Of a stretch of 64,000 nt of DNA, positions 1-64,000 are shown one piece after another; position 1 is the first letter of the stretch, and every line of letters starts with the position of its first letter. A program made the translations under genes and the position numbers. The notes below the pieces were generated by a model that was not told where the DNA came from, ran no database searches, and was given only the letters and a program-made list of their open reading frames with translations. The stretch comes from Oceaniferula marina (GTDB taxonomy: Bacteria > Verrucomicrobiota > Verrucomicrobiia > Verrucomicrobiales > Akkermansiaceae): assembly GCF_013391475.1 (NCBI RefSeq), contig NZ_JACBAZ010000003.1, positions 1 through 64,000 of the forward strand, given 5' to 3'.

Positions 1-189
1 ACGAGCTTTATTCCAGCTAAGACCATCAGCAAGCGTACTTTGGATGTTTTTGAAAAAGGTCACCCCTATTTTGCGGCACCTCTTTCTGTGTCAATACCTT
101 ATATTAAAAAACTAACATTATTTTTTGTCGTGTGCTGTGAACCGAGACCCAAGGCATTGATCTAGTAAAATGCCCACTGACAACATCGA

Positions 190-532
190 CTACGCTGCAT
201 CAAACTGCACGGAACCGCGCTCAGTATTGCGTGCCGGCGACAGCCTTGCCTTCCACGTAGCAGAGACGAACAACGCCCATAAACAGCCCATAAACGCCTT
301 CTGAGACGCCATGTATACGCCCGGTACCAGCCGATCAATTTTCGAGCCCGCGCACCTTAGCGACGCCCTGCAAGCCAAATACAGACACACCCGCTTCCAA
401 CTCACCATCCGCACACTCAAAATAATAATCACTTTCACCGGGTAAAAATCCTGCACTTCACACTTCAGAGCCCGGGACAACACCAGCAGTTCGGCGTCGT
501 TAACCCTGCGCAATTGGGCCAATATTTGCCCT
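190..532 (-). pseudogene. Degenerate remnant of an XRE-type HTH regulator
   Basis: The first residues of the open frame, read from a TTG at about 522, resemble the last two helices of an XRE/Cro-type DNA-binding domain (RRVNDAELLVLSRALKCEV, then QDFYP). The recognition helix and everything before it are missing: in that frame a TGA lies just upstream, inside the end of the neighbouring channel gene. The tail after the HTH-like part is rich in Cys, Arg and Trp and looks like no domain I know. I read it as a truncated leftover regulator rather than a working gene. It could also be a chance open frame. The region 1-189 holds nothing I can assign. Confidence 0.3.
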
Positions 533-847
533 CTATCGTGTTGAATTCAGAGCCGCATCAACAGAATACAGACCTACTGCCACAATGATGCCTGTGAGCA
601 CTATTCCAACTAATGCAATCACTATGGCCGCCATTTTTGAAATAGACTGATCAGGCTTCAGATCACCATAACCAACCGTTGTAGCAGTAATAAACGCAAA
701 ATAGATAGCATCTGATGTTCTCCATTTCTCGATGCGTCCAACAAATAATCCCAGCAAAATAATGATCATCAATAAAAACAGCAATACAGGGCTCAACACA
801 ATCAAGGCAACCCCGAACAAATGAATAAAGTAAAATGTAACCTCCAT
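533..847 (-). CDS. Small two-TM potassium channel (Ion_trans_2)
   Basis: A 104-residue membrane protein with a hydrophobic segment at about residues 5-37, a pore loop carrying the K+ selectivity filter TTVGYGD at 56-62, and a second membrane helix at about 72-95. This is the minimal two-TM pore-domain layout of bacterial KcsA-like channels, expected to form a tetramer in the inner membrane and conduct K+. There is no RCK or ligand-binding domain. It stands apart from the sugar genes and has no copy of the shared operator, so it probably belongs to the neighbouring chromosome and not to the catabolic locus. No Shine-Dalgarno precedes the ATG. The pore call is firm; the physiological role is unknown. 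Confidence 0.85.
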   Translation of the reverse strand: MEVTFYFIHLFGVALIVLSPVLLFLLMIIILLGLFVGRIEKWRTSDAIYFAFITATTVGYGDLKPDQSISKMAAIVIALVGIVLTGIIVAVGLYSVDAALNSTR

Positions 848-1052
848 ACGTAAACTCTATAAATTAAAATTTTAAGAATTAGAAAATGCCAAGAAATCCA
901 ATTAGAGCAACAGGTTTCTCCTAATCGACTATTACAAACACCTCAAGGTTCCCTAAAGAATCATTTAATTAACAGTATAACAATTCTACGAATAGCAAGC
1001 AGCTAGGTCACGAACCTCGTTGAGATGATGCTATGCGATGGCGGTCCTTTAC

Positions 1053-2033
1053 TTATTTAAGCTCTTGCAGCCTTTTCAGCTCCTTTTCAGTTATTTGAAT
1101 CATAGAGCAGTGTTTGGCTCCTTTAGGCACGTCAATTTCTATTTCCTTAAAGGTCTTAAAATCCGACGTTTCCCATGCCTGCAGGTCAAGTATTTTGTGT
1201 TTGTTCGGGTCTGCGTAGAAATACCACTTGTCACCCTCAATGAGTTTGATCCCTGCCACAGCCTCTGTGGGATGTTGCTGATTGGGGAATACATCCTTTC
1301 CTTCTCCAGCATGATCAAAGCGTTCTACGGCCGGGTTCAGGCTCTTCGATGTTACCATAAGATTGCCTTGAGGATTGGGAATTCGCCATTGCCCCACTTG
1401 ATGGAACCCATAATATAAGCCTTTGTATTTTTCAATGGTCAGGTCAATGCAGTGTTTGCCATGATCGTAGTAGATTTGGGAGTCCTCCGGATTGATGTTT
1501 TTGAAGTCCTTGGTCTTGGTATAGTGCATCACCATACGCTTTTCTGTCGGATGGTTGGATGACCAATGGACATAAAAAAGCTGCTCTTCCCCACACCAAA
1601 CAAACTCCGGAGCCCAGCATTTTTGTCCTCGTTTTTTAGGCATCACTTGTATAACCCCACCTGTCCAGTTAATCAGGTCCGAGGATGTCCAATGCGCTAG
1701 AGTTACACCGCTCATGCCTGTGGTATGAACCATATGATAGAGTCCCTTGACTTTTCTAATGTAAGGGTCTCTTACAAATTGATGTTTCCAATGCGGCATA
1801 TCGGCATCAAGCGAGGTCCAGTTCTTGGCATCCCGGCTCGTTGCCCACAACAGTCGTTGCCCTTTATTGACAAAATAAGCCATCAGGTAAGCTGTTTTCG
1901 GCGCTGCTTTGTCAGCATTTGTTTCACAGGCAGTTTTAGATGCTACCACAGCTTGAGGCTGGGCTGTTACCGTTACAGCCAAGAAAGCCGTTAGTAAGAG
2001 AGTTGGAATCAATTTATTGTTCATGAGTGACAT
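1053..2033 (-). CDS. Secreted GH43-like five-bladed propeller glycosidase
   Basis: 326 residues with an N-terminal signal peptide (hydrophobic core about 8-24, TAQ cleavage region). The rest looks like a GH43/GH62-type five-bladed propeller: RDPYI with the candidate base Asp at 89, a CWAPEF blade motif at 139-144, CIDLTI with Asp197, and an HPTEAV segment that may supply the acid. GH43 enzymes remove arabinofuranosyl or xylosyl residues. It is the last gene of a leftward set that includes a sulfatase and an acetylesterase, 69 bp after the esterase gene. It is divergent from the other GH43 proteins of the window, so substrate is uncertain. The start gives MSLMNNK; an ATG at the fourth codon would serve equally well. 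Confidence 0.7.
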   Translation of the reverse strand: MSLMNNKLIPTLLLTAFLAVTVTAQPQAVVASKTACETNADKAAPKTAYLMAYFVNKGQRLLWATSRDAKNWTSLDADMPHWKHQFVRDPYIRKVKGLYHMVHTTGMSGVTLAHWTSSDLINWTGGVIQVMPKKRGQKCWAPEFVWCGEEQLFYVHWSSNHPTEKRMVMHYTKTKDFKNINPEDSQIYYDHGKHCIDLTIEKYKGLYYGFHQVGQWRIPNPQGNLMVTSKSLNPAVERFDHAGEGKDVFPNQQHPTEAVAGIKLIEGDKWYFYADPNKHKILDLQAWETSDFKTFKEIEIDVPKGAKHCSMIQITEKELKRLQELK

Positions 2034-2102
2034 GGGCTCAATGATGAGGATGAATACTTCGTTTAATTCGAGTGGCTTTGTAAAAAACCGGCAAGGCTGT
2101 GC

Positions 2103-3533
2103 TTAATCAACGGCTTTCTTAAAGGACCCAGCGGGCAAATTGTTCGAATTGTATAGGTTAACCGTCGGGGTATCGCTCCAAGCGTATCGAACAAATTTGA
2201 TTTTTTCGACCGAGCTCGATTGCACGAGGATATTGTCAACTCCAATGATCGAAGCTGTCGCTGGAGAATAAACTTCATCTTCACCAGCCACCTCAAAGAT
2301 GTTTAGAGTGTTGGTCTTAAGCTTGAGGCCTTTACCAGCGTTGCTGAAATGAAGCTCGATGGCCTTACCTTTACGCATGATTTTTTTGACCTTAGGAGCA
2401 TCGGCAATGAGATCTTCTTTGAAACTATATTTCCGCGCAAGCAGTGCCAGTCGATGTGCCACTTGAGGTTTATTCTGTGGGTGCACATTGCTAAACTCGC
2501 CGAGATCATTGATGACCGCCATATGAGCATCTGGTATCAATTCACTTGCCTGTTCTTGAGCCTGCCATAGTTCAGGCAATGCGGTTCGCTCATGTTTACG
2601 GTATTTGAATGGTGCTATTTGAACAAAATAGAACGGCAATTTCTCTCCCCAATTCTTTCGCCAGTGTTTTACCATCGCCTGCATTTTTGAAGTGTAGTGG
2701 TGACCATCGCCAATATTGTTCTCCCCCTGATACCAGACGAATCCTGATAAAGACATACCAGCCAATGGGTGAATCATGGCATTATATAGGACTGATCGAT
2801 TATTCTTATGGAGTCTTCGACTGTTGCCTGGAATTGGCACATCAAGTTCTTCGAGGCCTGATTCCGGCGTCCAAGGTTCGATACGCGTGCCTCCCAGTGC
2901 GGCCACTATGATACCTACTGGGCATTGAAGTTCAGCCTGCATTTCAATCGCAAAGCAATACGCAACGGCACTGATATATCGCTTCGGCAGGACACCACAC
3001 TGTAGCCCCTCAGGACTTGCAGCACGCCATGTGTTGAATTTGAACACATCCTTCTGAGGACTGTCGCTCATTCCGACAATCACCGATGATAACCGAATCT
3101 GGTCGTTGGTAGATTTTGCCATAATCTCAGCGCAGTCCTTGTTATTGTTGATTGGCATCTCCATGTTGGATTGTCCTGCACAGAGCCAGACTTCACCAAT
3201 AAGCACGTTTTTTAAGGTGATCGTATTGCTCCCTTTAACAACAAGATTCCGACCAACGGCCTGCGCCTCTTGGGAGGGTAAAACAATCCTCCACGCTCCT
3301 TCTGAGTCAGCCTTTGTTTGTGCTTTCAACTTACCCAATTGAACACTAACACTTTCACCTACATCTGCTGAGCCCCAGATGTTGATTGGCTTATTACGTT
3401 GCAGGACCATGTGGTCTGCAAAAAACTTAGGCAGCGTAATTTCAGCACTGAGTGAACCTCCAAGCAGTGAGAGCAGGATAAAATAATAAATTTTTATTTT
3501 CATTGATTGATGAACTTTGAGCAATGGATTCAT
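2103..3533 (-). CDS. Secreted sialate O-acetylesterase family (SASA) carbohydrate esterase
   Basis: 476 residues with a signal peptide whose core lies at about 14-29; the second Met (residue 11) may be the true start, but the first ATG overlaps the sulfatase stop as ATGA, typical of translational coupling. The SASA/SGNH-like fold shows FFADHMVLQR at 37-46, the nucleophile block GQSNMEM with Ser122, a Gly-rich ALGGTRIEPW oxyanion region, FVWYQGENN, and a late DLGEFSNVHP block carrying the candidate catalytic Asp/His. The family removes O-acetyl groups from sugars; in polysaccharide loci the target is usually an acetylated plant or algal glycan rather than sialic acid. The sulfatase neighbour suggests a substrate that is both sulfated and acetylated. 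Confidence 0.85.
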   Translation of the reverse strand: MNPLLKVHQSMKIKIYYFILLSLLGGSLSAEITLPKFFADHMVLQRNKPINIWGSADVGESVSVQLGKLKAQTKADSEGAWRIVLPSQEAQAVGRNLVVKGSNTITLKNVLIGEVWLCAGQSNMEMPINNNKDCAEIMAKSTNDQIRLSSVIVGMSDSPQKDVFKFNTWRAASPEGLQCGVLPKRYISAVAYCFAIEMQAELQCPVGIIVAALGGTRIEPWTPESGLEELDVPIPGNSRRLHKNNRSVLYNAMIHPLAGMSLSGFVWYQGENNIGDGHHYTSKMQAMVKHWRKNWGEKLPFYFVQIAPFKYRKHERTALPELWQAQEQASELIPDAHMAVINDLGEFSNVHPQNKPQVAHRLALLARKYSFKEDLIADAPKVKKIMRKGKAIELHFSNAGKGLKLKTNTLNIFEVAGEDEVYSPATASIIGVDNILVQSSSVEKIKFVRYAWSDTPTVNLYNSNNLPAGSFKKAVD

Positions 3534-4912
3534 TTTAGAAATTTAGATTTATCATCAGGAATTGAGAACATTGTCTTTTTAAGTTCTTCTACTACTTCAG
3601 GAAATTGTGAGATGATATTTTGGGATTCTCCCGGGTCTTTTTCGAGGTCGAAGAGTTGATATTCATTTCCTCGTTTAAAACGTATGAGTTTCAAATCCCC
3701 CTTTAAAAGAGCCTGAGTTTTACGCTCAGGAAAATCCCAATATAAAGTTCTAGAGGAGTCGTTTAATTTCTCACCCAACAGAGCGGGGAGCATGGACTGA
3801 CCATCAGTTTCAGGGCAATCAACACGGGCAATCTCAGCGACAGTCGGAAGTAAATCTTGAAAAGCGACAATGCTATTGTTTACCGTTCCTGATGGTATTT
3901 TACCAGGCCAGTAAGCGATCATAGGGACGCGGACGCCCCCTTCGAACAAATCCCTTTTATAGCCTCGTTTGTCTCCATTCGAGTTGAAGAACTTCACATC
4001 ATGTCCCCCCTCATGGTGAGGCCCATTGTCAGAGGAAAAGATAATGAGCGTGTTTGTGTCTATGCCATACTTCGTTAGCGCCTCTCTGATTCTTTTAATG
4101 TCGTTATCCAGATCTAGCATCATTTTAGCAAAACCTTTTTCCTGTATTGGCCACGTCTCGTTTTCGTATGGTCCATAGTTTGGAACTTCCATTCCTCGAC
4201 CATGCCGCTCGCCTTCATTATTGGCATGAGGTGTATTGGGTGTGTAGAGCAGAAAGAATGGCTTCTTGTGATGAGTATCGATGAATTTAAACATCTTTTC
4301 ACGGATCAAATCAGGAGCATATTGCTTGGCGGCTTTAGCGACACCGCTGCCTCGGTGTTCCTCGGGCAACTTTTGATAACGATCCAATAACACGTTATCG
4401 AGCGCAACTTCTTTACCATTATGAATGAGAAATTCAGGATAAAAATTGTGTGCATGGAACATATTTACATAGCCAAAAAACTCATCGAATCCATGTTTGT
4501 TTGGATTCGTTGGTTCAGGTGGGTGACCCACTCCCCATTTGCCAAAGTTACCAGTGACGTAACCCGCTTTTTTAAAGAGATCGGCAATGGTTACATCTGA
4601 CTCCTTGAGTAGGACATGGTTATTGCCACGAATCGTAGAGTGGCCAGTGTGTTTTCCTGTCAGCAAAGTACAGCGTGAAGGAGCACAGACGGTTGAACCG
4701 CTGTAATTACGCGTGAAGCGCATTCCTGAGGCAGCTAGCCCATCCAGATTGGGAGTAGTAAGTATTTTCTGACCATAACATCCTAAGTCGCCGTAGCCAA
4801 GGTCATCAGCGAGAATGTAGATCACATTAGGCTTGGTTGTTTGTTCTTCTGCGACGAGGTTCACAGCCCCAATGGTAAGGGCGGCAAATATGATTTGGCT
4901 AAATTTCATCAA
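3530..4912 (-). CDS. Secreted type I sulfatase (formylglycine-dependent)
   Basis: 460 residues with a signal peptide ending near LVAEE. It has the type I sulfatase hallmarks: NVIYILADDLGYGD at 29-42 with the metal-binding Asp pair, the maturation motif CAPSR at 76-80 (Cys76 to be converted to formylglycine) followed by TLLTGKHTG, and FSSDNGPHHEGG later for metal and sulfate binding. It hydrolyses sulfate esters, probably on the exported polysaccharide target of this locus. The formylglycine-generating enzyme is not encoded in the window. The stop overlaps the esterase start. It is 108 bp downstream of the ThuA fusion gene without an obvious terminator, so co-transcription is plausible. Confidence 0.92.
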   Translation of the reverse strand: MMKFSQIIFAALTIGAVNLVAEEQTTKPNVIYILADDLGYGDLGCYGQKILTTPNLDGLAASGMRFTRNYSGSTVCAPSRCTLLTGKHTGHSTIRGNNHVLLKESDVTIADLFKKAGYVTGNFGKWGVGHPPEPTNPNKHGFDEFFGYVNMFHAHNFYPEFLIHNGKEVALDNVLLDRYQKLPEEHRGSGVAKAAKQYAPDLIREKMFKFIDTHHKKPFFLLYTPNTPHANNEGERHGRGMEVPNYGPYENETWPIQEKGFAKMMLDLDNDIKRIREALTKYGIDTNTLIIFSSDNGPHHEGGHDVKFFNSNGDKRGYKRDLFEGGVRVPMIAYWPGKIPSGTVNNSIVAFQDLLPTVAEIARVDCPETDGQSMLPALLGEKLNDSSRTLYWDFPERKTQALLKGDLKLIRFKRGNEYQLFDLEKDPGESQNIISQFPEVVEELKKTMFSIPDDKSKFLK

Positions 4913-5020
4913 GAGGTTGTTGATGTAAAATGTTAAAAACCAACTCTATTTGAGACTCACGCAAGAATATGAAACAAATAGATTAGTTTCACCATAATAA
5001 TGATCTATGATAGGTGCCAT

Positions 5021-8000
5021 TTAGTTTTTCTTGAGGTATTCAAGAAGATCTGTGACATCTTGAGCCTGAAGGCCCAAGTTTTTAACTGAAGGCATGATTG
5101 AGTTTTTCATGTTCTCGCGCTTCTTGATGTCTTTCACTGCAATGGCATGGTCGTTACCACCTAGATCCTTGATTAATAAAGGGTCGGCATCGACCACCAG
5201 AAAACCAGACAATGTTGTGCCATCTTTCTTTTCTACCGTGACCGTTTCAAAGCCAAATGAAATCGCAGAGGATGGATTGATCATTGAGTCCAGTAAGGCG
5301 GAGCCGTCAAATTTCTTACCGATCCCGGTTAAGTTTGGCCCTAGATCTGTTCCTTTGTCTCCAAGCTGGTGGCAACTAGAACAAATGGCTCTACCATGAA
5401 ACAGTTTCTCTCCATTAGCAACGTTGCCTTTCAGCTTAAGCAGTTTGTCGATAGATGGCAGAGTTCCGTTGTCTGCGCTCAAGTGCTTAGATAGGTCAAA
5501 GGCCTCTTTAGGCACCTCATTGCTCTTTAGTTTCGCCATTAGGTTATATGACTTCCAGCTTGAATAACTCTTGTTCTTAACCCACCAACTTGCATCTCTT
5601 TTGGTATCTTCGGGACCGACGAGTGCCATTTCAAGCATTGCTAGTGCAGCGGCCTTGGAGTCAGCAAACGCCATGGCTGTCAGCATCCGCTTGCGAGCCG
5701 TTAAACTTAATTGTGTCGACATCGCGCGCTTGCGAAAATCGGCCACTGCAGCAGGCTGGTGGAGTCTCCATGCGATACCTTCAAAGCGATCGTCCCACTC
5801 TAGAGCTGGAGCTCCAATTTTTGAACGCAACAGAGCATACATTTGTTGTTCCTTCTTGGCGCAACCTGTTCCAAATGCTTCCAAATACCAGCGGTCTTCA
5901 CCGTCATATTGTTCTGCAATTCGAGTTAAAATTGCCTTACTCTTTTGGAAGCTCTCGTTACGCATCGCCAGTGCGACTTCACGTCGAACCGCGGGAGATT
6001 TATCATCCACAAGTTTTTCACAAAGCTCGTAAAACTTATATCGCTCTCTACGAAGTGCGCGGAAAGCGACAATACGGGTTTGGACATCAGAGCTATCGAG
6101 TAGGGCTTCGACTGCTTTTTTTCCGTCATCGTTAATTTGGCTTAAAAGCCAAGTAGCCCTTGCTCTGAAATAATGATTATCTGCGGTCAGCATCTTCTTG
6201 AGAGCTGGTACAGCCTTGGCTCCAGCATCTTTCAGAGCAATGAACCCTAGCGCCCTGACGTTCACGGCTGGACTCTTGAGCGCTTGGACCATCCCCTCTA
6301 TCGATTTTAAATCGAATTCAGGATTATGTGGCTTGAATCCCTTGGGTGCAATTCGGTAAATCGTGCCACTACCAGTTGCATCAGCCATCTTGTGCCCCCC
6401 CACTGCTGGGTCAAACCAATCAGCCACATAAATCGCGCCATCAGCTCCGACGGCGACATCGGATGGACGGAACCAAAGTGATTTGGAACTTTTTTTATGG
6501 CTGTTAAAGAAGCTGAAATTCTCCAGTGTAAACCCTGCCCCTCTAGGAGCTGGGTAATAGCCGAGGATCTCTCTATTTGCCGATTCGGCACTCAAAATCA
6601 GACCTTCGTATGCCGGGCCTAGGGCTCCATTTTCGTAAAAAGCGATTCCTGTAGGTGCTCCTCCACCATAGACATCTCCGGCCGGGAGAGTCCCTGGGTC
6701 TTCTTGCCTCCATTCAGCAATTTGGGTACTCTGTCCAGGACGGCGGTCAGCCTTCCAACTACGGGTGCCATCTGCGGAAGAGAAGCCTGCATTACCGTAT
6801 TCCATTAGCCAAGTCGTACGGCATGCTGGTGGGTCATCATTGTCATTTTGAAACACATCACCATAGGAGCTGACTGTCTGCTCATAGCTATTCCGGAAGT
6901 TATGTCCTATCACAGTAAGACCTGTCCCATCAGGCTTTGCGCGACAAGCGAAACCACCAACATACATAAAACCATCATCAGAGATTTCTCCAGTTTTGTT
7001 CTTCACGCCGCCTGTGTAGGAGGACCCAACACGGATCACTTTACCACTCTTATCCTTCACCTCTGAGTATCCAGCATTCCCTTGATTGAAGTAATACTCC
7101 CCATCTGGTCCAAACGTAACTGAGTGGAGGCTGTGATCGTGATCCTTACCGCTAAAGCCGGTCAGAAAACTCTTTCGCTTATCGATGGCAGGATCGAATC
7201 TCGCATTACCATCCACATCCGTGTACATGATCAATGACGGTGGCTGTGAAACAATCACCCGGTTCCCTATGACTGCGACTCCAAGAGGAGCTACAAGTGC
7301 CTTATCTTGAACAAAACAATGGCTCTTGTCAGCCTTGCCATCGTTATCAGTGTCTGTGAGCACCATAATACGGTCCCCTTCTGGATGCTTTACATCCATT
7401 TTTTTGTTTTTAAAAACTCGATATTGAACACCTTCTGCCACCCAGATTCTACCCTTGGCATCGACATCCATATTGGTTGGGTTATAGAACATGGGAGATT
7501 GGGCCCAGACTGTAACTTCCAGATCACCTTCAACGTTAAAACTTTCAGGCGGCAAACTTAAGATTTTTTTCGGTGTTTTATCATCGACTTCAAAGACAAC
7601 TGAACCTTTTCCTCCTGATGTTGGTGATAGTGCCCCGGTAGCTTTGAATGTGTGGTAGCCCTTAGGTATCTCATAAACAATCGTTGAATGGGCATGAGTC
7701 CCAATCGAGTTTCTAATCTTGCGACCACTTAACTCGATATCTGTATTTCCTGAGCTCTTAGCAACTCTAACTTGGCCATATCCGGCGTCAGCTGAAAGCC
7801 ACCTTAATTTCGTAAGGGCTAACTCTCCTTTCGGTCCAATGAGTCTGGGGTTGATCCAATTAGCATGGTCATAATTGAGACCTCCCGTTGCCTCATCAAC
7901 AATCAGAACTAGGTTTTTCTTACCCTTGATATCAACCGTGATATCAACCGTCTCATCTTTGGTGAGCGTCTTACTCCGAAACAGAGCATTACTGCTATTT

Positions 8001-8905
8001 ATTTTTTTGTTCTGATTGCTCTGTTTCCGCTGTTTGCGTTCGAGTTTAGTGTTGAAGTGCATCTCTTCCTTGGTGGGTGTCTTTGTCACAACTCCATCCT
8101 TAGGCACTTTGATTTTAGCCAACCAAACGATTGCATTGAGAATCAATTTACGGAACTCATCATTCTGCCAGTTTGCATGATAATGGCCACCGGTAAAACC
8201 GAAACCTCGACCACCGTCAGGACGTTCAACACACCAAAGAAGTGTTTCTTTTTGGCCTGCGGCATCGACAATATGCTTCATAGCACCACGAGGTGAACTT
8301 GTCTTACCAGAGCGCGCAGCTTCGTCAGGAATTCCTTGAAGTACGGCCGTATGCTTCAGAGTGTCAGACCATCGCATATTATAATACCACTCATCTTTCA
8401 GCTTGAAGCCTTTGCAGCCTGAACAAATTTCATGTTCTTTATTCAATAGCGCATCACATACCCAATGAGGATTGGTTGAAAAGCGTGTCTCATAATGCCC
8501 CCCAATCCATTTCTTAAACATATCCCCCTTTTCACCAGGGGCGACGTCACAGGCGAAGTGCATCACTGCAAGCCCCATGCCACGAGAAACAAGCTCATCC
8601 ATCTTCTGAAATCTGTTATTCAGAGGGTGACGTTTCAGCCCGTCAGAATAGATGACTGTGGCGGCTGCATTTTTAAAAATATTTTCGTTTTTAGGCCAAT
8701 CATTCTCAACAAGAATAATATCGAGTTGATCCCCCATGGCTTCCTCCAGTTTATTCTTGAGTAGAGTAAACCCCGCTAGAAACTCATGCGCCCCGTGGGC
8801 ATGACTGTCTGCACCAGCGATAAATATGATCTTTTTTTTCTCCGCGGCAGAAAGATGCCAGGCTGAAAGGCAAAAGAGTATTAGCAATAAGGAGTGTATT
8901 TTCAT
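5021..8905 (-). CDS. ThuA / NPCBM / membrane-bound dehydrogenase propeller / HEAT / cytochrome c fusion
   Basis: A 1294-residue exported protein. Order: signal peptide (1-21); ThuA domain (about 22-265); NPCBM-type galactose-binding module (about 305-445, with NYDHANWINP and the IGTHAHS block); PVC-type putative membrane-bound dehydrogenase propeller resembling glucose/sorbosone dehydrogenases (about 450-865, with TDTDNDGKAD and VADWFDP); HEAT repeats (about 870-1010); and a C-terminal cytochrome c domain with one haem motif CSSCH at 1175-1179 and a distal Met in SIMPSV. The class is common in Verrucomicrobiota and Planctomycetota and is thought to oxidise sugars in the periplasm, passing electrons to the haem; the substrate is unknown. 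Its ATG overlaps the stop of the epimerase gene, so the two are coupled. Confidence 0.85.
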   Translation of the reverse strand: MKIHSLLLILFCLSAWHLSAAEKKKIIFIAGADSHAHGAHEFLAGFTLLKNKLEEAMGDQLDIILVENDWPKNENIFKNAAATVIYSDGLKRHPLNNRFQKMDELVSRGMGLAVMHFACDVAPGEKGDMFKKWIGGHYETRFSTNPHWVCDALLNKEHEICSGCKGFKLKDEWYYNMRWSDTLKHTAVLQGIPDEAARSGKTSSPRGAMKHIVDAAGQKETLLWCVERPDGGRGFGFTGGHYHANWQNDEFRKLILNAIVWLAKIKVPKDGVVTKTPTKEEMHFNTKLERKQRKQSNQNKKINSSNALFRSKTLTKDETVDITVDIKGKKNLVLIVDEATGGLNYDHANWINPRLIGPKGELALTKLRWLSADAGYGQVRVAKSSGNTDIELSGRKIRNSIGTHAHSTIVYEIPKGYHTFKATGALSPTSGGKGSVVFEVDDKTPKKILSLPPESFNVEGDLEVTVWAQSPMFYNPTNMDVDAKGRIWVAEGVQYRVFKNKKMDVKHPEGDRIMVLTDTDNDGKADKSHCFVQDKALVAPLGVAVIGNRVIVSQPPSLIMYTDVDGNARFDPAIDKRKSFLTGFSGKDHDHSLHSVTFGPDGEYYFNQGNAGYSEVKDKSGKVIRVGSSYTGGVKNKTGEISDDGFMYVGGFACRAKPDGTGLTVIGHNFRNSYEQTVSSYGDVFQNDNDDPPACRTTWLMEYGNAGFSSADGTRSWKADRRPGQSTQIAEWRQEDPGTLPAGDVYGGGAPTGIAFYENGALGPAYEGLILSAESANREILGYYPAPRGAGFTLENFSFFNSHKKSSKSLWFRPSDVAVGADGAIYVADWFDPAVGGHKMADATGSGTIYRIAPKGFKPHNPEFDLKSIEGMVQALKSPAVNVRALGFIALKDAGAKAVPALKKMLTADNHYFRARATWLLSQINDDGKKAVEALLDSSDVQTRIVAFRALRRERYKFYELCEKLVDDKSPAVRREVALAMRNESFQKSKAILTRIAEQYDGEDRWYLEAFGTGCAKKEQQMYALLRSKIGAPALEWDDRFEGIAWRLHQPAAVADFRKRAMSTQLSLTARKRMLTAMAFADSKAAALAMLEMALVGPEDTKRDASWWVKNKSYSSWKSYNLMAKLKSNEVPKEAFDLSKHLSADNGTLPSIDKLLKLKGNVANGEKLFHGRAICSSCHQLGDKGTDLGPNLTGIGKKFDGSALLDSMINPSSAISFGFETVTVEKKDGTTLSGFLVVDADPLLIKDLGGNDHAIAVKDIKKRENMKNSIMPSVKNLGLQAQDVTDLLEYLKKN

Positions 8906-9744
8906 GCTGTTATTTTTTTTGCAAAGTTAATCGATTGCTCACAAAGCTGAATTTTATCGCTAAACAAGTTGCGCCATACATGGGCAACTTCTGAAAAACC
9001 TTCTACATCAGAAGCAAAGGCCTCAATCGCAATCCCCCCTTTGTAACCCAAACCTTTCAATGCCTTGGTAGTAGATGACCAATCAACTTGGCCTTCTCCT
9101 AATGTCGCGCGATTGCTCTCAGAAAAATGAATATGGTTAAACAAATGGCCATATAGCGTGAACGCCTCTTCAATCGATTTTTCCTCAATGTTTGCATGAT
9201 GAGAATCATACAGAATTCCTACATTTTCTTCATTAATAAGCTCTAGATAGGAAGCACAGTCTTCGCAGCAATTGAGTAGTTTGATTTCAAATCGATTCAA
9301 AAATTCGATACTCAAAGAAACTCCTCTTGAAGCTGCATACTGGGCCACCTTCTTTAATACCTTGGCCGAGTTCATCCGGGCTTCTTCAACCGTAGAAGGA
9401 TTATCAAAATAACCATGAGCTGCAAAAAGTGGTCCCACTAAGAGATGGGCACCTAGCTCTACGGTCATGTCGACAACCCATTTCAAGTGATCTTCTGCTG
9501 CTGCTCTGACGACCGGATCAGGGCTAGCAGGGTCTTTATCCACAGACATAGCTGTCACAGTGCTACAGCTCAGCCCTGCCTCCCTGATTTTCTGAGCCAT
9601 TACACGATAATATTCGGCATTCCCTTCGGATATTGGGACTTCCACCGAGGTATACCCTAAATTTTTTAATTGCCCGAACAGGGGAAAGTGTTCTTCTGTG
9701 ACCTGAGTCGTCCACAGGAGCATATTCATTGAGAAATCCATCAT
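8902..9744 (-). CDS. Sugar epimerase of the D-tagatose/D-psicose 3-epimerase (AP endonuclease-2 TIM barrel) family
   Basis: 280 residues, no signal peptide, so cytoplasmic. It is a TIM-barrel enzyme of the xylose-isomerase-like superfamily. Four candidate metal ligands fall where the ketose 3-epimerases have theirs: Glu147 (SIEFLNRFE), Asp180 (LYDSHHANIEE), His206 (HIHFSESNR) and Glu241 (AIEAF). Such enzymes epimerise keto-sugars at C3 using Mn or Mg. In this setting it may convert an unusual ketose produced by oxidation or isomerisation of the polymer's sugars. Co-occurrence with ThuA/dehydrogenase fusions is frequent in PVC bacteria, and here the genes overlap. Exact substrate unknown. Confidence 0.8.
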   Translation of the reverse strand: MMDFSMNMLLWTTQVTEEHFPLFGQLKNLGYTSVEVPISEGNAEYYRVMAQKIREAGLSCSTVTAMSVDKDPASPDPVVRAAAEDHLKWVVDMTVELGAHLLVGPLFAAHGYFDNPSTVEEARMNSAKVLKKVAQYAASRGVSLSIEFLNRFEIKLLNCCEDCASYLELINEENVGILYDSHHANIEEKSIEEAFTLYGHLFNHIHFSESNRATLGEGQVDWSSTTKALKGLGYKGGIAIEAFASDVEGFSEVAHVWRNLFSDKIQLCEQSINFAKKITA

Positions 9745-9768
9745 ACGAAAAATTGTTTTAGATGCTAA

Positions 9769-10701
9769 TTACTGAGCCGTCTTCGCTTTGATCTCCTTAA
9801 TGACCGCTTCTGGCACTTTAATGATACAGCCGTGTCGAGCTCCCTTAGGTAACTTAATAAGTTTACTAATATCTTCCCATTTCTTAAAATCTTTCGTCCG
9901 CATTGCTCCAAACTTGTGAGCACGATACATATCGTAATAAACGATCCATTGGCCGCCTACCTCGATTGGCATTGGCCCCTCGACCCAGCTTGGGGTAAAG
10001 GCTTTCACCTCTGTCTTCCACGGCCCTTGCAAATTATTTGCCGTCGCTACACGTAGATTTTTCTGGGCTTTCGGGTATCGAGTTTCATCTTTTAAGATCA
10101 TAACCCATTGATCACCAACTTTACGAATTAACGGGTCAATTACGCTAAATCCCGGTTCATAAAATAACTTGGTATCACTGTAGGTTTTAAAGTCTTTTGT
10201 CGTTACAGCATAGGTCCGGTGATCGTACCCTTTCTCACAGCTTTTTTGAGTTTTAGGGAAGCGATCTGGAATAGTTGAAGACCAATAAATCAAATACTCT
10301 TTCGTTTCATCATCCCACAGAATTTCTGGGGCCCAACAATTACGGGTCGTTGGTTCATGTTTCATCACAGGAAGAAATGACTGCTCAGACCAGTTGACCA
10401 GATCCTTGGAGTGTGCAATACCTATCCCTTGCTCTTTCCAACTACTTGTCCAAACCATATGAAAAACACCATCCGGTCCTTTCACGATTGAAGGATCTCT
10501 CATCAACTTCCCACCTACCTTCGGAGTTAAAAATGAGCGATCACCGTTGAGCGCATTCCAGTGCAGAGCATCTGTGCTCGAAGCTAAATGCAAACCGTCT
10601 TCGCCATTCCCTTTGAAATAGGCTAAAAGGTAATTTTCCGCCTGCGCTGCGGAAAACATGGATATTGCTCCGATGCTTAATATAATACGTCTAAATGTCA
10701 T
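9769..10701 (-). CDS. Secreted GH43-like arabinosidase-type enzyme
   Basis: 310 residues with a signal peptide (about 1-21, SAAQA cleavage). It is a single GH43-like propeller: FKGNGEDGLHLASS near the N-terminus, LMRDPSI with the candidate base Asp69, NCWAPEI at 121-127, SVIDPLI, and WVEGPMP carrying a candidate acid Glu. It is clearly homologous to the N-terminal half of the 38381-41161 protein and to the middle of the 16717-19941 protein, sharing blocks such as GKLMRDP and PKGARHG. This subgroup is commonly annotated as arabinosidase. First gene of the leftward six-gene set, 24 bp before the epimerase gene, with an operator copy 106 bp upstream of its ATG. Confidence 0.8.
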   Translation of the reverse strand: MTFRRIILSIGAISMFSAAQAENYLLAYFKGNGEDGLHLASSTDALHWNALNGDRSFLTPKVGGKLMRDPSIVKGPDGVFHMVWTSSWKEQGIGIAHSKDLVNWSEQSFLPVMKHEPTTRNCWAPEILWDDETKEYLIYWSSTIPDRFPKTQKSCEKGYDHRTYAVTTKDFKTYSDTKLFYEPGFSVIDPLIRKVGDQWVMILKDETRYPKAQKNLRVATANNLQGPWKTEVKAFTPSWVEGPMPIEVGGQWIVYYDMYRAHKFGAMRTKDFKKWEDISKLIKLPKGARHGCIIKVPEAVIKEIKAKTAQ

Positions 10702-10806
10702 AAAAAAAATGGTTAAAGTGTTAAATTGGTGTAATACTAGTTCAGTATCCCTAAGAGATCCTGCAGAATAATAACCTTATTGAGGCACTTACAATACAGC
10801 TTCAGG

Positions 10807-10817
10807 TTTACAGTAAA
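10807..10817 (-). promoter_or_regulatory. Palindromic operator/-35 element upstream of the 10701-1053 operon
   Basis: In the direction of transcription it reads TTTACTGTAAAC, a perfect dyad (TTTAC/GTAAA around one central base). It lies 106 bp upstream of the first ATG. TTTACT can serve as a -35 hexamer; TTGTAA starts 17 bp later. Confidence 0.7.
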
Positions 10818-11134
10818 GACCCCCTAGAGAATAGCCCGTCTCGTGGTGGTCGTTATGATGATCGAGAAAAATTGCCAACTGAAGAGCCATACGCAAAAAT
10901 CCGGACATATTCTATGGAGTGAGATAATGCCGCCACAAATTTTACAGACAATCGTACACGTGTCGCACGCCAATTGAACCGAATTATCATTTCAAACCCG
11001 CTCCCTTTGCTGTGAGCGGTTTTTTTTTACTGTTGCTGTAGCCGAAAGGGCACAGCGAACACTAACAAGTGTAATAGGAATCCCCCTTTATTGGTTGGCA
11101 CATGCAACCGTTACTACCTATGATCTTTGCTGAG
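10818..11134. other. Gene-free stretch with an orphan plus-strand terminator
   Basis: No convincing gene. A short plus-strand open frame ends at a TGA near 10980 (last residues IVHVSHAN) and could be the tail of a decayed gene, but I cannot assign it. The stretch separates the end of the 19941-11135 unit from the operator of the 10701-1053 unit. Confidence 0.4.
10997..11028 (+). terminator. Rho-independent terminator, plus-strand orientation
   Basis: CCGCTC (10998-11003) and GAGCGG (11014-11019) form a 6-bp GC-rich stem with a 10-nt loop, followed by nine T at 11020-11028. The U tract is on the plus strand, although both flanking genes are on the minus strand. In minus orientation the stem is followed only by GTTTG, a poor terminator. 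Confidence 0.65.
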
Positions 11135-11836
11135 CTACTCGGGTGATATATCCTTAAAGCCCTTCAGCTTCATTCTTCCGCTCTCCGTGTCGTGATAGAA
11201 AAACTCATACACACGCTTGTTCCCAGGGTGGGGCCATAATCCAGCACCCACACGGTGCCATTCATTACCGATGAAACAATGAGCATACATACTGCTGTGA
11301 TTTGTTTTGTTGACAGGAGGATTAGTGATAACTTTTGTCTTACCTGCTTTAATTTTTAACGACTTACCTTCAAGAGTTAAGCGCATAAGATTTTTACTAA
11401 GATTCACACACTTGACGGCCCCTTTAGGAAAACTCTCGATGGAATCATCTAAGACCAAGGCTCGATGTGCAGCCTCCTTGGTTTTCCCAGGAAATACGAC
11501 AATAAGGGCTCTTTTAAAACTCAGAGGTATTTTCACTTGAAGCAAGGCTTTGTCACTAGGGTCTTCGAGTAACGGCTCTTTACATACAGTCACTAGATTC
11601 CCCTTGAGACTGAGCATGAAACGTTCATGATTTAAGTATTTTTTAAACTTTGCTTTGATACCAGCAACTCCGGGGTCAGCTAGAGGATCATGCAAGTAAA
11701 CTTCACGAAAATCACGAGCTTGGCAAAACATCAAACACCTTACCGAAACAACTCTTATTGGTTTTTCACTCTCAGCAACCAAGGAAGGCTTACAAATAAA
11801 GAAAATCAAGCATAGTAATATATACGTTCGTTTCAT
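11135..11836 (-). CDS. Small secreted protein paired with the pilin-like protein
   Basis: 233 residues with a signal peptide (MKRTYILLCLIFFICKPSLVA). The mature protein is mostly beta-like, with conserved-looking Cys and aromatic positions and a C-terminal block GNEWHRVGAGLWPHPGNKR followed by a Phe/Tyr-rich strand. I recognise no catalytic motif. Proteins of this sort often accompany the large pilin-like Verrucomicrobiota proteins, and here it starts 21 bp after that gene's stop, so the two are almost certainly co-transcribed and probably act together at the cell surface. That function is inferred only from adjacency. Last gene of the unit driven from the operator at 19970. Confidence 0.6.
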   Translation of the reverse strand: MKRTYILLCLIFFICKPSLVAESEKPIRVVSVRCLMFCQARDFREVYLHDPLADPGVAGIKAKFKKYLNHERFMLSLKGNLVTVCKEPLLEDPSDKALLQVKIPLSFKRALIVVFPGKTKEAAHRALVLDDSIESFPKGAVKCVNLSKNLMRLTLEGKSLKIKAGKTKVITNPPVNKTNHSSMYAHCFIGNEWHRVGAGLWPHPGNKRVYEFFYHDTESGRMKLKGFKDISPE

Positions 11837-11857
11837 AATAGTTAGAATTATTATTGA

Positions 11858-14800
11858 TCAAATTTCATCCGCAGAAAGCCATCGGAAATGAGTAATCACA
11901 AACCGACGGCCAAACCTCTCGTTAACACTACTCGACAGTTGAGTGATTGGAGTAGATGGGTGATCTGATGAATCCACAAATTGAGGTAGGCGCTGTACTG
12001 TAGCTTCACACCATGCACGCGCAACAACATCCCCCTCACTGTTTCGAGAGTCACCGTATGTGCGTATTTTGAAGGTATCTCCGCGCACTGAGATCACACT
12101 CGATAACGGGCCCAACAAATCGGCCTGAGTGATCGCAACGGGAGATCCTTCTCCACTTTGGCCTTCCAGAGCATCTGTATTTTTGAGGCCTATTTTATCA
12201 TGATTTGCTATTTTCTGTAGATTGACCTCGATTGAATCATCCGCTGTTAAACCATTAATTCCAGAACGATCAATAGCTTTCTGCAGCACTCCCGAGAGTG
12301 CATGAAGACCACTTGCATTGCCAATTCTTCGATTAACAAATTCACCAAGACTTTGGAAAGGAGCCTTATCTCTTTCACCACGAAGTCGCAGCTCAATCAC
12401 GATACTCTCAGCAAGCAATTTGATTTCACCATCATCTAACGTGCGGAACCCTGCCCAGCGGATGGCACCAGCCAGATCAGCAGGTGGTTGATTCCCTACG
12501 TCTGGATCTCCCGCAAGGGGAAGGCCCATTCTGGGAAAAGCAGTACGATCATACATTTCATACGATCGATTCGACCAACCAGTCACAGCCTCGTCTCGGA
12601 GTGACATTAATATGGCCCTCCATGCATCTACCGAATCGGAATTTACATTAAACATTCCGGAAACCATTAATTCAGCAGAAAGACCTCTTGATGCACGAAC
12701 GTCTGACTCTAGAACTTCAGTTACTCTTTGTGACACATCCATACTTAAAGAGGGCGCGGCCACAAGACGTCTATTTAGAGTTTTACCTTTACCTTCAACA
12801 AGTTCGGTCAAGACCTCTTCTCGGGACCGTTGCTGTCCTGCATAGTCAGCAGTCTGATCCACGATAGAGGAAAAATAGTACCCGTCCCAAAGTAGATCAT
12901 TGAGCAAGTAGGAATGATCAAGATAAGCGTGATTAAATGATACCTCACCTCCTGATGAGGCAACCTTCGAAGACTCAACCATGGGGGGGGCATATGAATT
13001 GCCAAAGGGATGGGTCACTCGGGGTAGAGTTCGGCCGCTAACTATGTTGGAATGTAATAGCTCCCCCATGGAAGCACAAGGCCCCAGAGGAAGGCGGTGC
13101 ATAGGAACATGAGATACACCTTTAGCTGCCGTGGCACTTGCGCCGTAGAAACCTCTGTTTGTCTGAGGGTCGATTTCAATACCGGGAAAATCACTGAAGC
13201 TACTCATCTCTCGCAACTGTACGTCGTAGCTCTGATGAATCATACCTACATTGGCTGAATTCTGTATTCCGCCTTCAACAACATGATTATTATACAACCA
13301 AGGTTTTGTTGAGTTCTCTTCATCAACAGTCGTTTTTGCAGTCATCGTCAATATAGCAAAAGGACTCTTTCCTCCAGGGGTATTATCGTCGTTGCTCTGA
13401 AATAAATCCCCTACTCTAAATTCACGTTCTATGACTGGCTCATCAGGGGTCTGACTTAACTCCGTCTCAACATCAGAAAACTTAAATTCAAACCGGCGTA
13501 ACAAATCTTCATCATGTGAAACCTCATTGCCTGACAGAACATCCACCATGAAGTCAGGTCCACGTCCCGCACCTAGGCGTTTACCTGGTTTCACTTCGAC
13601 TGTAAAAGTATCCGATTTTTTCATGCCAAACCAACCACATCTGGCATAGTAACCTCTTTCAAAAGGGTAAACCGTAGCTTGTGGTCTACTATTTAATTGG
13701 CCTAAGTGATCGGTACAGAGCCCTGCTCGGGTATTCCAGCCAGGAACACAATGAACCCCCATTTCACCGAGTGGACCATATTGCTTGCGAAAATCTTTTT
13801 CTGTCACATACATTGCTGTTTCAGTATCGAAAAAAGCACGCGGCTCAAAAGTGTCCCCCTGATAACCTGCGACTTCCAGACCCCATGTCCAATCATCTTC
13901 TACATAGGGCGAGAATACCTTTACCTCACCAGGTTTAAGAATGATCTGTTCTCCAGGCTGATCACCAGTATCCTTCTCTGACAAAATCAAATTAAAGTAT
14001 TTGCGGGCAAAAGGGTTTCCTTGTTGCTCAAGCTGAAACATGGCAAGACCGCTGAATCTACCATATTCAAAATCCGTCCTCACATAGGCATCATTTTTCT
14101 TAAATCGAAAAACCACCGGTGGATCCCAAATCCGGACCCTCATGTAGGGCATCCTTATTTCTACGTCGTAAGGATTATGTAGTGTAACCACTGGATCATA
14201 ACAGAGCATTGGAACACCATAGTTTTGATGACCCCTTGGGTTTCCGCTAACATCATAGAAATTCTTTCGCCCCGCGGTTAGCAGCTCATGAGATACCATC
14301 GAAAATACCATTTGAACTTTTGAAATCACCGGAAGAAGCCTGACCCGATCCGGCGCATCTGCAAATTCTTCGTATTCCTCCTTAGATGCAAATGGTGTAT
14401 AATCGGACTCATCCAACGTCACCTGAGGTTGTTTATTCGCTACGTTTTGGACACGTTTGTAGAGTTCATAATAACTTTTAAGACTACTCCATCGAGGGCT
14501 TCCTTGGTCCTCAAAGTATAGTTCATCAGTGGTATCCACCCCCCTGACATCGGTCAAAAGCGAAGAGGGCGCAATGGATGACTCAAAAACAGAACTTAAG
14601 TCGACTTTTAATCCACCGCGGGCTACATCGCAGAGAACACCGAGCGAGGATTCAGTCAAATCGTGTAACCTCCCCGTGATCTCTTGCCGCCCATCTGGAC
14701 CAGTCAACAACACAGAATTTCCCATGGTAACACTTGCCTTTTGATGATCTAAACCACTCAACTTAGGAGATAATGCATCTACACGCACTCTTGCTGGTGC

Positions 14801-15475
14801 AACACGGTTGATAATACTTGGTCCAACAGCACTACCTACCTGATCTTTCTTATTGAGCCTAATACTGGCCGCCATACTTTGGTCCATTACAGCCCAGCCA
14901 TAACTTCCACCGGAACGATTACCATCCACATTCACAAGCTCAACTTTGACTCCGGGATCAGAGTATAATTCTGATGGCGAACGATTTAATGGCCCCAAGG
15001 TATCTGGATTCACTACCCATTGCCAGTCATCACCAAAATCACCAGCAAGATCCGAGTTCACCATATCTGGATCAGCTTGATCTTCATGTTTTTTTGTGGA
15101 TTTCAGCCACTGTTGAAACCCATCAGCCTTTTCACTATAGTTTGGACTGCCAGACAAAGATGGCTGCCAGCGCCATGAGTCCCATACACCTAATGCATTT
15201 GGCTGAGCTGAGTTCATATCAACAAATGATGCCCTCGCTGTAACTGCCCGATCCACCCCCAGAGTCTTCTGAAGCTCTCCTATCGCTAACATCAAGGCCA
15301 TGCGTGCATTCGCTTTCGCCTCATATTGAGCAGCTTGATGATTCGAGGCTCTTAATTCCACTGAGGAGAGGCTCAACATGGCAAGGGCGATCATTACTAA
15401 TAGAACCATCACACTGACGGTAGCTATTAAAGCAAACCCGCCATTCGATCTTTCCAAATGTTTGCTATTTTTCAT
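11858..15475 (-). CDS. Giant pilin-like protein (Verru_Chthon cassette protein A type)
   Basis: 1205 residues. The N-terminus has the look of a PilX/pseudopilin: a short basic stretch, Gly-Gly-Phe at 12-14, a hydrophobic helix at about 14-40, then an SSVELRAS / EAKANARMALMLAIGELQ amphipathic stretch as in type IV minor pilins. The remaining ~1100 residues are beta-rich and of unknown structure, with Pro/Asp-rich segments. This layout matches my memory of the large A protein of the four-gene Verru_Chthon cassette, but partners B, C and D are not nearby. It lies between the lipoprotein epimerase and a small secreted protein in a sugar-regulated unit, suggesting a surface-assembly or glycan-contact role (inference). 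Confidence 0.6.
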   Translation of the reverse strand: MKNSKHLERSNGGFALIATVSVMVLLVMIALAMLSLSSVELRASNHQAAQYEAKANARMALMLAIGELQKTLGVDRAVTARASFVDMNSAQPNALGVWDSWRWQPSLSGSPNYSEKADGFQQWLKSTKKHEDQADPDMVNSDLAGDFGDDWQWVVNPDTLGPLNRSPSELYSDPGVKVELVNVDGNRSGGSYGWAVMDQSMAASIRLNKKDQVGSAVGPSIINRVAPARVRVDALSPKLSGLDHQKASVTMGNSVLLTGPDGRQEITGRLHDLTESSLGVLCDVARGGLKVDLSSVFESSIAPSSLLTDVRGVDTTDELYFEDQGSPRWSSLKSYYELYKRVQNVANKQPQVTLDESDYTPFASKEEYEEFADAPDRVRLLPVISKVQMVFSMVSHELLTAGRKNFYDVSGNPRGHQNYGVPMLCYDPVVTLHNPYDVEIRMPYMRVRIWDPPVVFRFKKNDAYVRTDFEYGRFSGLAMFQLEQQGNPFARKYFNLILSEKDTGDQPGEQIILKPGEVKVFSPYVEDDWTWGLEVAGYQGDTFEPRAFFDTETAMYVTEKDFRKQYGPLGEMGVHCVPGWNTRAGLCTDHLGQLNSRPQATVYPFERGYYARCGWFGMKKSDTFTVEVKPGKRLGAGRGPDFMVDVLSGNEVSHDEDLLRRFEFKFSDVETELSQTPDEPVIEREFRVGDLFQSNDDNTPGGKSPFAILTMTAKTTVDEENSTKPWLYNNHVVEGGIQNSANVGMIHQSYDVQLREMSSFSDFPGIEIDPQTNRGFYGASATAAKGVSHVPMHRLPLGPCASMGELLHSNIVSGRTLPRVTHPFGNSYAPPMVESSKVASSGGEVSFNHAYLDHSYLLNDLLWDGYYFSSIVDQTADYAGQQRSREEVLTELVEGKGKTLNRRLVAAPSLSMDVSQRVTEVLESDVRASRGLSAELMVSGMFNVNSDSVDAWRAILMSLRDEAVTGWSNRSYEMYDRTAFPRMGLPLAGDPDVGNQPPADLAGAIRWAGFRTLDDGEIKLLAESIVIELRLRGERDKAPFQSLGEFVNRRIGNASGLHALSGVLQKAIDRSGINGLTADDSIEVNLQKIANHDKIGLKNTDALEGQSGEGSPVAITQADLLGPLSSVISVRGDTFKIRTYGDSRNSEGDVVARAWCEATVQRLPQFVDSSDHPSTPITQLSSSVNERFGRRFVITHFRWLSADEI

Positions 15476-15531
15476 GATGCGTGAGAAGTAAAAATATTAC
15501 TAATCGTAGTTGTCGCTGCTCAACAAGGTCC

Positions 15532-16701
15532 CTATTGACCTATGCTAAATTTATGAATCATTGTATGTTTGTATGTTTCACCAGGCTGAATAACACTATT
15601 AGGAAATGATGGCTGGTTAGGACCGTCAGGAAATTTTTGAGTCTCTAGGCACAAACCTGTCCTATGTTGATACTTCATTCCGCCTTTACCACTCACAGTG
15701 CCATCCAGAAAGTTGCCACTATAAAACTGAATCCCAGGCTGATCAGTGAATATTTGCATTTTGCGTCCCGATTTAGCGTCATAGAGAGTTGCAGCAAGCT
15801 CGACTCCTTGACCATCTCGTAGAACCCAACAGTGGTCGTAACCCCCGCCAAATTTCAACGCCTCATAATCGTCATTGATGCGTGATCCAATACGTTGCTC
15901 CGATGTAAAATCCATGGGGGTTGAAATCACAGATTCTCTTTTACCTGTAGGTATCAACCCAATTGTCGTTGGTAAATACTGCTCAGCCTCCAGCTTTAAT
16001 GTATGATCAGTAATTGGCTTCGATGGGTCACCAGACAAATTCCAATAACTGTGATGGACTAAATTAACTGGGGTCTCTTGATCCGAAGTGGCCTCAGCTT
16101 CCCAAATCAATTCATTTTCATCGGTCAGCCAATAGGTAACTTTAATATCTAGATTGCCTGGATAGCCTTCCTCTCCATCCGGAGATCGATATGCAAATGT
16201 AACTCCCTGCGCTCCTGGTTTCTGTGTAACCGAAGCTTTCCAGAAAACTTTGTCGAATCCGACTTTACCACCATGTAGGTGACATTCAATCCCTCCTGGA
16301 TCGTTATTTTTTGCCAGTAAGTATTCTTTTCCAGCGAGGCTAAACTTGCCCTCCGCGATTCGGTTGCCATATCGACCTACAGTGGAACCAAAATAGCTCG
16401 TGTTTGAAAGCCAGCCCTTGAGTGAATCATAACCTAGAGTTATATCTGCAAGCTTTCCGTCCCGATCCAGAGCCTCAAGAGACACCAGAGTAGCTCCATA
16501 TTCCATCACCACGGCTCTCATACCGTGTTTATTGACCATCGTATACTTGGTGACCTCCCGCCCGTTGATGACACCATAAACTTCCTTAGTGACTTCTAAA
16601 TTCGGCTGTGCGGGGGAATCTTGGCGATCACCACAAGATGATAGTATTAAACTGGCGCATAAACCAGCCAGTGGCAGGGATGTAAAATATTTGTTTCTCA
16701 T
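15532..16701 (-). CDS. galM: Aldose 1-epimerase (mutarotase), lipoprotein form
   Basis: 389 residues. The N-terminus is a lipoprotein signal with lipobox LSSC and acylated Cys23, so this mutarotase is exported and lipid-anchored rather than cytoplasmic. The GalM fold is evident from GYDSLKGWL, FGSTVGRYGNRI, LHGGKVGFDK, the catalytic His region NLVHHSYWNLSG and the C-terminal Glu block TGLCLETQKFPDGPNQP. It interconverts alpha and beta anomers of aldoses such as galactose, glucose, xylose or arabinose. It follows the LamG-GH43 gene by 15 bp, so it may equilibrate sugars released by that enzyme before uptake. Confidence 0.9.
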   Translation of the reverse strand: MRNKYFTSLPLAGLCASLILSSCGDRQDSPAQPNLEVTKEVYGVINGREVTKYTMVNKHGMRAVVMEYGATLVSLEALDRDGKLADITLGYDSLKGWLSNTSYFGSTVGRYGNRIAEGKFSLAGKEYLLAKNNDPGGIECHLHGGKVGFDKVFWKASVTQKPGAQGVTFAYRSPDGEEGYPGNLDIKVTYWLTDENELIWEAEATSDQETPVNLVHHSYWNLSGDPSKPITDHTLKLEAEQYLPTTIGLIPTGKRESVISTPMDFTSEQRIGSRINDDYEALKFGGGYDHCWVLRDGQGVELAATLYDAKSGRKMQIFTDQPGIQFYSGNFLDGTVSGKGGMKYQHRTGLCLETQKFPDGPNQPSFPNSVIQPGETYKHTMIHKFSIGQ

Positions 16702-16716
16702 AGTCGTTATAGATTA

Positions 16717-19700
16717 TTAATTTGCAGCGGCCTCGACGGAATAAAACACAGATTGAACCTGTTCCGAATAATCCTCATCCGTAAATGATGTCATTGAACC
16801 TTGAATCGGGATGGGGGCTGATATAGGAACCCAGTTCACCATGTCATTCGAGCGATAAACCACAAATTCTGTACCAGGAACAAAACCTGCTGTTTTCCAA
16901 CGGATCACTATATCCTGGTTTTCACGATCAATTTGAAACGAATCAATTTTAAACCTGCTATTTGCATCGGTTGGGTCTGTTCCTATCGCAATTTCTTCAG
17001 CGTCACTTTGACCATCCTTATCAAAATCTGTCTCGCTTGGAGAATCATCGGGGCCGGCAACATCGTCTAATCCTTCGATATCATCGCTCGGACTAAAATT
17101 AATAATTTTATATTCATCAACATCAGAAAGACCATCGTCATCATGATCCCTTGGTGCAGGCGTTGCATTCGAGCCATTGGTGTAATGCGTAGCCACCTCC
17201 TCAGCTGTAAGCACACCCTTCCATAGCCTTAACTCATCAAACGAGCCCACAAACCCACTATCCGATGTCCAGCGCGAACGTCCTAAATAGTTGGTTACAT
17301 CAGCCATATCGGTGATATCAAAATGCGGGCTGAGATCCTTATCAACTTCGACGCCATTGACATAGAGAATCACTGCGTCATTTTCACCGTCCCAGGTCAA
17401 AACCAAATGAGTCGGTTCAGTCAACGAACTTGTAATTGCTGCAGATTCGCCCAAGCGCTGTTCAATATTTGTTGTACCCTGTTTATATCCAGCAATTAGG
17501 ATATCTGTATTGGTGTGAGGTGATGCAAAAATGTAATAGCCATTACTACCACTGCCATCCGAGCCCTCTCCAAAATCGAAAAACCTCTGCCAAGCGGCAT
17601 CACTGGTCACGCCGGCCCATAGCTCGATAGATATATCATCACCAAGGTTCGAAATCAGGTTAGCTGGTAAGGCTACATGATCCACATTGGCTCCAGTTTG
17701 TGATCCGTCATTCCCCAGCTCCAACTGCCCACCGGAAAAACTGCTTCCCCCAGTGATGTTTACTAACGTTCCATCCTCAGCTCCTATGGAATCGTTCACG
17801 TCACCATCGAAATTATAACGATGACGCATCACGGCTGGCTCCCCGACCGGAATAGGTGGAAAAAAGATGGCATCAAACTCAGATGCAGGCATGGCAAACA
17901 TGGTGCCATGACGAACCCCGGATGGCATGGTCAGCTGATTCGTCTTTTCAGTCCAGTTGACCAAATCACTGGATGTCGCAACTCCGTAATATCCCAGTCG
18001 ATAATAATCCCAATAAAGAAACCACGTATCTCCCAGTTTTGCCGCACTTGGGCCCTCCGCCCAGCCTCCGCCAGCAGCGCCGCCAAAAAGTGGTGCACTT
18101 GCGGGAATAGCATACGGTCCAGACTCGTTAATTGACGTTGTATAATGGAGCGATTTACCAGGATCACGTTCATCTTTGACGAACATACCGTAGGTTCCAT
18201 CACCGACTTCAATAATCGATGCGTCAATGACATCCCAGCCTGGCTCATAGAATAGCTCAGCTTGTGTAAATGTTACAAAATCTTTGGTTGTTGTTTGATA
18301 TTGGCGACCTTCGCCATTGAAGGTTCCGGTCACTCTGGATGACCAAAATATGGTATAGTGATCGTTAGATTCATCGTAAACCATTTCCGGAGCCCAAACA
18401 TTTTCAGCGTTGGGAACACTACCCATCACATCCAGTCTCTGTGGTTCGCTCCAGTTGATCAGGTCATCGGAAAAAGCGTAACCCATATCCGTTCCTGACC
18501 AGTTGGTGGTCCACACCATATGGAATTTCCCATCCTTGCCTCGGGTGATATGAGGGTCACGAGTCAAAGTTCCTTCATCTGGAACTAGCACCACATTGCC
18601 GTCGTTAAGCTCTGTCCAGTTCAAGCCATCACGAGAATAAGCGAGATAAACTCCATTTTGACCATTACTGCGAAAAAAGCTGAAAACCAATACGTCTTGA
18701 AGGTCGGGAGGCGTGCTCGTACTGCTATTAGGGTCAGTTCCATAAGCGATCTCTGCCTTATCTCTGCATCCGTCGTCATCCGAGTCGTCTGATACAGGTG
18801 AAGTTGCATCACCAGGGGCATCACTCCCAGGAGTAAACGGCTGACGTAAAACACCCAAAAGAAATGGATTTAAACGGCCTGACACCTCATCACCATCTTC
18901 TAGCCCATCACCATCACTATCTTTATCATTAGGTCTTGAACCTAATTGAAACTCAGTAAGATCCGAAACCCCGTCCCCATCAAAGTCACCAGTTCCAGAG
19001 CCCGGCCCAGATCCTGCATTCCCCCCATTTAGATCATCCAATGAACTTATACCAGCAAAACCCAACTCCCAGAAATCATTAATCCCATCACTGTCACTAT
19101 CGAAATTTTGTAAAAACTGGCTTTCGGGCAACGCTACATTACTAATCCGTATGTCATCAATGTACCCGCTTAACCTATCTGCATGGAGATTCTTATACAA
19201 TCCACGCCCCACTGAGATTGCCCAAGCGTCAGAGCCTGAAGTTCCACTCGTATAAGCAGGAATTGTCTTTGCCGTGGCACTGCCAACGAGTTGACCATTC
19301 AGAAATAACTTCATGGTATCGTCTGATGCATTGTTAACGGCCACCACATGATACCATGTATCAACAACAACGCTCTGGCTCGATATAATCTCGGTGGCAC
19401 CCACAGCATCCGTGATTAAGATTCTCACCTTATTGGCATTCGTCTTTTGAAAGTAAACGGGAGCTAAATAGCCGTATTCACCATCCATTCCCAAAATCGT
19501 AACATATCTCCCCATGCTGCCGTTCGAAAACTTCACGGCAGCCTCAATTGTCCAATCTTGAAGAGCCCCGACGTCCTCCCCGCTCAGCTCGAGCCCACCC
19601 AGTGTCATGAGACCCGCAGCGCTAGCGCTAGCATTCGTTACACTTCGTGTGGAGCCAACCTGATTATAGGCTGGAACATCATCGCCATGATTGACACCGT

Positions 19701-19941
19701 AACTGCCAGCTCCCCATGCGGACAAATGGTTTCCATTGCCAGAAATATCTGCAGCCGCCGACTGAAATACCCCATTAGCGGTTGTATGTCCATAGCCTCC
19801 CCCTGATACAACACTAGCGTCGACCAAGTCTTGCTCAAAATTCCAGTGCGCAATTGTCTCAGCCTGAACTGATGAGACAAAGCCACACAGAATAAAACCC
19901 AATACGTATTTACAAAGCATACGAATAGAACTATCCCTCAA
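16717..19941 (-). CDS. LamG / Ca-repeat / GH43-like / LamG multidomain secreted enzyme
   Basis: 1074 residues. Order: signal peptide (1-27); LamG/concanavalin-like domain (about 28-280); thrombospondin type 3-like Asp-rich calcium repeats (281-408, e.g. DSDSDGINDFWE, DFDGDGVSDLTE, DSDGDGLEDGDE); a GH43-like propeller (about 413-690) with TRDPHI (Asp462) and ENVWAPEM; a second LamG (about 705-885); further Ca repeats; and a C-terminal Ig/FN3-like module. LamG modules probably bind carbohydrate while the propeller cleaves arabinosyl-type linkages. There is no PEP-CTERM tail. The operator lies only 29 bp from the ATG, the closest of all sites, suggesting a very short leader. First gene of the 19941-11135 unit. 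Confidence 0.8.
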   Translation of the reverse strand: MRDSSIRMLCKYVLGFILCGFVSSVQAETIAHWNFEQDLVDASVVSGGGYGHTTANGVFQSAAADISGNGNHLSAWGAGSYGVNHGDDVPAYNQVGSTRSVTNASASAAGLMTLGGLELSGEDVGALQDWTIEAAVKFSNGSMGRYVTILGMDGEYGYLAPVYFQKTNANKVRILITDAVGATEIISSQSVVVDTWYHVVAVNNASDDTMKLFLNGQLVGSATAKTIPAYTSGTSGSDAWAISVGRGLYKNLHADRLSGYIDDIRISNVALPESQFLQNFDSDSDGINDFWELGFAGISSLDDLNGGNAGSGPGSGTGDFDGDGVSDLTEFQLGSRPNDKDSDGDGLEDGDEVSGRLNPFLLGVLRQPFTPGSDAPGDATSPVSDDSDDDGCRDKAEIAYGTDPNSSTSTPPDLQDVLVFSFFRSNGQNGVYLAYSRDGLNWTELNDGNVVLVPDEGTLTRDPHITRGKDGKFHMVWTTNWSGTDMGYAFSDDLINWSEPQRLDVMGSVPNAENVWAPEMVYDESNDHYTIFWSSRVTGTFNGEGRQYQTTTKDFVTFTQAELFYEPGWDVIDASIIEVGDGTYGMFVKDERDPGKSLHYTTSINESGPYAIPASAPLFGGAAGGGWAEGPSAAKLGDTWFLYWDYYRLGYYGVATSSDLVNWTEKTNQLTMPSGVRHGTMFAMPASEFDAIFFPPIPVGEPAVMRHRYNFDGDVNDSIGAEDGTLVNITGGSSFSGGQLELGNDGSQTGANVDHVALPANLISNLGDDISIELWAGVTSDAAWQRFFDFGEGSDGSGSNGYYIFASPHTNTDILIAGYKQGTTNIEQRLGESAAITSSLTEPTHLVLTWDGENDAVILYVNGVEVDKDLSPHFDITDMADVTNYLGRSRWTSDSGFVGSFDELRLWKGVLTAEEVATHYTNGSNATPAPRDHDDDGLSDVDEYKIINFSPSDDIEGLDDVAGPDDSPSETDFDKDGQSDAEEIAIGTDPTDANSRFKIDSFQIDRENQDIVIRWKTAGFVPGTEFVVYRSNDMVNWVPISAPIPIQGSMTSFTDEDYSEQVQSVFYSVEAAAN

Positions 19942-19969
19942 TATTAAAATCCGTCCAGAGGGAGAGAAC

Positions 19970-19980
19970 TTTACAGTAAA
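19970..19980 (-). promoter_or_regulatory. Palindromic operator upstream of the LamG-GH43 gene
   Basis: Reads TTTACTGTAAAG in the sense direction, a perfect dyad, 29 bp upstream of the ATG and 31 bp past the stop of the preceding gene. The position 17 bp further (TGGACG) is a poor -10, so promoter geometry may differ here. Confidence 0.7.
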
Positions 19981-20010
19981 TTCTGAATCGAGAATTCGGA
20001 AGCCCTCGAC

Positions 20011-23000
20011 CTATCTCGTTATCAAGTCCTTTTCAGTGAGATTACCTTTCTGGAGTTTATAATCTTCTCTGGCCTTTTTAACCTCCTCAACAGAAAGGGG
20101 CGGCAGATCATTTGACCAAGATTGACGGACGTATGTAAGAACGTCAGCGATTTGCTGGTTCTTGATATCCACCAATGGGGGCATTACGCCGTTATAGGCC
20201 TTGCCGTTCACTTTAATCGGACCTTTCAAGCCATGAATAAGAATAGCTGCAGCATGCATCGGCTCCGCAATTAACCAATCCGACCCATCAAGTGGAGGAA
20301 AAACTCCTGCTACACCAGCACCTTCACTACCATGACAAGCTATACACATTTGGTTGTAAATAGCCACACCGCGAGCGTGGACAGCATCGTCAATTGTATA
20401 CTTTCGGACTTCAGCCTCGGTATTAGGCACTACTGAGCTAAGTTTCTTGGTGATACTCACGGCTAATGGAGAGTCTATAGCAGCAAATTTCTTTTGTAAT
20501 GCAGGCATGTCCTCGGGCTCTACAACACTAACAAAATAATCAATTAGAACAGAAGTAGTTGCATCATCGAAGCCATCGTGTTTTGAAGGTTTGGCCTGCA
20601 CATGAAGTATTGCCTCTGCCTGACCTCGCAGGGCCACGAGATAAGCATCGCTCAGTCCAACATCCGAACTGGGCACGTTCAATCTCATCAGAGCACTGGC
20701 TACGCTTTCAGATGGGGCAACTTTAGAGAATGCCAGTAACAATTGTTGTAAAGCTCTTGGCTCAACTTCGGTGATGAAGCCATCTCTAATAAACGTGCTC
20801 TCTAGTAGACCCTTATCGGGAGCATGCTTAATAGCCGCTCGTCGGACACCAGCATCAGGGGACGCCATCGCCCGCTTGAGCGTTTCCACATCCAAATGGT
20901 TAAGCTCCTGCAGGGTATAGAGGTGAACCAAAGTAAAGGGCGTTGCCTTTTTTAAGCTAACGACAAGCTTGAGCATCTCATCATCGGTAGTTTTATTGTT
21001 CGAGTTTACGCTATCAAGAATCTTCTGTTGTGCTTTGATTTGCCAAAATTGAGACGGAGGTTTTTCTTTTGTCAGAATTTCAACCGCCTGAGCTAAACTC
21101 ATTACTGAGTGAGCCTCCGCTTCCGAGCCTTTTGGAAAAACACGGTAAATCCGGCCATGCTGCTTGTCACGTAGAGGACACACATAGGCATTTCCTCTGC
21201 CTTTCTTTGCGTCATAGCCAGCGGAGTGTTTCGTAGGAACAGGGTTGTGTTGAACAATAATGTTATACCAGTCACAGATCCACAAAGCACCATCTGGTCC
21301 CACCTCGGCAGCCACCGGTGCCGACCACGCATCTGCCGAGTTATACATATTGTTGGGAAGCTGGGTAGCTTTGAACCCAGCCCCCCTAGGAGTGAACTGA
21401 AATTGGCCCACTAGCTTCCCTGTAGGAGCGCAGACAAAGGCAATTTTATTGGTATAGGTATCAGGAAATCTCCTCCCGGTATAAAAGGCATGTCCGGCAG
21501 CAGATGTATAGCCTCCGTGCACGTCCACCTGGCGGACATCGGTCGAGGAAGGAAAAAAGAGAGGGTTCGAATCCGCTCTGGGAGTGCGTGGCTGTTTGAG
21601 ATCAAACTGCTTATAAATACTTCGAGGGAAAGTCATGTACATCGAAGGGTTGGCATTAGCAGTAGAAGCAAAAATATCAAAGTCCTCGGTCATACCCAGA
21701 CCCCATGTGTTGTTCGTTGTATTCTGAAGAAACTCGAGCTCGCATAGATGTTGAAGAGTTCCATCCTTACCAAGTTCCTCTTTCGCTGGTTGTGGCTTAA
21801 GCCGGAAACGAAAAATCCCGGTGCGAAAGTCATGTTTTTTACCGCCAACGGTCCCCTTGAAACCAGAGTATCCGACCGTCGCATAAATCCACCCATCATA
21901 CCCCCAGCGCATATTTGATGGCCCTGCATGAGTATCGCTCATAGAAAACCCCTTAAAGAGAACTTTTCTTACATCGGCGACATCATCACCATTGGAATCC
22001 TGAAGAAAAAGCAGTTCCGTGCCATTGGTGCAAATCACCCCCCCATAGGCATGAAGCACGGAAGTGGCCAGAGAGAGCTTGTCTGCAAAAACCAAAAACT
22101 TCTCGGCGATACCATCCCCGTCTGAATCTTCACATATCTTGATACGATCGTTACCAATATTGCCAGAACGATGATTATTCGGGTAATCGATACTTTCCAC
22201 AACGTAGGCTCTTCCGCGGTCGTCCCAGTTGACCGCAATCGGATTAATAATATCCGGTTCGCTAGCAAAAAGAGATATCTCAAATGATGCAGGCACTTGT
22301 ACGTGCTTGATTGACTCCTGAGGTGATAACGGTTCCTGATAGGATTCAATCGTTTTCTGCTTCAAATAGCCAGGTAACCTTGCCTGGGCAAATTTCAGCG
22401 GCTGAATATCAAGATTATTCAGACTAGCTCGGTTAGCATCCCCCACACACCAGAGAATAGCGCGCCGAATAATTTCATGAAAATCTGGATGATCCCACAC
22501 CCGATGATCATGACCAGAGGCAGTATAAAACACCCGCCCCTTTCCTTGATTACGGATCCAGCTCCACGGTTCATCATCACGCTTTTGAAGGATGATACGA
22601 TCCTCAGCATGACGATCGTGTGCATACGTCTCATCCCATGCATGCACACACTTACAGCCACGAGTGATCGGATGGCTCGTCTCTGTATTCTTGGGGCTAA
22701 ATACGCCGGTCCCATGAGACATAAAACGGGCTCCCACAAGATTTACGAATGTATCAGACTTACCATAACAAGCGGACGCGCAATGAATCGGCAAAAAACC
22801 ACCTCCCTCATTGACGTAGTCCAACAAAACCTTTTCCTGATCAGGTGGCATTGTTCCATTTTGCTCCCAGTTGCCATACATCAAGAGAGCATCATACTGT
22901 TTAAGCTTCTCAGCATCAAATGCCTCTTTAGGATTTTCGGTGTAACTAAAGTTAACGCCATGGGCACCTAGATGCTTCTTAATAACTCGATAGCGGGTTA

Positions 23001-23166
23001 TCGGATCATGGGCTGCAGAATGAGATTTTGGGGCTCCCAAAAAAAGCACCGAAATACGTTTCTCTCCCTCGACAGGAGCTCTGGAAGTTTTTGCTCCAAC
23101 ATCTCCAACCCATAAACTGAGAACAATGAACGGCAAGGTTCGAATCATTTTGTTGATCATCCCCAT
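20011..23166 (-). CDS. ThuA / membrane-bound dehydrogenase propeller / HEAT / cytochrome c fusion (second copy)
   Basis: 1051 residues, paralogous in architecture to the 5021-8905 protein but without the NPCBM module. Signal peptide (about 1-25), ThuA domain (about 32-240, with GHDHRVWDHPDFHE), PVC dehydrogenase-type propeller (about 270-680, with EDSDGDGIAEKF and ICDWYNII), HEAT-like repeats (about 700-900), then a cytochrome c domain with CIACH at 941-945 and an axial Met candidate in VMPPL near 995. Likely a periplasmic electron-transfer sugar oxidoreductase of unknown substrate. It follows the SSS symporter gene by 82 bp and appears to be the last gene of the arabinose operon, tying periplasmic oxidation to sugar uptake. 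Confidence 0.82.
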   Translation of the reverse strand: MGMINKMIRTLPFIVLSLWVGDVGAKTSRAPVEGEKRISVLFLGAPKSHSAAHDPITRYRVIKKHLGAHGVNFSYTENPKEAFDAEKLKQYDALLMYGNWEQNGTMPPDQEKVLLDYVNEGGGFLPIHCASACYGKSDTFVNLVGARFMSHGTGVFSPKNTETSHPITRGCKCVHAWDETYAHDRHAEDRIILQKRDDEPWSWIRNQGKGRVFYTASGHDHRVWDHPDFHEIIRRAILWCVGDANRASLNNLDIQPLKFAQARLPGYLKQKTIESYQEPLSPQESIKHVQVPASFEISLFASEPDIINPIAVNWDDRGRAYVVESIDYPNNHRSGNIGNDRIKICEDSDGDGIAEKFLVFADKLSLATSVLHAYGGVICTNGTELLFLQDSNGDDVADVRKVLFKGFSMSDTHAGPSNMRWGYDGWIYATVGYSGFKGTVGGKKHDFRTGIFRFRLKPQPAKEELGKDGTLQHLCELEFLQNTTNNTWGLGMTEDFDIFASTANANPSMYMTFPRSIYKQFDLKQPRTPRADSNPLFFPSSTDVRQVDVHGGYTSAAGHAFYTGRRFPDTYTNKIAFVCAPTGKLVGQFQFTPRGAGFKATQLPNNMYNSADAWSAPVAAEVGPDGALWICDWYNIIVQHNPVPTKHSAGYDAKKGRGNAYVCPLRDKQHGRIYRVFPKGSEAEAHSVMSLAQAVEILTKEKPPSQFWQIKAQQKILDSVNSNNKTTDDEMLKLVVSLKKATPFTLVHLYTLQELNHLDVETLKRAMASPDAGVRRAAIKHAPDKGLLESTFIRDGFITEVEPRALQQLLLAFSKVAPSESVASALMRLNVPSSDVGLSDAYLVALRGQAEAILHVQAKPSKHDGFDDATTSVLIDYFVSVVEPEDMPALQKKFAAIDSPLAVSITKKLSSVVPNTEAEVRKYTIDDAVHARGVAIYNQMCIACHGSEGAGVAGVFPPLDGSDWLIAEPMHAAAILIHGLKGPIKVNGKAYNGVMPPLVDIKNQQIADVLTYVRQSWSNDLPPLSVEEVKKAREDYKLQKGNLTEKDLITR

Positions 23167-23248
23167 AGAGTTGTAGAGGCATAAACGTTCAAAGTCCGGC
23201 GTGCGAGCTCTCGAAGGCAGTTCGGCTCAGCCGAGAATCCAGCCCCCA

Positions 23249-25129
23249 TCACCCTAACCAGAAGCTAAAGTAAAGGTACATTCCTAGCACAATCGCAAGA
23301 ACCAGTGCGGCAAGTAATTTATTGCCCAGATCCCAACTCGTATTCCATTCGTCGTCTTCATTTTTAATGGAATGATAAGTAATGCCTTTAATTTGTTCTT
23401 CACTAGGAGGCTCTGTTAACAAGGATGCCACCACAACCATAATCGCACTGAGGGCAAACAAAACACCTGTGGCGTAAAGAAAGCTAAAATCACCTATTTG
23501 GGACAACACAGGGATATCCATCTTGCCTGCGTCTGTGGCACTGAAAAAAGTCTGAGAAGTCAATTTTATCATCCCGAGAATAAAGCCGCCACCAAGCCCC
23601 CACACAGCACCCGCAGCATTGATTCGCGTCCAAAATAAGCCCAGCAAAAATACAGCCGTGATCGGTGGAGCTAGGTAGCCCTGCACACTCTGAAGATACT
23701 GGTATAAACCTCCTCCTGAAACCATTTTCATCACAGGAATCCATAATAAGCCAAGAATAACCACCGCGGCAGTAGCCATTCGCCCTACCGATACATAGTG
23801 CCCCTGACTCTTGCCTGGTCGCAGTTTTTCATAAATGTCCACAGTAAACAATGAAGCACTAGAATTGAACAGAGAAGCCAAAGAGCTCATCAACGCAGCG
23901 AGAAGGGTGGCGACAATTAAACCTCGTAGACCCGCAGGTAATAAAGTCTTAACCAAGGAAGGGAAAACCTGATCTCCATTCACTTGAAGTTGATAAACTT
24001 GACTAACTTGTCCATCCTCGCCCGTCACTTCTATTTTTTTCAGATTCCGTGGGATGAAAAATCCTCCCTGTGCGCCTTCAGAGGTAGGGGCATTGTGAGC
24101 CTTCAATCTAGCATTCGCATCGGTAATAATCTGCCGTTGTTCAGAAGATCCAATTTCTGTTGTGTAGGTTTTACTCGATAACTCTTCGGCAAGTCCTTTA
24201 TTATACTGTTTATCCAAAACCGAACCAATCATGCCGGGGATAAGGAAAATAAGGACGGGTGTTGTTTTAAGAAGGCCTCCAAACAGAGCGCCTCGTCGAG
24301 CCGTCTTCAAATCCTTTGCAGCTAAAGTTCGCTGCACAATATACTGATCTGTGCACCAATACCAGATACCGATGATGGGAGAAGCAATCAAGACACCAAG
24401 CCATGGAAAGTCAGGATCGTCTAAGGGGCGCCACAGGGCGTATTGATCTGAGTTTGTTTGCAAGGTGGTCACCATTCCAGACCAGCCTCCGTCAATACGG
24501 CTAAGACCGTAGACCGTGATTAAGAAGGAACCGATCACCAACAGGATTGCTTGTGGTGCAGAGGTAAAGATGACTGCACGCATCCCACCAAACACAGTAT
24601 AGAGACCTGTAAGGATTACCGTCAAAATAGCACCTACCCAGAAGGCATTGTCTCCCCATTGTTCGGGAGGCCCCCATTGAAAAGAGTCGGGTAACAATGT
24701 TTGAAATACTAACGCCCCGGCATACACAGTCACACTCACCTTGGTAAACACATAGGCGACCAATGAAACCATGGACAAGATCCAGCGGGCCTTTGAGTTA
24801 AAGCGCTTCTCAATAAACTCAGGAATCGTGTATACCCCAGACTTATAATAAAAGGGGACAAAGAAGTAGGCTAGTAATATCATACACCAGGCATGCAACT
24901 CCCAATGTGCCATCGCCATCCCTGTAGAAGCCCCCTGCCCTGCGAGGCCCACAATATGTTCAGAGCCTATGTTTGATGTAAAAATCGATGCCCCAATGGC
25001 AAAAAAACCAACATTCCTACCTGCTAGAAAATAATCTTTCGTTGTATCCTGACCTTGACCCGATCTCCATGCGATATATCCAATGATGCAGAAGTATACG
25101 AGAATTACTAACCAATCTGTCGTTTCCAT
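23249..25129 (-). CDS. Sodium/solute (SSS family) sugar symporter
   Basis: 626 residues with about 14-15 membrane-spanning segments and the SGLT-like signature regions: N-terminal DYFLAGRNVGFFAIGASIFTSN preceding GSEHIVGLAG, a WRPLDDPDFPWLG extramembrane loop, and GLRGLIVATLLAALMSSLASLFNSSASLFTVDIYEKLRPGKS. SSS proteins couple sugar uptake to Na+. Between araD (49 bp upstream) and the ThuA/cytochrome gene, it is most likely the L-arabinose importer, though galactose is possible. It is the only inner-membrane sugar transporter in the window. Na+ coupling would fit a marine host. Confidence 0.93.
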   Translation of the reverse strand: METTDWLVILVYFCIIGYIAWRSGQGQDTTKDYFLAGRNVGFFAIGASIFTSNIGSEHIVGLAGQGASTGMAMAHWELHAWCMILLAYFFVPFYYKSGVYTIPEFIEKRFNSKARWILSMVSLVAYVFTKVSVTVYAGALVFQTLLPDSFQWGPPEQWGDNAFWVGAILTVILTGLYTVFGGMRAVIFTSAPQAILLVIGSFLITVYGLSRIDGGWSGMVTTLQTNSDQYALWRPLDDPDFPWLGVLIASPIIGIWYWCTDQYIVQRTLAAKDLKTARRGALFGGLLKTTPVLIFLIPGMIGSVLDKQYNKGLAEELSSKTYTTEIGSSEQRQIITDANARLKAHNAPTSEGAQGGFFIPRNLKKIEVTGEDGQVSQVYQLQVNGDQVFPSLVKTLLPAGLRGLIVATLLAALMSSLASLFNSSASLFTVDIYEKLRPGKSQGHYVSVGRMATAAVVILGLLWIPVMKMVSGGGLYQYLQSVQGYLAPPITAVFLLGLFWTRINAAGAVWGLGGGFILGMIKLTSQTFFSATDAGKMDIPVLSQIGDFSFLYATGVLFALSAIMVVVASLLTEPPSEEQIKGITYHSIKNEDDEWNTSWDLGNKLLAALVLAIVLGMYLYFSFWLG

Positions 25130-25178
25130 GATATGTTATTGTCTGTTGTTGATTTATTAATTGTTGAGAAATAATGAA

Positions 25179-25877
25179 CTATTTTTGCCCATAGTAAGCA
25201 TGGCTCCCATGCTTTCTGAAAAAATGCTTATGCTGAAGGTGCTCTGGGACTGGGGCCACGATGCTGTTTAGAGCCAGAGTTTGAGCGGCCATGTCAGCAA
25301 CCACCTCGAGAGCCAAGGCGGTCTCGAGAGCTTTCTCTGGCGTCGCCCCCCAGGCAAAGGGGCCATGATTTCTTACCAACACGGCGGGAACTTCGAGGGG
25401 ATCCATCTCCAAAAAGCTCTCGGCAATCACTTTCCCTGTCTCCCACTCATACTGTCCTATAACTTCCTCAGGTGTCATCGAACGGGTCACTGGCACAGAA
25501 CCGTTGAAATAATCGCTGTGCGTCGTCCCTAAACAAGGAACGCCCATGCCAGCTTGGGCAAAGCTCACCGCCTTTCTTGAATGAGTATGAACCACAGAGT
25601 GAACACCCTGCGCGCCCCATTGATTATATAAATAACAATGCGTAGGAGTGTCAGAAGAAGGTCGATGATCTCCATCCACCAACTCACCTGCCAAATTCAT
25701 GACCACCATCGATTCGGGCGTCAGCTGATCATAATCAACGCCACTCGGCTTGATTGCGAAAACTTTTACATCTGGGCTGTAAATACTCACGTTTCCGAAA
25801 GTAATATCAACTAAGCCCATTTTCGACAAGCGCCGGTTAGCGTCGCAGCATGCGGTTCGTATTTCTTCAAAATTCAT
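25179..25877 (-). CDS. araD: L-ribulose-5-phosphate 4-epimerase
   Basis: 232 residues, a full-length class II aldolase-fold AraD. Zn-site residues are in place: His97 and His99 (VVHTHS) and His171 (RNHGPFAWG), plus Asp76 in SSDTPTH, numbering close to E. coli AraD. It converts L-ribulose 5-phosphate to D-xylulose 5-phosphate, the last step of L-arabinose catabolism before the pentose phosphate pathway. It starts 25 bp after araA. Cytoplasmic. Confidence 0.96.
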   Translation of the reverse strand: MNFEEIRTACCDANRRLSKMGLVDITFGNVSIYSPDVKVFAIKPSGVDYDQLTPESMVVMNLAGELVDGDHRPSSDTPTHCYLYNQWGAQGVHSVVHTHSRKAVSFAQAGMGVPCLGTTHSDYFNGSVPVTRSMTPEEVIGQYEWETGKVIAESFLEMDPLEVPAVLVRNHGPFAWGATPEKALETALALEVVADMAAQTLALNSIVAPVPEHLQHKHFFRKHGSHAYYGQK

Positions 25878-25902
25878 AACTCAGGAGGTCAACAGTGGTC
25901 TT

Positions 25903-27390
25903 CTACCAGTTTTGATTCCACTTCAACTCTTTCTTAAACTGACGTAGATTGGTGCCTTCATCAATCACAAGGCACTCCACCCCAGCGATGTCAGCAAACA
26001 TCTCTACTTGCTCGATCGTCGTTGTATAACTAAATACCGTATGGTGTGCTCCTCCAGCAAGAAGCCAAGCTGTTGTCGCCGTTGGTAAATCAGGCATCGG
26101 CTCCCATAAGACACGAGCGACTGGCAAATGGGGCATATCATCATCTACCGTCTTCGCATGCACTTTGTTGACAATGATTCTAAACCGTGGCCCCATATCC
26201 ACGAGGGACACGTTGACGGCTTCACCAGACTTACCATCAAAGACCAAACGCACAGGATCCTCTTTCCCGCCAATACCCAATGGATGAATTTCGCAAGATG
26301 GGCGAGCCTGAGCAAGTCCAGGACAAATTTCCAACATGTGGGATCCGAGACACCGCATTCCGGCAGGGTCAAGGTGATAGGTGTAATCCTCCATAAATGA
26401 GGTTCCACGATCCCCCTCTGCATTCATCACCTTCAAAATACGTAACAAAGCAGCATGCTTCCAATCACCTTCAGCTCCGAAGCCATAGCCATCGAGCATC
26501 ATTCTCTGCACCGGTAACCCAGGCAATTGCTTCAGACCATGTAAATCCTCAAACGTACTCGTAAACGCCTTGTATCCCCCGGCGTCCATAAATCGACGCA
26601 GCCCAAGCTCAATTTTGGCAGAATCCTGTAAACTCACATGCATGTCTCCAGCACGCTTTAGCTTTGGATCCATAAAATACATCTGATTATACTCATCACA
26701 TAGCTCCAATATATCGGCTGAATTCACTGATTTGATCGATTCAACCAAGTCTCCAATTCCATGTGTATTAACTGAAAAACCAAACACATTTTCCGCCTCT
26801 ACCTTATCCCCTTCTGTCACCGCAACTTGCCTCATATTGTCACCAAATCTTACCACCTTAAGTGACTGACTTTCGGCCCAAGCACACACAACACCACCCC
26901 ATGACGCCAGCTGTTTCACTACATTGGGGTCCTGCCAATGCCCGACAACAATCGCGCGCGCCTTCCCCAAACGAGCACAAATATGACCAAACTCGCGGTC
27001 ACCATGGGCCGACTGATTGAGGTTCATATACTCCATGTCAATACTCTTCCATGGGATATCCCTATTAAACTGAGTGTTCAGATGGCAAAACGGTTTGTTT
27101 AGTAAATTTAAACCACCAATCCACATTTTGGCAGGTGAGAATGTATGCATCCAACAAATCAAGCCAACACATGCCTCACTTTGATTGGCCTCCTGACATA
27201 GCCGCTTGATTTCATCTGCGCTCTTCAAACAATTTTTAAAGACAACCTTCAGCGGAATACCAGGGTTATCGTTAAACGAATTAGCGATCTCTAAACTATT
27301 TGCATCAACCTGCTTTAAAACGTCATCTCCATACAGAGTCTGACTTCCTGTGATAAACCAAACTTCCTTTTGATTATTATATATTGTCAT
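25903..27390 (-). CDS. araA: L-arabinose isomerase
   Basis: 495 residues, the usual family length. Active-site and metal residues are visible: Glu307 (FGAEGDWKHAAL), Glu334 (TSFMEDYTYH), His351 (GSHMLEICP) and a His in AGGAHHTVFSY near 450, one residue offset from the E. coli enzyme. It isomerises L-arabinose to L-ribulose with Mn2+. It starts 11 bp after araB. The leader before the ATG (GATAAAATA) has no Shine-Dalgarno, so coupling to araB translation is possible. Confidence 0.97.
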   Translation of the reverse strand: MTIYNNQKEVWFITGSQTLYGDDVLKQVDANSLEIANSFNDNPGIPLKVVFKNCLKSADEIKRLCQEANQSEACVGLICWMHTFSPAKMWIGGLNLLNKPFCHLNTQFNRDIPWKSIDMEYMNLNQSAHGDREFGHICARLGKARAIVVGHWQDPNVVKQLASWGGVVCAWAESQSLKVVRFGDNMRQVAVTEGDKVEAENVFGFSVNTHGIGDLVESIKSVNSADILELCDEYNQMYFMDPKLKRAGDMHVSLQDSAKIELGLRRFMDAGGYKAFTSTFEDLHGLKQLPGLPVQRMMLDGYGFGAEGDWKHAALLRILKVMNAEGDRGTSFMEDYTYHLDPAGMRCLGSHMLEICPGLAQARPSCEIHPLGIGGKEDPVRLVFDGKSGEAVNVSLVDMGPRFRIIVNKVHAKTVDDDMPHLPVARVLWEPMPDLPTATTAWLLAGGAHHTVFSYTTTIEQVEMFADIAGVECLVIDEGTNLRQFKKELKWNQNW

Positions 27391-27401
27391 TATTTTATCG
27401 A

Positions 27402-29066
27402 TTACTTTGAAATTTCTTCTTTGATGGTGATTAAATCTTTCATCACAGCATACAGGTCTCCTGCCCCTCCACGCTTACCAAATCCATCATGCAGATCTCG
27501 ATAGATGCCAAATAGACGGGTGTAGGTTTCATGATTCTGTTGATCCGGCGTATAAGCTCGCTCGGTCACACGCGTCATCGCCTCCTGAGCGGTGGAAAAA
27601 TCCGGGTAAACCCCAGCAATCACGGCGGCCCCCACAGCAGCTCCGAGAGCACACGTCTGTGAGGATTGGGAGACACATACTTCTCGCCCAGTTACATCTG
27701 CATAAATTTGCATCAACATGGCATTTTTTTCCGCAATGCCACCAGCGCAAACAATCCGTTCAACCTTCACACCATACTCCTCAATACGTTCTAGAATCAT
27801 GCGCGCACCAAAGGCAGTGGCTTCGACCAGTGCACGATAAATTTCAGATCGGGTGGTATGCAAGGTTTGACCGATCAAAGCCCCCGTCAACCGCTGATCA
27901 ACAAGTACCGTTCGGTTTCCGTTATTCCAATCCAATGCCATCAAGCCGCTCTCCCCTGGAGACATCGACTCTACATCCTCAGTCATCTCTCGGTGTAACG
28001 TGGCATCACCCTGACAAACGGTTTCTACCCACCACTTAAAAATATCTCCTACCGCACTCTGCCCGGCCTCGATCCCATAATATCCAGGTAATATCGATCC
28101 CAGCACCTTGCCGCAAATCCCTGGAATATCCTCCACCGCCTTATCCGCTTTCACAATGGCACAGTCACATGTGGAGGTTCCGATGACTTTCACCAAAGTC
28201 CCCTCTTGAATACCACATCCAACAGCACCAAAATGAACATCAAACAATCCCATCGAAATCGGGATACCCACATTGAGTCCTAACTTCTTCGCCCAAGCTG
28301 AACACAAATACCCCGCCGTTTGGCTAGCATCATAGGCTTTCTCATAGAGGCGATCTCTGAGCTCTGCCAATCGAGGGTCGAGCATTTCTAAAAATTCCTT
28401 ATCCGGTAAGCCACCCCATTCATCGGAGTAAAGCGCCTTGTGACCCGCCGCGCAAACACTCCGTTTAACCAGCTTAGGATCCTCGATTCCCGCCAATACG
28501 CTGGGAACCCAATCGCAGAGCTCCACCCATGAATAAGCGCTGTCAAAAACACGTTGATCCACTTTCAGACAATGCCAAATCTTGCTCCACCACCATTCCG
28601 AGGAATACACATTTCCACACTTCGCCACAAAATGGGGTCGGTGCGTTCTCGCTAAATCGGTAATCGTAGCCGCCTCCTCATGGCTGGTATGATCTTTCCA
28701 TAACCAACACTGAGCTGAAAGATTCCCCTCAAACTCAGAACTCATCCCAAGTGCCTGATTCAAAGAATTAACAGGCAAGGGGCTGGATCCTGTCGAATCG
28801 ATACCAATTCCCACTACCTTTTCAGCTTGAAAATCTTTGCAGGCTTTAGACTCATTGAGAGCTAGCTTGATAGCTTTTTCAGCTCCTCTGAGATAATCTC
28901 CAGGATGCTGCCGCGCGAGGTAAACATCCGACTGATCAAGCAAAATCCCCTCATCACCACTCGGATAACCATAGACCCCCGTGCCAATTTCAACACCATC
29001 ATCACAGCAAACGACAACGGCTCTGCAGGAGTTGGTTCCATAATCCAGACCTATCACAAACGACAT
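27402..29066 (-). CDS. araB: Ribulokinase
   Basis: 554 residues of the FGGY kinase family. The N-terminal phosphate-binding block VIGLDYGTNSCRAVVV, GIDSTGSSPLPV, a GTSTCDCAI block and the C-terminal ATAFGARMILERIEEYG and CAGGIAEKNAML segments match ribulokinases; the length also fits AraB rather than the shorter glycerol or xylulose kinases. It phosphorylates L-ribulose to L-ribulose 5-phosphate using ATP. First gene of the leftward operon araB-araA-araD-symporter-ThuA fusion, divergent from the LacI-family gene, with an operator variant 49 bp upstream. Confidence 0.95.
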   Translation of the reverse strand: MSFVIGLDYGTNSCRAVVVCCDDGVEIGTGVYGYPSGDEGILLDQSDVYLARQHPGDYLRGAEKAIKLALNESKACKDFQAEKVVGIGIDSTGSSPLPVNSLNQALGMSSEFEGNLSAQCWLWKDHTSHEEAATITDLARTHRPHFVAKCGNVYSSEWWWSKIWHCLKVDQRVFDSAYSWVELCDWVPSVLAGIEDPKLVKRSVCAAGHKALYSDEWGGLPDKEFLEMLDPRLAELRDRLYEKAYDASQTAGYLCSAWAKKLGLNVGIPISMGLFDVHFGAVGCGIQEGTLVKVIGTSTCDCAIVKADKAVEDIPGICGKVLGSILPGYYGIEAGQSAVGDIFKWWVETVCQGDATLHREMTEDVESMSPGESGLMALDWNNGNRTVLVDQRLTGALIGQTLHTTRSEIYRALVEATAFGARMILERIEEYGVKVERIVCAGGIAEKNAMLMQIYADVTGREVCVSQSSQTCALGAAVGAAVIAGVYPDFSTAQEAMTRVTERAYTPDQQNHETYTRLFGIYRDLHDGFGKRGGAGDLYAVMKDLITIKEEISK

Positions 29067-29114
29067 GCTTGATTATATATAAAATTTAATTCAGCTATCA
29101 CACCCTTTGCAAAC

Positions 29115-29125
29115 TTGACAGTAAA
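29115..29125. promoter_or_regulatory. Operator in the araB / LacI-family divergent promoter
   Basis: On the plus strand TTGACAGTAAAG; toward araB it reads TTTACTGTCAAG, with TGTGAT 17 bp downstream as a -10 candidate. Toward the regulator, TTGACA is a perfect -35 hexamer and TACATT lies 16 bp on, so one site could control both directions. It is the only one of 15 copies with a change in the otherwise invariant TGTAAA half. Confidence 0.65.
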
Positions 29126-29180
29126 GCTCCAGAGTTTACATTGCCCTTGCATCTAAAATTTAACGTCTCAGATTATCATT

Positions 29181-30215
29181 ATGAAGGTCACCATGCAAAC
29201 GATTGCCGACGACGTCGGTGTTTCACGTAATGCCGTTTCACTTGCGTTACGCAATCACCCTTCCATTTCAGAACAAACAAAAAAACTGATCGAAGCTTCG
29301 GCAAAAAAATTAGGCTACCACCGAAACCCTACCTATGGAGAACTCATGTCCCAGATGCGTATGCGAGGTCTAGGAAAAACAGCCGCTACGATCGCTCTGT
29401 TTAATGCCAATAAAAGTAATGATGCCTTCAAAAATCACCCAACCATCCCTGAATACGTCAAAGGATGTCAAAAACGATCAACACTCTTAGGTTACCCTCT
29501 GGACTATTTCTGGCTACACCAGCCTAACACTCCAAGCTCGCGTTGGATCGATATCCTGGAGGCCCGAGGCATCCGAGGCATCATTATCATTGGCTTAATG
29601 AAAAATAACCAATTGCCTAAAGAGCTTCTCCCAATATTTGAGCACTTTCCAACCATCGTCACAGGAGTCAGGACACGCACTCCATCGCTTCCGTTCACCT
29701 GCGTCGACCACCATATTCTGTCTCTTCGAGCGATCGAAAAAGCCATAAGCCTGGGCTACAAACGGCCCGGCCTGATCATCGACAGCACCATTGATGAGCT
29801 TGTCGATCATCGATTCAGCGCAGGCTACTTCACCGGGCAGCAGAAACTCCCAAAAACCAGGCAATTAAACCCCTTCTTTGAGGCGGACCAAGCCAACGAG
29901 GACATCTCATTGTTTAAAACATGGCTCAAAAAAGAAAAACCTGACGTCATCCTGACACTTTATGATTACGTTCAAGACTGGCTCACAAAGCTGGGGTATA
30001 AAATACCTAGCGATATCGGACTCATCCAACTCGAGAAACGTAAAAACAAACCCGACTGGGCCGGAATGAATCAACATAACGATATTACGGGAGAGGCCGC
30101 GATAGATATGGTGATCTCTAGAATTCATCATGGCGAACCAGGCATCCCCCAATTCCCTCAAGCCACACTAATTGGCCCAACCTGGGAAGACGGCAAAACA
30201 GTTCGTCGTCAATAG
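29181..30215 (+). CDS. LacI-family transcriptional regulator, candidate master regulator of the locus
   Basis: 344 residues. The first ~50 residues are a LacI HTH: TIADDVGVSRNAVSLALRNH, SISEQTKKLIEASAKKLGY, then the hinge segment HRNPTYGELMSQMR. The rest (about 60-340) is a periplasmic-binding-protein-like effector domain, e.g. RGIRGIIIIGL, LPFTCVDHH, KPDVILTLYDYV, IPSDIGLIQLE. It is divergently transcribed from araBAD, the usual place for a sugar-responsive local regulator, and the shared motif lies between them. The effector may be L-arabinose or a galactose/arabinose derivative (inference). No Shine-Dalgarno; an ATG at the fifth codon is an alternative start. Confidence 0.9.
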   Translation: MKVTMQTIADDVGVSRNAVSLALRNHPSISEQTKKLIEASAKKLGYHRNPTYGELMSQMRMRGLGKTAATIALFNANKSNDAFKNHPTIPEYVKGCQKRSTLLGYPLDYFWLHQPNTPSSRWIDILEARGIRGIIIIGLMKNNQLPKELLPIFEHFPTIVTGVRTRTPSLPFTCVDHHILSLRAIEKAISLGYKRPGLIIDSTIDELVDHRFSAGYFTGQQKLPKTRQLNPFFEADQANEDISLFKTWLKKEKPDVILTLYDYVQDWLTKLGYKIPSDIGLIQLEKRKNKPDWAGMNQHNDITGEAAIDMVISRIHHGEPGIPQFPQATLIGPTWEDGKTVRRQ

Positions 30216-30301
30216 TTTTAGAAGCCTTTCAAGTCGAAAAAGCCAAATGACTCCTCTGCTACCTCAGGCTCTCCAATTTTATGAGGTTACTTTTGGTTGC
30301 C

Positions 30302-32824
30302 CTAAAACCAAGTGGTTTGAATTTTCAACGGAGCGCCAAGATCGAGCATCATGCTATTAGTGCTGCCAGCAGCCTCTTCAATCCACTGATTCCACGTTCC
30401 CAGATTTGAGTTGGTGGAATCAGGTGTTGCTAGGCCTTTCCATTGGATGATCAAGGGATCTTGACCAGATTGGATAAAGGCATCTGTGATGGCAAAGTAT
30501 TCCGTTTCAAATTGGGCTTGAGTAAACCCCCATGCTGACAAATCGTTAATCCCTAAACCAATGAGGACAATATCGGGTTGGTAGGCTATTGCCGATGTGT
30601 AGCTAGCGGTGTCACTGTATTTGTTGCCGGCGAGAAGGAAACCTGCTCCCGCTACGCTATAGTTCTGAACCTCAAAATTGCTGGTGCCTAAAACTTTCTC
30701 GAGCTGAGCTAGGAAGCTATCGGCGCCTCCTGCGAGGCCGGTGCTTACTGTAATACTGTCGCCGATACAGGCCACGCGGATAGTGCGACCTGGAGCGACG
30801 ATCCACTTATCCGTGCGAAATGAAGAAGATGACCAACCATCGGCATTGTATAGATCAACATCAATATTCATGTGCCAGGCATGGCGAACAGCGACTGGAT
30901 TCAGAACAGAACCAGCAGTAACCTCAATCGTATTGCCAACAATCGTAGCTGTCGCGGCTACAAAGTTACGATCCTTACCCGCAATTTCAAAGTTCCTCAG
31001 CAAACCGCCGTCATTATCAGTTAGACCTCCACCGATGTGATCGAACTCAAGAGTGATTTTATTTCCCGAGACAGTATGACTTTTATAGGTAGGACCACCA
31101 TAAGTGATGGCATCTCCATACTGTTTAGCGCGGGCAATCTTAGCTAAACGTCCACCAACAGGTTCTTTATTAGCAGGGTGCACATTCGAGCTACTACCGC
31201 CATACTCCATGATGGTGGCAATTTCAACGCAATCCATATCGTTAGCAACACGCTGTTGGGCCTCTCGATAATACGGCCACATAGTATGACCGCCACCACT
31301 GATCCGAGGAAGCTGAACCATGTGGAAAGGAAAGTTAGGTTTACCAAACTGAGTGCGCCAGTCGTTAATCAGCGTTTTCATAACCATGGTCTGGTAGTCA
31401 GACAAGCGGTTACCATTAATCTGGTATTTACCCTTGGTAAACTCTCCATTGGATTCACCTTGATACCAGATGGCCCCCTTAAAGGTGAAATCTATAAGGA
31501 AAGGCATCGAGGTGTAATAAAGAAATCCAGGAGCCAGTGGGTGTGGGTGAGGCTTGGAAGGATCCGTGTGGGTGTAGTTACCTCCGTTGACATCGTTGTT
31601 ATAAACATTTTTGAAAAGGCGAGGACTGGTCCACTGACCGAGGTTACGGCAGAGATGAGGACGCTTAAAGGCCTCTTTCAGGTGTGGTTCATTTTGCAGA
31701 GCAGCAGGGCTAATATAAGCCTCTGTGCTGGTGCCTCCATAGGAAATATCAACAATCCCGATCGGAACATTGAGATCCACAGCAAGATTGTGAGCAAAGA
31801 AATATGCCACCGCCGATTGATTTTTGACACTTGTGGCATCCATCACTTGCCATGCCCCCCTGTAAAAATTTTCAGGAGTGAGAGAGGAAAAGGCTGTTGC
31901 ATTATAAACTGTACCTCCTCCAACTCCGACCGATCCCTCCCAGTCACACATGCGGATGAGTGGATAAGTAGAGGCTTGGGCTGGAGTTGGGCTTTGCTCC
32001 ACCCTCCAGTTCATATTTGACTGCCCTGCGGCAAGCCACACTTCGCCAATAAGTATATCAACGATGCTTACTTCAGAAGAACCCGTCACAACAAGATCCT
32101 GCCCAATGGCATTGGCCGTCATTGGGTCAAGGGTGATCATCCAGTTGCCATCCCCATCTGTGATGGTTTTCTTGACTTGCCCAGCAAATGAAACCGAGAC
32201 CGCTTGTTTACCTGGGTTCACCGAGTCATGCCCGTAAATATTAACAGCTTCGCCACGTTGGAGCACCATGTGATTTGTGAACACACGGCCAAGTTTCGTG
32301 GTTGCTGGCGGGCTTGCTGTTGCATTAACTGTAATGTTATCCGCAGTAGCGCCTGTGCCCCAGCTGTAGTTAAAGCCATCTTGAATTCCTAGAGTCAAGA
32401 TGGTCTGGCCTGCATAGGTCTGGGAACCGGAGATCGCGGTGCCATCGACGTAGCCGTGCGGTAAGTAGATGCGAGTACCTGCTCCTTCTAAAAGGAAACC
32501 AAAGCCACCACCTGTGGTGCTGCTAGCCGTGATTGTCCCAGCATGAGTAGAAAAGGTCCCCGCTGAGGCAGTGGCGCCAGAAAATCCTATAGTAGGTGCC
32601 TGTAAGCTTTGCAATCCATTAGAACCCCCAGCACCTAATAACCGATTAAAACTTGCGCGCAAGCCTCCAGCCCAGCCACCACCTGGAGTTAATGCTGTCG
32701 TGTTGAGTGAGCCAGACCAAGAAATGACGACATCAGAGCCGACCTCTTCGACATCGACGGTTACTGCTGCTTCGGAGACCAACGTTGTCACCACTAGGGC
32801 TAAAAGTGTGTTTTTAAATTTCAT
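30302..32824 (-). CDS. N-terminal beta domain / SASA esterase / C-terminal SGNH domain lacking its last catalytic block
   Basis: 840 residues. Signal peptide (1-19), a Gly/Ser-rich beta-type domain (about 20-170), a SASA-type sialate O-acetylesterase domain (about 178-650; FTNHMVLQR, GQSNM with Ser269, FKGAIWYQGESNGEF, SSNVHPANKEP), then an SGNH/GDSL hydrolase domain from 680 (GDSI with Ser690, GIND near 758-761). The SGNH domain stops at LDLGAPLKIQTTWF, just where the family normally continues into the DxxH block, which I cannot find downstream in any frame. It has no copy of the shared operator and converges on the LacI-family gene 86 bp away. Its role is probably deacetylation of glycans; the C-terminal domain may be inactive. 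Confidence 0.8.
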   Translation of the reverse strand: MKFKNTLLALVVTTLVSEAAVTVDVEEVGSDVVISWSGSLNTTALTPGGGWAGGLRASFNRLLGAGGSNGLQSLQAPTIGFSGATASAGTFSTHAGTITASSTTGGGFGFLLEGAGTRIYLPHGYVDGTAISGSQTYAGQTILTLGIQDGFNYSWGTGATADNITVNATASPPATTKLGRVFTNHMVLQRGEAVNIYGHDSVNPGKQAVSVSFAGQVKKTITDGDGNWMITLDPMTANAIGQDLVVTGSSEVSIVDILIGEVWLAAGQSNMNWRVEQSPTPAQASTYPLIRMCDWEGSVGVGGGTVYNATAFSSLTPENFYRGAWQVMDATSVKNQSAVAYFFAHNLAVDLNVPIGIVDISYGGTSTEAYISPAALQNEPHLKEAFKRPHLCRNLGQWTSPRLFKNVYNNDVNGGNYTHTDPSKPHPHPLAPGFLYYTSMPFLIDFTFKGAIWYQGESNGEFTKGKYQINGNRLSDYQTMVMKTLINDWRTQFGKPNFPFHMVQLPRISGGGHTMWPYYREAQQRVANDMDCVEIATIMEYGGSSSNVHPANKEPVGGRLAKIARAKQYGDAITYGGPTYKSHTVSGNKITLEFDHIGGGLTDNDGGLLRNFEIAGKDRNFVAATATIVGNTIEVTAGSVLNPVAVRHAWHMNIDVDLYNADGWSSSSFRTDKWIVAPGRTIRVACIGDSITVSTGLAGGADSFLAQLEKVLGTSNFEVQNYSVAGAGFLLAGNKYSDTASYTSAIAYQPDIVLIGLGINDLSAWGFTQAQFETEYFAITDAFIQSGQDPLIIQWKGLATPDSTNSNLGTWNQWIEEAAGSTNSMMLDLGAPLKIQTTWF

Positions 32825-32981
32825 TGTTTGTTACTAATTATTCAATCAGACAATCGGTCTAATTAGGGTTACCATACCCCCCATTATGGGAGAAATAGAG
32901 ACGACTTGATTCTTTGTGTATAGACTGTTCTTCCTTCAGCGATAAGCTAAAGCTTACTTTCAAAAAAAGGCCCACCCCGAC

Positions 32982-33011
32982 AAAAAAGAGGCGGGCATTT
33001 CTGCCCACCTC
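32982..33011 (-). terminator. Rho-independent terminator of PEP-CTERM cassette 1
   Basis: In transcription sense: GAGGTGGGC, loop AGAAAT, GCCCGCCTC, then TTTTTT. The stem is near-perfect with one G-T wobble. About 33 bp after the stop of the 33045-33803 gene. Confidence 0.85.
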
Positions 33012-33044
33012 CTTCTCTTGTTTATAAACACACAAAACAAATTT

Positions 33045-33803
33045 CTACTTCCTGCGGCGCAGGATAAGAGCCAGTCCAGCTAACCCAAGTAAAGCTGAAC
33101 TGCTTGGCTCTGGCACTGCGTTAGGTCCTGCGTCGTAACTTGAAGTTACCTCAGCAGCAGTCAATACGGTGTCATAAATACGAAACTCATCGATTGAGCC
33201 GTCAAGATAAGGATCACTCCATTGAGCTTTACCCAAATAAGCGTTGGTTGTTCCAATACTGGCTAAAGTGTTAGTAACATCTGTCTTTTCAGAAACAAAC
33301 GCTCCGTTCACATAATATTTAATGGTATTGGTAGCATCGTCAAATGTCATCGCCATATGGTAGCTTCCTGCTGCCAATTTTCCTGTCTCCTCTAAAGCCT
33401 GTTCTGTAGGATTATTTTTGAGACCTATCACTTGGTTAGGATTAGACGATCCTCCAGGTTCACCGACAGGTGAGTAAAACAGATAATCCGATGTATTATC
33501 ACCGAAATCAAAGACCCTCTGCCAGCGTGTGAGATCATCATGTGTCCACCATGATTCGATAGTAAGAGTTGTAAACGTATCGATGGCAATCGTTGAGGCA
33601 TCAAGGTTAACGTAATCATTGCTTCCGTCAAATAGCGCCTGTCCTCCGGAGACAGAGGCTCCGTTCACAAGAGTGCCATCAGCCCCTCCAATGGAATCAC
33701 TGGCATCAGTGTCAAAGCTATATCTGTGCACCATGGCCGCATTCGCCATGGCTGCAAGCCCAAGACTTATTGTCATTGTTGTTAGTATCGTATTTTTCAT
33801 CAT
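33045..33803 (-). CDS. LamG-domain PEP-CTERM surface protein (cassette 1, type A)
   Basis: 252 residues: signal peptide (about 1-22), one LamG/concanavalin A-like domain (about 23-225; HRYSFDTDASDSIGGADG, GSIDEFRIYDTVLTAAEV), and a C-terminal PEP-CTERM sorting signal with VPEPSS at about 231-236, a short hydrophobic helix and the basic end LRRRK. Such tails are cut and anchored by an exosortase, which is not in this window. LamG folds often bind sugars. It is the left-most of five tandem single-gene cassettes, with its own operator 136 bp upstream and its own terminator. Closest relative in the window is cassette 5. Confidence 0.88.
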   Translation of the reverse strand: MMKNTILTTMTISLGLAAMANAAMVHRYSFDTDASDSIGGADGTLVNGASVSGGQALFDGSNDYVNLDASTIAIDTFTTLTIESWWTHDDLTRWQRVFDFGDNTSDYLFYSPVGEPGGSSNPNQVIGLKNNPTEQALEETGKLAAGSYHMAMTFDDATNTIKYYVNGAFVSEKTDVTNTLASIGTTNAYLGKAQWSDPYLDGSIDEFRIYDTVLTAAEVTSSYDAGPNAVPEPSSSALLGLAGLALILRRRK

Positions 33804-33938
33804 TGTATTAATTCGATTTAGGGTTGGTTACCGCTGTTCAGGTTACTTTCTTGATGACAGAGAGGTTATCTGACGACCAATAAAGAGACATTAATGACCA
33901 TTAATTTGTATTTCAATGAGATTGCACGAATCATCAAC

Positions 33939-33949
33939 TTTACAATAAA
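33939..33949 (-). promoter_or_regulatory. Operator/promoter of PEP-CTERM cassette 1
   Basis: Sense TTTATTGTAAAG, with TGCAAT starting exactly 17 bp after TTTATT. 136 bp upstream of the ATG. A 10-bp palindrome TTACTAGTAA lies 24 bp further upstream (33973-33982). Confidence 0.7.
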
Positions 33950-34063
33950 GTTGCAGGTACACTCGAGTCAAATTACTAGTAAACCGGAACTTGTATGAAC
34001 AACCGCTATTTAGCTGGTGAGGAGGTAGAGCTCGTTGACCAGCGCGCTCTACCACATATCGAC

Positions 34064-34092
34064 AAAAAAGAGGCGAGCATTTCTGCCCGCCC
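34064..34092 (-). terminator. Rho-independent terminator of PEP-CTERM cassette 2
   Basis: Sense: GGCGGGC, loop AGAAAT, GCTCGCC, then TC and TTTTTT. Same loop sequence as the other four cassette terminators. Confidence 0.85.
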
Positions 34093-34131
34093 CCCTCTCT
34101 TGCTTAAGAAATATACAAAATAAGCAAAATT

Positions 34132-34878
34132 TTATTTCCTGCGGCGAAGAATCAGAGCGAGTCCAGCCAATCCAATTAAAGCTGAGCTACTTGGCTCGGG
34201 CACGGCAGTCGAAACAATCTGCACACCACTCCAAGGACCGGCATCCCCACCTGCGGCGCCATTGATCGCGATCTCGCCACCAACAGAACTGATACCTGTA
34301 AACTTGACGAAATGCGTTCCTTCAACATAGGCTGCATTACTTGTCGCAGTAGCGAAGTTGCTGGTAAGAGATTCTGCAAGATCAGCGCCAGTTCCTGTTG
34401 TAATGGTGTAATCATTTGTGCCGTCATCCCAACGCCATGAGAAATAGACATAAACGTCGTGGGTGGCTGTATCGCTAAGTCCGCTAAAAGTCAGCGTCGA
34501 ATTGTTGTTATTACTACCAAACCAACCTTGGTTCATGGCGTCTCTGCCAGTATCAGAGTAAGCGGCAAAATCTTTGTTAGTAGTTCCTGAAGTGGCCAAT
34601 GCCACGGTGCCGGCGTTTCCATCCGAATCCGAGATAGCTAACCCTGACAGGTGTCCCGCAGCAGCTGGAGCTATGATGTTGTTCCATTCGTTAGCTCCAA
34701 CAGATCCAGCTTGATAAACAGCTCCGTCAGCAACACTTACCGCACTGCCTCTTCCTGTGCCCCCTGTATTACCTGCGAAATTCACGTTGTATAAAGTAGC
34801 AGCCTGACTGGTGGCTACAGAGAAGGCGCCCACCGCAGTTAGGGTGAGAGCTAGAGTTCGATTGTTTGTATTTTTCAT
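34132..34878 (-). CDS. PEP-CTERM surface protein (cassette 2, type B)
   Basis: 248 residues: signal peptide (about 1-27, SQAAT), a Gly/Ser/Thr/Asn-rich beta-sandwich-like domain (e.g. LTFSGLSDTATHDVYVYFSW, WSGVQIVS) and a PEP-CTERM tail starting VPEPSSS and ending LRRRK. I do not recognise a named domain; the layout resembles carbohydrate-binding-like PEP-CTERM proteins common in Verrucomicrobiota. It shares the pattern of cassette 4 (a VYVYF strand, then a G-x-Q-I-V end before the tail), so I group the two as type B. Operator 134 bp upstream, terminator 39 bp downstream. Confidence 0.8.
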   Translation of the reverse strand: MKNTNNRTLALTLTAVGAFSVATSQAATLYNVNFAGNTGGTGRGSAVSVADGAVYQAGSVGANEWNNIIAPAAAGHLSGLAISDSDGNAGTVALATSGTTNKDFAAYSDTGRDAMNQGWFGSNNNNSTLTFSGLSDTATHDVYVYFSWRWDDGTNDYTITTGTGADLAESLTSNFATATSNAAYVEGTHFVKFTGISSVGGEIAINGAAGGDAGPWSGVQIVSTAVPEPSSSALIGLAGLALILRRRK

Positions 34879-35011
34879 TGTCGTATTAACTTAAGGTTGG
34901 TTATCGCTATTCTAGTTGTTTTCTTGATTACTGAGAGATGGACTCATGAGCGATAAAGGGACATTAGTCACTACCTACTTGCCAATCCATGCAATAGTGT
35001 CGGCCATCAAC

Positions 35012-35022
35012 TTTACAATAAA
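35012..35022 (-). promoter_or_regulatory. Operator/promoter of PEP-CTERM cassette 2
   Basis: Sense TTTATTGTAAAG followed 17 bp later by CACTAT. 134 bp upstream of the ATG. Confidence 0.72.
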
Positions 35023-35079
35023 GCTATGGACAAAACTTAGTATGATTACCGACGCAGCGCGCTACCGCTACACACCGAC

Positions 35080-35108
35080 AAAAAAAGAGGCAAGCATTTC
35101 TGCCTACC
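35080..35108 (-). terminator. Rho-independent terminator of PEP-CTERM cassette 3
   Basis: Sense: GGTAGGC, loop AGAAAT, GCTTGCC, then TC and seven T. Two wobble pairs. Confidence 0.82.
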
Positions 35109-35147
35109 CCTTTCTCTTGCTTAAAAAATATACAAATAAGCAAAATT

Positions 35148-35924
35148 TTATTTCCTGCGGCGCAGGATGAGCGCGAGTGCACCGAGACCGAGAAGGGCTG
35201 ATGAGCTTGGCTCGGGCACAACGTCAGCTCCTGCTGCAAAACTTGCAGCTACCTCCTGGGCGGAAAGAGCCGTGTTATAAATACGAAATTCATCAATGGA
35301 GCCGCTGAGATTATTGTCCCCCGGATAAGAGGCTTCACCCAAATAAGCATGGGCATCACTGACATCGCTTAAGTTAATCGTCGCTGCGGTGTTCTGACCA
35401 ACTTGCACACCATCGATGAACAGTGTCATCGTGTCTGTCGCATTGTTAAATGTTAAAGCCATGTGGTAGGCACCATTGGCTAACTTTCCAGGTAAGTTAA
35501 TAAAGTCTTCATTATTGAAACCCGGATCAGCATCGGAAATCGCAGCATATTGTGCTGCGTCACCACCTGGGTCCCCTACAGGCGAATAAAAGAGGTAGTT
35601 TCTGCCCATACCGGAACCGTTGGTATCACCAAAGTCAAAGACTCGCCCCCAATTGGCCTGTGAGTCATGTGACCACCAAGCTTCCATTGTTACTTCTGAA
35701 AAACCGCTAATCGCAATCGAGTTCGAATCAAGGGCCGCATAGCCAGCCCCGTCTAATTGTAGCGCGCCTCCTGAAACAGTCGCAGTACCGAGAAGTGCGC
35801 CATCAGCCGCTCCGATAGAATCACTGACATCGGTGTCGAAGCTATACCGGTGCACCAGTGCAGCATTTGACATCGCTGTAAGGCCGATACCAAGGGTCAT
35901 TGTTGTTAATAGTGTATTTTTCAT
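35148..35924 (-). CDS. LamG-domain PEP-CTERM surface protein (cassette 3, type A)
   Basis: 258 residues: signal peptide (about 1-22), LamG-like domain (HRYSFDTDVSDSIGAADG; VTMEAWWSHDSQANWGRVFDFG; GSIDEFRIYNTALSAQEV) and an intact PEP-CTERM tail (VPEPSSS, then LILRRRK). Paralogue of cassettes 1 and 5 but with a longer loop after the FYSPVGDPGG block. Own operator 142 bp upstream and own terminator. Part of the alternating A-B-A-B-A array. Confidence 0.88.
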   Translation of the reverse strand: MKNTLLTTMTLGIGLTAMSNAALVHRYSFDTDVSDSIGAADGALLGTATVSGGALQLDGAGYAALDSNSIAISGFSEVTMEAWWSHDSQANWGRVFDFGDTNGSGMGRNYLFYSPVGDPGGDAAQYAAISDADPGFNNEDFINLPGKLANGAYHMALTFNNATDTMTLFIDGVQVGQNTAATINLSDVSDAHAYLGEASYPGDNNLSGSIDEFRIYNTALSAQEVAASFAAGADVVPEPSSSALLGLGALALILRRRK

Positions 35925-36065
35925 AGTTATACTTGAGTTGAGTTTAAGTTTGAGTTTGAGTTTAGCTACCGCTCTTCTTGATTTCAGAGTGAAGGTCTCA
36001 AAAGCGATAATGTAACGATAACCTCCATCAATTTACCAATCAATCAGATAGTGCAAGCCTATGAC

Positions 36066-36076
36066 TTTACAGTAAA
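36066..36076 (-). promoter_or_regulatory. Operator/promoter of PEP-CTERM cassette 3
   Basis: Sense TTTACTGTAAAG, perfect dyad, with CACTAT exactly 17 bp after TTTACT. 142 bp upstream of the ATG. Confidence 0.75.
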
Positions 36077-36130
36077 ATCATTGGGAACCATTCGACTCAG
36101 ACGGTTAAAGAGCCTCAACCAGTGTGAAAG

Positions 36131-36172
36131 CCCTAGGATGCAAGCCGTCGTTTAACCCCCAAGTCAATACGC
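36131..36172. repeat. Duplicated spacer, copy 1
   Basis: About 42 bp resembling 37321-37365; the shared core reads GTCGTTTA(A)CCCCCAAGTCA. It lies between an operator and the next terminator, where no gene is expected, so it marks duplication of whole cassettes including spacers. Confidence 0.6.
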
Positions 36173-36190
36173 CCAATAGGACACACCGAC

Positions 36191-36219
36191 AAAAAAAGAG
36201 GCAAGCATTTCTGCCTCCC
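36191..36219 (-). terminator. Rho-independent terminator of PEP-CTERM cassette 4
   Basis: Sense: GAGGCA, loop GAAATGCT, TGCCTC, then seven T. Perfect 6-bp stem. Confidence 0.88.
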
Positions 36220-36259
36220 CCTTTCTCTTGCTTAAAAAATATACAAAACAAGCAAATTT

Positions 36260-36967
36260 TTATTTCCTGCGGCGAAGAATCAGAGCGAGTCCAGCCAATC
36301 CAAGCAGAGCGGCACTGCTTGGCTCAGGAACAGACTGGACAATCTGAATGCCCGAGATGCCACCCCAACTATTAATGTCAACCGTGGCGGTCTGCGTAGC
36401 TCCACTGAGTCCGGAAAAGACAGCATAGTTGGCGGCATCTGCCGTAGTGGTGCCTGAGTCCGCAGCAGCAAAGACGGCATTCGAACCACTGACTGAACTC
36501 GGGCCGATGGTATTGAAGGAATAGGTCGTGCCTCCTACAGTGATGGTGCCGACCCGCCCCGCTACGTCAGAACCGAAGTAAACGTAGATGTCGTAGGAGC
36601 CGTATGCAATATCGGAAAGAGTTACCGTAGAGGTGTTGCCTGATCCAACATTGAGATAACTGTTGAGCATGTTCCGATTCCAAGAACCGTCGGTATCCAC
36701 TCCTGGCTCGGCGCCAATATCCCAGATGTTGCCGGCAGTATAGGTAAAGGCGACGTCGATGGTTGTGGCAATACCCGAATCGTCTTGTAGGTTTTCGAGT
36801 GACTCGACGTTGGAGTTAGACCAATTATCAGCTAAATGGACTCCCGCAAGGCCTTGCACGGTCGTAGTGTCGACCACATTCCAGCTGACTGTAGCAGCCT
36901 GCACGGAGACCGCCATCGCGGCAAGCCCAAGGCTTACTGTCATTGTTGATAATATTATATTTTTCAT
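36260..36967 (-). CDS. PEP-CTERM surface protein (cassette 4, type B)
   Basis: 235 residues: signal peptide (about 1-24, VQAAT), a beta-rich domain with Ser/Thr/Gly strands (TLSDIAYGSYDIYVYFGSD, NYAVFSGLSG, GGISGIQIVQ) and an intact PEP-CTERM tail (VPEPSSA, then LILRRRK). The domain is unnamed but resembles cassette 2, most clearly in the YDIYVYF and final strand positions. Operator 141 bp upstream, terminator about 40 bp downstream. Probably an anchored surface protein expressed with the catabolic genes. Confidence 0.8.
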   Translation of the reverse strand: MKNIILSTMTVSLGLAAMAVSVQAATVSWNVVDTTTVQGLAGVHLADNWSNSNVESLENLQDDSGIATTIDVAFTYTAGNIWDIGAEPGVDTDGSWNRNMLNSYLNVGSGNTSTVTLSDIAYGSYDIYVYFGSDVAGRVGTITVGGTTYSFNTIGPSSVSGSNAVFAAADSGTTTADAANYAVFSGLSGATQTATVDINSWGGISGIQIVQSVPEPSSAALLGLAGLALILRRRK

Positions 36968-37107
36968 GGTATTTTTTTAATTTAGGTTATGACTGTTCCA
37001 GACGCCATTTTTGTTAGGTTGAGAATATCTCACAAGTCTTCTAGAAACTAGATATAGTTTTCAACATCCACCCCACCCCTTTCAATAAAATCATACCGGC
37101 TATTAAG

Positions 37108-37118
37108 TTTACAATAAA
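37108..37118 (-). promoter_or_regulatory. Operator/promoter of PEP-CTERM cassette 4
   Basis: Sense TTTATTGTAAAC, with TATGAT exactly 17 bp after TTTATT, the best -10 in the set. 141 bp upstream of the ATG. Confidence 0.78.
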
Positions 37119-37320
37119 GTTCACGAGACAACTCGGATCAGACTGTTGAAATCGAGGTCTTTCTTCTTAAAAACCAAATTCATGTGCTGGCTCCGCTTTT
37201 CCATGTTGATGCCAGAATCAGAATAATAGGGGAAATCACACCAAATCGCGAAAGGAAGAGCATTTTCATCACCTGACGGCTTAATGACTTAGCGTGAAAC
37301 ACGCTACAGTATCACCCCAG

Positions 37321-37365
37321 AGGCTATGATGCGAATCGTCGTTTACCCCCAAGTCAGTGCACCCT
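37321..37365. repeat. Duplicated spacer, copy 2
   Basis: Counterpart of 36131-36172 in the equivalent place of the next cassette junction. The rest of the 478-bp gap 36968-37445 holds operator 4, this spacer and terminator 5; I see no gene in it. Confidence 0.6.
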
Positions 37366-37378
37366 AGCTCACACAGAC

Positions 37379-37407
37379 AAAAAGAGGCAAACATTTCTGC
37401 CAACCTC
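37379..37407 (-). terminator. Weakened terminator of PEP-CTERM cassette 5
   Basis: Sense: GAGGTTGGCA, loop GAAA, TGTTTGCCTC, then five T. Same AGAAAT core, but the stem has a T-T mismatch and wobbles, and the T run is the shortest of the five. Confidence 0.6.
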
Positions 37408-37445
37408 TTTCTCTTGCTTAAAAAATATACAAAACAAGCAAAAAT

Positions 37446-38210
37446 TTATTTCTTGGGGTGAAGGATCAGCGTTATGCCCCCTAATCCAAGCAAAGTCACA
37501 CTCGTTGGTTTAGGCACAACGTCATGTGCAACGTCAGGCCCTTGAGTAAAACTTAAAGCAACCTCGGCTCCTGAAAGAGCCGTGTCATAAATGCGAAACT
37601 CTTCAATCGAGCCTCCAAGGTAGGGATCTTTTTCCCATTGAGCTTTCCCCAAATAAGCCTTCGTTGCTCCAATGGATGCCAAGGTGTTCGTCACTGAGGT
37701 ATTTTTTGCCACTTCCACTCCGTCCACATACAGCGTGACAGTATCAGTAGCGTCGTCAAAGGTCATCGCCATATGGTACCTTCCTGCGGGCAATTTGCCT
37801 GAATTCGTCGTCAACTGCTCTACAGCACCATTTTTGAGACCTGCGGTTTGATGATGCATATTATCAGGTTCTCCGACCGGTGAGTAAAACAGATAATCTG
37901 ACGTATCGTCACCGAAATCAAAGACCCTCTGCCATTTGGTGAGGTCATTGTGTAACCACCATGCCTCCAACGTCACTGAGGAGAAAGCATTCATGCCTAT
38001 AGATTTAGCATCAAGGCTAACGTAGTCGTCGATTCCGTCCAGCTTTACAGCCCCTCCTGAGATCGATGCTCCATCAACAAGAATGCCATCAGCACCACCT
38101 ATCGAATCACGGGCATCGGTATCGAAACTATACCGGTGCACTAAATCAGCTGTCGACATCGTAGTAAGTCCGATGCTGATTGCCATGGTCGATAGTTCCG
38201 TTTTTTTCAT
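37446..38210 (-). CDS. LamG-domain protein with a degenerate PEP-CTERM tail (cassette 5, type A)
   Basis: 254 residues: signal peptide (about 1-21), LamG-like domain very close to cassette 1 (SIGGADGILVDGASISGG, ASIGATKAYLGKAQWEKDPYL, GSIEEFRIYDTALSGAEV) and a C-terminal segment in the PEP-CTERM position that has drifted: VPKPTS instead of VPEPSS, and LILHPKK instead of LILRRRK. Loss of both the Pro-Glu-Pro core and the Arg cluster should impair exosortase recognition, so the protein may be released or lost from the membrane. Operator 146 bp upstream; the terminator is also the weakest of the array, suggesting decay of this unit. Confidence 0.82.
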   Translation of the reverse strand: MKKTELSTMAISIGLTTMSTADLVHRYSFDTDARDSIGGADGILVDGASISGGAVKLDGIDDYVSLDAKSIGMNAFSSVTLEAWWLHNDLTKWQRVFDFGDDTSDYLFYSPVGEPDNMHHQTAGLKNGAVEQLTTNSGKLPAGRYHMAMTFDDATDTVTLYVDGVEVAKNTSVTNTLASIGATKAYLGKAQWEKDPYLGGSIEEFRIYDTALSGAEVALSFTQGPDVAHDVVPKPTSVTLLGLGGITLILHPKK

Positions 38211-38355
38211 AATTGCGATTGGTTGATATTGGGCGCTGAGCTCTGTATCGCTCCCTCTCGACTCCCTGAATTCAATAAAGAGATTTCTAACGAGCGATAA
38301 ATTGACCCTAATCCTCTATAAATTTTCACTCAATGAGATTGCATACACGATCAAC

Positions 38356-38366
38356 TTTACAGTCAA
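38356..38366 (-). promoter_or_regulatory. Operator/promoter of PEP-CTERM cassette 5
   Basis: Sense TTGACTGTAAAG with TGCAAT 17 bp downstream. The flank AGTTGATCGTG...TGCAATCTCATTGA closely matches cassette 1. Confidence 0.72.
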
Positions 38367-38380
38367 CCTTTGACACCAAT

Positions 38381-41161
38381 TTATGGATGAGTGTTAGCGA
38401 GTAACTTCCACTCCCAAACTCCCTGATGCCCGGCTTGAATAGAAAGCCTCCAGTAACGGGCTCGAACATCAAAATCATCCGTTTGAGGTGATTTTATTTG
38501 ACGTTCTTTTGGTTGAGTAATTGTTTTCCAAGACTTTCCATCCATGGATACCTCCAATCGATAGGCATGCCCTAGCGTTGGCCGATAGAGAGAAAGTTCA
38601 CTTCGTTGAACCGTATAAGGTTTCCCAAGATCCACCATCAGCCATGAGGCTTTGTCTTGTTCTTCTGGCTGCCATCGAGTGAAATTTGATTGGTCAACAG
38701 CACACGTGGGCAGGTGATCTTGTTTGCGTATCAGGCGTTTGCGATCCCTTCGCCCATAAACTGACACAGGAGCGCGAGAGCTCGATGCGGAGACAATCAC
38801 CTCCTTCTTAGTAGCCAAGTTAATGCCTGTAACTGTTTCGTGTTTAGCATTGGCATTGATAAGTGGTTGAATGCCTGTGGTCGTCAACTTGACTGGCTGA
38901 ATGGTGCCATCTTCATTAAATTTAAGTTGGTCAATGGAAATCTGGCGGGTGACCCCACCTCTCCCATACTCCAAATAAACAAAGTAGTAATTTTCACTAT
39001 CAGATGGAGAAAAAACGGTGCCATGTCCAGGGCCATGAATACCGGACACCGCATTGCTTTTAGCAATCACATCGACCACAGGTGTTTCAAACGGTCCCAG
39101 TGGAGATGTTCTACTCATACAGTAAGCGTAGTGATAAGACTCATGGGCACCAAGAGTGTATAAGTAGTAATAAATCCCCTTACGCTTGAACATAATCGGT
39201 CCTTCGCTGTATCCTTTGCGTTGAGTCGGAATCGAAATGGGATCTCCTGATACAGCGGTAAAATCATCATTCATTCGCCATACTTTGCGATGGTTACTAA
39301 AGAGGTAGCCTTTGCCGTCATCGTCCACATACACCTCCGCGTCGATCGTATTCAATAGCGGGGTTTTATCGGTTCCGGCAATCAAACGAAAGGGGCCTTC
39401 GGGAGAACTCGCTGCCGCAACACGAATCTTTTTATCAATTGTCGGGTAGAGCAAATATGTATCATCTCGTTTGATAATTCGGCTTGGAGCCCAATAGAGC
39501 TTGTCGTTTGTTTCCGGCATTGCGTGCCCTTGAAAAGACCAATTCACCAAATCTGTTGATTTCCAAACAACCGCGGGACCGTTTTGCCAATGGCCCAAGC
39601 TTGGGCGTGGGCAGTCGTCCGTGGTCGCGGTCAGATAATATACTCCATCAAACTCCGATATGGAAGGATCTGCGGCACAGTCCGGGATGACGGGGTTCAC
39701 ACTGGGGGTTGGCCAATTAAGGGCTGGTTGTTTTTTCTCGCCGAGGTACTCCACGTGAATGTCATCGTACCAGGCTGTGCCTGTCGAGGTCCCCCATCCA
39801 CCCAATAAGGCATTAATGGTAATTTCACTCTCATCATTTGTCTCAAAATCAACCTGGACTTTTTTCCATTTAGTGGTGGCTGTCACCGCAGTCGTTTTAA
39901 CGTGACTGAGGTTATGAATATTCAACAGTGCACCATGGCCACTTCCAGGAACGACATTTTGTGTCTGAATCCACCCTGATAATCGGTAGCGACTTTGCGG
40001 GCTGACCGCTACTTGTGTTGACCATGCAGCATCAGCACCAGAAGCCGATTTGATAAGAACACAACCTGAGTCACTACGTCCCTGGTTTAAGGCAAATTTT
40101 TGCTCAGATTTTCCACGCCAAGTCACCGGACTCCAGTCTCGAGGATTTCCTTTAGTCGTTATTTCAAACGAGCCGTTTTGCAAAGGCTCCTTAACTGGAG
40201 GGGGCCCTTTATATTCCTGGAGATCATTGAAATGTTTTTCACTGATGGTAAAGATTGTGCCGTGGCGCAGTCCCTTAGGGTATCGAATCTCACTAGATAT
40301 ATCTTCCCAATTTTTAAAGTCTTTTGTTTTTAGCGCTCCGTAACGGTGCTTCCGATAAACATCATAATAAACATACCAGTAATCACCTACTTTGGTACAT
40401 GTTGGCCCCTCCACCCATAGCCCCTTGGGCGAAAACGGCTTTGCCCCTTTACTCCAAGGACCCGTCACTTTGTCACTGACTGCAATCCGGAGGTTTTTCT
40501 CAGCAGGATTTCCAGACTCGTTTTTGAAAATCATCACGTAATGGTCCCCATTATGAATGATCGTTGAATCGATGACACTAAAACCAGGCTCGTAAAACAC
40601 CTGACTTTTTGTGTAGGTCTTAAAGTCTTTGGTCGTGGTGTAATACATGCGGTGATTCCCCCCTCCCGCTCTTTTTAGAGTCTCAGTGAATTTACCGGGG
40701 ATACTTGTCGCCCAATAGATCACGTACTGCTGATCATCGGGATCCCATGTGATCTCCGGAGCCCAGCAATTTTTTGCTTTCGGCTCATGCTCCATCACAC
40801 CGATTACTTTTTGCTCACTCCACGTGATCAGATCTTTAGAATGAGCAATACCAATTGTCTTGTCCCACCATCCGGTAGTCCACACCATATGAAATAGGCC
40901 ATCAGGCCCTTGAATGATACAAGGGTCCCTCATCAATTTTCCACCTACTTGTGGTTTCAGAAACGACCGGTCTCCCATCAACGCTTTCCATTCGAGTCCA
41001 TCGCGACTGTATGCCAAGTGCAGCCCATCTTGGCCATTCCCACGAAATGAAGCAAACACATGGACCCGCTCTTTAGACGCCCCAATAGCTACCATTTGAA
41101 AAACAAGCGTCATCATCACCATCAAACTCAAGATCTCTTTTCTTCTCATGCGGTTTATCAT
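38381..41161 (-). CDS. GH43-like / CBM / GH43 / CBM32 four-module secreted enzyme
   Basis: 926 residues. Signal peptide (about 1-29); GH43-like propeller homologous to 9769-10701 (about 30-330; FRGNGQDGLHLAYSRDG, KLMRDPCI, NCWAPEI); a CBM4/9-like jelly roll (about 335-480; LQNGSFEITTKGNPRDW, WYDDIHVEYLG); a second, different GH43 propeller (about 490-780; CAADPSISEFDGVYYL, LYWAPSRI, DAEVYVDDDGKGYLF, YSEGPIMFKRKG); and a C-terminal F5/8 type C/CBM32 discoidin domain (about 800-926; NFTRWQPEEQDKASWLMVDLGK). Two catalytic domains of different subfamilies suggest attack on two linkages of one arabinose-containing polymer. Monocistronic, with an operator 87 bp upstream. Confidence 0.82.
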   Translation of the reverse strand: MINRMRRKEILSLMVMMTLVFQMVAIGASKERVHVFASFRGNGQDGLHLAYSRDGLEWKALMGDRSFLKPQVGGKLMRDPCIIQGPDGLFHMVWTTGWWDKTIGIAHSKDLITWSEQKVIGVMEHEPKAKNCWAPEITWDPDDQQYVIYWATSIPGKFTETLKRAGGGNHRMYYTTTKDFKTYTKSQVFYEPGFSVIDSTIIHNGDHYVMIFKNESGNPAEKNLRIAVSDKVTGPWSKGAKPFSPKGLWVEGPTCTKVGDYWYVYYDVYRKHRYGALKTKDFKNWEDISSEIRYPKGLRHGTIFTISEKHFNDLQEYKGPPPVKEPLQNGSFEITTKGNPRDWSPVTWRGKSEQKFALNQGRSDSGCVLIKSASGADAAWSTQVAVSPQSRYRLSGWIQTQNVVPGSGHGALLNIHNLSHVKTTAVTATTKWKKVQVDFETNDESEITINALLGGWGTSTGTAWYDDIHVEYLGEKKQPALNWPTPSVNPVIPDCAADPSISEFDGVYYLTATTDDCPRPSLGHWQNGPAVVWKSTDLVNWSFQGHAMPETNDKLYWAPSRIIKRDDTYLLYPTIDKKIRVAAASSPEGPFRLIAGTDKTPLLNTIDAEVYVDDDGKGYLFSNHRKVWRMNDDFTAVSGDPISIPTQRKGYSEGPIMFKRKGIYYYLYTLGAHESYHYAYCMSRTSPLGPFETPVVDVIAKSNAVSGIHGPGHGTVFSPSDSENYYFVYLEYGRGGVTRQISIDQLKFNEDGTIQPVKLTTTGIQPLINANAKHETVTGINLATKKEVIVSASSSRAPVSVYGRRDRKRLIRKQDHLPTCAVDQSNFTRWQPEEQDKASWLMVDLGKPYTVQRSELSLYRPTLGHAYRLEVSMDGKSWKTITQPKERQIKSPQTDDFDVRARYWRLSIQAGHQGVWEWKLLANTHP

Positions 41162-41247
41162 TTTTACTATTTACGAGTCCTCAGCCAAGCTGATTTTTTA
41201 TACCTCTAATCATTGCTGATTAGCACATGTTTTCAGACATTGAAGAC

Positions 41248-41258
41248 TTTACAGTCAA
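41248..41258 (-). promoter_or_regulatory. Operator upstream of the GH43-GH43 gene
   Basis: Sense TTGACTGTAAAG, 87 bp before the ATG. TTGACT is a good -35; the 17-bp position reads TGAAAA. Confidence 0.68.
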
Positions 41259-41720
41259 GTGGCAAGGCGTGATAAGGCGAAGCTCCTTCGCCGTGTTAAA
41301 GAGAGGGATTATTCTGAACTGATGATCAGCCTAGGCGGATTAGCACGGGCTGTTTGGTTACCTGCGAATGTATGCACTAGGCCCTCCACTGTGGTTTCAG
41401 TGAAGGTAGCGGTACCGACGGAGAACTCAATTACGAGCTTGATACGAGGATTCGGGAAAAAGACATCGTTGATCGTATCCTAGTCAAAGTTCGTTGGGCG
41501 AAGTAAATGTACGGGGCTATCAACCTAGTTTGATTATTTTTATCACAGCCCCCCTTTTTTCATCAGACTCGACGATGTAGATGGGGAGCCCTGGTCGATT
41601 CCAGCTGAGTATCAACAGCGTTAAATTTAAGGCCAGACTCGACACTGATGACGGATGGTCATGGCAAAAGTGAGCCGCAGTGGATCTTGCTAAATCACCG
41701 CTGACACGATGTTACTACCT
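41259..41720. other. Gene-free stretch with a decayed plus-strand coding remnant
   Basis: A plus-strand frame beginning MARRDKAKLLRRVKERDYSELM (written here as MARRDKAKLLRR then VKERDYSELM) and a different frame ending REKDIVDRILVKVRWAK at a TAA near 41505 look like two pieces of one frameshifted gene, separated by an in-frame TAG. I cannot name the family. The rest, up to the stop of the TlpA-like gene, shows nothing I can support. Confidence 0.35.
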
Positions 41721-42839
41721 TTACTTGTGTGGCTTTGGTAATTTTTCAATGACAAGGACATCGATCTCTTGCGTTTTTTCGCTGATGTTTAGTTGATCTT
41801 GATCAACGATGAGTTTGCGCAAATTAGTGATGTAGCCTTTTTTAGGTAGGCCGCTCAGGTAAATATCAGTGAGCTTGGATTGATCAATAACTGGGGTGTT
41901 TTCGTAATTTTCTAAGAGAGGAACGATTCGTTTCATCTCCATACGGCGCGCATTTTTGGTGGTATTTTGCCCCCCTTTACCCCCCGCTTTGACAACTAAA
42001 GTTTTCAGTGGTCGTTTTGTAAGCTCGATGCTGAAACCAAGTTGAGTCATCAGGTCATCGGCCAATTGGGGAAGCTCATCCTGTTCTTTAACGTTGATGA
42101 TGAGATCAAATTTGTGTCCTTCGAGGAGTTCTCTACCGATGATACGTGTGCGTTGGATTTGGAGAAGAATTCGGTAAAGCATCTCAGCGTTGATATTAAT
42201 TAGAGTAAGCTGAGTACCATCACGGCTTCTGTTGAATGACATTTTGGCCTGCGGATAGGCTGTCTCGCGTAAAATATTCAGACCTGTTCTTTTTGTAGTT
42301 GGGTCTGTTCCTGGCGTAATTTTGATAGCTTCTGTCAAAACCTCAGGAAGTGCTTTTCCTGCGATGAGAGCATCGATAACCGCTGGAGTCAGCTCACTGG
42401 GACGGGTGATTGCCGCAATCTTCCCCTCGGGACTAATCAGCACGGTTTGAGGTAGGCTTTTAAATCCGAAAGCCTTGCGTAAAGCATCGTCGGTATCAAA
42501 ACCAAGCCAAGTATGGAGTGGCTTTTTTTTAAGCACGTTATGAGCGACTTCAGGTGTTTCGTGGGTGACAGAAATAAATACGACATTTTTATCCTGATAC
42601 TTCTTGTTGAGGTGGTTAAGATGAGGGAAAGAGGCTATACACGGACCGCACCACGTAGCCCAAAACTCGAGTACCACGGCTTTACCTTTAAGTGATGCTA
42701 TCTCTGCTTTTTGTCCATCTGGAATTTGTGCAGTGTGCTCGAAATTGAGAGCCGGAGCATCATCACCAACTTGAAGCTGGGCAAAACATGATGAGATCGT
42801 AGCTAAGCCTATCCATAAACTAAGTAAAAAATATTTCAT
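41721..42839 (-). CDS. TlpA-like thioredoxin with a DUF3738-like C-terminal region
   Basis: 372 residues: signal peptide (1-20), a TlpA/AhpC-type thioredoxin domain (about 22-175) with FWATWCGPC (Cys64, Cys67), a cis-Pro region (FKSLPQTVLIS) and FISVTHE, then about 195 residues resembling the DUF3738/TIGR03435 domain of acidobacterial and verrucomicrobial secreted proteins (LADDLMTQLGFSIELTKRPL; ENYENTPVIDQSKLTDIYLSG). Likely a periplasmic disulfide reductase or redox sensor; the C-terminal role is unknown. Third gene of the unit 45562-41721, 126 bp after the sialidase-like gene, with no operator of its own. Confidence 0.7.
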   Translation of the reverse strand: MKYFLLSLWIGLATISSCFAQLQVGDDAPALNFEHTAQIPDGQKAEIASLKGKAVVLEFWATWCGPCIASFPHLNHLNKKYQDKNVVFISVTHETPEVAHNVLKKKPLHTWLGFDTDDALRKAFGFKSLPQTVLISPEGKIAAITRPSELTPAVIDALIAGKALPEVLTEAIKITPGTDPTTKRTGLNILRETAYPQAKMSFNRSRDGTQLTLININAEMLYRILLQIQRTRIIGRELLEGHKFDLIINVKEQDELPQLADDLMTQLGFSIELTKRPLKTLVVKAGGKGGQNTTKNARRMEMKRIVPLLENYENTPVIDQSKLTDIYLSGLPKKGYITNLRKLIVDQDQLNISEKTQEIDVLVIEKLPKPHK

Positions 42840-42965
42840 ATGTCATTACATTTGGTTAAGCTCTCCAGTAGGGCAAGTTCAAAATAGGTATGGGATCATA
42901 CCCACCCTCGCAAATCTGTCAGAACAACCTCAAGGGCTTGCTCCTAGCGCCTCAGTCCGCGATTA

Positions 42966-44105
42966 TCATTGGTCGATCTTGATTCGCTTAAAAACGATAT
43001 CGGCATTCACCGGTGTGGTTTTAGATTTCAATCTCGCCCGTTCTGCTAGAATGCCTATATCTCCATTTTTTAGCACGACGAGAGAACTATAACCAAAATG
43101 GTCGTCGCCGCTTAGTTTGGCTACTTCCTTCCAGCTTTTCCCTTCATCATGACTGCGGTAAAGACGTCCTTGGGTTCGGCTTCGTGTCAATGGAGTCGCC
43201 ATGTAGAGGAACTTTCCATCATTCACTAAATCAACCTCGCAGCGCCAATGATGTGGCGCGGGGAATGGGAGAGCTTCGCTCCAACGTTGAGATTTGCGCT
43301 CATAGGTCATATTGATGCGTTGAGGTGATATGCGAGTAGAGACAAAATATTTGCCTCCTGAGATGGCAACTACCGCTGTTTCATTGCCCTTCACCGGCAT
43401 TGATGGAGAAACTTCAAAACCTTTAAGATCTTTTGTCCAGATGAGTCGGGCGAAGCTACTACCATCAGATTTTTGGCTACCTGTAATAGCGAACATCAGT
43501 GAACCGTCTTGATCAATTTGTAGTGATGTAGGCGATGGCCAATAGCCTTTCGCATCCGGCACATTAATAGCAGCCTGCACAGGCTTAGACCAGGTTTTGA
43601 GATCGGCAGAGGTCACAAACCAAACTCTGGATTTAGTCAGATAGATCGCCACAAACTTCTTGATCGCTGGATACCAGACAACTTGCGTCTCCTGAGTTCT
43701 TTCGGTCATAGGAAAATCTGTCGCCGGCCTCGCAACCATATTTTCGTAGTCAGTATTGAACGTGATTTTATTCCAAGTTTTCCCCTCATCTTCGGAAACT
43801 GCAAAAAAGCTAGTGCTCTTACTGTGATCACCGCTTCTACTACAACGGCAGACAATCGTAGCCACGAGTCGACCGTCGGGAAGCTTTGTGAGGTCTGGAA
43901 TGCGGTATTGCTTAACACCATACGCGTCCTTTTCCTCGATGAAGAGATCATCGACGTATTTTACGATGCCGCTTCTGAAAACAAGCGTCTCGTCTTCTTG
44001 ATATTGAGGATAGACGGGTTGGTAGTCATCGGCTGCAGAGTGGGTCGTTGTCAATGATACCCCCAGCGCTGTTATGGCAAATAGTCGTTGAATTCGTTTT
44101 TTCAT
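42966..44105 (-). CDS. Secreted sialidase-like (BNR/Asp-box) six-bladed propeller
   Basis: 379 residues with a signal peptide (about 1-25). Sialidase-superfamily features: an FRIP-type motif as YRIPDL with Arg68, and Asp-boxes SEDEGKTW at 104-111 and SHDEGKSW near 320. GH33-type and related exo-glycosidases share this fold; many marine Verrucomicrobiota members act on other acidic or modified sugars, so sialic acid is not assured. It follows the GH27 gene by 71 bp and probably shares its transcript. No operator of its own. Confidence 0.75.
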   Translation of the reverse strand: MKKRIQRLFAITALGVSLTTTHSAADDYQPVYPQYQEDETLVFRSGIVKYVDDLFIEEKDAYGVKQYRIPDLTKLPDGRLVATIVCRCSRSGDHSKSTSFFAVSEDEGKTWNKITFNTDYENMVARPATDFPMTERTQETQVVWYPAIKKFVAIYLTKSRVWFVTSADLKTWSKPVQAAINVPDAKGYWPSPTSLQIDQDGSLMFAITGSQKSDGSSFARLIWTKDLKGFEVSPSMPVKGNETAVVAISGGKYFVSTRISPQRINMTYERKSQRWSEALPFPAPHHWRCEVDLVNDGKFLYMATPLTRSRTQGRLYRSHDEGKSWKEVAKLSGDDHFGYSSLVVLKNGDIGILAERARLKSKTTPVNADIVFKRIKIDQ

Positions 44106-44176
44106 AGAAAAAATGAGATGAATAAGCTCAATGGCTCACAAAGCTTTGCCGAGAAGTCGACCTAAGGACATTAGAA

Positions 44177-45562
44177 TTATTCCTTCGGAGTCACTTTATA
44201 GAGCTTCGAACCATGTTTAGGAACGATTACTGAATAGCTTTCTTCAGCATCGCCAAGGTCTTTGGAGGTCCATAAGTCTCTCACTTTACAAGTGCCTACT
44301 AGGCCGATGTCTTTAAAATTGAGTGTCATGTTAACTGGCTTTTCTCCATTTGGAGAATGAACATTAAACAAAGCCACGTATTTCTCCTTCGAATGAGGGA
44401 CATCCGCCACCCATATACTAAGGCCATCCTTGTTTAAAATCTCACGGTTGCCTGTACTAGCCTGATTGACAGCCATGACCTCTTTATTATTGAGTAGAGA
44501 CAAGGTGAACTCATCATTGCTAGGAAGGTCACCACCAAACATCAGAGGCGATCGAAAAATACTCCAAAGGGTCATCAGTGTGATTTGCTCATCTTTGGAT
44601 AGCTTACTCATTCTATCTCTACCGCGCTCACCACGAATTGAGAGCCTACCAAGTGGAAGCATATCAGCATCTGGCCAATGCCCGGTGCCTACATGCTTTG
44701 ACCAGGACCTGCAAAGAGCAAAGCTATGCTCAACAGACTTCCAATTGTCCCAAAGATCACCTGACATACGCCATAGATTCGCGTGCCCTTTGAGGTGTTC
44801 GGCCTCACTCAATGGAGACTTTCCAGGTGAGGTACTAAATACAATGCGGCGTCCCGTTTTATCAATCGCCTTACGGATCATTTCGATCTCATCTTTGTGA
44901 TACGGGAAAGAGAGATCGTCTACCTTGACATAGTCAACACCCCACTCGGCATACATTTTAAAAATAGAATCGTAGTATTCCTGTGAGCCCTCACGTCCCG
45001 CTTCCACTTTATACATGTCTTTTAACCACCGGCACATCTTTTCCTGACTATGCACATCCGCAGCCTTGGCAGTACTACCAAGAATGGGAGTGTTCTTCTT
45101 GACCGCCGCAATGGGAATACCACGCATGAGGTGAATACCGAACTTCAAGCCCTTGCTGTGAACATAATCAGCCAAGGGCTTAAATCCTTTCCCTCCTGCG
45201 GACGAAGGAAAACGATTGGTTGCTGGTTGCAGACGCCCGTATTGATCCATCACATACTGAGGATTATTCCTGTTATAGCCACCCGCCTTGGTATTCTCAA
45301 CATACCATCGAATATCGACGACAATATATTCCCAGCCCGTGTCCTTAAGGTGTTTAGCCATATAGTCAGCATTCGCCTTCACCTCATCCTCCGTCACTGT
45401 GGGACCATAACAGTCCCAACTATTCCAGCCCATGGGAGGTGTCGAAGCCCATGCGTGAAAGGCTTTCTTACTGTTCTCTGAAACCGACTCCACAGAATTG
45501 GCCAAACTTACACTAACCGAGCCAATGAGCACAGTTCCTAGCATCTTATTTAATAGTCTCAT
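44177..45562 (-). CDS. GH27 alpha-galactosidase / beta-L-arabinopyranosidase-like enzyme
   Basis: 461 residues: signal peptide (about 1-21), a GH27 TIM barrel from TPPMGWNSWDCYG at 41-53, nucleophile block YVKVDD with Asp215, acid/base block RMSGDLWDNW with Asp269, then the beta-sandwich C-terminus. The usual DDCW after strand 2 is replaced by VVDIRWY, as in a GH27 branch different from classical alpha-galactosidases; GH27 also contains beta-L-arabinopyranosidases, which would suit this locus. First gene of a three-gene unit with operator 157 bp upstream. Confidence 0.85.
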   Translation of the reverse strand: MRLLNKMLGTVLIGSVSVSLANSVESVSENSKKAFHAWASTPPMGWNSWDCYGPTVTEDEVKANADYMAKHLKDTGWEYIVVDIRWYVENTKAGGYNRNNPQYVMDQYGRLQPATNRFPSSAGGKGFKPLADYVHSKGLKFGIHLMRGIPIAAVKKNTPILGSTAKAADVHSQEKMCRWLKDMYKVEAGREGSQEYYDSIFKMYAEWGVDYVKVDDLSFPYHKDEIEMIRKAIDKTGRRIVFSTSPGKSPLSEAEHLKGHANLWRMSGDLWDNWKSVEHSFALCRSWSKHVGTGHWPDADMLPLGRLSIRGERGRDRMSKLSKDEQITLMTLWSIFRSPLMFGGDLPSNDEFTLSLLNNKEVMAVNQASTGNREILNKDGLSIWVADVPHSKEKYVALFNVHSPNGEKPVNMTLNFKDIGLVGTCKVRDLWTSKDLGDAEESYSVIVPKHGSKLYKVTPKE

Positions 45563-45718
45563 AATCTTGAATAGGTATTTTAACTAGCAGTTCTTAGTCG
45601 CTCATGCGTCGTACTCGCTACCCTCTGAATCAAACAAGCTGCTCACTTGGAAGCTGCTTACTTGGTTCTTATCTATAAGCATATCGAAACCTATGGCTCG
45701 AAACAACTCGACACCCAG

Positions 45719-45729
45719 TTTACAGTAAA
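45719..45729 (-). promoter_or_regulatory. Operator upstream of the GH27/sialidase-like/TlpA unit
   Basis: Sense TTTACTGTAAAC, perfect dyad, 157 bp upstream of the ATG. Positions 17 bp on read TTGTTT. Confidence 0.7.
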
Positions 45730-45777
45730 CCCATCATCCCTTAAATCGTGGAATCGACTAAAAACAACAGATCCCCC

Positions 45778-46701
45778 TTAATAGAACACGTTCTCTTGAT
45801 TTCCAATCAATTGCTTTCGGTTTTGACTAACGTATCCACAAAACCCGCTGAGAGTCGCTTCATTTAATATTCTTAAATTTGCATTTGTGCGCCCTCTATA
45901 TTGAGTAACGTCACTCTCCATTTGAGTGAAATTAAGAACATTTATTCCACCTTCCAGCCACAATAGACTCAAGCTATCCGTGCAGATTTCCACACTTAGT
46001 GAAAACAACGTCGTGCCATGAATTTCGAAAAAGGTAGTTATTTTTTGATAGTGCCTGGCCATCACGCCAAGTAGATCACTTTTCTCATTTTCGTCTAGTA
46101 GATCAAAATTCAAGTCTTCCCTGAAATCAACCACATCTGGAATTATACCTTGATCAAACAGCTGAAATACAAGCTCTATCAAACATTCAGAAACAGTAAT
46201 CACCATCTCAGTAAATAGCTTCGGTTGATTTCGATACACACTGACGATTTCCTGATCAGTATAAAGGTTGCGCATCCACCCTATCAGGCTCATTGAACCA
46301 AGCACTAAGGGCTTTTTTACATTACTTTTGACCCAATCCTGATGAATACCCTCACAAGTCTCTTTGATATACCGCCTGAGTATGTGAGACCCGCTAAAGC
46401 CAAATTGGTTTTTGGTCGTTCCAAGATCTGAGAGAAACACTTCAATTTTACGAGTTGGCTCACCCTTGTGGCCATCAATAAACTTATTCACAAGATCATT
46501 GCAAACGCATAAAGGAATCACAGTAAAACACTGGTCGATTCCTCTTAGAGCACTCATCGACTTTTCAGCATTTTGCCCCAGCTTAGAGGAACCCCAGCGT
46601 GATTTATCCTGCCATAATGAACCAGATACATTTTCAAGATCTTCAATAGAGGATCGTTCAAAATACATCGAAGCTATGGTGTTATTACTAGATCTTTCCA
46701 T
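45778..46701 (-). CDS. Divergent URO-D-fold-like cytoplasmic protein
   Basis: 307 residues without a signal peptide. The C-terminal half resembles uroporphyrinogen-decarboxylase/methyltransferase-type TIM barrels: DVVDFREDLNFDLL in the place of the usual ED motif, HYQKITTFFEIHGTTLF, and LWLEGGINVLNFTQME like the family's WLEAGINGLNPLE. The N-terminal third is unlike the family, and the usual HSCG-type block reads SVEICTD, so haem-pathway activity is unlikely. URO-D-like proteins are often found in glycan loci of PVC bacteria with unknown roles. It has a long ~340-nt leader holding the operator at 47040 and a conserved hairpin. Confidence 0.45.
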   Translation of the reverse strand: MERSSNNTIASMYFERSSIEDLENVSGSLWQDKSRWGSSKLGQNAEKSMSALRGIDQCFTVIPLCVCNDLVNKFIDGHKGEPTRKIEVFLSDLGTTKNQFGFSGSHILRRYIKETCEGIHQDWVKSNVKKPLVLGSMSLIGWMRNLYTDQEIVSVYRNQPKLFTEMVITVSECLIELVFQLFDQGIIPDVVDFREDLNFDLLDENEKSDLLGVMARHYQKITTFFEIHGTTLFSLSVEICTDSLSLLWLEGGINVLNFTQMESDVTQYRGRTNANLRILNEATLSGFCGYVSQNRKQLIGNQENVFY

Positions 46702-46759
46702 GGTTATTATTTATGCAGAGGTAACATTTCCGACTGGCGCATTTCGCCAACTCATTGGG

Positions 46760-46854
46760 TATTGCAATACGCAGGCGGAAAAAAAATTACCCCATCCCGC
46801 CTGCGCGTCTTGCAATAGAAACAACCACACACGTCGTTTCCAAAATAACTTAAG
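46760..46854 (-). repeat. Conserved structured element, copy 1 (hairpin plus flank)
   Basis: In sense: a flank ACGTGTGTGGTTGTTTC, then arm TATTGCAAGACGCGCAGGCG(G), an ~18-nt loop rich in T, and arm CCGCCTGCGTATTGCAATA, an inverted repeat of about 19-21 nt. It is homologous to 51598-51692. Base changes between the two copies keep the pairing. No U tract follows, so it is not a standard terminator. It lies in the leader of the 45778-46701 gene, about 60 nt before its ATG; the rest of the 46702-47108 gap holds the operator and nothing else I recognise. Confidence 0.6.
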
Positions 46855-47039
46855 TAGTAAATACTGCCTTGCTTGCTCGCTTATTGATAGTTTGACTTAA
46901 ATTTCCTGGTCTCTGTATAACTCGACGAGAAACGGTTATTTGAGTTCTAAGAATCTATTGACTCAACAAATAATCATAAGTCGTCTTCATCTGAAAGCTA
47001 TATACAGACGTATCAACCAGATATCAACACACCCATAAC

Positions 47040-47050
47040 TTTACAGTCAA
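47040..47050 (-). promoter_or_regulatory. Operator upstream of the URO-D-like gene
   Basis: Sense TTGACTGTAAAG with TTGATA 17 bp downstream, a plausible sigma70-type promoter. It is 339 bp upstream of the ATG, the longest leader of the set. Confidence 0.7.
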
Positions 47051-47108
47051 CTCGAACCCTTTTTTGAGGGAACATTCCCTCGTAATACTCCCTGTATTGG
47101 TCCCAGAT

Positions 47109-49286
47109 CTATTCCTTGATGAACCTTATCGAAGCGCTGTCCCACTGCCGGGTAAATACTAACGGAACCCCAGACTTCATCCATGCTGCTCCTGATTGGC
47201 TGATGTTAACTCCTTTCGCTAGTCGCGGCCCTTGATCACCATCAGGCAAATTGATTTCATATACCGTGTATACCGACTGTTCATCCAATCCGGAAACAGG
47301 TGCATTAAAAGGCTTCGGTTGTTTGATCGGGTCTGTTTGAAAGGCTAATATCAAAGCCTGCTTTTGATCTTGGGAAACGTAATTGAGTGAAGGTGTTGGT
47401 GAGTCCTTCGGATGCGCATGACGATATTGATTTCCTTGCTGAACAACAGCTCTGATCTCCTTGTAAGCAGCGATACCAGTACGGGCCGCGGCAAGATAGT
47501 CAGGTGACGATTTACGGGTATCCACTTCCATGCCTAATTGGCCCATCATAGAAACATCAAACCTAAACTTAGGAGTCACCTTTCCACCACCGGCGTGAGT
47601 CACATGTCCCGTAATAGCCAAGGGAGGCATGAATGATGAAAAATTCCATTGCGCGTGCAGCCTATATCGAGGGTCAGTGAAGTCACTGGGCCAAAATGTA
47701 TGGCCATAACGCATCGCGCCAAAGTTTGCCCTACCTCCTCCTGCACCACAGGCCATAAAATCGACCTTTGGATGAGCCTCGACTAAACGCTTCATGACGC
47801 TCAGATACCCATAGTTGTATGCATTTATCATATTCCCTTGATTCTTAGCTCCAAGGTAAGGAGAATATGGGTTATTAATGTTAGAGTTAGCATCCCATTT
47901 AACATAACGAATATCTGGGTACGAGCTCAATACATCATTCACGACTTTAAACATGTGGTCTTGAACTTCAGGGTTGGCGACATCTAAGACATATTGCCGG
48001 CGCTGAGCTGCAAGGTGTCGTCCTGGGTTTTTCATGACCCACTCAGGCTTATTTTTATACAACTTACTTTTAGGGCTTACCATTTCTGGCTCAAACCAAA
48101 TACCAAACTCAATATCAAGCTTTTTGGCTTCTTTCATGATATTGGTTAAACCATTTGGGAAACGCTTCTCATTAAACTCCCAATCGCCTAATCCATACCC
48201 AGCTCTCACTCGGGCTTCTGAGCCATTACCAAACCATCCATCATCGAGGACATACAATTCTATGCCAAGCTCTGCGCTATCTTTCATCATTTGAATAATA
48301 GCATCTTCAGTAACATTCATTTTGCACCCCTCCCACGAGTTGTTATCAACCGGGCGCAACCTGTCCCCTCCAGGTAAAAAATGCTTTCGCGCAAATTGGT
48401 GTAAATTGCGGCTCGCCGCGCCCATTCCAGCTTGGCTCAAACTATATATCACATGGGGTGAGGCTGTAGATTTTCCCGGTTCGACAACAGGGGGTTGAGA
48501 TTGGTTAACCCCAATGGATGCTTCCAGCTCAATCCTTTCATTAATTTCAAATGAAAACTTTGAACTGCCTGGCCACTCTAATGCTGCGATCATACAAGGA
48601 ACCTTTGTTTCGTCTGGAGCAGCGCCAAACCCCAAGACAAATGCGGGAATAGGCCCTGACTTATGGCGTATGCCGTCCCTGCTTTCCAATACCCTTATAC
48701 CCATGTTCAATTTTTCACGAAAGGGTTCACCTGCTGTATGATATTCATTACTGCCATACCACTCAAGATGTATCCCTCGTTTTGCATTCCCACGGAAATA
48801 CAAAGAGTCTAACCGAGGAACCTGCACAGATGCCTCCATGTCATTTTTCAATACGAGCCATTGCTCAAACGTGTTCTCATCGCGATAAGCTTTCTGGTGA
48901 AGCTCCACAGTGATGGGGTGTATACTATCTTTCAATACGACCTTCAGGTATTGCACCCCAGGTTTTGATTCAGTCAACGTATGAGACTGATAGGACAACT
49001 CCAAGCCATTGCTGCCATTGGACGTAATCACAGAAAGAGGGCTCAAGTAACGCGGTCCATTACCAAGATGGCAAGGAGTCGGTGAGAAAAGAGGGCCTCC
49101 CAATGGAGATTTCCATTTACCATCAGTAGAGCCTACAAAATCGAGATGGATCTTTCGACCTTTGTCCACTCTGTAGGCAAACTGGTAGTTTTGGGTTTCA
49201 ATTTTTATGGCCTCATCAGCATTTGCAATGTTCAAGCAAAGACCTAAAGCCATCACGCCAACCACTCTAATCCATTGTTGTTTCAT
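47109..49286 (-). CDS. GH36 alpha-galactosidase, secreted
   Basis: 725 residues: signal peptide (about 1-23), N-terminal super-sandwich domain (about 25-300), catalytic TIM barrel (about 310-640) with DDGWFG at 348-353, WFEPEMV at 397-403, nucleophile block YVKWDANSNI with Asp465, CGAGGGRAN at 513-521, acid/base block FWPSDFTDP with Asp535, and a C-terminal beta domain. Full family length. Hydrolyses terminal alpha-galactosyl (or related) residues. It starts 4 bp after the stop of the GH27-NPCBM gene, so the two are one transcript. Confidence 0.93.
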   Translation of the reverse strand: MKQQWIRVVGVMALGLCLNIANADEAIKIETQNYQFAYRVDKGRKIHLDFVGSTDGKWKSPLGGPLFSPTPCHLGNGPRYLSPLSVITSNGSNGLELSYQSHTLTESKPGVQYLKVVLKDSIHPITVELHQKAYRDENTFEQWLVLKNDMEASVQVPRLDSLYFRGNAKRGIHLEWYGSNEYHTAGEPFREKLNMGIRVLESRDGIRHKSGPIPAFVLGFGAAPDETKVPCMIAALEWPGSSKFSFEINERIELEASIGVNQSQPPVVEPGKSTASPHVIYSLSQAGMGAASRNLHQFARKHFLPGGDRLRPVDNNSWEGCKMNVTEDAIIQMMKDSAELGIELYVLDDGWFGNGSEARVRAGYGLGDWEFNEKRFPNGLTNIMKEAKKLDIEFGIWFEPEMVSPKSKLYKNKPEWVMKNPGRHLAAQRRQYVLDVANPEVQDHMFKVVNDVLSSYPDIRYVKWDANSNINNPYSPYLGAKNQGNMINAYNYGYLSVMKRLVEAHPKVDFMACGAGGGRANFGAMRYGHTFWPSDFTDPRYRLHAQWNFSSFMPPLAITGHVTHAGGGKVTPKFRFDVSMMGQLGMEVDTRKSSPDYLAAARTGIAAYKEIRAVVQQGNQYRHAHPKDSPTPSLNYVSQDQKQALILAFQTDPIKQPKPFNAPVSGLDEQSVYTVYEINLPDGDQGPRLAKGVNISQSGAAWMKSGVPLVFTRQWDSASIRFIKE

Positions 49287-49290
49287 ATCG

Positions 49291-51468
49291 TTATTTTTCG
49301 AGATTTAATCGCAAAGAGACAAGAACCACGCCGTGCGCGTTCACCTCCACAGAAAATTTTTCGCGAAATTCACCCAGATTTTTTTGCCTCCAAAGATCAC
49401 GGACTATCCATGATTGATTCGCTAAACCTAGCTGTTCCCAACTGACCGTAATATTACGTTTTTCGTTCCCTAGGTTAAACACCCCCAGCGCATAGCTTCC
49501 ATCCTCAAGCTGTTTCAACCATAATTCCCTACTCCCATTGACAGGAACTGCCGACTTACCTAGTGGATCCTGATTCACATCAATCACCTCACTATTACTC
49601 AATAAGCCTAGTGTAAAGTCATCCATACTTTCCACATCACAACTGATGAGTAACGGCGCCGACAACAGAGACCAAAGCGATACATGTGAATATTGCTCGT
49701 CTGGAGTTAACCGGGTTGGCTTGAGCTTACGGACAAATTGATTGGGCACACCAAACATCCCCACTTGTAACATATCGGGATCACACCAATGCCCTGGTCT
49801 AGTGTAAGGAATCCATTGCGGTTTCTTAAAACCGTTTTTCAAAATTGAACTCCATCGATCATGTATATCGCCCCCCGTTCGCCAAAGATTGGCCAACTCG
49901 CTTAGCTCTTTAGCTTCTGAAAATGGAGAATTATTAGAAAGACTATAGACAATATCACGCCCACTCTGTTGTAGATCTGAAAGTAAACGCTTTGTGGTAG
50001 GGACATCATTCGGCTTCCAGTCATATTTTACATAATCAAAGCCCCACTCAGCCCACTGTTTTGCGTCTCGGTCACAGAACCAATGTTCACCAACTCGATT
50101 TAATTTAAGTTTGATCACATTCGGACAACGGCCATACACCTGTGTGGGTTGCACCCTTTTTTCTGGTGCCACGTAAAGCTCCGGGGATTGACCCGTTGTA
50201 TTCAAAGAAGTTCCTCCAATAAATCCAGCATAACTCCCCATCCATGGTGTTGAGTAAATACCAATTTTTAAACCATGACTGTGGACATTCTCACAGAGTC
50301 CCTTCATATCATCAAAGCGTGCATTTCCCTGAATAGCTTTCAGCGGACCACCCCGCTCACCTTGCCAGCAATCATCAATATTTACGTAGGTCCAACCGTG
50401 GTCAGCAAGCCCCTTATCAACAAAAGCCTGAGCCACATTTTTAACCTTTTCTGCACTGATCGATTCTGACCAACAGTACCAGCTATTCCAACCCATAGGC
50501 GGAGTCAGGGCCAAGGTGTCACCCGACACAATTCGTAGCTCCCGCTTAGCCTGACCATACTCATTTTTTGCATGAATTGTAATCCGGTATTCACCTTTCT
50601 TTGAGGGAACAGTCCCCCGTAATATTCCCTTTTTAGGGTCCAGCACTATCCCCTGAGGTAATCTCTCAGCACGAAACTCAATAGGCCGCTTACCGGTAGT
50701 CGGAATTCTAAATATAAACGGTTTTCTAGGCGTCCCTCCAACTACTTTTGCACCGTTAATCTTAGGAGCAGGTCCAGGCTTGGGAGTCAAAATATACGCT
50801 GCGTAATTTGGCGTCCAAACTTGAGGGGTTGGAGCCTTAGCTCCGTATGTAAATTTTGCATTAACCCAATTGGCATGATCATAACTATTTCCATCCACAC
50901 CGGCATCGACCACCAATCTTATTTCTTGAATTCCAGCCAATGGAACATTTACCTGTTTGGCCTTTTCACCCGCTGACATAAAGCCACTTTCCCAAAGAGT
51001 TTTTCCATCGCCGACAACTTTGAAAGAACACCCTGATTTTTTACCTTTGTCGGACTTACCTATTTCACTGTCTGAAACGCCCACTGAACTCGTAAAATTG
51101 ATGGTTTTATCAGGTATCATATACACCGCTCGGGAATTGGCGTGCGTGCCTATTCCACGTTGGTATTTGACGCCTCCTATCACCAAGTCCAATCCTGTGA
51201 CGCTCTTATTCTTTTGAGGTTTTCCCCAGTCTTGTTTAATATGAGAAACCCCAAGATCATCTAGCCACACCTGAGAAACATCTAGTTCTTCGTGTTGGCC
51301 AACCTCATTTTGCCCTAGAAGTAAACTACTCGATGCAGGGAGAGATGTAGATAGAAAGCCAAGAAATAGAAGGCACACAGCCCCAATAAGCCCCTTTTTA
51401 CAAAAGTTGCTCTCACTTTGATTTCGGGCTAGTTTTTTTTTATACTTATTGTGTGATTTATTCTTCAT
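49291..51468 (-). CDS. NPCBM / Ig-like / GH27 alpha-galactosidase
   Basis: 725 residues. An unusually long basic N-terminus precedes a membrane-like signal (about 26-46). Then an NPCBM module (about 60-208; QRGIGTHANSRAVY, NSYDHANWVNAKF), a putative Ig/cadherin-like domain (about 235-315), and a GH27 barrel from LTPPMGWNSWYCW (321-333) with NIDDCW, nucleophile block YVKYDWKPND (Asp483) and acid/base block RTGGDIHDRW (Asp534). Alpha-galactosidase or beta-L-arabinopyranosidase. The 254-bp leader contains copy 2 of the structured element and no operator, so it is probably read through from the 54242-51723 gene. Confidence 0.9.
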   Translation of the reverse strand: MKNKSHNKYKKKLARNQSESNFCKKGLIGAVCLLFLGFLSTSLPASSSLLLGQNEVGQHEELDVSQVWLDDLGVSHIKQDWGKPQKNKSVTGLDLVIGGVKYQRGIGTHANSRAVYMIPDKTINFTSSVGVSDSEIGKSDKGKKSGCSFKVVGDGKTLWESGFMSAGEKAKQVNVPLAGIQEIRLVVDAGVDGNSYDHANWVNAKFTYGAKAPTPQVWTPNYAAYILTPKPGPAPKINGAKVVGGTPRKPFIFRIPTTGKRPIEFRAERLPQGIVLDPKKGILRGTVPSKKGEYRITIHAKNEYGQAKRELRIVSGDTLALTPPMGWNSWYCWSESISAEKVKNVAQAFVDKGLADHGWTYVNIDDCWQGERGGPLKAIQGNARFDDMKGLCENVHSHGLKIGIYSTPWMGSYAGFIGGTSLNTTGQSPELYVAPEKRVQPTQVYGRCPNVIKLKLNRVGEHWFCDRDAKQWAEWGFDYVKYDWKPNDVPTTKRLLSDLQQSGRDIVYSLSNNSPFSEAKELSELANLWRTGGDIHDRWSSILKNGFKKPQWIPYTRPGHWCDPDMLQVGMFGVPNQFVRKLKPTRLTPDEQYSHVSLWSLLSAPLLISCDVESMDDFTLGLLSNSEVIDVNQDPLGKSAVPVNGSRELWLKQLEDGSYALGVFNLGNEKRNITVSWEQLGLANQSWIVRDLWRQKNLGEFREKFSVEVNAHGVVLVSLRLNLEK

Positions 51469-51597
51469 GGTCTTCTATTTTAGTTTGATTCGCGTTATTT
51501 AAATTTTACCGCCTTGTAAGTATGAAACAGGGGTCATTGTAAATGATGACTACCTCAACTTACTCGACTGCCATTACTTCCATCTAGAGCTCTCGAG

Positions 51598-51692
51598 CAT
51601 TACAAAACACAGACGGGAAAGAATTGCTCCTAACCCGCCTGTGCATCTTGCAATAGAAACAAACAAACACGTTGTCTCCGAAATTTTTACTT
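51598..51692 (-). repeat. Conserved structured element, copy 2 (hairpin plus flank)
   Basis: In sense: AACGTGTTTGTTTGTTTC, then arm TATTGCAAGATGCACAGGCG(GG), a 16-nt loop, and arm CCCGTCTGTGTTTTGTAATG. Relative to copy 1 one G-C pair has become A-U and another has become G-U, so the stem is kept. It sits 31-125 nt after the stop of the 51723-54242 gene and 130 nt before the ATG of the GH27-NPCBM gene. Confidence 0.6.
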
Positions 51693-51722
51693 AGGTTGGC
51701 ATATGTCCTCTTGATATCACCA

Positions 51723-54242
51723 CTACTTACAGCGCAGTTTAAACGGCATCGCTTTCGTTTTATCCGAGGTAAAAACAAGATCGATAAGATCCATATTCCC
51801 CTCGTGCTTTTTGATGGTTGCCCCATCACAAGAAACCACTTTGCTGCCGTTACATGCGACAGTGAGAACAAAATCCTCTCCTTCGACAACATTGGCCTGA
51901 CCACTTAAGGTTTTTTTCTTGTTATCCCATGTGACATTCTTGGTGTCCATCATGCCTTGCATGAAGTGGCGGTTCGTCGATAGCATCTGAGGATGAGCGG
52001 AAACTTTGCGCACTGAAAGCATGGCAACTTCACCACCTCTCAACTTCGATTCAAGATGCTCACTGCCCTTCAACTTTCCAACATACTTTTGACTCCAAAA
52101 ATCGAAGACATGATAGCTCGCGTTCTCATCCAATCCTAACGAACCCGTCTTCACTTGTGATCCAGCAAGAGGCGTCTTAATCGCTTTCTCTCCATCCTTG
52201 TCATTATTAACAAGTAGCACTTGATTCCATCCTTCCGTCACTTGGTAATCATAAATCTCGGGGTGCTTCTTACCCAGAAGCATGTCCACAGGTCGGGGTG
52301 ACCTCGTTCCTCTTATCATTGGGTAAAGGCGAGTAACGTCATGGATCATCTCATCGGTCATCTGACTAAACGAACTTCCAATTTCTAGTCTGCCCGATAA
52401 AAAGGCGATTAAGGTCAAAAATGATCTCCTCTTATAGGTGGGGATAGGTTTTCCATGACTAAAAAATGATTTTCCGTCTGGATAGTAGAGGTAAACACTT
52501 CTGCTCTTATACCAGCGAAGGCCGATACGAGACGCCATCTCAGGCTCAAAATGGCTAGCATCGCCCCAAACACGTTGGAGGTCGACAAGCCCGGCCGTTG
52601 TATCCTGACGAGGAGCTCCCATAATTCGCTCATGAATGAAAGCGTCTTCCCCTAAACCTTGACGGCAAAGGTCATACATTTCACGATATGCAGAGGTGCT
52701 GGTAAATGTCTTATCTTCAAAACCTCCGGTCGTGATCCAAGCCGTTTCAGGGTAATCAAATTTGACACCATCCAGACCATCCTTACCAAGGCGTGTCCAC
52801 ATTTTTAATGTGTAATCTCGGAAGCCTGGGTCAGTAAAATCAAACTTCACAAGCGGCGAACTATGACGGTGTGCCACGTGTAACTGTGAGATGTCATTGT
52901 TCAACATCCACTCGGGGTGTTGACGGGCAAAATCATGAGACGGCATATTCGCTTGGAAGTAAGTAAATGTCTTACCTCCTAAGTCAGAAACAGCCCCACA
53001 GAATTTAGCAAACGTCTCGTAAGGTTTTTGGAGCGACCCTTTACCAGTCCCAATTTCATCTTTGCTAACAGGACCACGAATTCCACCTGGACCATATTTT
53101 TGCCAATGTTTGTCGTCCCACCATCCTTGCTGTGAGTTCCCCTGATCACCGGCACAATAAAAATCAGGCTCTAGACGCACGGCGAGCGGTGTGTATTTCA
53201 GCAAGCCTCGTTTCTTTGCCAGCTCGAGTTGATTCACCATTCCAGGTGAGTTATTAATCGGCAGACCTTCACCCAAGTGTGTTGTCGATACCATCCAGCC
53301 ACACAATGTTGGAAAATCATAATTATTGGGCTTGGCATTGTTTGCCTTACGCAAAGCCATTCCATATTTCTCAAGAGCGACAAATGGGTCACTTGTAGAA
53401 AAGTCTAAATAGCAAGTATCAGGCGAGTAGTAAGTCTTTCCACCTTCAATTTGCTTACCCTGTGGGTCCCAACACTTCATACTGAGGTATTTAAACTTCC
53501 TTTTGTCCTCTTGAATTTCAACCCAACGTCCAAACTCGTTATACTTCAGGCCTCCAGCCACCAAGGACCGGCGTATGCCTTTATCTTCGTAAGTTAGCAT
53601 CACTCCGTTATGGGCGCTCATTTTCCAGTTTTTCTCAACGAGATTTGCCTCACGGCCGGCACCACTTCTCAATACGCGTGGGTTTTCAACCGTCTGACCA
53701 TTAAATAATCCCCCCATCGTTATGACCTCTGCATGTTTAATACGCACAGGGTATTTAAACTGGTTTTTGATTCCCCATCCAAAGACCACAAACTCATGCT
53801 CTTGATAAAGACGAATCGTTTGGATTTTAATTGGATCATATCCTGGTCCTGGAGTATGCATCACATACACCGTTGTCCCCTTACCAAACTCATCGACATC
53901 ATCCTTTTTCGTCCAAGTAATTTTTAGCGATTCAGGCTTCCAACGAGCGCTTCCGGTGGTTTCATCGATGCCAAAACTAGCATCTTTAAAGATCACGGTA
54001 TCGGTCCGCTTGTCCTTTCCTGAGTAGCGTCCACTCTTTAAGTCAATTTTAATTTCTGCATTGGCATTTTGAAGCACCAGCAATCCACTCTCTTCTTTAA
54101 CCGAAACCGAGGTGCGTGTGAGTTCAGCGTTTTTCGACTGAGCCACTTGAGAAACTTTCACATCTTCCGCCAATGCGCCCTGAAATGAGATGTTCATAGT
54201 CACTCCTAGAAGCAGGAGGTTTTTAAACTTATTTTTCATCAT
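51723..54242 (-). CDS. Unusual clan GH-D glycosidase (alpha-galactosidase-like barrel)
   Basis: 839 residues: signal peptide (about 1-25), N-terminal beta-sandwich (about 30-300), TIM-barrel region (about 305-650), C-terminal beta domain. The barrel has YTPLAVRLEPDFYC, TYFQANMPSHD, KFDFTDPGFRDYTLKMW, a GVKFDYPET block whose Asp496 sits where GH27/GH36 have the nucleophile, and VWGDAS with Asp561 as the candidate acid/base after HERIMGAPRQD. It does not match GH27, GH31 or GH36 closely, so I would place it as a distant clan GH-D member of unknown specificity. A second member starts at 63280. Operator 136 bp upstream. Confidence 0.6.
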   Translation of the reverse strand: MMKNKFKNLLLLGVTMNISFQGALAEDVKVSQVAQSKNAELTRTSVSVKEESGLLVLQNANAEIKIDLKSGRYSGKDKRTDTVIFKDASFGIDETTGSARWKPESLKITWTKKDDVDEFGKGTTVYVMHTPGPGYDPIKIQTIRLYQEHEFVVFGWGIKNQFKYPVRIKHAEVITMGGLFNGQTVENPRVLRSGAGREANLVEKNWKMSAHNGVMLTYEDKGIRRSLVAGGLKYNEFGRWVEIQEDKRKFKYLSMKCWDPQGKQIEGGKTYYSPDTCYLDFSTSDPFVALEKYGMALRKANNAKPNNYDFPTLCGWMVSTTHLGEGLPINNSPGMVNQLELAKKRGLLKYTPLAVRLEPDFYCAGDQGNSQQGWWDDKHWQKYGPGGIRGPVSKDEIGTGKGSLQKPYETFAKFCGAVSDLGGKTFTYFQANMPSHDFARQHPEWMLNNDISQLHVAHRHSSPLVKFDFTDPGFRDYTLKMWTRLGKDGLDGVKFDYPETAWITTGGFEDKTFTSTSAYREMYDLCRQGLGEDAFIHERIMGAPRQDTTAGLVDLQRVWGDASHFEPEMASRIGLRWYKSRSVYLYYPDGKSFFSHGKPIPTYKRRSFLTLIAFLSGRLEIGSSFSQMTDEMIHDVTRLYPMIRGTRSPRPVDMLLGKKHPEIYDYQVTEGWNQVLLVNNDKDGEKAIKTPLAGSQVKTGSLGLDENASYHVFDFWSQKYVGKLKGSEHLESKLRGGEVAMLSVRKVSAHPQMLSTNRHFMQGMMDTKNVTWDNKKKTLSGQANVVEGEDFVLTVACNGSKVVSCDGATIKKHEGNMDLIDLVFTSDKTKAMPFKLRCK

Positions 54243-54377
54243 ACAATTTTAATTTATTATCTTATTAATTCGTTAGTTATTCTGAACATCGTCACACAGC
54301 TTCCAACTAAATCGTAATGGCAAGCACTTCTAGTGACCCGGCATGACGATTTCAACTTTTTCTGATCACGCTTCAAC

Positions 54378-54388
54378 TTTACAGTATA
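54378..54388 (-). promoter_or_regulatory. Operator upstream of the GH-D gene
   Basis: Sense TATACTGTAAAG, the only copy with an A at position 2. 136 bp upstream of the ATG and 29 bp past the stop of the next gene. Confidence 0.66.
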
Positions 54389-54417
54389 GTAATGATTTCC
54401 CTGTGCCGCAGTGTTGA

Positions 54418-55479
54418 TTATTTAATTTGAAACTTGGAGATGTGGTTTACTTCATCGTTCTCGCGATTCATGAGCCCAGGAAAGGTCATGTCGAAGTTAA
54501 CGATTAGAAGTTCCTCACCTCGAATAATAGGTTCACATGGTTGGTCAAGAAGCCCAGTTTCACCAGTATCATCAGCATTCTGCCAAAGTCGTTGCATGGA
54601 GTTCGATGTGATATCGTAGATCCACACTGAATTCATGGCAGAGTTCGTCAGGTAAATTTTATTGGTCTCTTTATCACAGATGATTCCGTCGCAGCACTCG
54701 AATGCTGGGTCATTAATGATGCGTGTAGTTTTTTGAACTGACCCATCCTTATGGAAAGATGTCTTAAAAACCTGACCATCACCAAAAAGGCCGCAATACA
54801 TGTTGCCCGCTTTGTCGAAGGTCACACCATCTGCACCGAAACCCGTTTCTCCCGTATATGTCACGAGGAGGTGTTTTTTCTTATCAACCTTGAGTGGAGC
54901 ACCTTTGAGCTCGTTGATATGAAACCGGTAAACTCCACTCTGGTTCTTCTTGCCCTCGAGTGTAATAACTGTATCTGAAAGGTAGAGGTAATCACCTTGC
55001 CAGCGGACAGCATTTGAAAGTTCAGTACCTTCAATGACTACTTCACATTGGGTAGGTTTACCGTTTTTGTACCGAAGGCGGAGGACGCGCGATTGGTGGT
55101 CAGTATTGCTGAAATACTGATTGTCTGCGATATACAGGTGTCCGTCGGGACCAAACCCGATTCCCATCGGGTGTACCATACCTGTTACCTTACTAGGAGG
55201 AAGATCATTAAAACTGTCGATAATATTACCTTTAGCGTCAAGGGTTACTATTTTTGATCCGCCTACTTTCTTGTAGTCGATGTAATTTGGAACCGATAGG
55301 ACGATATTGTTTTGAGCATCCAGAGCAAGACCATCAGGAACGGTAAAGGTGTCTCCCAGATTAGAAAACATTGAGGGCTTCACCTCAAGAGATTCTTTTT
55401 TGAATGTAGGGCTTACAGCCGAAACTGTCAGTGATAGAGCTGAGCATACACACGCTGTGAGAATAGAATAGTTGATCAT
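54418..55479 (-). CDS. SMP-30/gluconolactonase-like secreted propeller
   Basis: 353 residues with a signal peptide (about 1-21) and a six-bladed NHL/SMP-30-type propeller: VPDGLALDAQNNIVLS, MVHPMGIGFGPDGHLYIADN, LSNAVRWQGDYLYLSD, FGADGVTFDKAGNMYCGLFG, ECCDGIICDKETNKIYLTN. The family contains sugar lactonases; acting after the periplasmic sugar dehydrogenases of this locus it could open the lactones they make (inference). No operator; it follows the 55585-58107 gene by 105 bp and is likely in the same unit. Confidence 0.72.
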   Translation of the reverse strand: MINYSILTACVCSALSLTVSAVSPTFKKESLEVKPSMFSNLGDTFTVPDGLALDAQNNIVLSVPNYIDYKKVGGSKIVTLDAKGNIIDSFNDLPPSKVTGMVHPMGIGFGPDGHLYIADNQYFSNTDHQSRVLRLRYKNGKPTQCEVVIEGTELSNAVRWQGDYLYLSDTVITLEGKKNQSGVYRFHINELKGAPLKVDKKKHLLVTYTGETGFGADGVTFDKAGNMYCGLFGDGQVFKTSFHKDGSVQKTTRIINDPAFECCDGIICDKETNKIYLTNSAMNSVWIYDITSNSMQRLWQNADDTGETGLLDQPCEPIIRGEELLIVNFDMTFPGLMNRENDEVNHISKFQIK

Positions 55480-55584
55480 TTTTTATTAGTTTGTGTTAAT
55501 TGATTATAGTTACATATATTGTTAGTTGACCTTGCCACATAATGTTGGCTCCATAACCCGCCAGCCAACCGGACACGGCGAAAA

Positions 55585-58107
55585 CTATTTTACGGAGCGC
55601 AATTCGACACCAGTGTAGTTCTCGGGATCTACGTCATAGATAGGCCAGACGATCTCGCCAAGCTTCTGTTTATCGAGTTCTTTGTAGGCGGAAAACTCGT
55701 TAGAATTCATATCCAACCACATGGTAATTGTACGTATATCCTGCTGGGTAAACTTGCCCGCCTCCAATGACTTCTGATGGTTCTCGTTATAGAGAGCCTT
55801 ACCCATGCGTGAGGCCCTAGCTCCAAATTCACCCGGGGTTGTACGACTGCCACCATGCTTAGCTTTCAGGTAACCATGCCCTAAATAAAAGGAGTATTTC
55901 TCCAGAGCTTTATAACTCATGTCTGTCGGCCCTGTTTTCATGGCGGCAGCTCTCTTCGGATCCGACTTCCACAGCGTCATTTTCTTCGTCGCCATCTCAT
56001 TGTGGCAGGAGACGCACTTACTTTCAAGGATAGGCTTTATATGACGATGAAAGTTAAACATGATGTGATCATCAATTTCTGGCTTTAGGTCTGATGGTTC
56101 CCGCTTCAAGGCGAGTGGCGCATGACTGAGCTGAGGCGCCTGCTGTTTGCTCTCATGGCAGCCGATGCATGACATCATTTCTCCTGGGTGCACATAGGTT
56201 AAAGACCGCATGGATTGGACGGCCATCCCCTTCTCATCAAGCAGTTGAAAATAGATCGCTTTCCCAACCGGCGCTTTAAAATACACGCTGCCATCTTTCT
56301 CAACGGGAACCACGCCAAGCGGTATCCTAGCCATACTCTGGCTAGCGAACCCGATCCTCGGCTGATCAGACAGTGTAGTTGACTTAGGGATTACTTGAAC
56401 AACACGGAGCTGTTTAATCTTAGCATTATCAGGAAGCTTTCCATGGTCATCAGTGGTATATACATTCATTACGCTGATTGTGGCACTCGGAGCATCCTTT
56501 GTGGCCCGCTCACCCTGATAGGTCTTGCAGGGAACCACCGGCGGCTTCTTTCTAGCCTTGAGTGGTATTGGGTCAATCGGCCTTAGGCCATTCGTTAACT
56601 TGCAGATCAGCTCTCTATTTCCAAATTCATCTAAAAGGCAGATGCTGTCCTTATAATTACAAAGGTAAAAACTCTCACTTAGCGGCCAAGCGGTACCAAA
56701 AGCCATATCATGCCAACTCCTGGTCCTTGTCTCAGACTCGGGAAACAGGTAGTCAGGAGTTATCCGCTTTACTTGGGACATCTTATTATCGTCCTCCACC
56801 TCAGTATCAATGATGATCAATGAGCCAAATGATTGGCCGTGATGAGGGCCAGCAGTGGCAATGTACTTATCCGAACCTGGTATGCTACGACAATTAAACT
56901 CCGCCCATGGTCGTAGATGCAATCCTTTCACCTTTTTAGTGTCGCCAACGGTGCTCAGCGGTAGCGCATAGTTACCATGGAAAGAGCGTGGGTTTCTTCC
57001 ATCAGGCGCACAATGCCACATATGATGGCTAGCATTATGATCCCTATCGAGATAATCCCAGCGCGTGTAAACAAGCATGCCGTTATTGTCGACGCTTGGC
57101 TGAAATTCGTTGGTTTCGTGGTAATCAATGGGATACATGTCACTGCCATCCGCTTTCATGGAAAACATGGTAAAGGTAGGAACTCGACGGCCGTGGCACC
57201 TGCCATATCCAAACCTGCCAGCACTCATAAAAACAATTCTTCCGTTAGGTAACCAAACGGGGTCAAATTGATCAACTCCACTATCCGTTAAACGAGTGAG
57301 GCCAGAGCCGTCCACCCCAACCTTAAACAGGTTAAACGGAGCCGCAGGATCCCATTTTTTATTTCCACCGGAACTCCAACCGAAGATGATCGTTTTTCCA
57401 TCCCAAGATAAGTCAGGTGAAATAAACGTGCCCTCGCTCATCAGGCGCCCCTTATTGGTACCGCTCGGAACTTCAAGTCCTGCGACGACGTCGATGATTT
57501 CAGCGTCTTCCGACTTCCAATTCTTGATGATGAAAAGGCCGCCACCCGTTTTAGCGTTATGACCATAGTATTGATCACAGAAATGATCGCCATCAATTTC
57601 CCTCTTCCTTTTTGCATGGTCGTTCAGAACTCCGCGTGCCACAAAAAGAATAGAGTCAAAATCAAGAAGTGGGTTGGAAAGGGCCACCTTTCTGGTGCTC
57701 TTCTTAAGTTCACTGTAGCTCTCCAGACCAGCCTTTTTACCCTTGGCCACAGAGAGAAGCCTCTCTGCTTCAGCAAGATCGGGCGCGTTATCCATGCTTT
57801 TCAGCTTCTTGATTAGAGCATCCAAGCGGCGAATACCCACATCATTTGGATTCTTATCCGACGCCAGTTTCATGGCCTGAATATTGAAAGCCTGTTCAGG
57901 CGGGAACGAATATTTAGCGGCATTTATTTTTGCGATCTCGTTGTACTGAGAGTTCCAGTCTGCATGTATAACGTCCGACTTGCCGCATTCAACATCCTTA
58001 GTATAATCTACTAATGCGCCATCTTTTCCGTTTTCAACGGCGGAGAAGCTCCACACAGGGATACATGTCATAGCTGCGATGACAGCGGTAAGTTTCGGTC
58101 TCTTCAT
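55585..58107 (-). CDS. PD40-propeller dihaem cytochrome-type protein (HZS-alpha-like)
   Basis: 840 residues: signal peptide (about 1-23), a helical segment (about 60-150), a WD40/PD40 (TolB-like) propeller (about 160-560; SPDLSWDGKTIIFGWSS, FDPVWLPNGRIVFMS, QPSVDNNGMLVYTRWD), and a C-terminal region with two haem c sites, CIGCH at 647-651 and CVSCH at 698-702, each followed by candidate axial residues. The layout recalls the hydrazine-synthase-alpha middle domain/propeller proteins widespread in PVC bacteria; it is not evidence of anammox. Probably a periplasmic electron-transfer or sugar-oxidising protein. Operator 138 bp upstream. Confidence 0.7.
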   Translation of the reverse strand: MKRPKLTAVIAAMTCIPVWSFSAVENGKDGALVDYTKDVECGKSDVIHADWNSQYNEIAKINAAKYSFPPEQAFNIQAMKLASDKNPNDVGIRRLDALIKKLKSMDNAPDLAEAERLLSVAKGKKAGLESYSELKKSTRKVALSNPLLDFDSILFVARGVLNDHAKRKREIDGDHFCDQYYGHNAKTGGGLFIIKNWKSEDAEIIDVVAGLEVPSGTNKGRLMSEGTFISPDLSWDGKTIIFGWSSGGNKKWDPAAPFNLFKVGVDGSGLTRLTDSGVDQFDPVWLPNGRIVFMSAGRFGYGRCHGRRVPTFTMFSMKADGSDMYPIDYHETNEFQPSVDNNGMLVYTRWDYLDRDHNASHHMWHCAPDGRNPRSFHGNYALPLSTVGDTKKVKGLHLRPWAEFNCRSIPGSDKYIATAGPHHGQSFGSLIIIDTEVEDDNKMSQVKRITPDYLFPESETRTRSWHDMAFGTAWPLSESFYLCNYKDSICLLDEFGNRELICKLTNGLRPIDPIPLKARKKPPVVPCKTYQGERATKDAPSATISVMNVYTTDDHGKLPDNAKIKQLRVVQVIPKSTTLSDQPRIGFASQSMARIPLGVVPVEKDGSVYFKAPVGKAIYFQLLDEKGMAVQSMRSLTYVHPGEMMSCIGCHESKQQAPQLSHAPLALKREPSDLKPEIDDHIMFNFHRHIKPILESKCVSCHNEMATKKMTLWKSDPKRAAAMKTGPTDMSYKALEKYSFYLGHGYLKAKHGGSRTTPGEFGARASRMGKALYNENHQKSLEAGKFTQQDIRTITMWLDMNSNEFSAYKELDKQKLGEIVWPIYDVDPENYTGVELRSVK

Positions 58108-58244
58108 GGTAAGAATTTACTTTTTAGGTGAGATGATCGAGAGCATCGCGTAAGAGCGACATTGCGTTACCTCAAATAACATTGAGCGTTATCTGTAATA
58201 CGTCTAAAATATCGACTCTTACTTTATTTTGAGATTGATGCAAC

Positions 58245-58255
58245 TTTACAGTAAA
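58245..58255 (-). promoter_or_regulatory. Operator upstream of the dihaem/lactonase-like unit
   Basis: Sense TTTACTGTAAAG followed by TTGCATC, perfect dyad. 138 bp upstream of the ATG. Confidence 0.72.
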
Positions 58256-58287
58256 TCCAAGAGCACGACAACACAGGTTAGCACAAT

Positions 58288-61200
58288 TTAGTTCACTGAG
58301 ATTCTGAGGCGAAGAAACTTGTTGCCCTCTGTCATTGGCTGAACAAGACGGATGGTGACCTCTTCAGTACCATCACCATTATTTATGACAGCTCCTAATG
58401 TCGTGACGGAATCGTCCCCTGGATCAATATCCCAATCTTCGAGATTGTCACTGACTTCAATCTGATAGCTCGCATCCGTAGCCTCAATGCGCCGATTAAA
58501 CGAAATCGCAGAATATTGATCTGAGTCGATTTCAACGATCTTAGCCCGCGTCATACTACTTGACGCGGGAACTACAATGTCCAGACCGAGGGCATAAGAT
58601 ACAATATTAGGTATGTCTGATATGTAGGTATCTCCAAGAGGGTTTATGAGATGATGTGTCGCCATCCAGGAGGCAAAAGGGCCCTCGGTTTCAAGAAATC
58701 CCGGAGTTCCCATCGTAGCGTGACTAGCTCTCCAATTGCTTGAAAGAGTGTGATCAGGTGCTGTCTCTGGCCTAATGAGTGTCAGGGATGAGCCATCTCC
58801 ATCAGGAGAAGTTGGCCAGGGGGCATTGTCACTGTAAATAAAATCATGAATGGCCGTGCCTGAGCCAAAAGAGAGCTTGATCTGCTCACCTCCATTACTC
58901 AGTCTTTGATCAGAATCCCACTCGCCAGCAATGGGAAACTCGCTGCCGTAGCGGAAGGTGAAAGCAGCTGTGTTTTTCACAACCAACACAAACTCCTTGG
59001 GCCCTAAACTCGTCACACTCCCTGAAGAGAAATCAAAATCTACCCCCTTGGTGAATCGAACATCCATGAGATCCAGTGAAAGTGTCTCACTAATGTTGTG
59101 AAGTTCAATATACTCGAAATCTGAGTTGGAAAAACCTGCCGCCGTTTCAGGTCCACTCGCATCAGCAGGGTGATACATGAACTCAGAGACCATCAAATTA
59201 TCTTTAAGAGTTCCGTAAGCCAGTGGTAATCCTGCCGTGAATTCAACGGGTAAAGACCAGTGCCCCCAACGGCCACTGGAGTCCTTATGACGAACACGGG
59301 CACGGTACGTATGCCCTACTTTCAATGCTCCATTGGGGATATCGATCAAACTATTAAACGACGTCAGTTCGCCAGAGCCCCAAATTAAATCATTTTCCAA
59401 AATAAATTCCTTAGCCGCTTCCCAACTGGGAGCCAAAGGGTCCTCTATTTCACCTATTCTCCATTCCATGGCGGAGAAAGTTCCATTTCCCTGAGGGTCA
59501 CTAAATGCGCTACTCTGAAACTCTAAGGCGTCTGTAGGAAATCCGGCAGCGCCAGTGTAAGTAATCGATGGAGTAACGGGAAGTTTCCCCGCGTCTAGAG
59601 CGTCTGAAATTGAATCCAAAAAAGAAGCTCGACCACCATCCCCCACTCCTGGGCCGCTTCCTTCATTCCAGCCAGTAAAAGCAAAGCCCTTCATGCTTGT
59701 TACCTTTTCGGACAACGGGTCATCATTCGCAGTCCCTTCGCTACTAGGAGCATTGCGCCAACGATCCTGATCAGCCTTTGATAGCTCTGATAAAAAAACC
59801 TCAAAATGATCAAGCAAATTATTGATCTGATCAGGCTGCCAAACTAGATCTCGAAACGAACGTAACACATTACGGTGCGCAATTTTCATATCTGATTTAT
59901 CAATATAGGGTTGCCCATCTATTTGAACGTGCCCGTATAGCCCATTGTTTGCATGATCCCATCCCTCGTTAAAGCTTGGCCCCCATGAGGCATCATAGTC
60001 ATAGGGAAGCTGCCAGAGCTGACCGCGCGTAGGATCATTACCTACAGGGTCAAAGTACCATACTACATTCTTCAGGCGGTGCCGACCTGTTGGTTCAGGG
60101 AAAATATCGTAATGACGAATCGCTTCGCCAACCGCCGAGTAGCGATACCATTGGTCATAATTAACATGCTCATTCAGCCAGTTGGCAGTCTGTCCACCGT
60201 GCAAATTAAAGCGTATATTATCAAATTCCGATCCATCGCTAACCATATCAGAAGACTGGTAACGGCGTTGCCGATCAGCATCGAATATGAAATCTGATAG
60301 TTTATACAAATTTCCTTTGGTCATATCTCGCGACTCAAGAAACCTAACATCATAGCGTTCTTGCGCGATTTGAATCCCCCAAAAATCCCCACCATACTGA
60401 TCAGGAGCCTCGGAGGCATCATCAACGACTCGGAACTGGAACCAGTGAGTCTTCTGAACAGGCACTCCCATGGTGCGGTACAGCCGCTCACCCATTTTTT
60501 CGGTCAATCCCCAAGCATTCCCACCCTTGGTACCATACATCCGGCTGACGTTCAAAACACTCCACTTGCGCTTGTAAGGTTTCCCCTCATTGTTATGAGC
60601 CGCAAAATAATATCCCTTATTAAATTTGAACTTATAGTGCCGTTTCCCCTGATGAAAACGCCCATCAAAATCACCGTAGCGACTATTCCCTCCACGTAGT
60701 CTGACCCGGACATGATCATAAACAACACCATCATAAACCATCGCTCCTTCCCAATCATAGGCACGCCGGGCGGCGAGTTCAGCATCGGTACCATTATTAG
60801 TAAACTGCTGACTCCCTTCGTATGCTTGTAAGGTCTGCATATCCTGAGGCCTAATCAGCCAATGATAAACTGGCACGCGGCTAATGGCTTCTTTAGGCCA
60901 TACATGACCAGCTCCATCAGGATGAACAGAGGCCGTAGAGGCGGTGTAATCAGGAACGCCATTATAGACAAAGTACGCAAAATTTAATGAAGCATCATCT
61001 TCATAGGGCACTAGTGCAGAGGTCCCTTCACTATCAGTAATCTGAATTCGGTATCTTACCAGAGTCCGATGAGCTTGTGCTGGCAGCGAAACGGTATAAA
61101 CATTGTCTCCAGCCACTGCGTCTCCGTTTGTCCCGTTATCAACCATGACTAAATGAGTCCAGTTGGCCGGATTTTCGAACTCATCATTTAGCGGCGGAGC

Positions 61201-62793
61201 ATCTTCTGGGTTTGCTAGAATCTCCGACACGGAGCGTGGAGTACGGGACGGAACAAAAGCTCCCGGCATCACGGTTTGATAGCGAAGCTCAACACCATCA
61301 ACACCTTCAGGATCAGTTACTTTAGCGGTAATAACCACAGATTCACTACTAATAGGAGCTTGAGGAGAGTGGTCAACCTGCCGAATATTGGGGGCTACAC
61401 TACTCGTAAACACTCTATTCTGCTGCCCAGGAGAAGGGCCTGTTTCTGCAGTCAATGGTTGAGCTGGACGAACAACTTCAATATCAAACCCAAGGTCACT
61501 ACTATCCAGCTGAGTATTAAAAACTTGGACTGTGATTGTATTGTTTCCTGCGACAAGAAACTCTGCGGCATTTTGAATCGTCACAGCTTCATAAGTACCT
61601 TCATTGAACTGGTTGGTGGCGAGCCCCCCGATCAAAGCATCTCCATCGAAACGCTTTCGCTCGACCTCAACGCCATTAATCCAAATAACCATTCCATCGT
61701 CTGAGGTGGAATTAATCCTAATAGTAGAAGGAATCTCACCTTCTGCGATAGCAAAAGTATTGCGAAGAAAAATACACCCATAATTATATCGCATCCCTGT
61801 GATCGTGGTATTTAAAGTGACCCCTGTGACATCACCGTAACCAATCGGCAATTGTTGGTTTGCAGCCCAAGAGCCATCCTCAACGAAATTAGGTTGTCGC
61901 CACTCTGATACCGGCATTGACGCCTCAGTATCGCCTGCACGCCAACTCCACCCAGTGGACTGAAACCCAAGTAATGTCGATTCACTAACTTCGGAGAACA
62001 ACGGAGAAGCTCGCCAAGAACTGCCCAGATCATTATCTAACAAATGATGAAGAAGCTCCATGGAGGAGCCTTCACCTGATGACGCCACAGGCCAGGGAAA
62101 ACCCACTTTATAGTCAACCTGATCAACAGTCTCCCCCAACCCGTTGAGCAACCTAACTCCTTCACCGTCACCGTTCAGATTGCCTGACCATGGCCCGTGC
62201 GCGATGACGCCAAACGCGGCCTGAATGGTCGCTGGGCTCTTCGCAAGAACTATGTAGGCCCCTGGCGCGAGTCTCGCGCCATTGGGGAACGTATAATCAA
62301 TTCCCTTATCGAATCGCCAGCCCGCGAGGTTAACCGAACTTACCCCCGAATTGTAGATTTCAATAAATTCGCCATTCAGCAGGTTGTCATCAGGATCATA
62401 ATGAATTTCGTTGATGACGATACTTGTCGAAGCCGTGATCACATTAAGCGTAAAGGATCTCTCAAACGATAAACCATCGCTGTCTGTGACACGGATACGG
62501 ATGGAAAAGTCGTTACCAACCTCTGATGAAAAATTAGCTTGGGCCAGTAATTCATCGCCGCTAATGCTAAACAACGAATTGTGAGTGGCCCCTGATCCTG
62601 GAACCAGTGCGTAATGATGGGTATCACCGCTGTCGGTATCTTCAGCCACTATTTTAGCAACAAATGAACCTGTTCTCGTCGTCGTCGGAATTTCAATAGA
62701 GCCTAACGAAATATTTGCCGGTGCCTCCGCCGCCGCGAGATGATGAGACGTCACCCCAACGATCAGTAATATAAACAGGATAGCTACTTTCAT
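58288..62793 (-). CDS. Cadherin-like / lamin-tail / CotH / lamin-tail giant surface protein
   Basis: 1501 residues: signal peptide (about 1-22), cadherin-type repeat (about 28-115), lamin-tail domain (about 117-235; IVINEIHYDPDDNLLNGEFIEIYN in part), a galactose-binding-like module (about 270-450; DDGMVIWINGVEVE), an Ig/FN3-like linker, a CotH kinase-type domain (about 630-1010; RVRLRGGNSRYG, KRHYKFKFNKGY, WQLPYDYDASW), a second lamin-tail domain (about 1205-1340) and a C-terminal beta domain with no PEP-CTERM. CotH kinases phosphorylate secreted proteins; lamin-tail/CotH combinations are frequent large exported proteins in Verrucomicrobiota, of unknown role. Monocistronic, operator 179 bp upstream. 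Confidence 0.75.
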   Translation of the reverse strand: MKVAILFILLIVGVTSHHLAAAEAPANISLGSIEIPTTTRTGSFVAKIVAEDTDSGDTHHYALVPGSGATHNSLFSISGDELLAQANFSSEVGNDFSIRIRVTDSDGLSFERSFTLNVITASTSIVINEIHYDPDDNLLNGEFIEIYNSGVSSVNLAGWRFDKGIDYTFPNGARLAPGAYIVLAKSPATIQAAFGVIAHGPWSGNLNGDGEGVRLLNGLGETVDQVDYKVGFPWPVASSGEGSSMELLHHLLDNDLGSSWRASPLFSEVSESTLLGFQSTGWSWRAGDTEASMPVSEWRQPNFVEDGSWAANQQLPIGYGDVTGVTLNTTITGMRYNYGCIFLRNTFAIAEGEIPSTIRINSTSDDGMVIWINGVEVERKRFDGDALIGGLATNQFNEGTYEAVTIQNAAEFLVAGNNTITVQVFNTQLDSSDLGFDIEVVRPAQPLTAETGPSPGQQNRVFTSSVAPNIRQVDHSPQAPISSESVVITAKVTDPEGVDGVELRYQTVMPGAFVPSRTPRSVSEILANPEDAPPLNDEFENPANWTHLVMVDNGTNGDAVAGDNVYTVSLPAQAHRTLVRYRIQITDSEGTSALVPYEDDASLNFAYFVYNGVPDYTASTASVHPDGAGHVWPKEAISRVPVYHWLIRPQDMQTLQAYEGSQQFTNNGTDAELAARRAYDWEGAMVYDGVVYDHVRVRLRGGNSRYGDFDGRFHQGKRHYKFKFNKGYYFAAHNNEGKPYKRKWSVLNVSRMYGTKGGNAWGLTEKMGERLYRTMGVPVQKTHWFQFRVVDDASEAPDQYGGDFWGIQIAQERYDVRFLESRDMTKGNLYKLSDFIFDADRQRRYQSSDMVSDGSEFDNIRFNLHGGQTANWLNEHVNYDQWYRYSAVGEAIRHYDIFPEPTGRHRLKNVVWYFDPVGNDPTRGQLWQLPYDYDASWGPSFNEGWDHANNGLYGHVQIDGQPYIDKSDMKIAHRNVLRSFRDLVWQPDQINNLLDHFEVFLSELSKADQDRWRNAPSSEGTANDDPLSEKVTSMKGFAFTGWNEGSGPGVGDGGRASFLDSISDALDAGKLPVTPSITYTGAAGFPTDALEFQSSAFSDPQGNGTFSAMEWRIGEIEDPLAPSWEAAKEFILENDLIWGSGELTSFNSLIDIPNGALKVGHTYRARVRHKDSSGRWGHWSLPVEFTAGLPLAYGTLKDNLMVSEFMYHPADASGPETAAGFSNSDFEYIELHNISETLSLDLMDVRFTKGVDFDFSSGSVTSLGPKEFVLVVKNTAAFTFRYGSEFPIAGEWDSDQRLSNGGEQIKLSFGSGTAIHDFIYSDNAPWPTSPDGDGSSLTLIRPETAPDHTLSSNWRASHATMGTPGFLETEGPFASWMATHHLINPLGDTYISDIPNIVSYALGLDIVVPASSSMTRAKIVEIDSDQYSAISFNRRIEATDASYQIEVSDNLEDWDIDPGDDSVTTLGAVINNGDGTEEVTIRLVQPMTEGNKFLRLRISVN

Positions 62794-62971
62794 GCGATGG
62801 TGGTGCGAGAATAAGCTGGTTTCAGCGACTACTAGCTCAAAACTAATTTGACGTCATAAGAATACGGCGGCCCCCCATCCCTAGAACATATTTGTGGAAT
62901 AGAGCTCATGAGGTGAAGTATTATCACACGCATGATTAATGAAACATGACGAAGATCAACAACCTAAAACC

Positions 62972-62982
62972 TTTACAGTAAA
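62972..62982 (-). promoter_or_regulatory. Operator upstream of the CotH/lamin-tail gene
   Basis: Sense TTTACTGTAAAG, perfect dyad, TTGATC 17 bp downstream, 179 bp before the ATG. Back-to-back with the next site. Confidence 0.7.
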
Positions 62983-63061
62983 TCTTGCAATCATCCATGC
63001 AAACATACCTTCCCTGTCTCAGGGATTAGCCAGATCACATGCTAAGAGGTCAAGGATGAAA

Positions 63062-63072
63062 TTTACTGTAAA
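63062..63072 (+). promoter_or_regulatory. Operator/promoter of the right-edge plus-strand gene
   Basis: Reads TTTACTGTAAAG on the plus strand, so orientation follows the direction of transcription even for this reversed gene. CATTAT lies 16 bp after TTTACT. 207 bp before the preferred ATG, 126 bp before the first in-frame ATG (63199). The remainder of 62794-63279 holds the two sites and nothing else I recognise. Confidence 0.7.
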
Positions 63073-63279
63073 GCTAGGCTTCTCATTATTGCTTTGCGCT
63101 TAATAACACCTCCTATAAAAAACATTTGAGAGATAAAATCTTTGGGGAAAATTCTCCCGCAACCCAAGAAAGCACACAAATAATCCAAAAGCTAAGCTAT
63201 GATAACAACCAACAAACCGGAGCTTGCACCACCCAGAACAATGCGCTCAACCACCTCACTCAAAAACCCAAGATCTAAC

Positions 63280-64000
63280 ATGAACGAAGGCAATCTATTT
63301 ATTAAATCAGCCGCAGTTTTGATGTGCTCAGTCACATTATTAGATAGTGCTCTATGTGAAGAAATGATCAACGTGCAGGCCAACACAAAAACCATTGCAT
63401 CTAAGCTTTCATCAATTAATGCTACAGAAGAAAATGGAATTATTGTTTTTGAGAATCAACATAACCAAGTTTTAGTGAATCTAAACAATGGGAAGTGGTC
63501 GGTAAAAAACAGGACCGATAACTCATGGTGCTTTAAAGATGCCGACTTTCGAGTTGATCAAACAGCCTATAACTGGCAGGAACCACAGATTAAAATAGAG
63601 TGGGGAGTTAAAGCCTATCATTCAAAATTTGGCGAAGGCAAAGAGCTCACAGTGACATACACTCCGGAGCAGGGATACGATCCGTGCAGAAAATTGATTC
63701 TGAGACTTTATCAGAAGCAATCTTTTATTGAAGTCGCATGGGGAATTAAGAACCGTTTTGAATATCCAGTTAAAGTTGCCAATATCGATCTCGTTTCAAG
63801 AGGTCAGTTGTTTGAAGGGCAAACGGTTGAAAAACCGATGGTGCTACGTAGTGGCTCTGGTGCCGAAATGAACAGAATAGAAAATAAGTGGGAAATCAAC
63901 GCTCTCAATGGTGCTATGCTAACATATTTGGATAGTGGCAAGCGAAGAACGATGGTAGTGGCGGGTCTTAAGTATAATGAATTTGGACGAAAGGTAGAAT
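63280..64000 (+). CDS. Second unusual clan GH-D glycosidase, partial (runs off the window)
   Basis: At least 240 residues, open to the last base. The start at 63280 gives a typical signal peptide (MNEGNLFIKSAAVLMCSV, then LLDSALC) of the same length as its paralogue; in-frame ATGs at 63199 and 63241 are possible but add a long polar extension. The visible part aligns with residues 1-240 of the 51723-54242 protein: YTPEQGYDPCRKLILRLYQK, AWGIKNRFEYPVKVANIDL, GQLFEGQTVEKPMVLRSGSG, NGAMLTYLDSGKRRTMVVAG, LKYNEFGRKVE. Only the N-terminal sandwich is visible; the catalytic barrel lies beyond the edge. Own operator upstream. Confidence 0.75.
   Translation, partial: MNEGNLFIKSAAVLMCSVTLLDSALCEEMINVQANTKTIASKLSSINATEENGIIVFENQHNQVLVNLNNGKWSVKNRTDNSWCFKDADFRVDQTAYNWQEPQIKIEWGVKAYHSKFGEGKELTVTYTPEQGYDPCRKLILRLYQKQSFIEVAWGIKNRFEYPVKVANIDLVSRGQLFEGQTVEKPMVLRSGSGAEMNRIENKWEINALNGAMLTYLDSGKRRTMVVAGLKYNEFGRKVE

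Follow-up and report, generated by a model that had tools for sequence, protein, structure and literature searches.

The 64,000-nucleotide stretch of DNA analysed here (the window) carries, amid genes for glycan use, an array of five separate single-gene units on the minus strand. It raises two questions: what controls these units, and how neighbouring genes came to carry similar ends around mature proteins of families without detectable similarity. We consider it likely that the array belongs to the regulon of the local glycan locus and evolves as a series of recombining constant linkers with exchangeable passengers.

Architecture of the array

Each unit comprises an operator-like palindrome, a leader, an open reading frame (ORF) of 235-258 codons and a terminator, and these individual palindromes and terminators bear out the sequence-only reading in its description of one-gene units rather than an operon. 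From ORFs and profile matches, unit 1 (252 aa, 33045-33803) and unit 3 (258 aa, 35148-35924) combine a signal-peptide-like N terminus with a LamG domain and a PEP-CTERM tail; unit 2 (248 aa, 34132-34878) and unit 4 (235 aa, 36260-36967) have the same ends around a second kind of body, type B; and unit 5 (254 aa, 37446-38210) is a LamG protein with a degenerate sorting tail (VPKP...HPKK), the signal-peptide-like character of the N termini being judged by eye. Units 1, 3 and 5 match Laminin_G_3 (Pfam, E 2.9e-21 to 1.4e-24) and a Pfam scan finds no domain beyond PEP-CTERM in units 2 and 4, in agreement with the initial division into three LamG proteins and two of a different type. The proposal that type B is beta-rich is unproven: the few elements predicted are mostly strands, as it would have them, and the single-sequence AlphaFold models of the two proteins are of low quality, with a mean pLDDT of 43.6 and 37.8. 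Similarly, the five PEP-CTERM proteins first counted become four, as units 1-4 exceed the cut-offs of both PF07589 and TIGR02595 and the tail of unit 5 matches neither; unit 5 has probably lost surface sorting.

The genome holds at least 150 PEP-CTERM genes, many of them grouped in small clusters, and a single exosortase match (TIGR04178, E 1.4e-20, C2:396333-396620). The units resemble the PEP-CTERM/exosortase sorting system (TIGR02595/PF07589) as set out by Haft et al. 2006 (PMC1569441), both in protein layout (a signal-peptide-like N terminus, a body that varies widely, then the PEP motif, a hydrophobic stretch and a basic end) and in being mostly single-gene units with within-genome tail similarity and a tail regarded as a modular domain. 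According to the same text, over 65% of PEP-CTERM genes form single-gene operons; separate units, being usual for this class, are on their own no argument for a requirement of strong or individually adjustable expression, and we do not retain that earlier deduction.

An operator-like palindrome and the surrounding sugar locus

The palindrome ACTTTACxGTAAAGT sits 132-145 nt upstream of the start codon in every unit. A mismatch scan of window and genome places it, on the minus strand, at 33937-33951 for unit 1 (ACTTTATTGTAAAGT), 35010-35024 for unit 2, 36064-36078 for unit 3 and 37106-37120 for unit 4; the copy of unit 5 (GGTTGACTGTAAAGT, 38354-38368, same strand), found by direct reading and as part of repeat family D9, is weaker than the other four and does not appear among the mismatch-scan matches in window and genome. 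With up to 3 mismatches, the 15-mer has 16 matches in the window, corresponding to 11 distinct places because some were scored on both strands, against 2.1 expected, and none of 100 shuffles reaches 16. All 12 sites (the 11 places and that of unit 5) are intergenic, and intergenic DNA makes up 10% of the window. At no more than 1 mismatch, all five matches in the 5.07 Mb genome fall inside the window; at no more than 2, the genome-wide count of 24 rows (16 in the window) exceeds only moderately the 16 of a backward control pattern, so that it is the locality of the palindrome, not its count, that serves as evidence.

The same palindrome lies upstream of surrounding glycan genes. One copy (29113-29127) falls between a kinase gene and the divergent gene for a LacI-family regulator (29181-30215, plus strand; PF00356, E 1.6e-10), and another (41246-41260) accompanies the gene for a GH43 protein with an F5/8C domain that adjoins the array (38381-41161, minus strand; mismatch scan and profile match). 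Profile matches further identify arabinose catabolic genes for an SSF transporter, a class II aldolase (araD-like), araA and an FGGY kinase (23249-29066, minus strand). The palindrome is thus part of the surrounding arabinose/alpha-galactoside locus with its LacI-type gene, and the link to a sugar locus proposed at the outset is supported by its presence on every unit and before glycan genes, local to the window. Judged from sequence, the LacI-type regulator probably binds the copy before each unit; the binding protein and its inducer, like the surface location and sugar binding of the products, are putative.

LacI-controlled polysaccharide utilisation loci typically join a LacI-type gene, glycoside hydrolases, araA and related genes, a sugar transporter and a shared palindrome. 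The present locus has a LacI-type gene with an adjoining palindrome, glycoside hydrolases, araA and a sugar transporter, and differs in that a scan of 34 window proteins listed no SusC/SusD family member and in that the likely regulon takes in an exosortase-type surface-protein array.

Could these instead be single-gene PEP-CTERM genes of the usual kind, placed by chance in a glycan locus, with the palindrome as their general promoter element? The abundance and clustering of such genes in the genome, and the single-gene norm for the class (PMC1569441), would fit such an account. It is nonetheless improbable, since the palindrome at no more than 1 mismatch is confined to the window, precedes glycan genes as well, and is not the shared motif in any of 21 other stretches tested. 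Among the 22 stretches with at least three PEP-CTERM genes, compared by a narrow test that demands near-perfect palindromes, this array has the clearest shared palindrome (5/5 units), and only L035 has one besides, weaker (3/3 units), in keeping with the early remark that a sugar operator on PEP-CTERM genes is unusual. A sugar-type palindrome as a general trait of PEP-CTERM arrays was accordingly rejected, being unseen in 20 of the 21 other stretches. For PEP-CTERM/exosortase genes of Proteobacteria, PMC1569441 describes a sigma-54-type pair of upstream motifs, in contrast to the local sugar-locus palindrome found here. A consensus promoter scan of 28000-42900 gave 19 matches against 21.3 expected, no more than shuffles, and did not resolve the promoters.

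Constant linkers around divergent bodies

Alignment of the four stretches joining adjacent units corroborates the initial impression that leaders, terminators and 3' ends are alike. Linker 5-to-4 (36893-37520, minus strand) spans sorting tail, terminator, spacer, operator, leader and signal peptide, and both its ends are homologous to linkers 4-to-3 (35850-36334), 3-to-2 (34804-35222) and 2-to-1 (33729-34206). One homologous stretch runs from the PEP codons through the stop codon and 3' UTR to the terminator, the other from the operator through the leader into the signal peptide; the spacer between them is poorly conserved and about 140 nt longer in linker 5-to-4 than in the other three. The 3' module of unit 1 (32979-33047, minus strand) consists of the stop codon, an A/U-rich hairpin, a GAAA-loop terminator hairpin and a T-run, and those of units 2-5 occupy 34061-34134, 35077-35150, 36188-36262 and 37376-37448 on the same strand; a strong hairpin with a T-run follows every gene (fold z -4.2 to -6.1 against shuffles).

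Between these ends, the mature parts of the LamG and type-B units belong to families without detectable similarity, and even among the LamG units the ends are younger than the bodies. Fourfold sites are kept at 20/50, 30/65 and 21/56 (38-46%) in pairs 1-3, 1-5 and 3-5, against 50/63, 50/64 and 62/68 UTR positions (78-91%), a difference with p of 3e-5, 3e-4 and 2e-10, respectively. Units 3 and 4, whose bodies lack BLAST similarity, have 65/68 UTR positions in common; pairs 4-5 and 1-5, taken alone, do not differ significantly in their UTRs (p 0.09). In pairs 2-3, 24-25, 41-42 and 9-10, identity scored per 21 nt climbs from roughly 0.1-0.5 ahead of the PEP codons to 0.8-1.0 beyond them.

The alternating order had suggested that units 1-2 and 3-4 and a further LamG unit descend from one ancestral LamG/type-B pair by duplication followed by divergence. 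Besides the order, the homologous linkers and a remote similarity between units 2 and 4 (38% across 135 aa at the C terminus, tail included) speak for such a history, and the bodies tell otherwise. Units 2 and 4 are only distantly related within one broad superfamily, and their nearest relatives in other genomes are not the same: that of unit 2 is in G022 (38%, E 2.6e-15) and that of unit 4 in G021 (42%, E 1.7e-22), both nearer than the two units are to each other (E 5.9e-9). Their union as one clade is weakly rejected (p-AU 0.036) in a poorly supported tree for which three of 24 rows (L107, L111, L118) were dropped beforehand as probably other families and leading residues were roughly trimmed, at some loss in, for example, L103, L115, L119 and L121. 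Among the LamG bodies, the outermost units 1 and 5 are closest (65% identity, against 47-50% to unit 3), and such levels of divergence misfit a single duplication. On these divergence levels and the type-B tree we dropped the pair duplication, which we regard as quite unlikely.

Shared ends in other arrays and a model of linker recombination

We compared 66 PEP-CTERM genes of the same genome (window included) and 54 from three others, as identified by a regular expression on ORFs in the window and 40 chosen stretches, which were hand-picked as clusters of PEP-CTERM matches before the UTR comparison, L031 being already known to contain two 3' module matches. Genes outside the regular expression, possibly L071:23-742, are missed; an adjacent pair in L076 overlaps, so that one start codon there is probably wrong; and genome G021, although searched for PEP-CTERM genes, was left out of the array comparison. 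These four genomes have 47 adjacent pairs with unrelated bodies, as judged by BLAST of trimmed bodies, so that some may be remotely homologous; units 2 and 4 are themselves linked as remote homologues via intermediates. Measured against 2472 non-neighbour pairs, 17 of the 47 lie above the 99th percentile in UTR similarity and 30 do not, and 11 lie above it in their 5' ends. Without the window the counts are 13/43 and 8/43, and outside its own genome 5/23 unrelated-body pairs have the UTR and 2/23 the 5' ends in common. Among adjacent genes, UTR sharing was found in 17/53 pairs when both were PEP-CTERM genes, in 1/42 with one and in 0/18 with none. In the tails, codons for the same residue are identical at 484/870 positions in unrelated-body neighbours and 176/326 in related-body neighbours, against 14042/41373 in non-neighbours.

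A tail common to neighbours together with the 3' UTR and terminator points to recombination of linkers rather than slow protein evolution. Selection alone would have to invoke constrained functional ends and mature parts diverging fast under diversifying selection, without any exchange. PEP-CTERM tails and signal peptides are indeed constrained, sets of PEP-CTERM proteins rank with the fastest-evolving ones in their genomes (PMC1569441), and the terminator may be constrained as well, so that part of the UTR similarity could reflect selection; the 30 unrelated-body pairs without shared UTRs also agree with this account. However, non-coding UTRs are common to neighbours with unrelated bodies and yet mostly differ from array to array, divergence at fourfold sites far exceeds that of UTRs, and purifying selection acts on the LamG bodies (dN/dS about 0.2 wherever dS is finite), which makes selection alone an unlikely explanation.

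We therefore favour recombining linkers within a sugar-locus regulon. In such a model the separate units would form part of the regulon of the local arabinose/alpha-galactoside glycan-use locus under LacI-type control, each yielding an exported protein of the LamG or the second type. The PEP-CTERM tails of units 1-4 would hand their proteins to the exosortase of the genome, and putative glycan-binding or structural proteins would in this way reach the surface while the glycan is consumed. Linker recombination, by unequal crossing-over or conversion, would duplicate units and homogenise their ends, and a new passenger inserted in frame after the signal peptide and before the sorting tail would gain operator, export, sorting and terminator in one step. 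The sequences thus suggest that new surface proteins may be plugged into ready-made control and sorting parts; both recombination as the cause of the shared ends and the function of the array are presumed.

Rhs/CdiA tips and pilin silent cassettes exchange cassettes behind a constant end. By analogy, the array would share with them constant ends, a variable part and tandem copies; it differs in that its units are all complete genes, each equipped with a control site and a terminator, and in that constancy extends to both ends, the mature middle being the part that varies. Searches of the open-access literature found no paper joining PEP-CTERM with gene conversion or with Rubritalea, and sections 5 and 7 of PMC1569441 make no mention that we saw of unrelated-body neighbours with a common 3' UTR and terminator. 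The same paper describes conserved tails and very diverse bodies in PEP-CTERM proteins, and the array suggests a recombination route to that contrast. Tentatively, and with somewhat less than even confidence, we extend this to the PEP-CTERM arrays of these Verrucomicrobiota as plug-in display systems, in which any secreted domain spliced in frame between recombining linkers would come under a glycan-specific regulator and onto the surface; repeated linker recombination would explain the large number of PEP-CTERM genes, 150 or more in this genome, and the great diversity of their bodies.

The recombination reading of PEP-CTERM diversity can be tested with strain sequences. Searches with the GH43 gene and the L031 array yielded no orthologous array in which a passenger had been replaced: for the GH43 gene beside the array, matches at E<=1e-60 are partial only and come from 2 of 78 further genomes of the family, and for the L031 array DNA the matches listed in 14 genomes of the genus are, besides the query, only short tail matches and repeats. 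As a defined palindrome of the sugar locus marks this array, a growth condition that should switch on PEP-CTERM surface proteins can be named for it.

At the RNA level, a structured 5' leader, seen by eye as a stem in units 2, 3 and 5, was discarded since its folding equals that of shuffles (z -0.07 to 0.74). The 3' module was not found in 15 related loci searched, and as a genome-wide PEP-CTERM RNA element it was likewise rejected: with 150 of 884 candidates scored, its model R1 matches (E<1e-6) only the five units and two more places, one of them directly behind another PEP-CTERM gene. At gathering scores, Rfam families are absent from the window and from L032, L033 and L039, and L031 has one group II intron piece.

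A sugar-locus palindrome upstream of five single-gene units, four of them PEP-CTERM

Five minus-strand open reading frames of 235-258 codons lie between an acetylesterase/GDSL protein gene (30302-32824) and a GH43 protein gene (38381-41161), each as a single-gene unit (units 1-5: 33045-33803, 34132-34878, 35148-35924, 36260-36967 and 37446-38210). Pfam identifies LamG proteins in units 1, 3 and 5, and no domain besides PEP-CTERM in units 2 and 4 (type B); units 1-4 pass the curated PEP-CTERM cut-offs and unit 5 does not. The 5.07-Mb genome, in which the window is C3:1-64000, has 150 or more PEP-CTERM genes (of 198 candidates, 150 were scored, and all those listed lie over the cut-off) and one exosortase match, with TIGR04178. 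We consider this DNA most likely to be a glycan-locus regulon that includes a surface-protein array, where constant, recombining linkers (sorting tail, terminator, spacer, operator, leader and signal peptide) alternate with exchangeable passengers, the mature bodies between signal peptide and sorting tail. A 2006 study (PMC1569441) describes the PEP-CTERM segment as a modular tail carried by diverse proteins, whose genes mostly stand as single-gene units. New here are that neighbours have untranslated 3' DNA in common along with the tail, that this shared DNA mostly differs from array to array, its junction lying at or close to the PEP codons, and that the control region of the window's array is the local sugar-locus palindrome.

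The locus encodes araA, an araD-like aldolase, an FGGY kinase, an SSF transporter, GH43 proteins and a LacI-type regulator (29181-30215, plus strand), together with Melibiase-type (GH27/GH36) proteins, a sulfatase and esterases. The 15-base palindrome ACTTTACxGTAAAGT stands 132-145 nt upstream of each of the five units, and further copies precede a GH43-LamG gene, a GH43 gene and several more genes or lie between the FGGY kinase and LacI genes. All five genome-wide matches with no more than one mismatch fall inside the window; with up to two allowed, the genome yields 24 rows on both strands, of which the window accounts for 16 (11 places versus 6 elsewhere), and the pattern read backward as a control gives 16 rows. 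All 12 palindrome sites, the weak one of unit 5 included, are intergenic, in a window of which only 10% is intergenic DNA. When near-perfect palindromes common to upstream regions were sought in 22 stretches of three or more PEP-CTERM genes, the window's array had a motif in each of its five units (4 further units versus 0 or 1 in 10 shuffles) and stretch L035 had a weaker motif in three of three (0 in shuffles), while in the remaining 20 a motif was common to at most one further unit. The predicted regulon is well supported by sequence; we infer that the LacI-type regulator would bind the palindrome, and induction, display and sugar binding are likewise putative. Three open reading frames of the locus (51723-54242, 11858-15475 and 45778-46701) lack a Pfam match at the thresholds used, and the palindrome lies upstream of two of them.

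Bodies and linkers within the array

Body identity among the LamG proteins is 65% between units 1 and 5 and 47-50% between unit 3 and either of these, and LamG pairs match at 38-46% of fourfold-degenerate sites versus 78-91% of UTR positions. Units 3 and 4, LamG and type B, respectively, show no BLAST similarity of bodies, and their UTRs are identical at 65 of 68 positions. Ends and bodies therefore seem to lack one shared history. The PEP-CTERM proteins matched by units 2 and 4 overlap as sets and occur in 13 and 23 of 58 genomes, respectively, some of these matches spanning little beyond the tail. A 21-row type-B tree places unit 4 nearest proteins of three other genomes (G021, G042 and G047) and unit 2 nearest a protein of another (G022), with low support, and a clade of units 2 and 4 is weakly rejected (p-AU 0.036). 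In unit 5 both the PEP motif and the basic end are degenerate, and the palindrome is weak; its LamG body looks constrained (dN 0.25 versus dS 1.18 to unit 1), and it is perhaps a differently located protein.

The four internal linkers, each taken from a unit's PEP codons through the following unit's signal peptide (419-628 nt), were aligned with one another. Both ends align across all four, one comprising sorting tail, 3' UTR and terminator and the other operator, leader and the start of the signal peptide. The spacer in between shows little conservation, with the exception of a part immediately after the terminator in the pair 5-to-4 and 4-to-3; linker 5-to-4 has some 140 nt more spacer than the others. 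Two hairpins make up the 3' module, of which the second is a long terminator stem capped by a GAAA loop. Its covariance model, R1, run on the genome (150 of 884 candidates scored), matches the five units, a site immediately downstream of a PEP-CTERM gene on a different contig (C1:195291) and a further site 200 nt past another PEP-CTERM gene (C1:196828), the next-best match among those scored having an E value of 2.9. Since the module of unit 1 scores 49 with the C1:195291 copy and 41-43 with copies of its own array, 3' modules may have moved between arrays too.

Neighbouring pairs in other arrays

Twenty clustered PEP-CTERM stretches from the same genome and 20 from three relatives, taken together with the window, contain 120 PEP-CTERM genes, which form 64 adjacent pairs on the same strand. 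Bodies are unrelated (BLAST E ≥ 1e-3 after cutting 30 residues per end) in 47 pairs, 41 of them without any match at E 10. Among these 47, UTR similarity exceeds the 99th percentile of 2472 same-genome non-neighbour pairs in 17 and 5' similarity does so in 11; UTR sharing is absent from the other 30, across the four genomes. By genome, UTRs are shared in 12/24 (own), 1/10, 2/6 and 2/7 and 5' ends, in the same order, in 9, 0, 0 and 2, so end sharing is strongest in the window's own genome. In control adjacent pairs, drawn from a slightly different gene set, UTRs are shared in 0/18 with no PEP-CTERM gene, 1/42 with one and 17/53 with both.

The 17 related-body pairs have 5' ends in common in 12 cases and UTRs in only 4; 5' sharing is commoner than in unrelated-body pairs (p 0.0009), and UTR sharing does not differ significantly (p 0.39). 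Such a pattern would be left by unequal crossing-over in the tail, whereby a copied body would retain its own promoter and acquire its neighbour's 3' end. In stretch L039, genes 31 and 30 have weakly related bodies, similar 5' ends and different UTRs, and genes 31 and 32 have a UTR and some of the 5' end in common, a configuration that resembles this pattern. Local alignments of the shared block start at the PEP codons, 72-82 nt upstream of the last base of the stop codon, in three of five pairs examined and 133-147 nt upstream of it in the other two, extending 63-126 nt past the stop. Per-block profiles of the cleanest pairs show identity jumping at the PEP codons, and those of the window's own pairs do so less sharply. 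Passenger exchange is supported by discordant ages and by the repetition of the pattern in other arrays; no swap between strains was seen.

Two neighbours in stretch L043 (1304-2008 and 2121-3494; 234 and 457 aa) have unrelated bodies and 136 of 144 positions in common from PEP codons to terminator. Stretch L050 (C4:650000-668000) holds a run of very large tandem PEP-CTERM proteins of about 1000-1700 aa with related bodies.

Relatives of the array and elements in stretch L031

Of 79 genomes of the family, the window's among them, the window's genome alone matches the adjacent GH43 gene over its full length at E ≤ 1e-60, and a search from that gene found the five-unit array with palindromes nowhere else. 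A MAG contig from an uncultured Rubritalea sp. of the same family (CAKZNV010000239.1, probably the same as G087:C239), found through this locus, carries just one LamG PEP-CTERM gene, with 59% identity in the best segment, directly before a GH43-domain gene (46% to the window's GH43 protein) with LamG-like stretches, by reading, as in window 16717-19941. Neither the palindrome, with as many as three mismatches allowed, nor the 3' module has a match on this contig. The pairing of a LamG PEP-CTERM gene with a neighbouring arabinan-type GH43 gene thus exists elsewhere.

In stretch L031, a dispersed repeat of 206 bp whose inverted ends are imperfect (10126-10331; C1:196625-196830) separates a PEP-CTERM gene's stop codon from an R1-type 3' module, as though gene and module had been split by it. 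At least 21 further copies at 96-99% occur in the same genome (21 of 211 candidates scored), and others at 86-93% in two further genomes (G005 and G011). Stretch L031 also has a Group II intron D1-D4-3 match (RF02001, 69.8 bits) at 9003-9175, between two PEP-CTERM genes of the array there.
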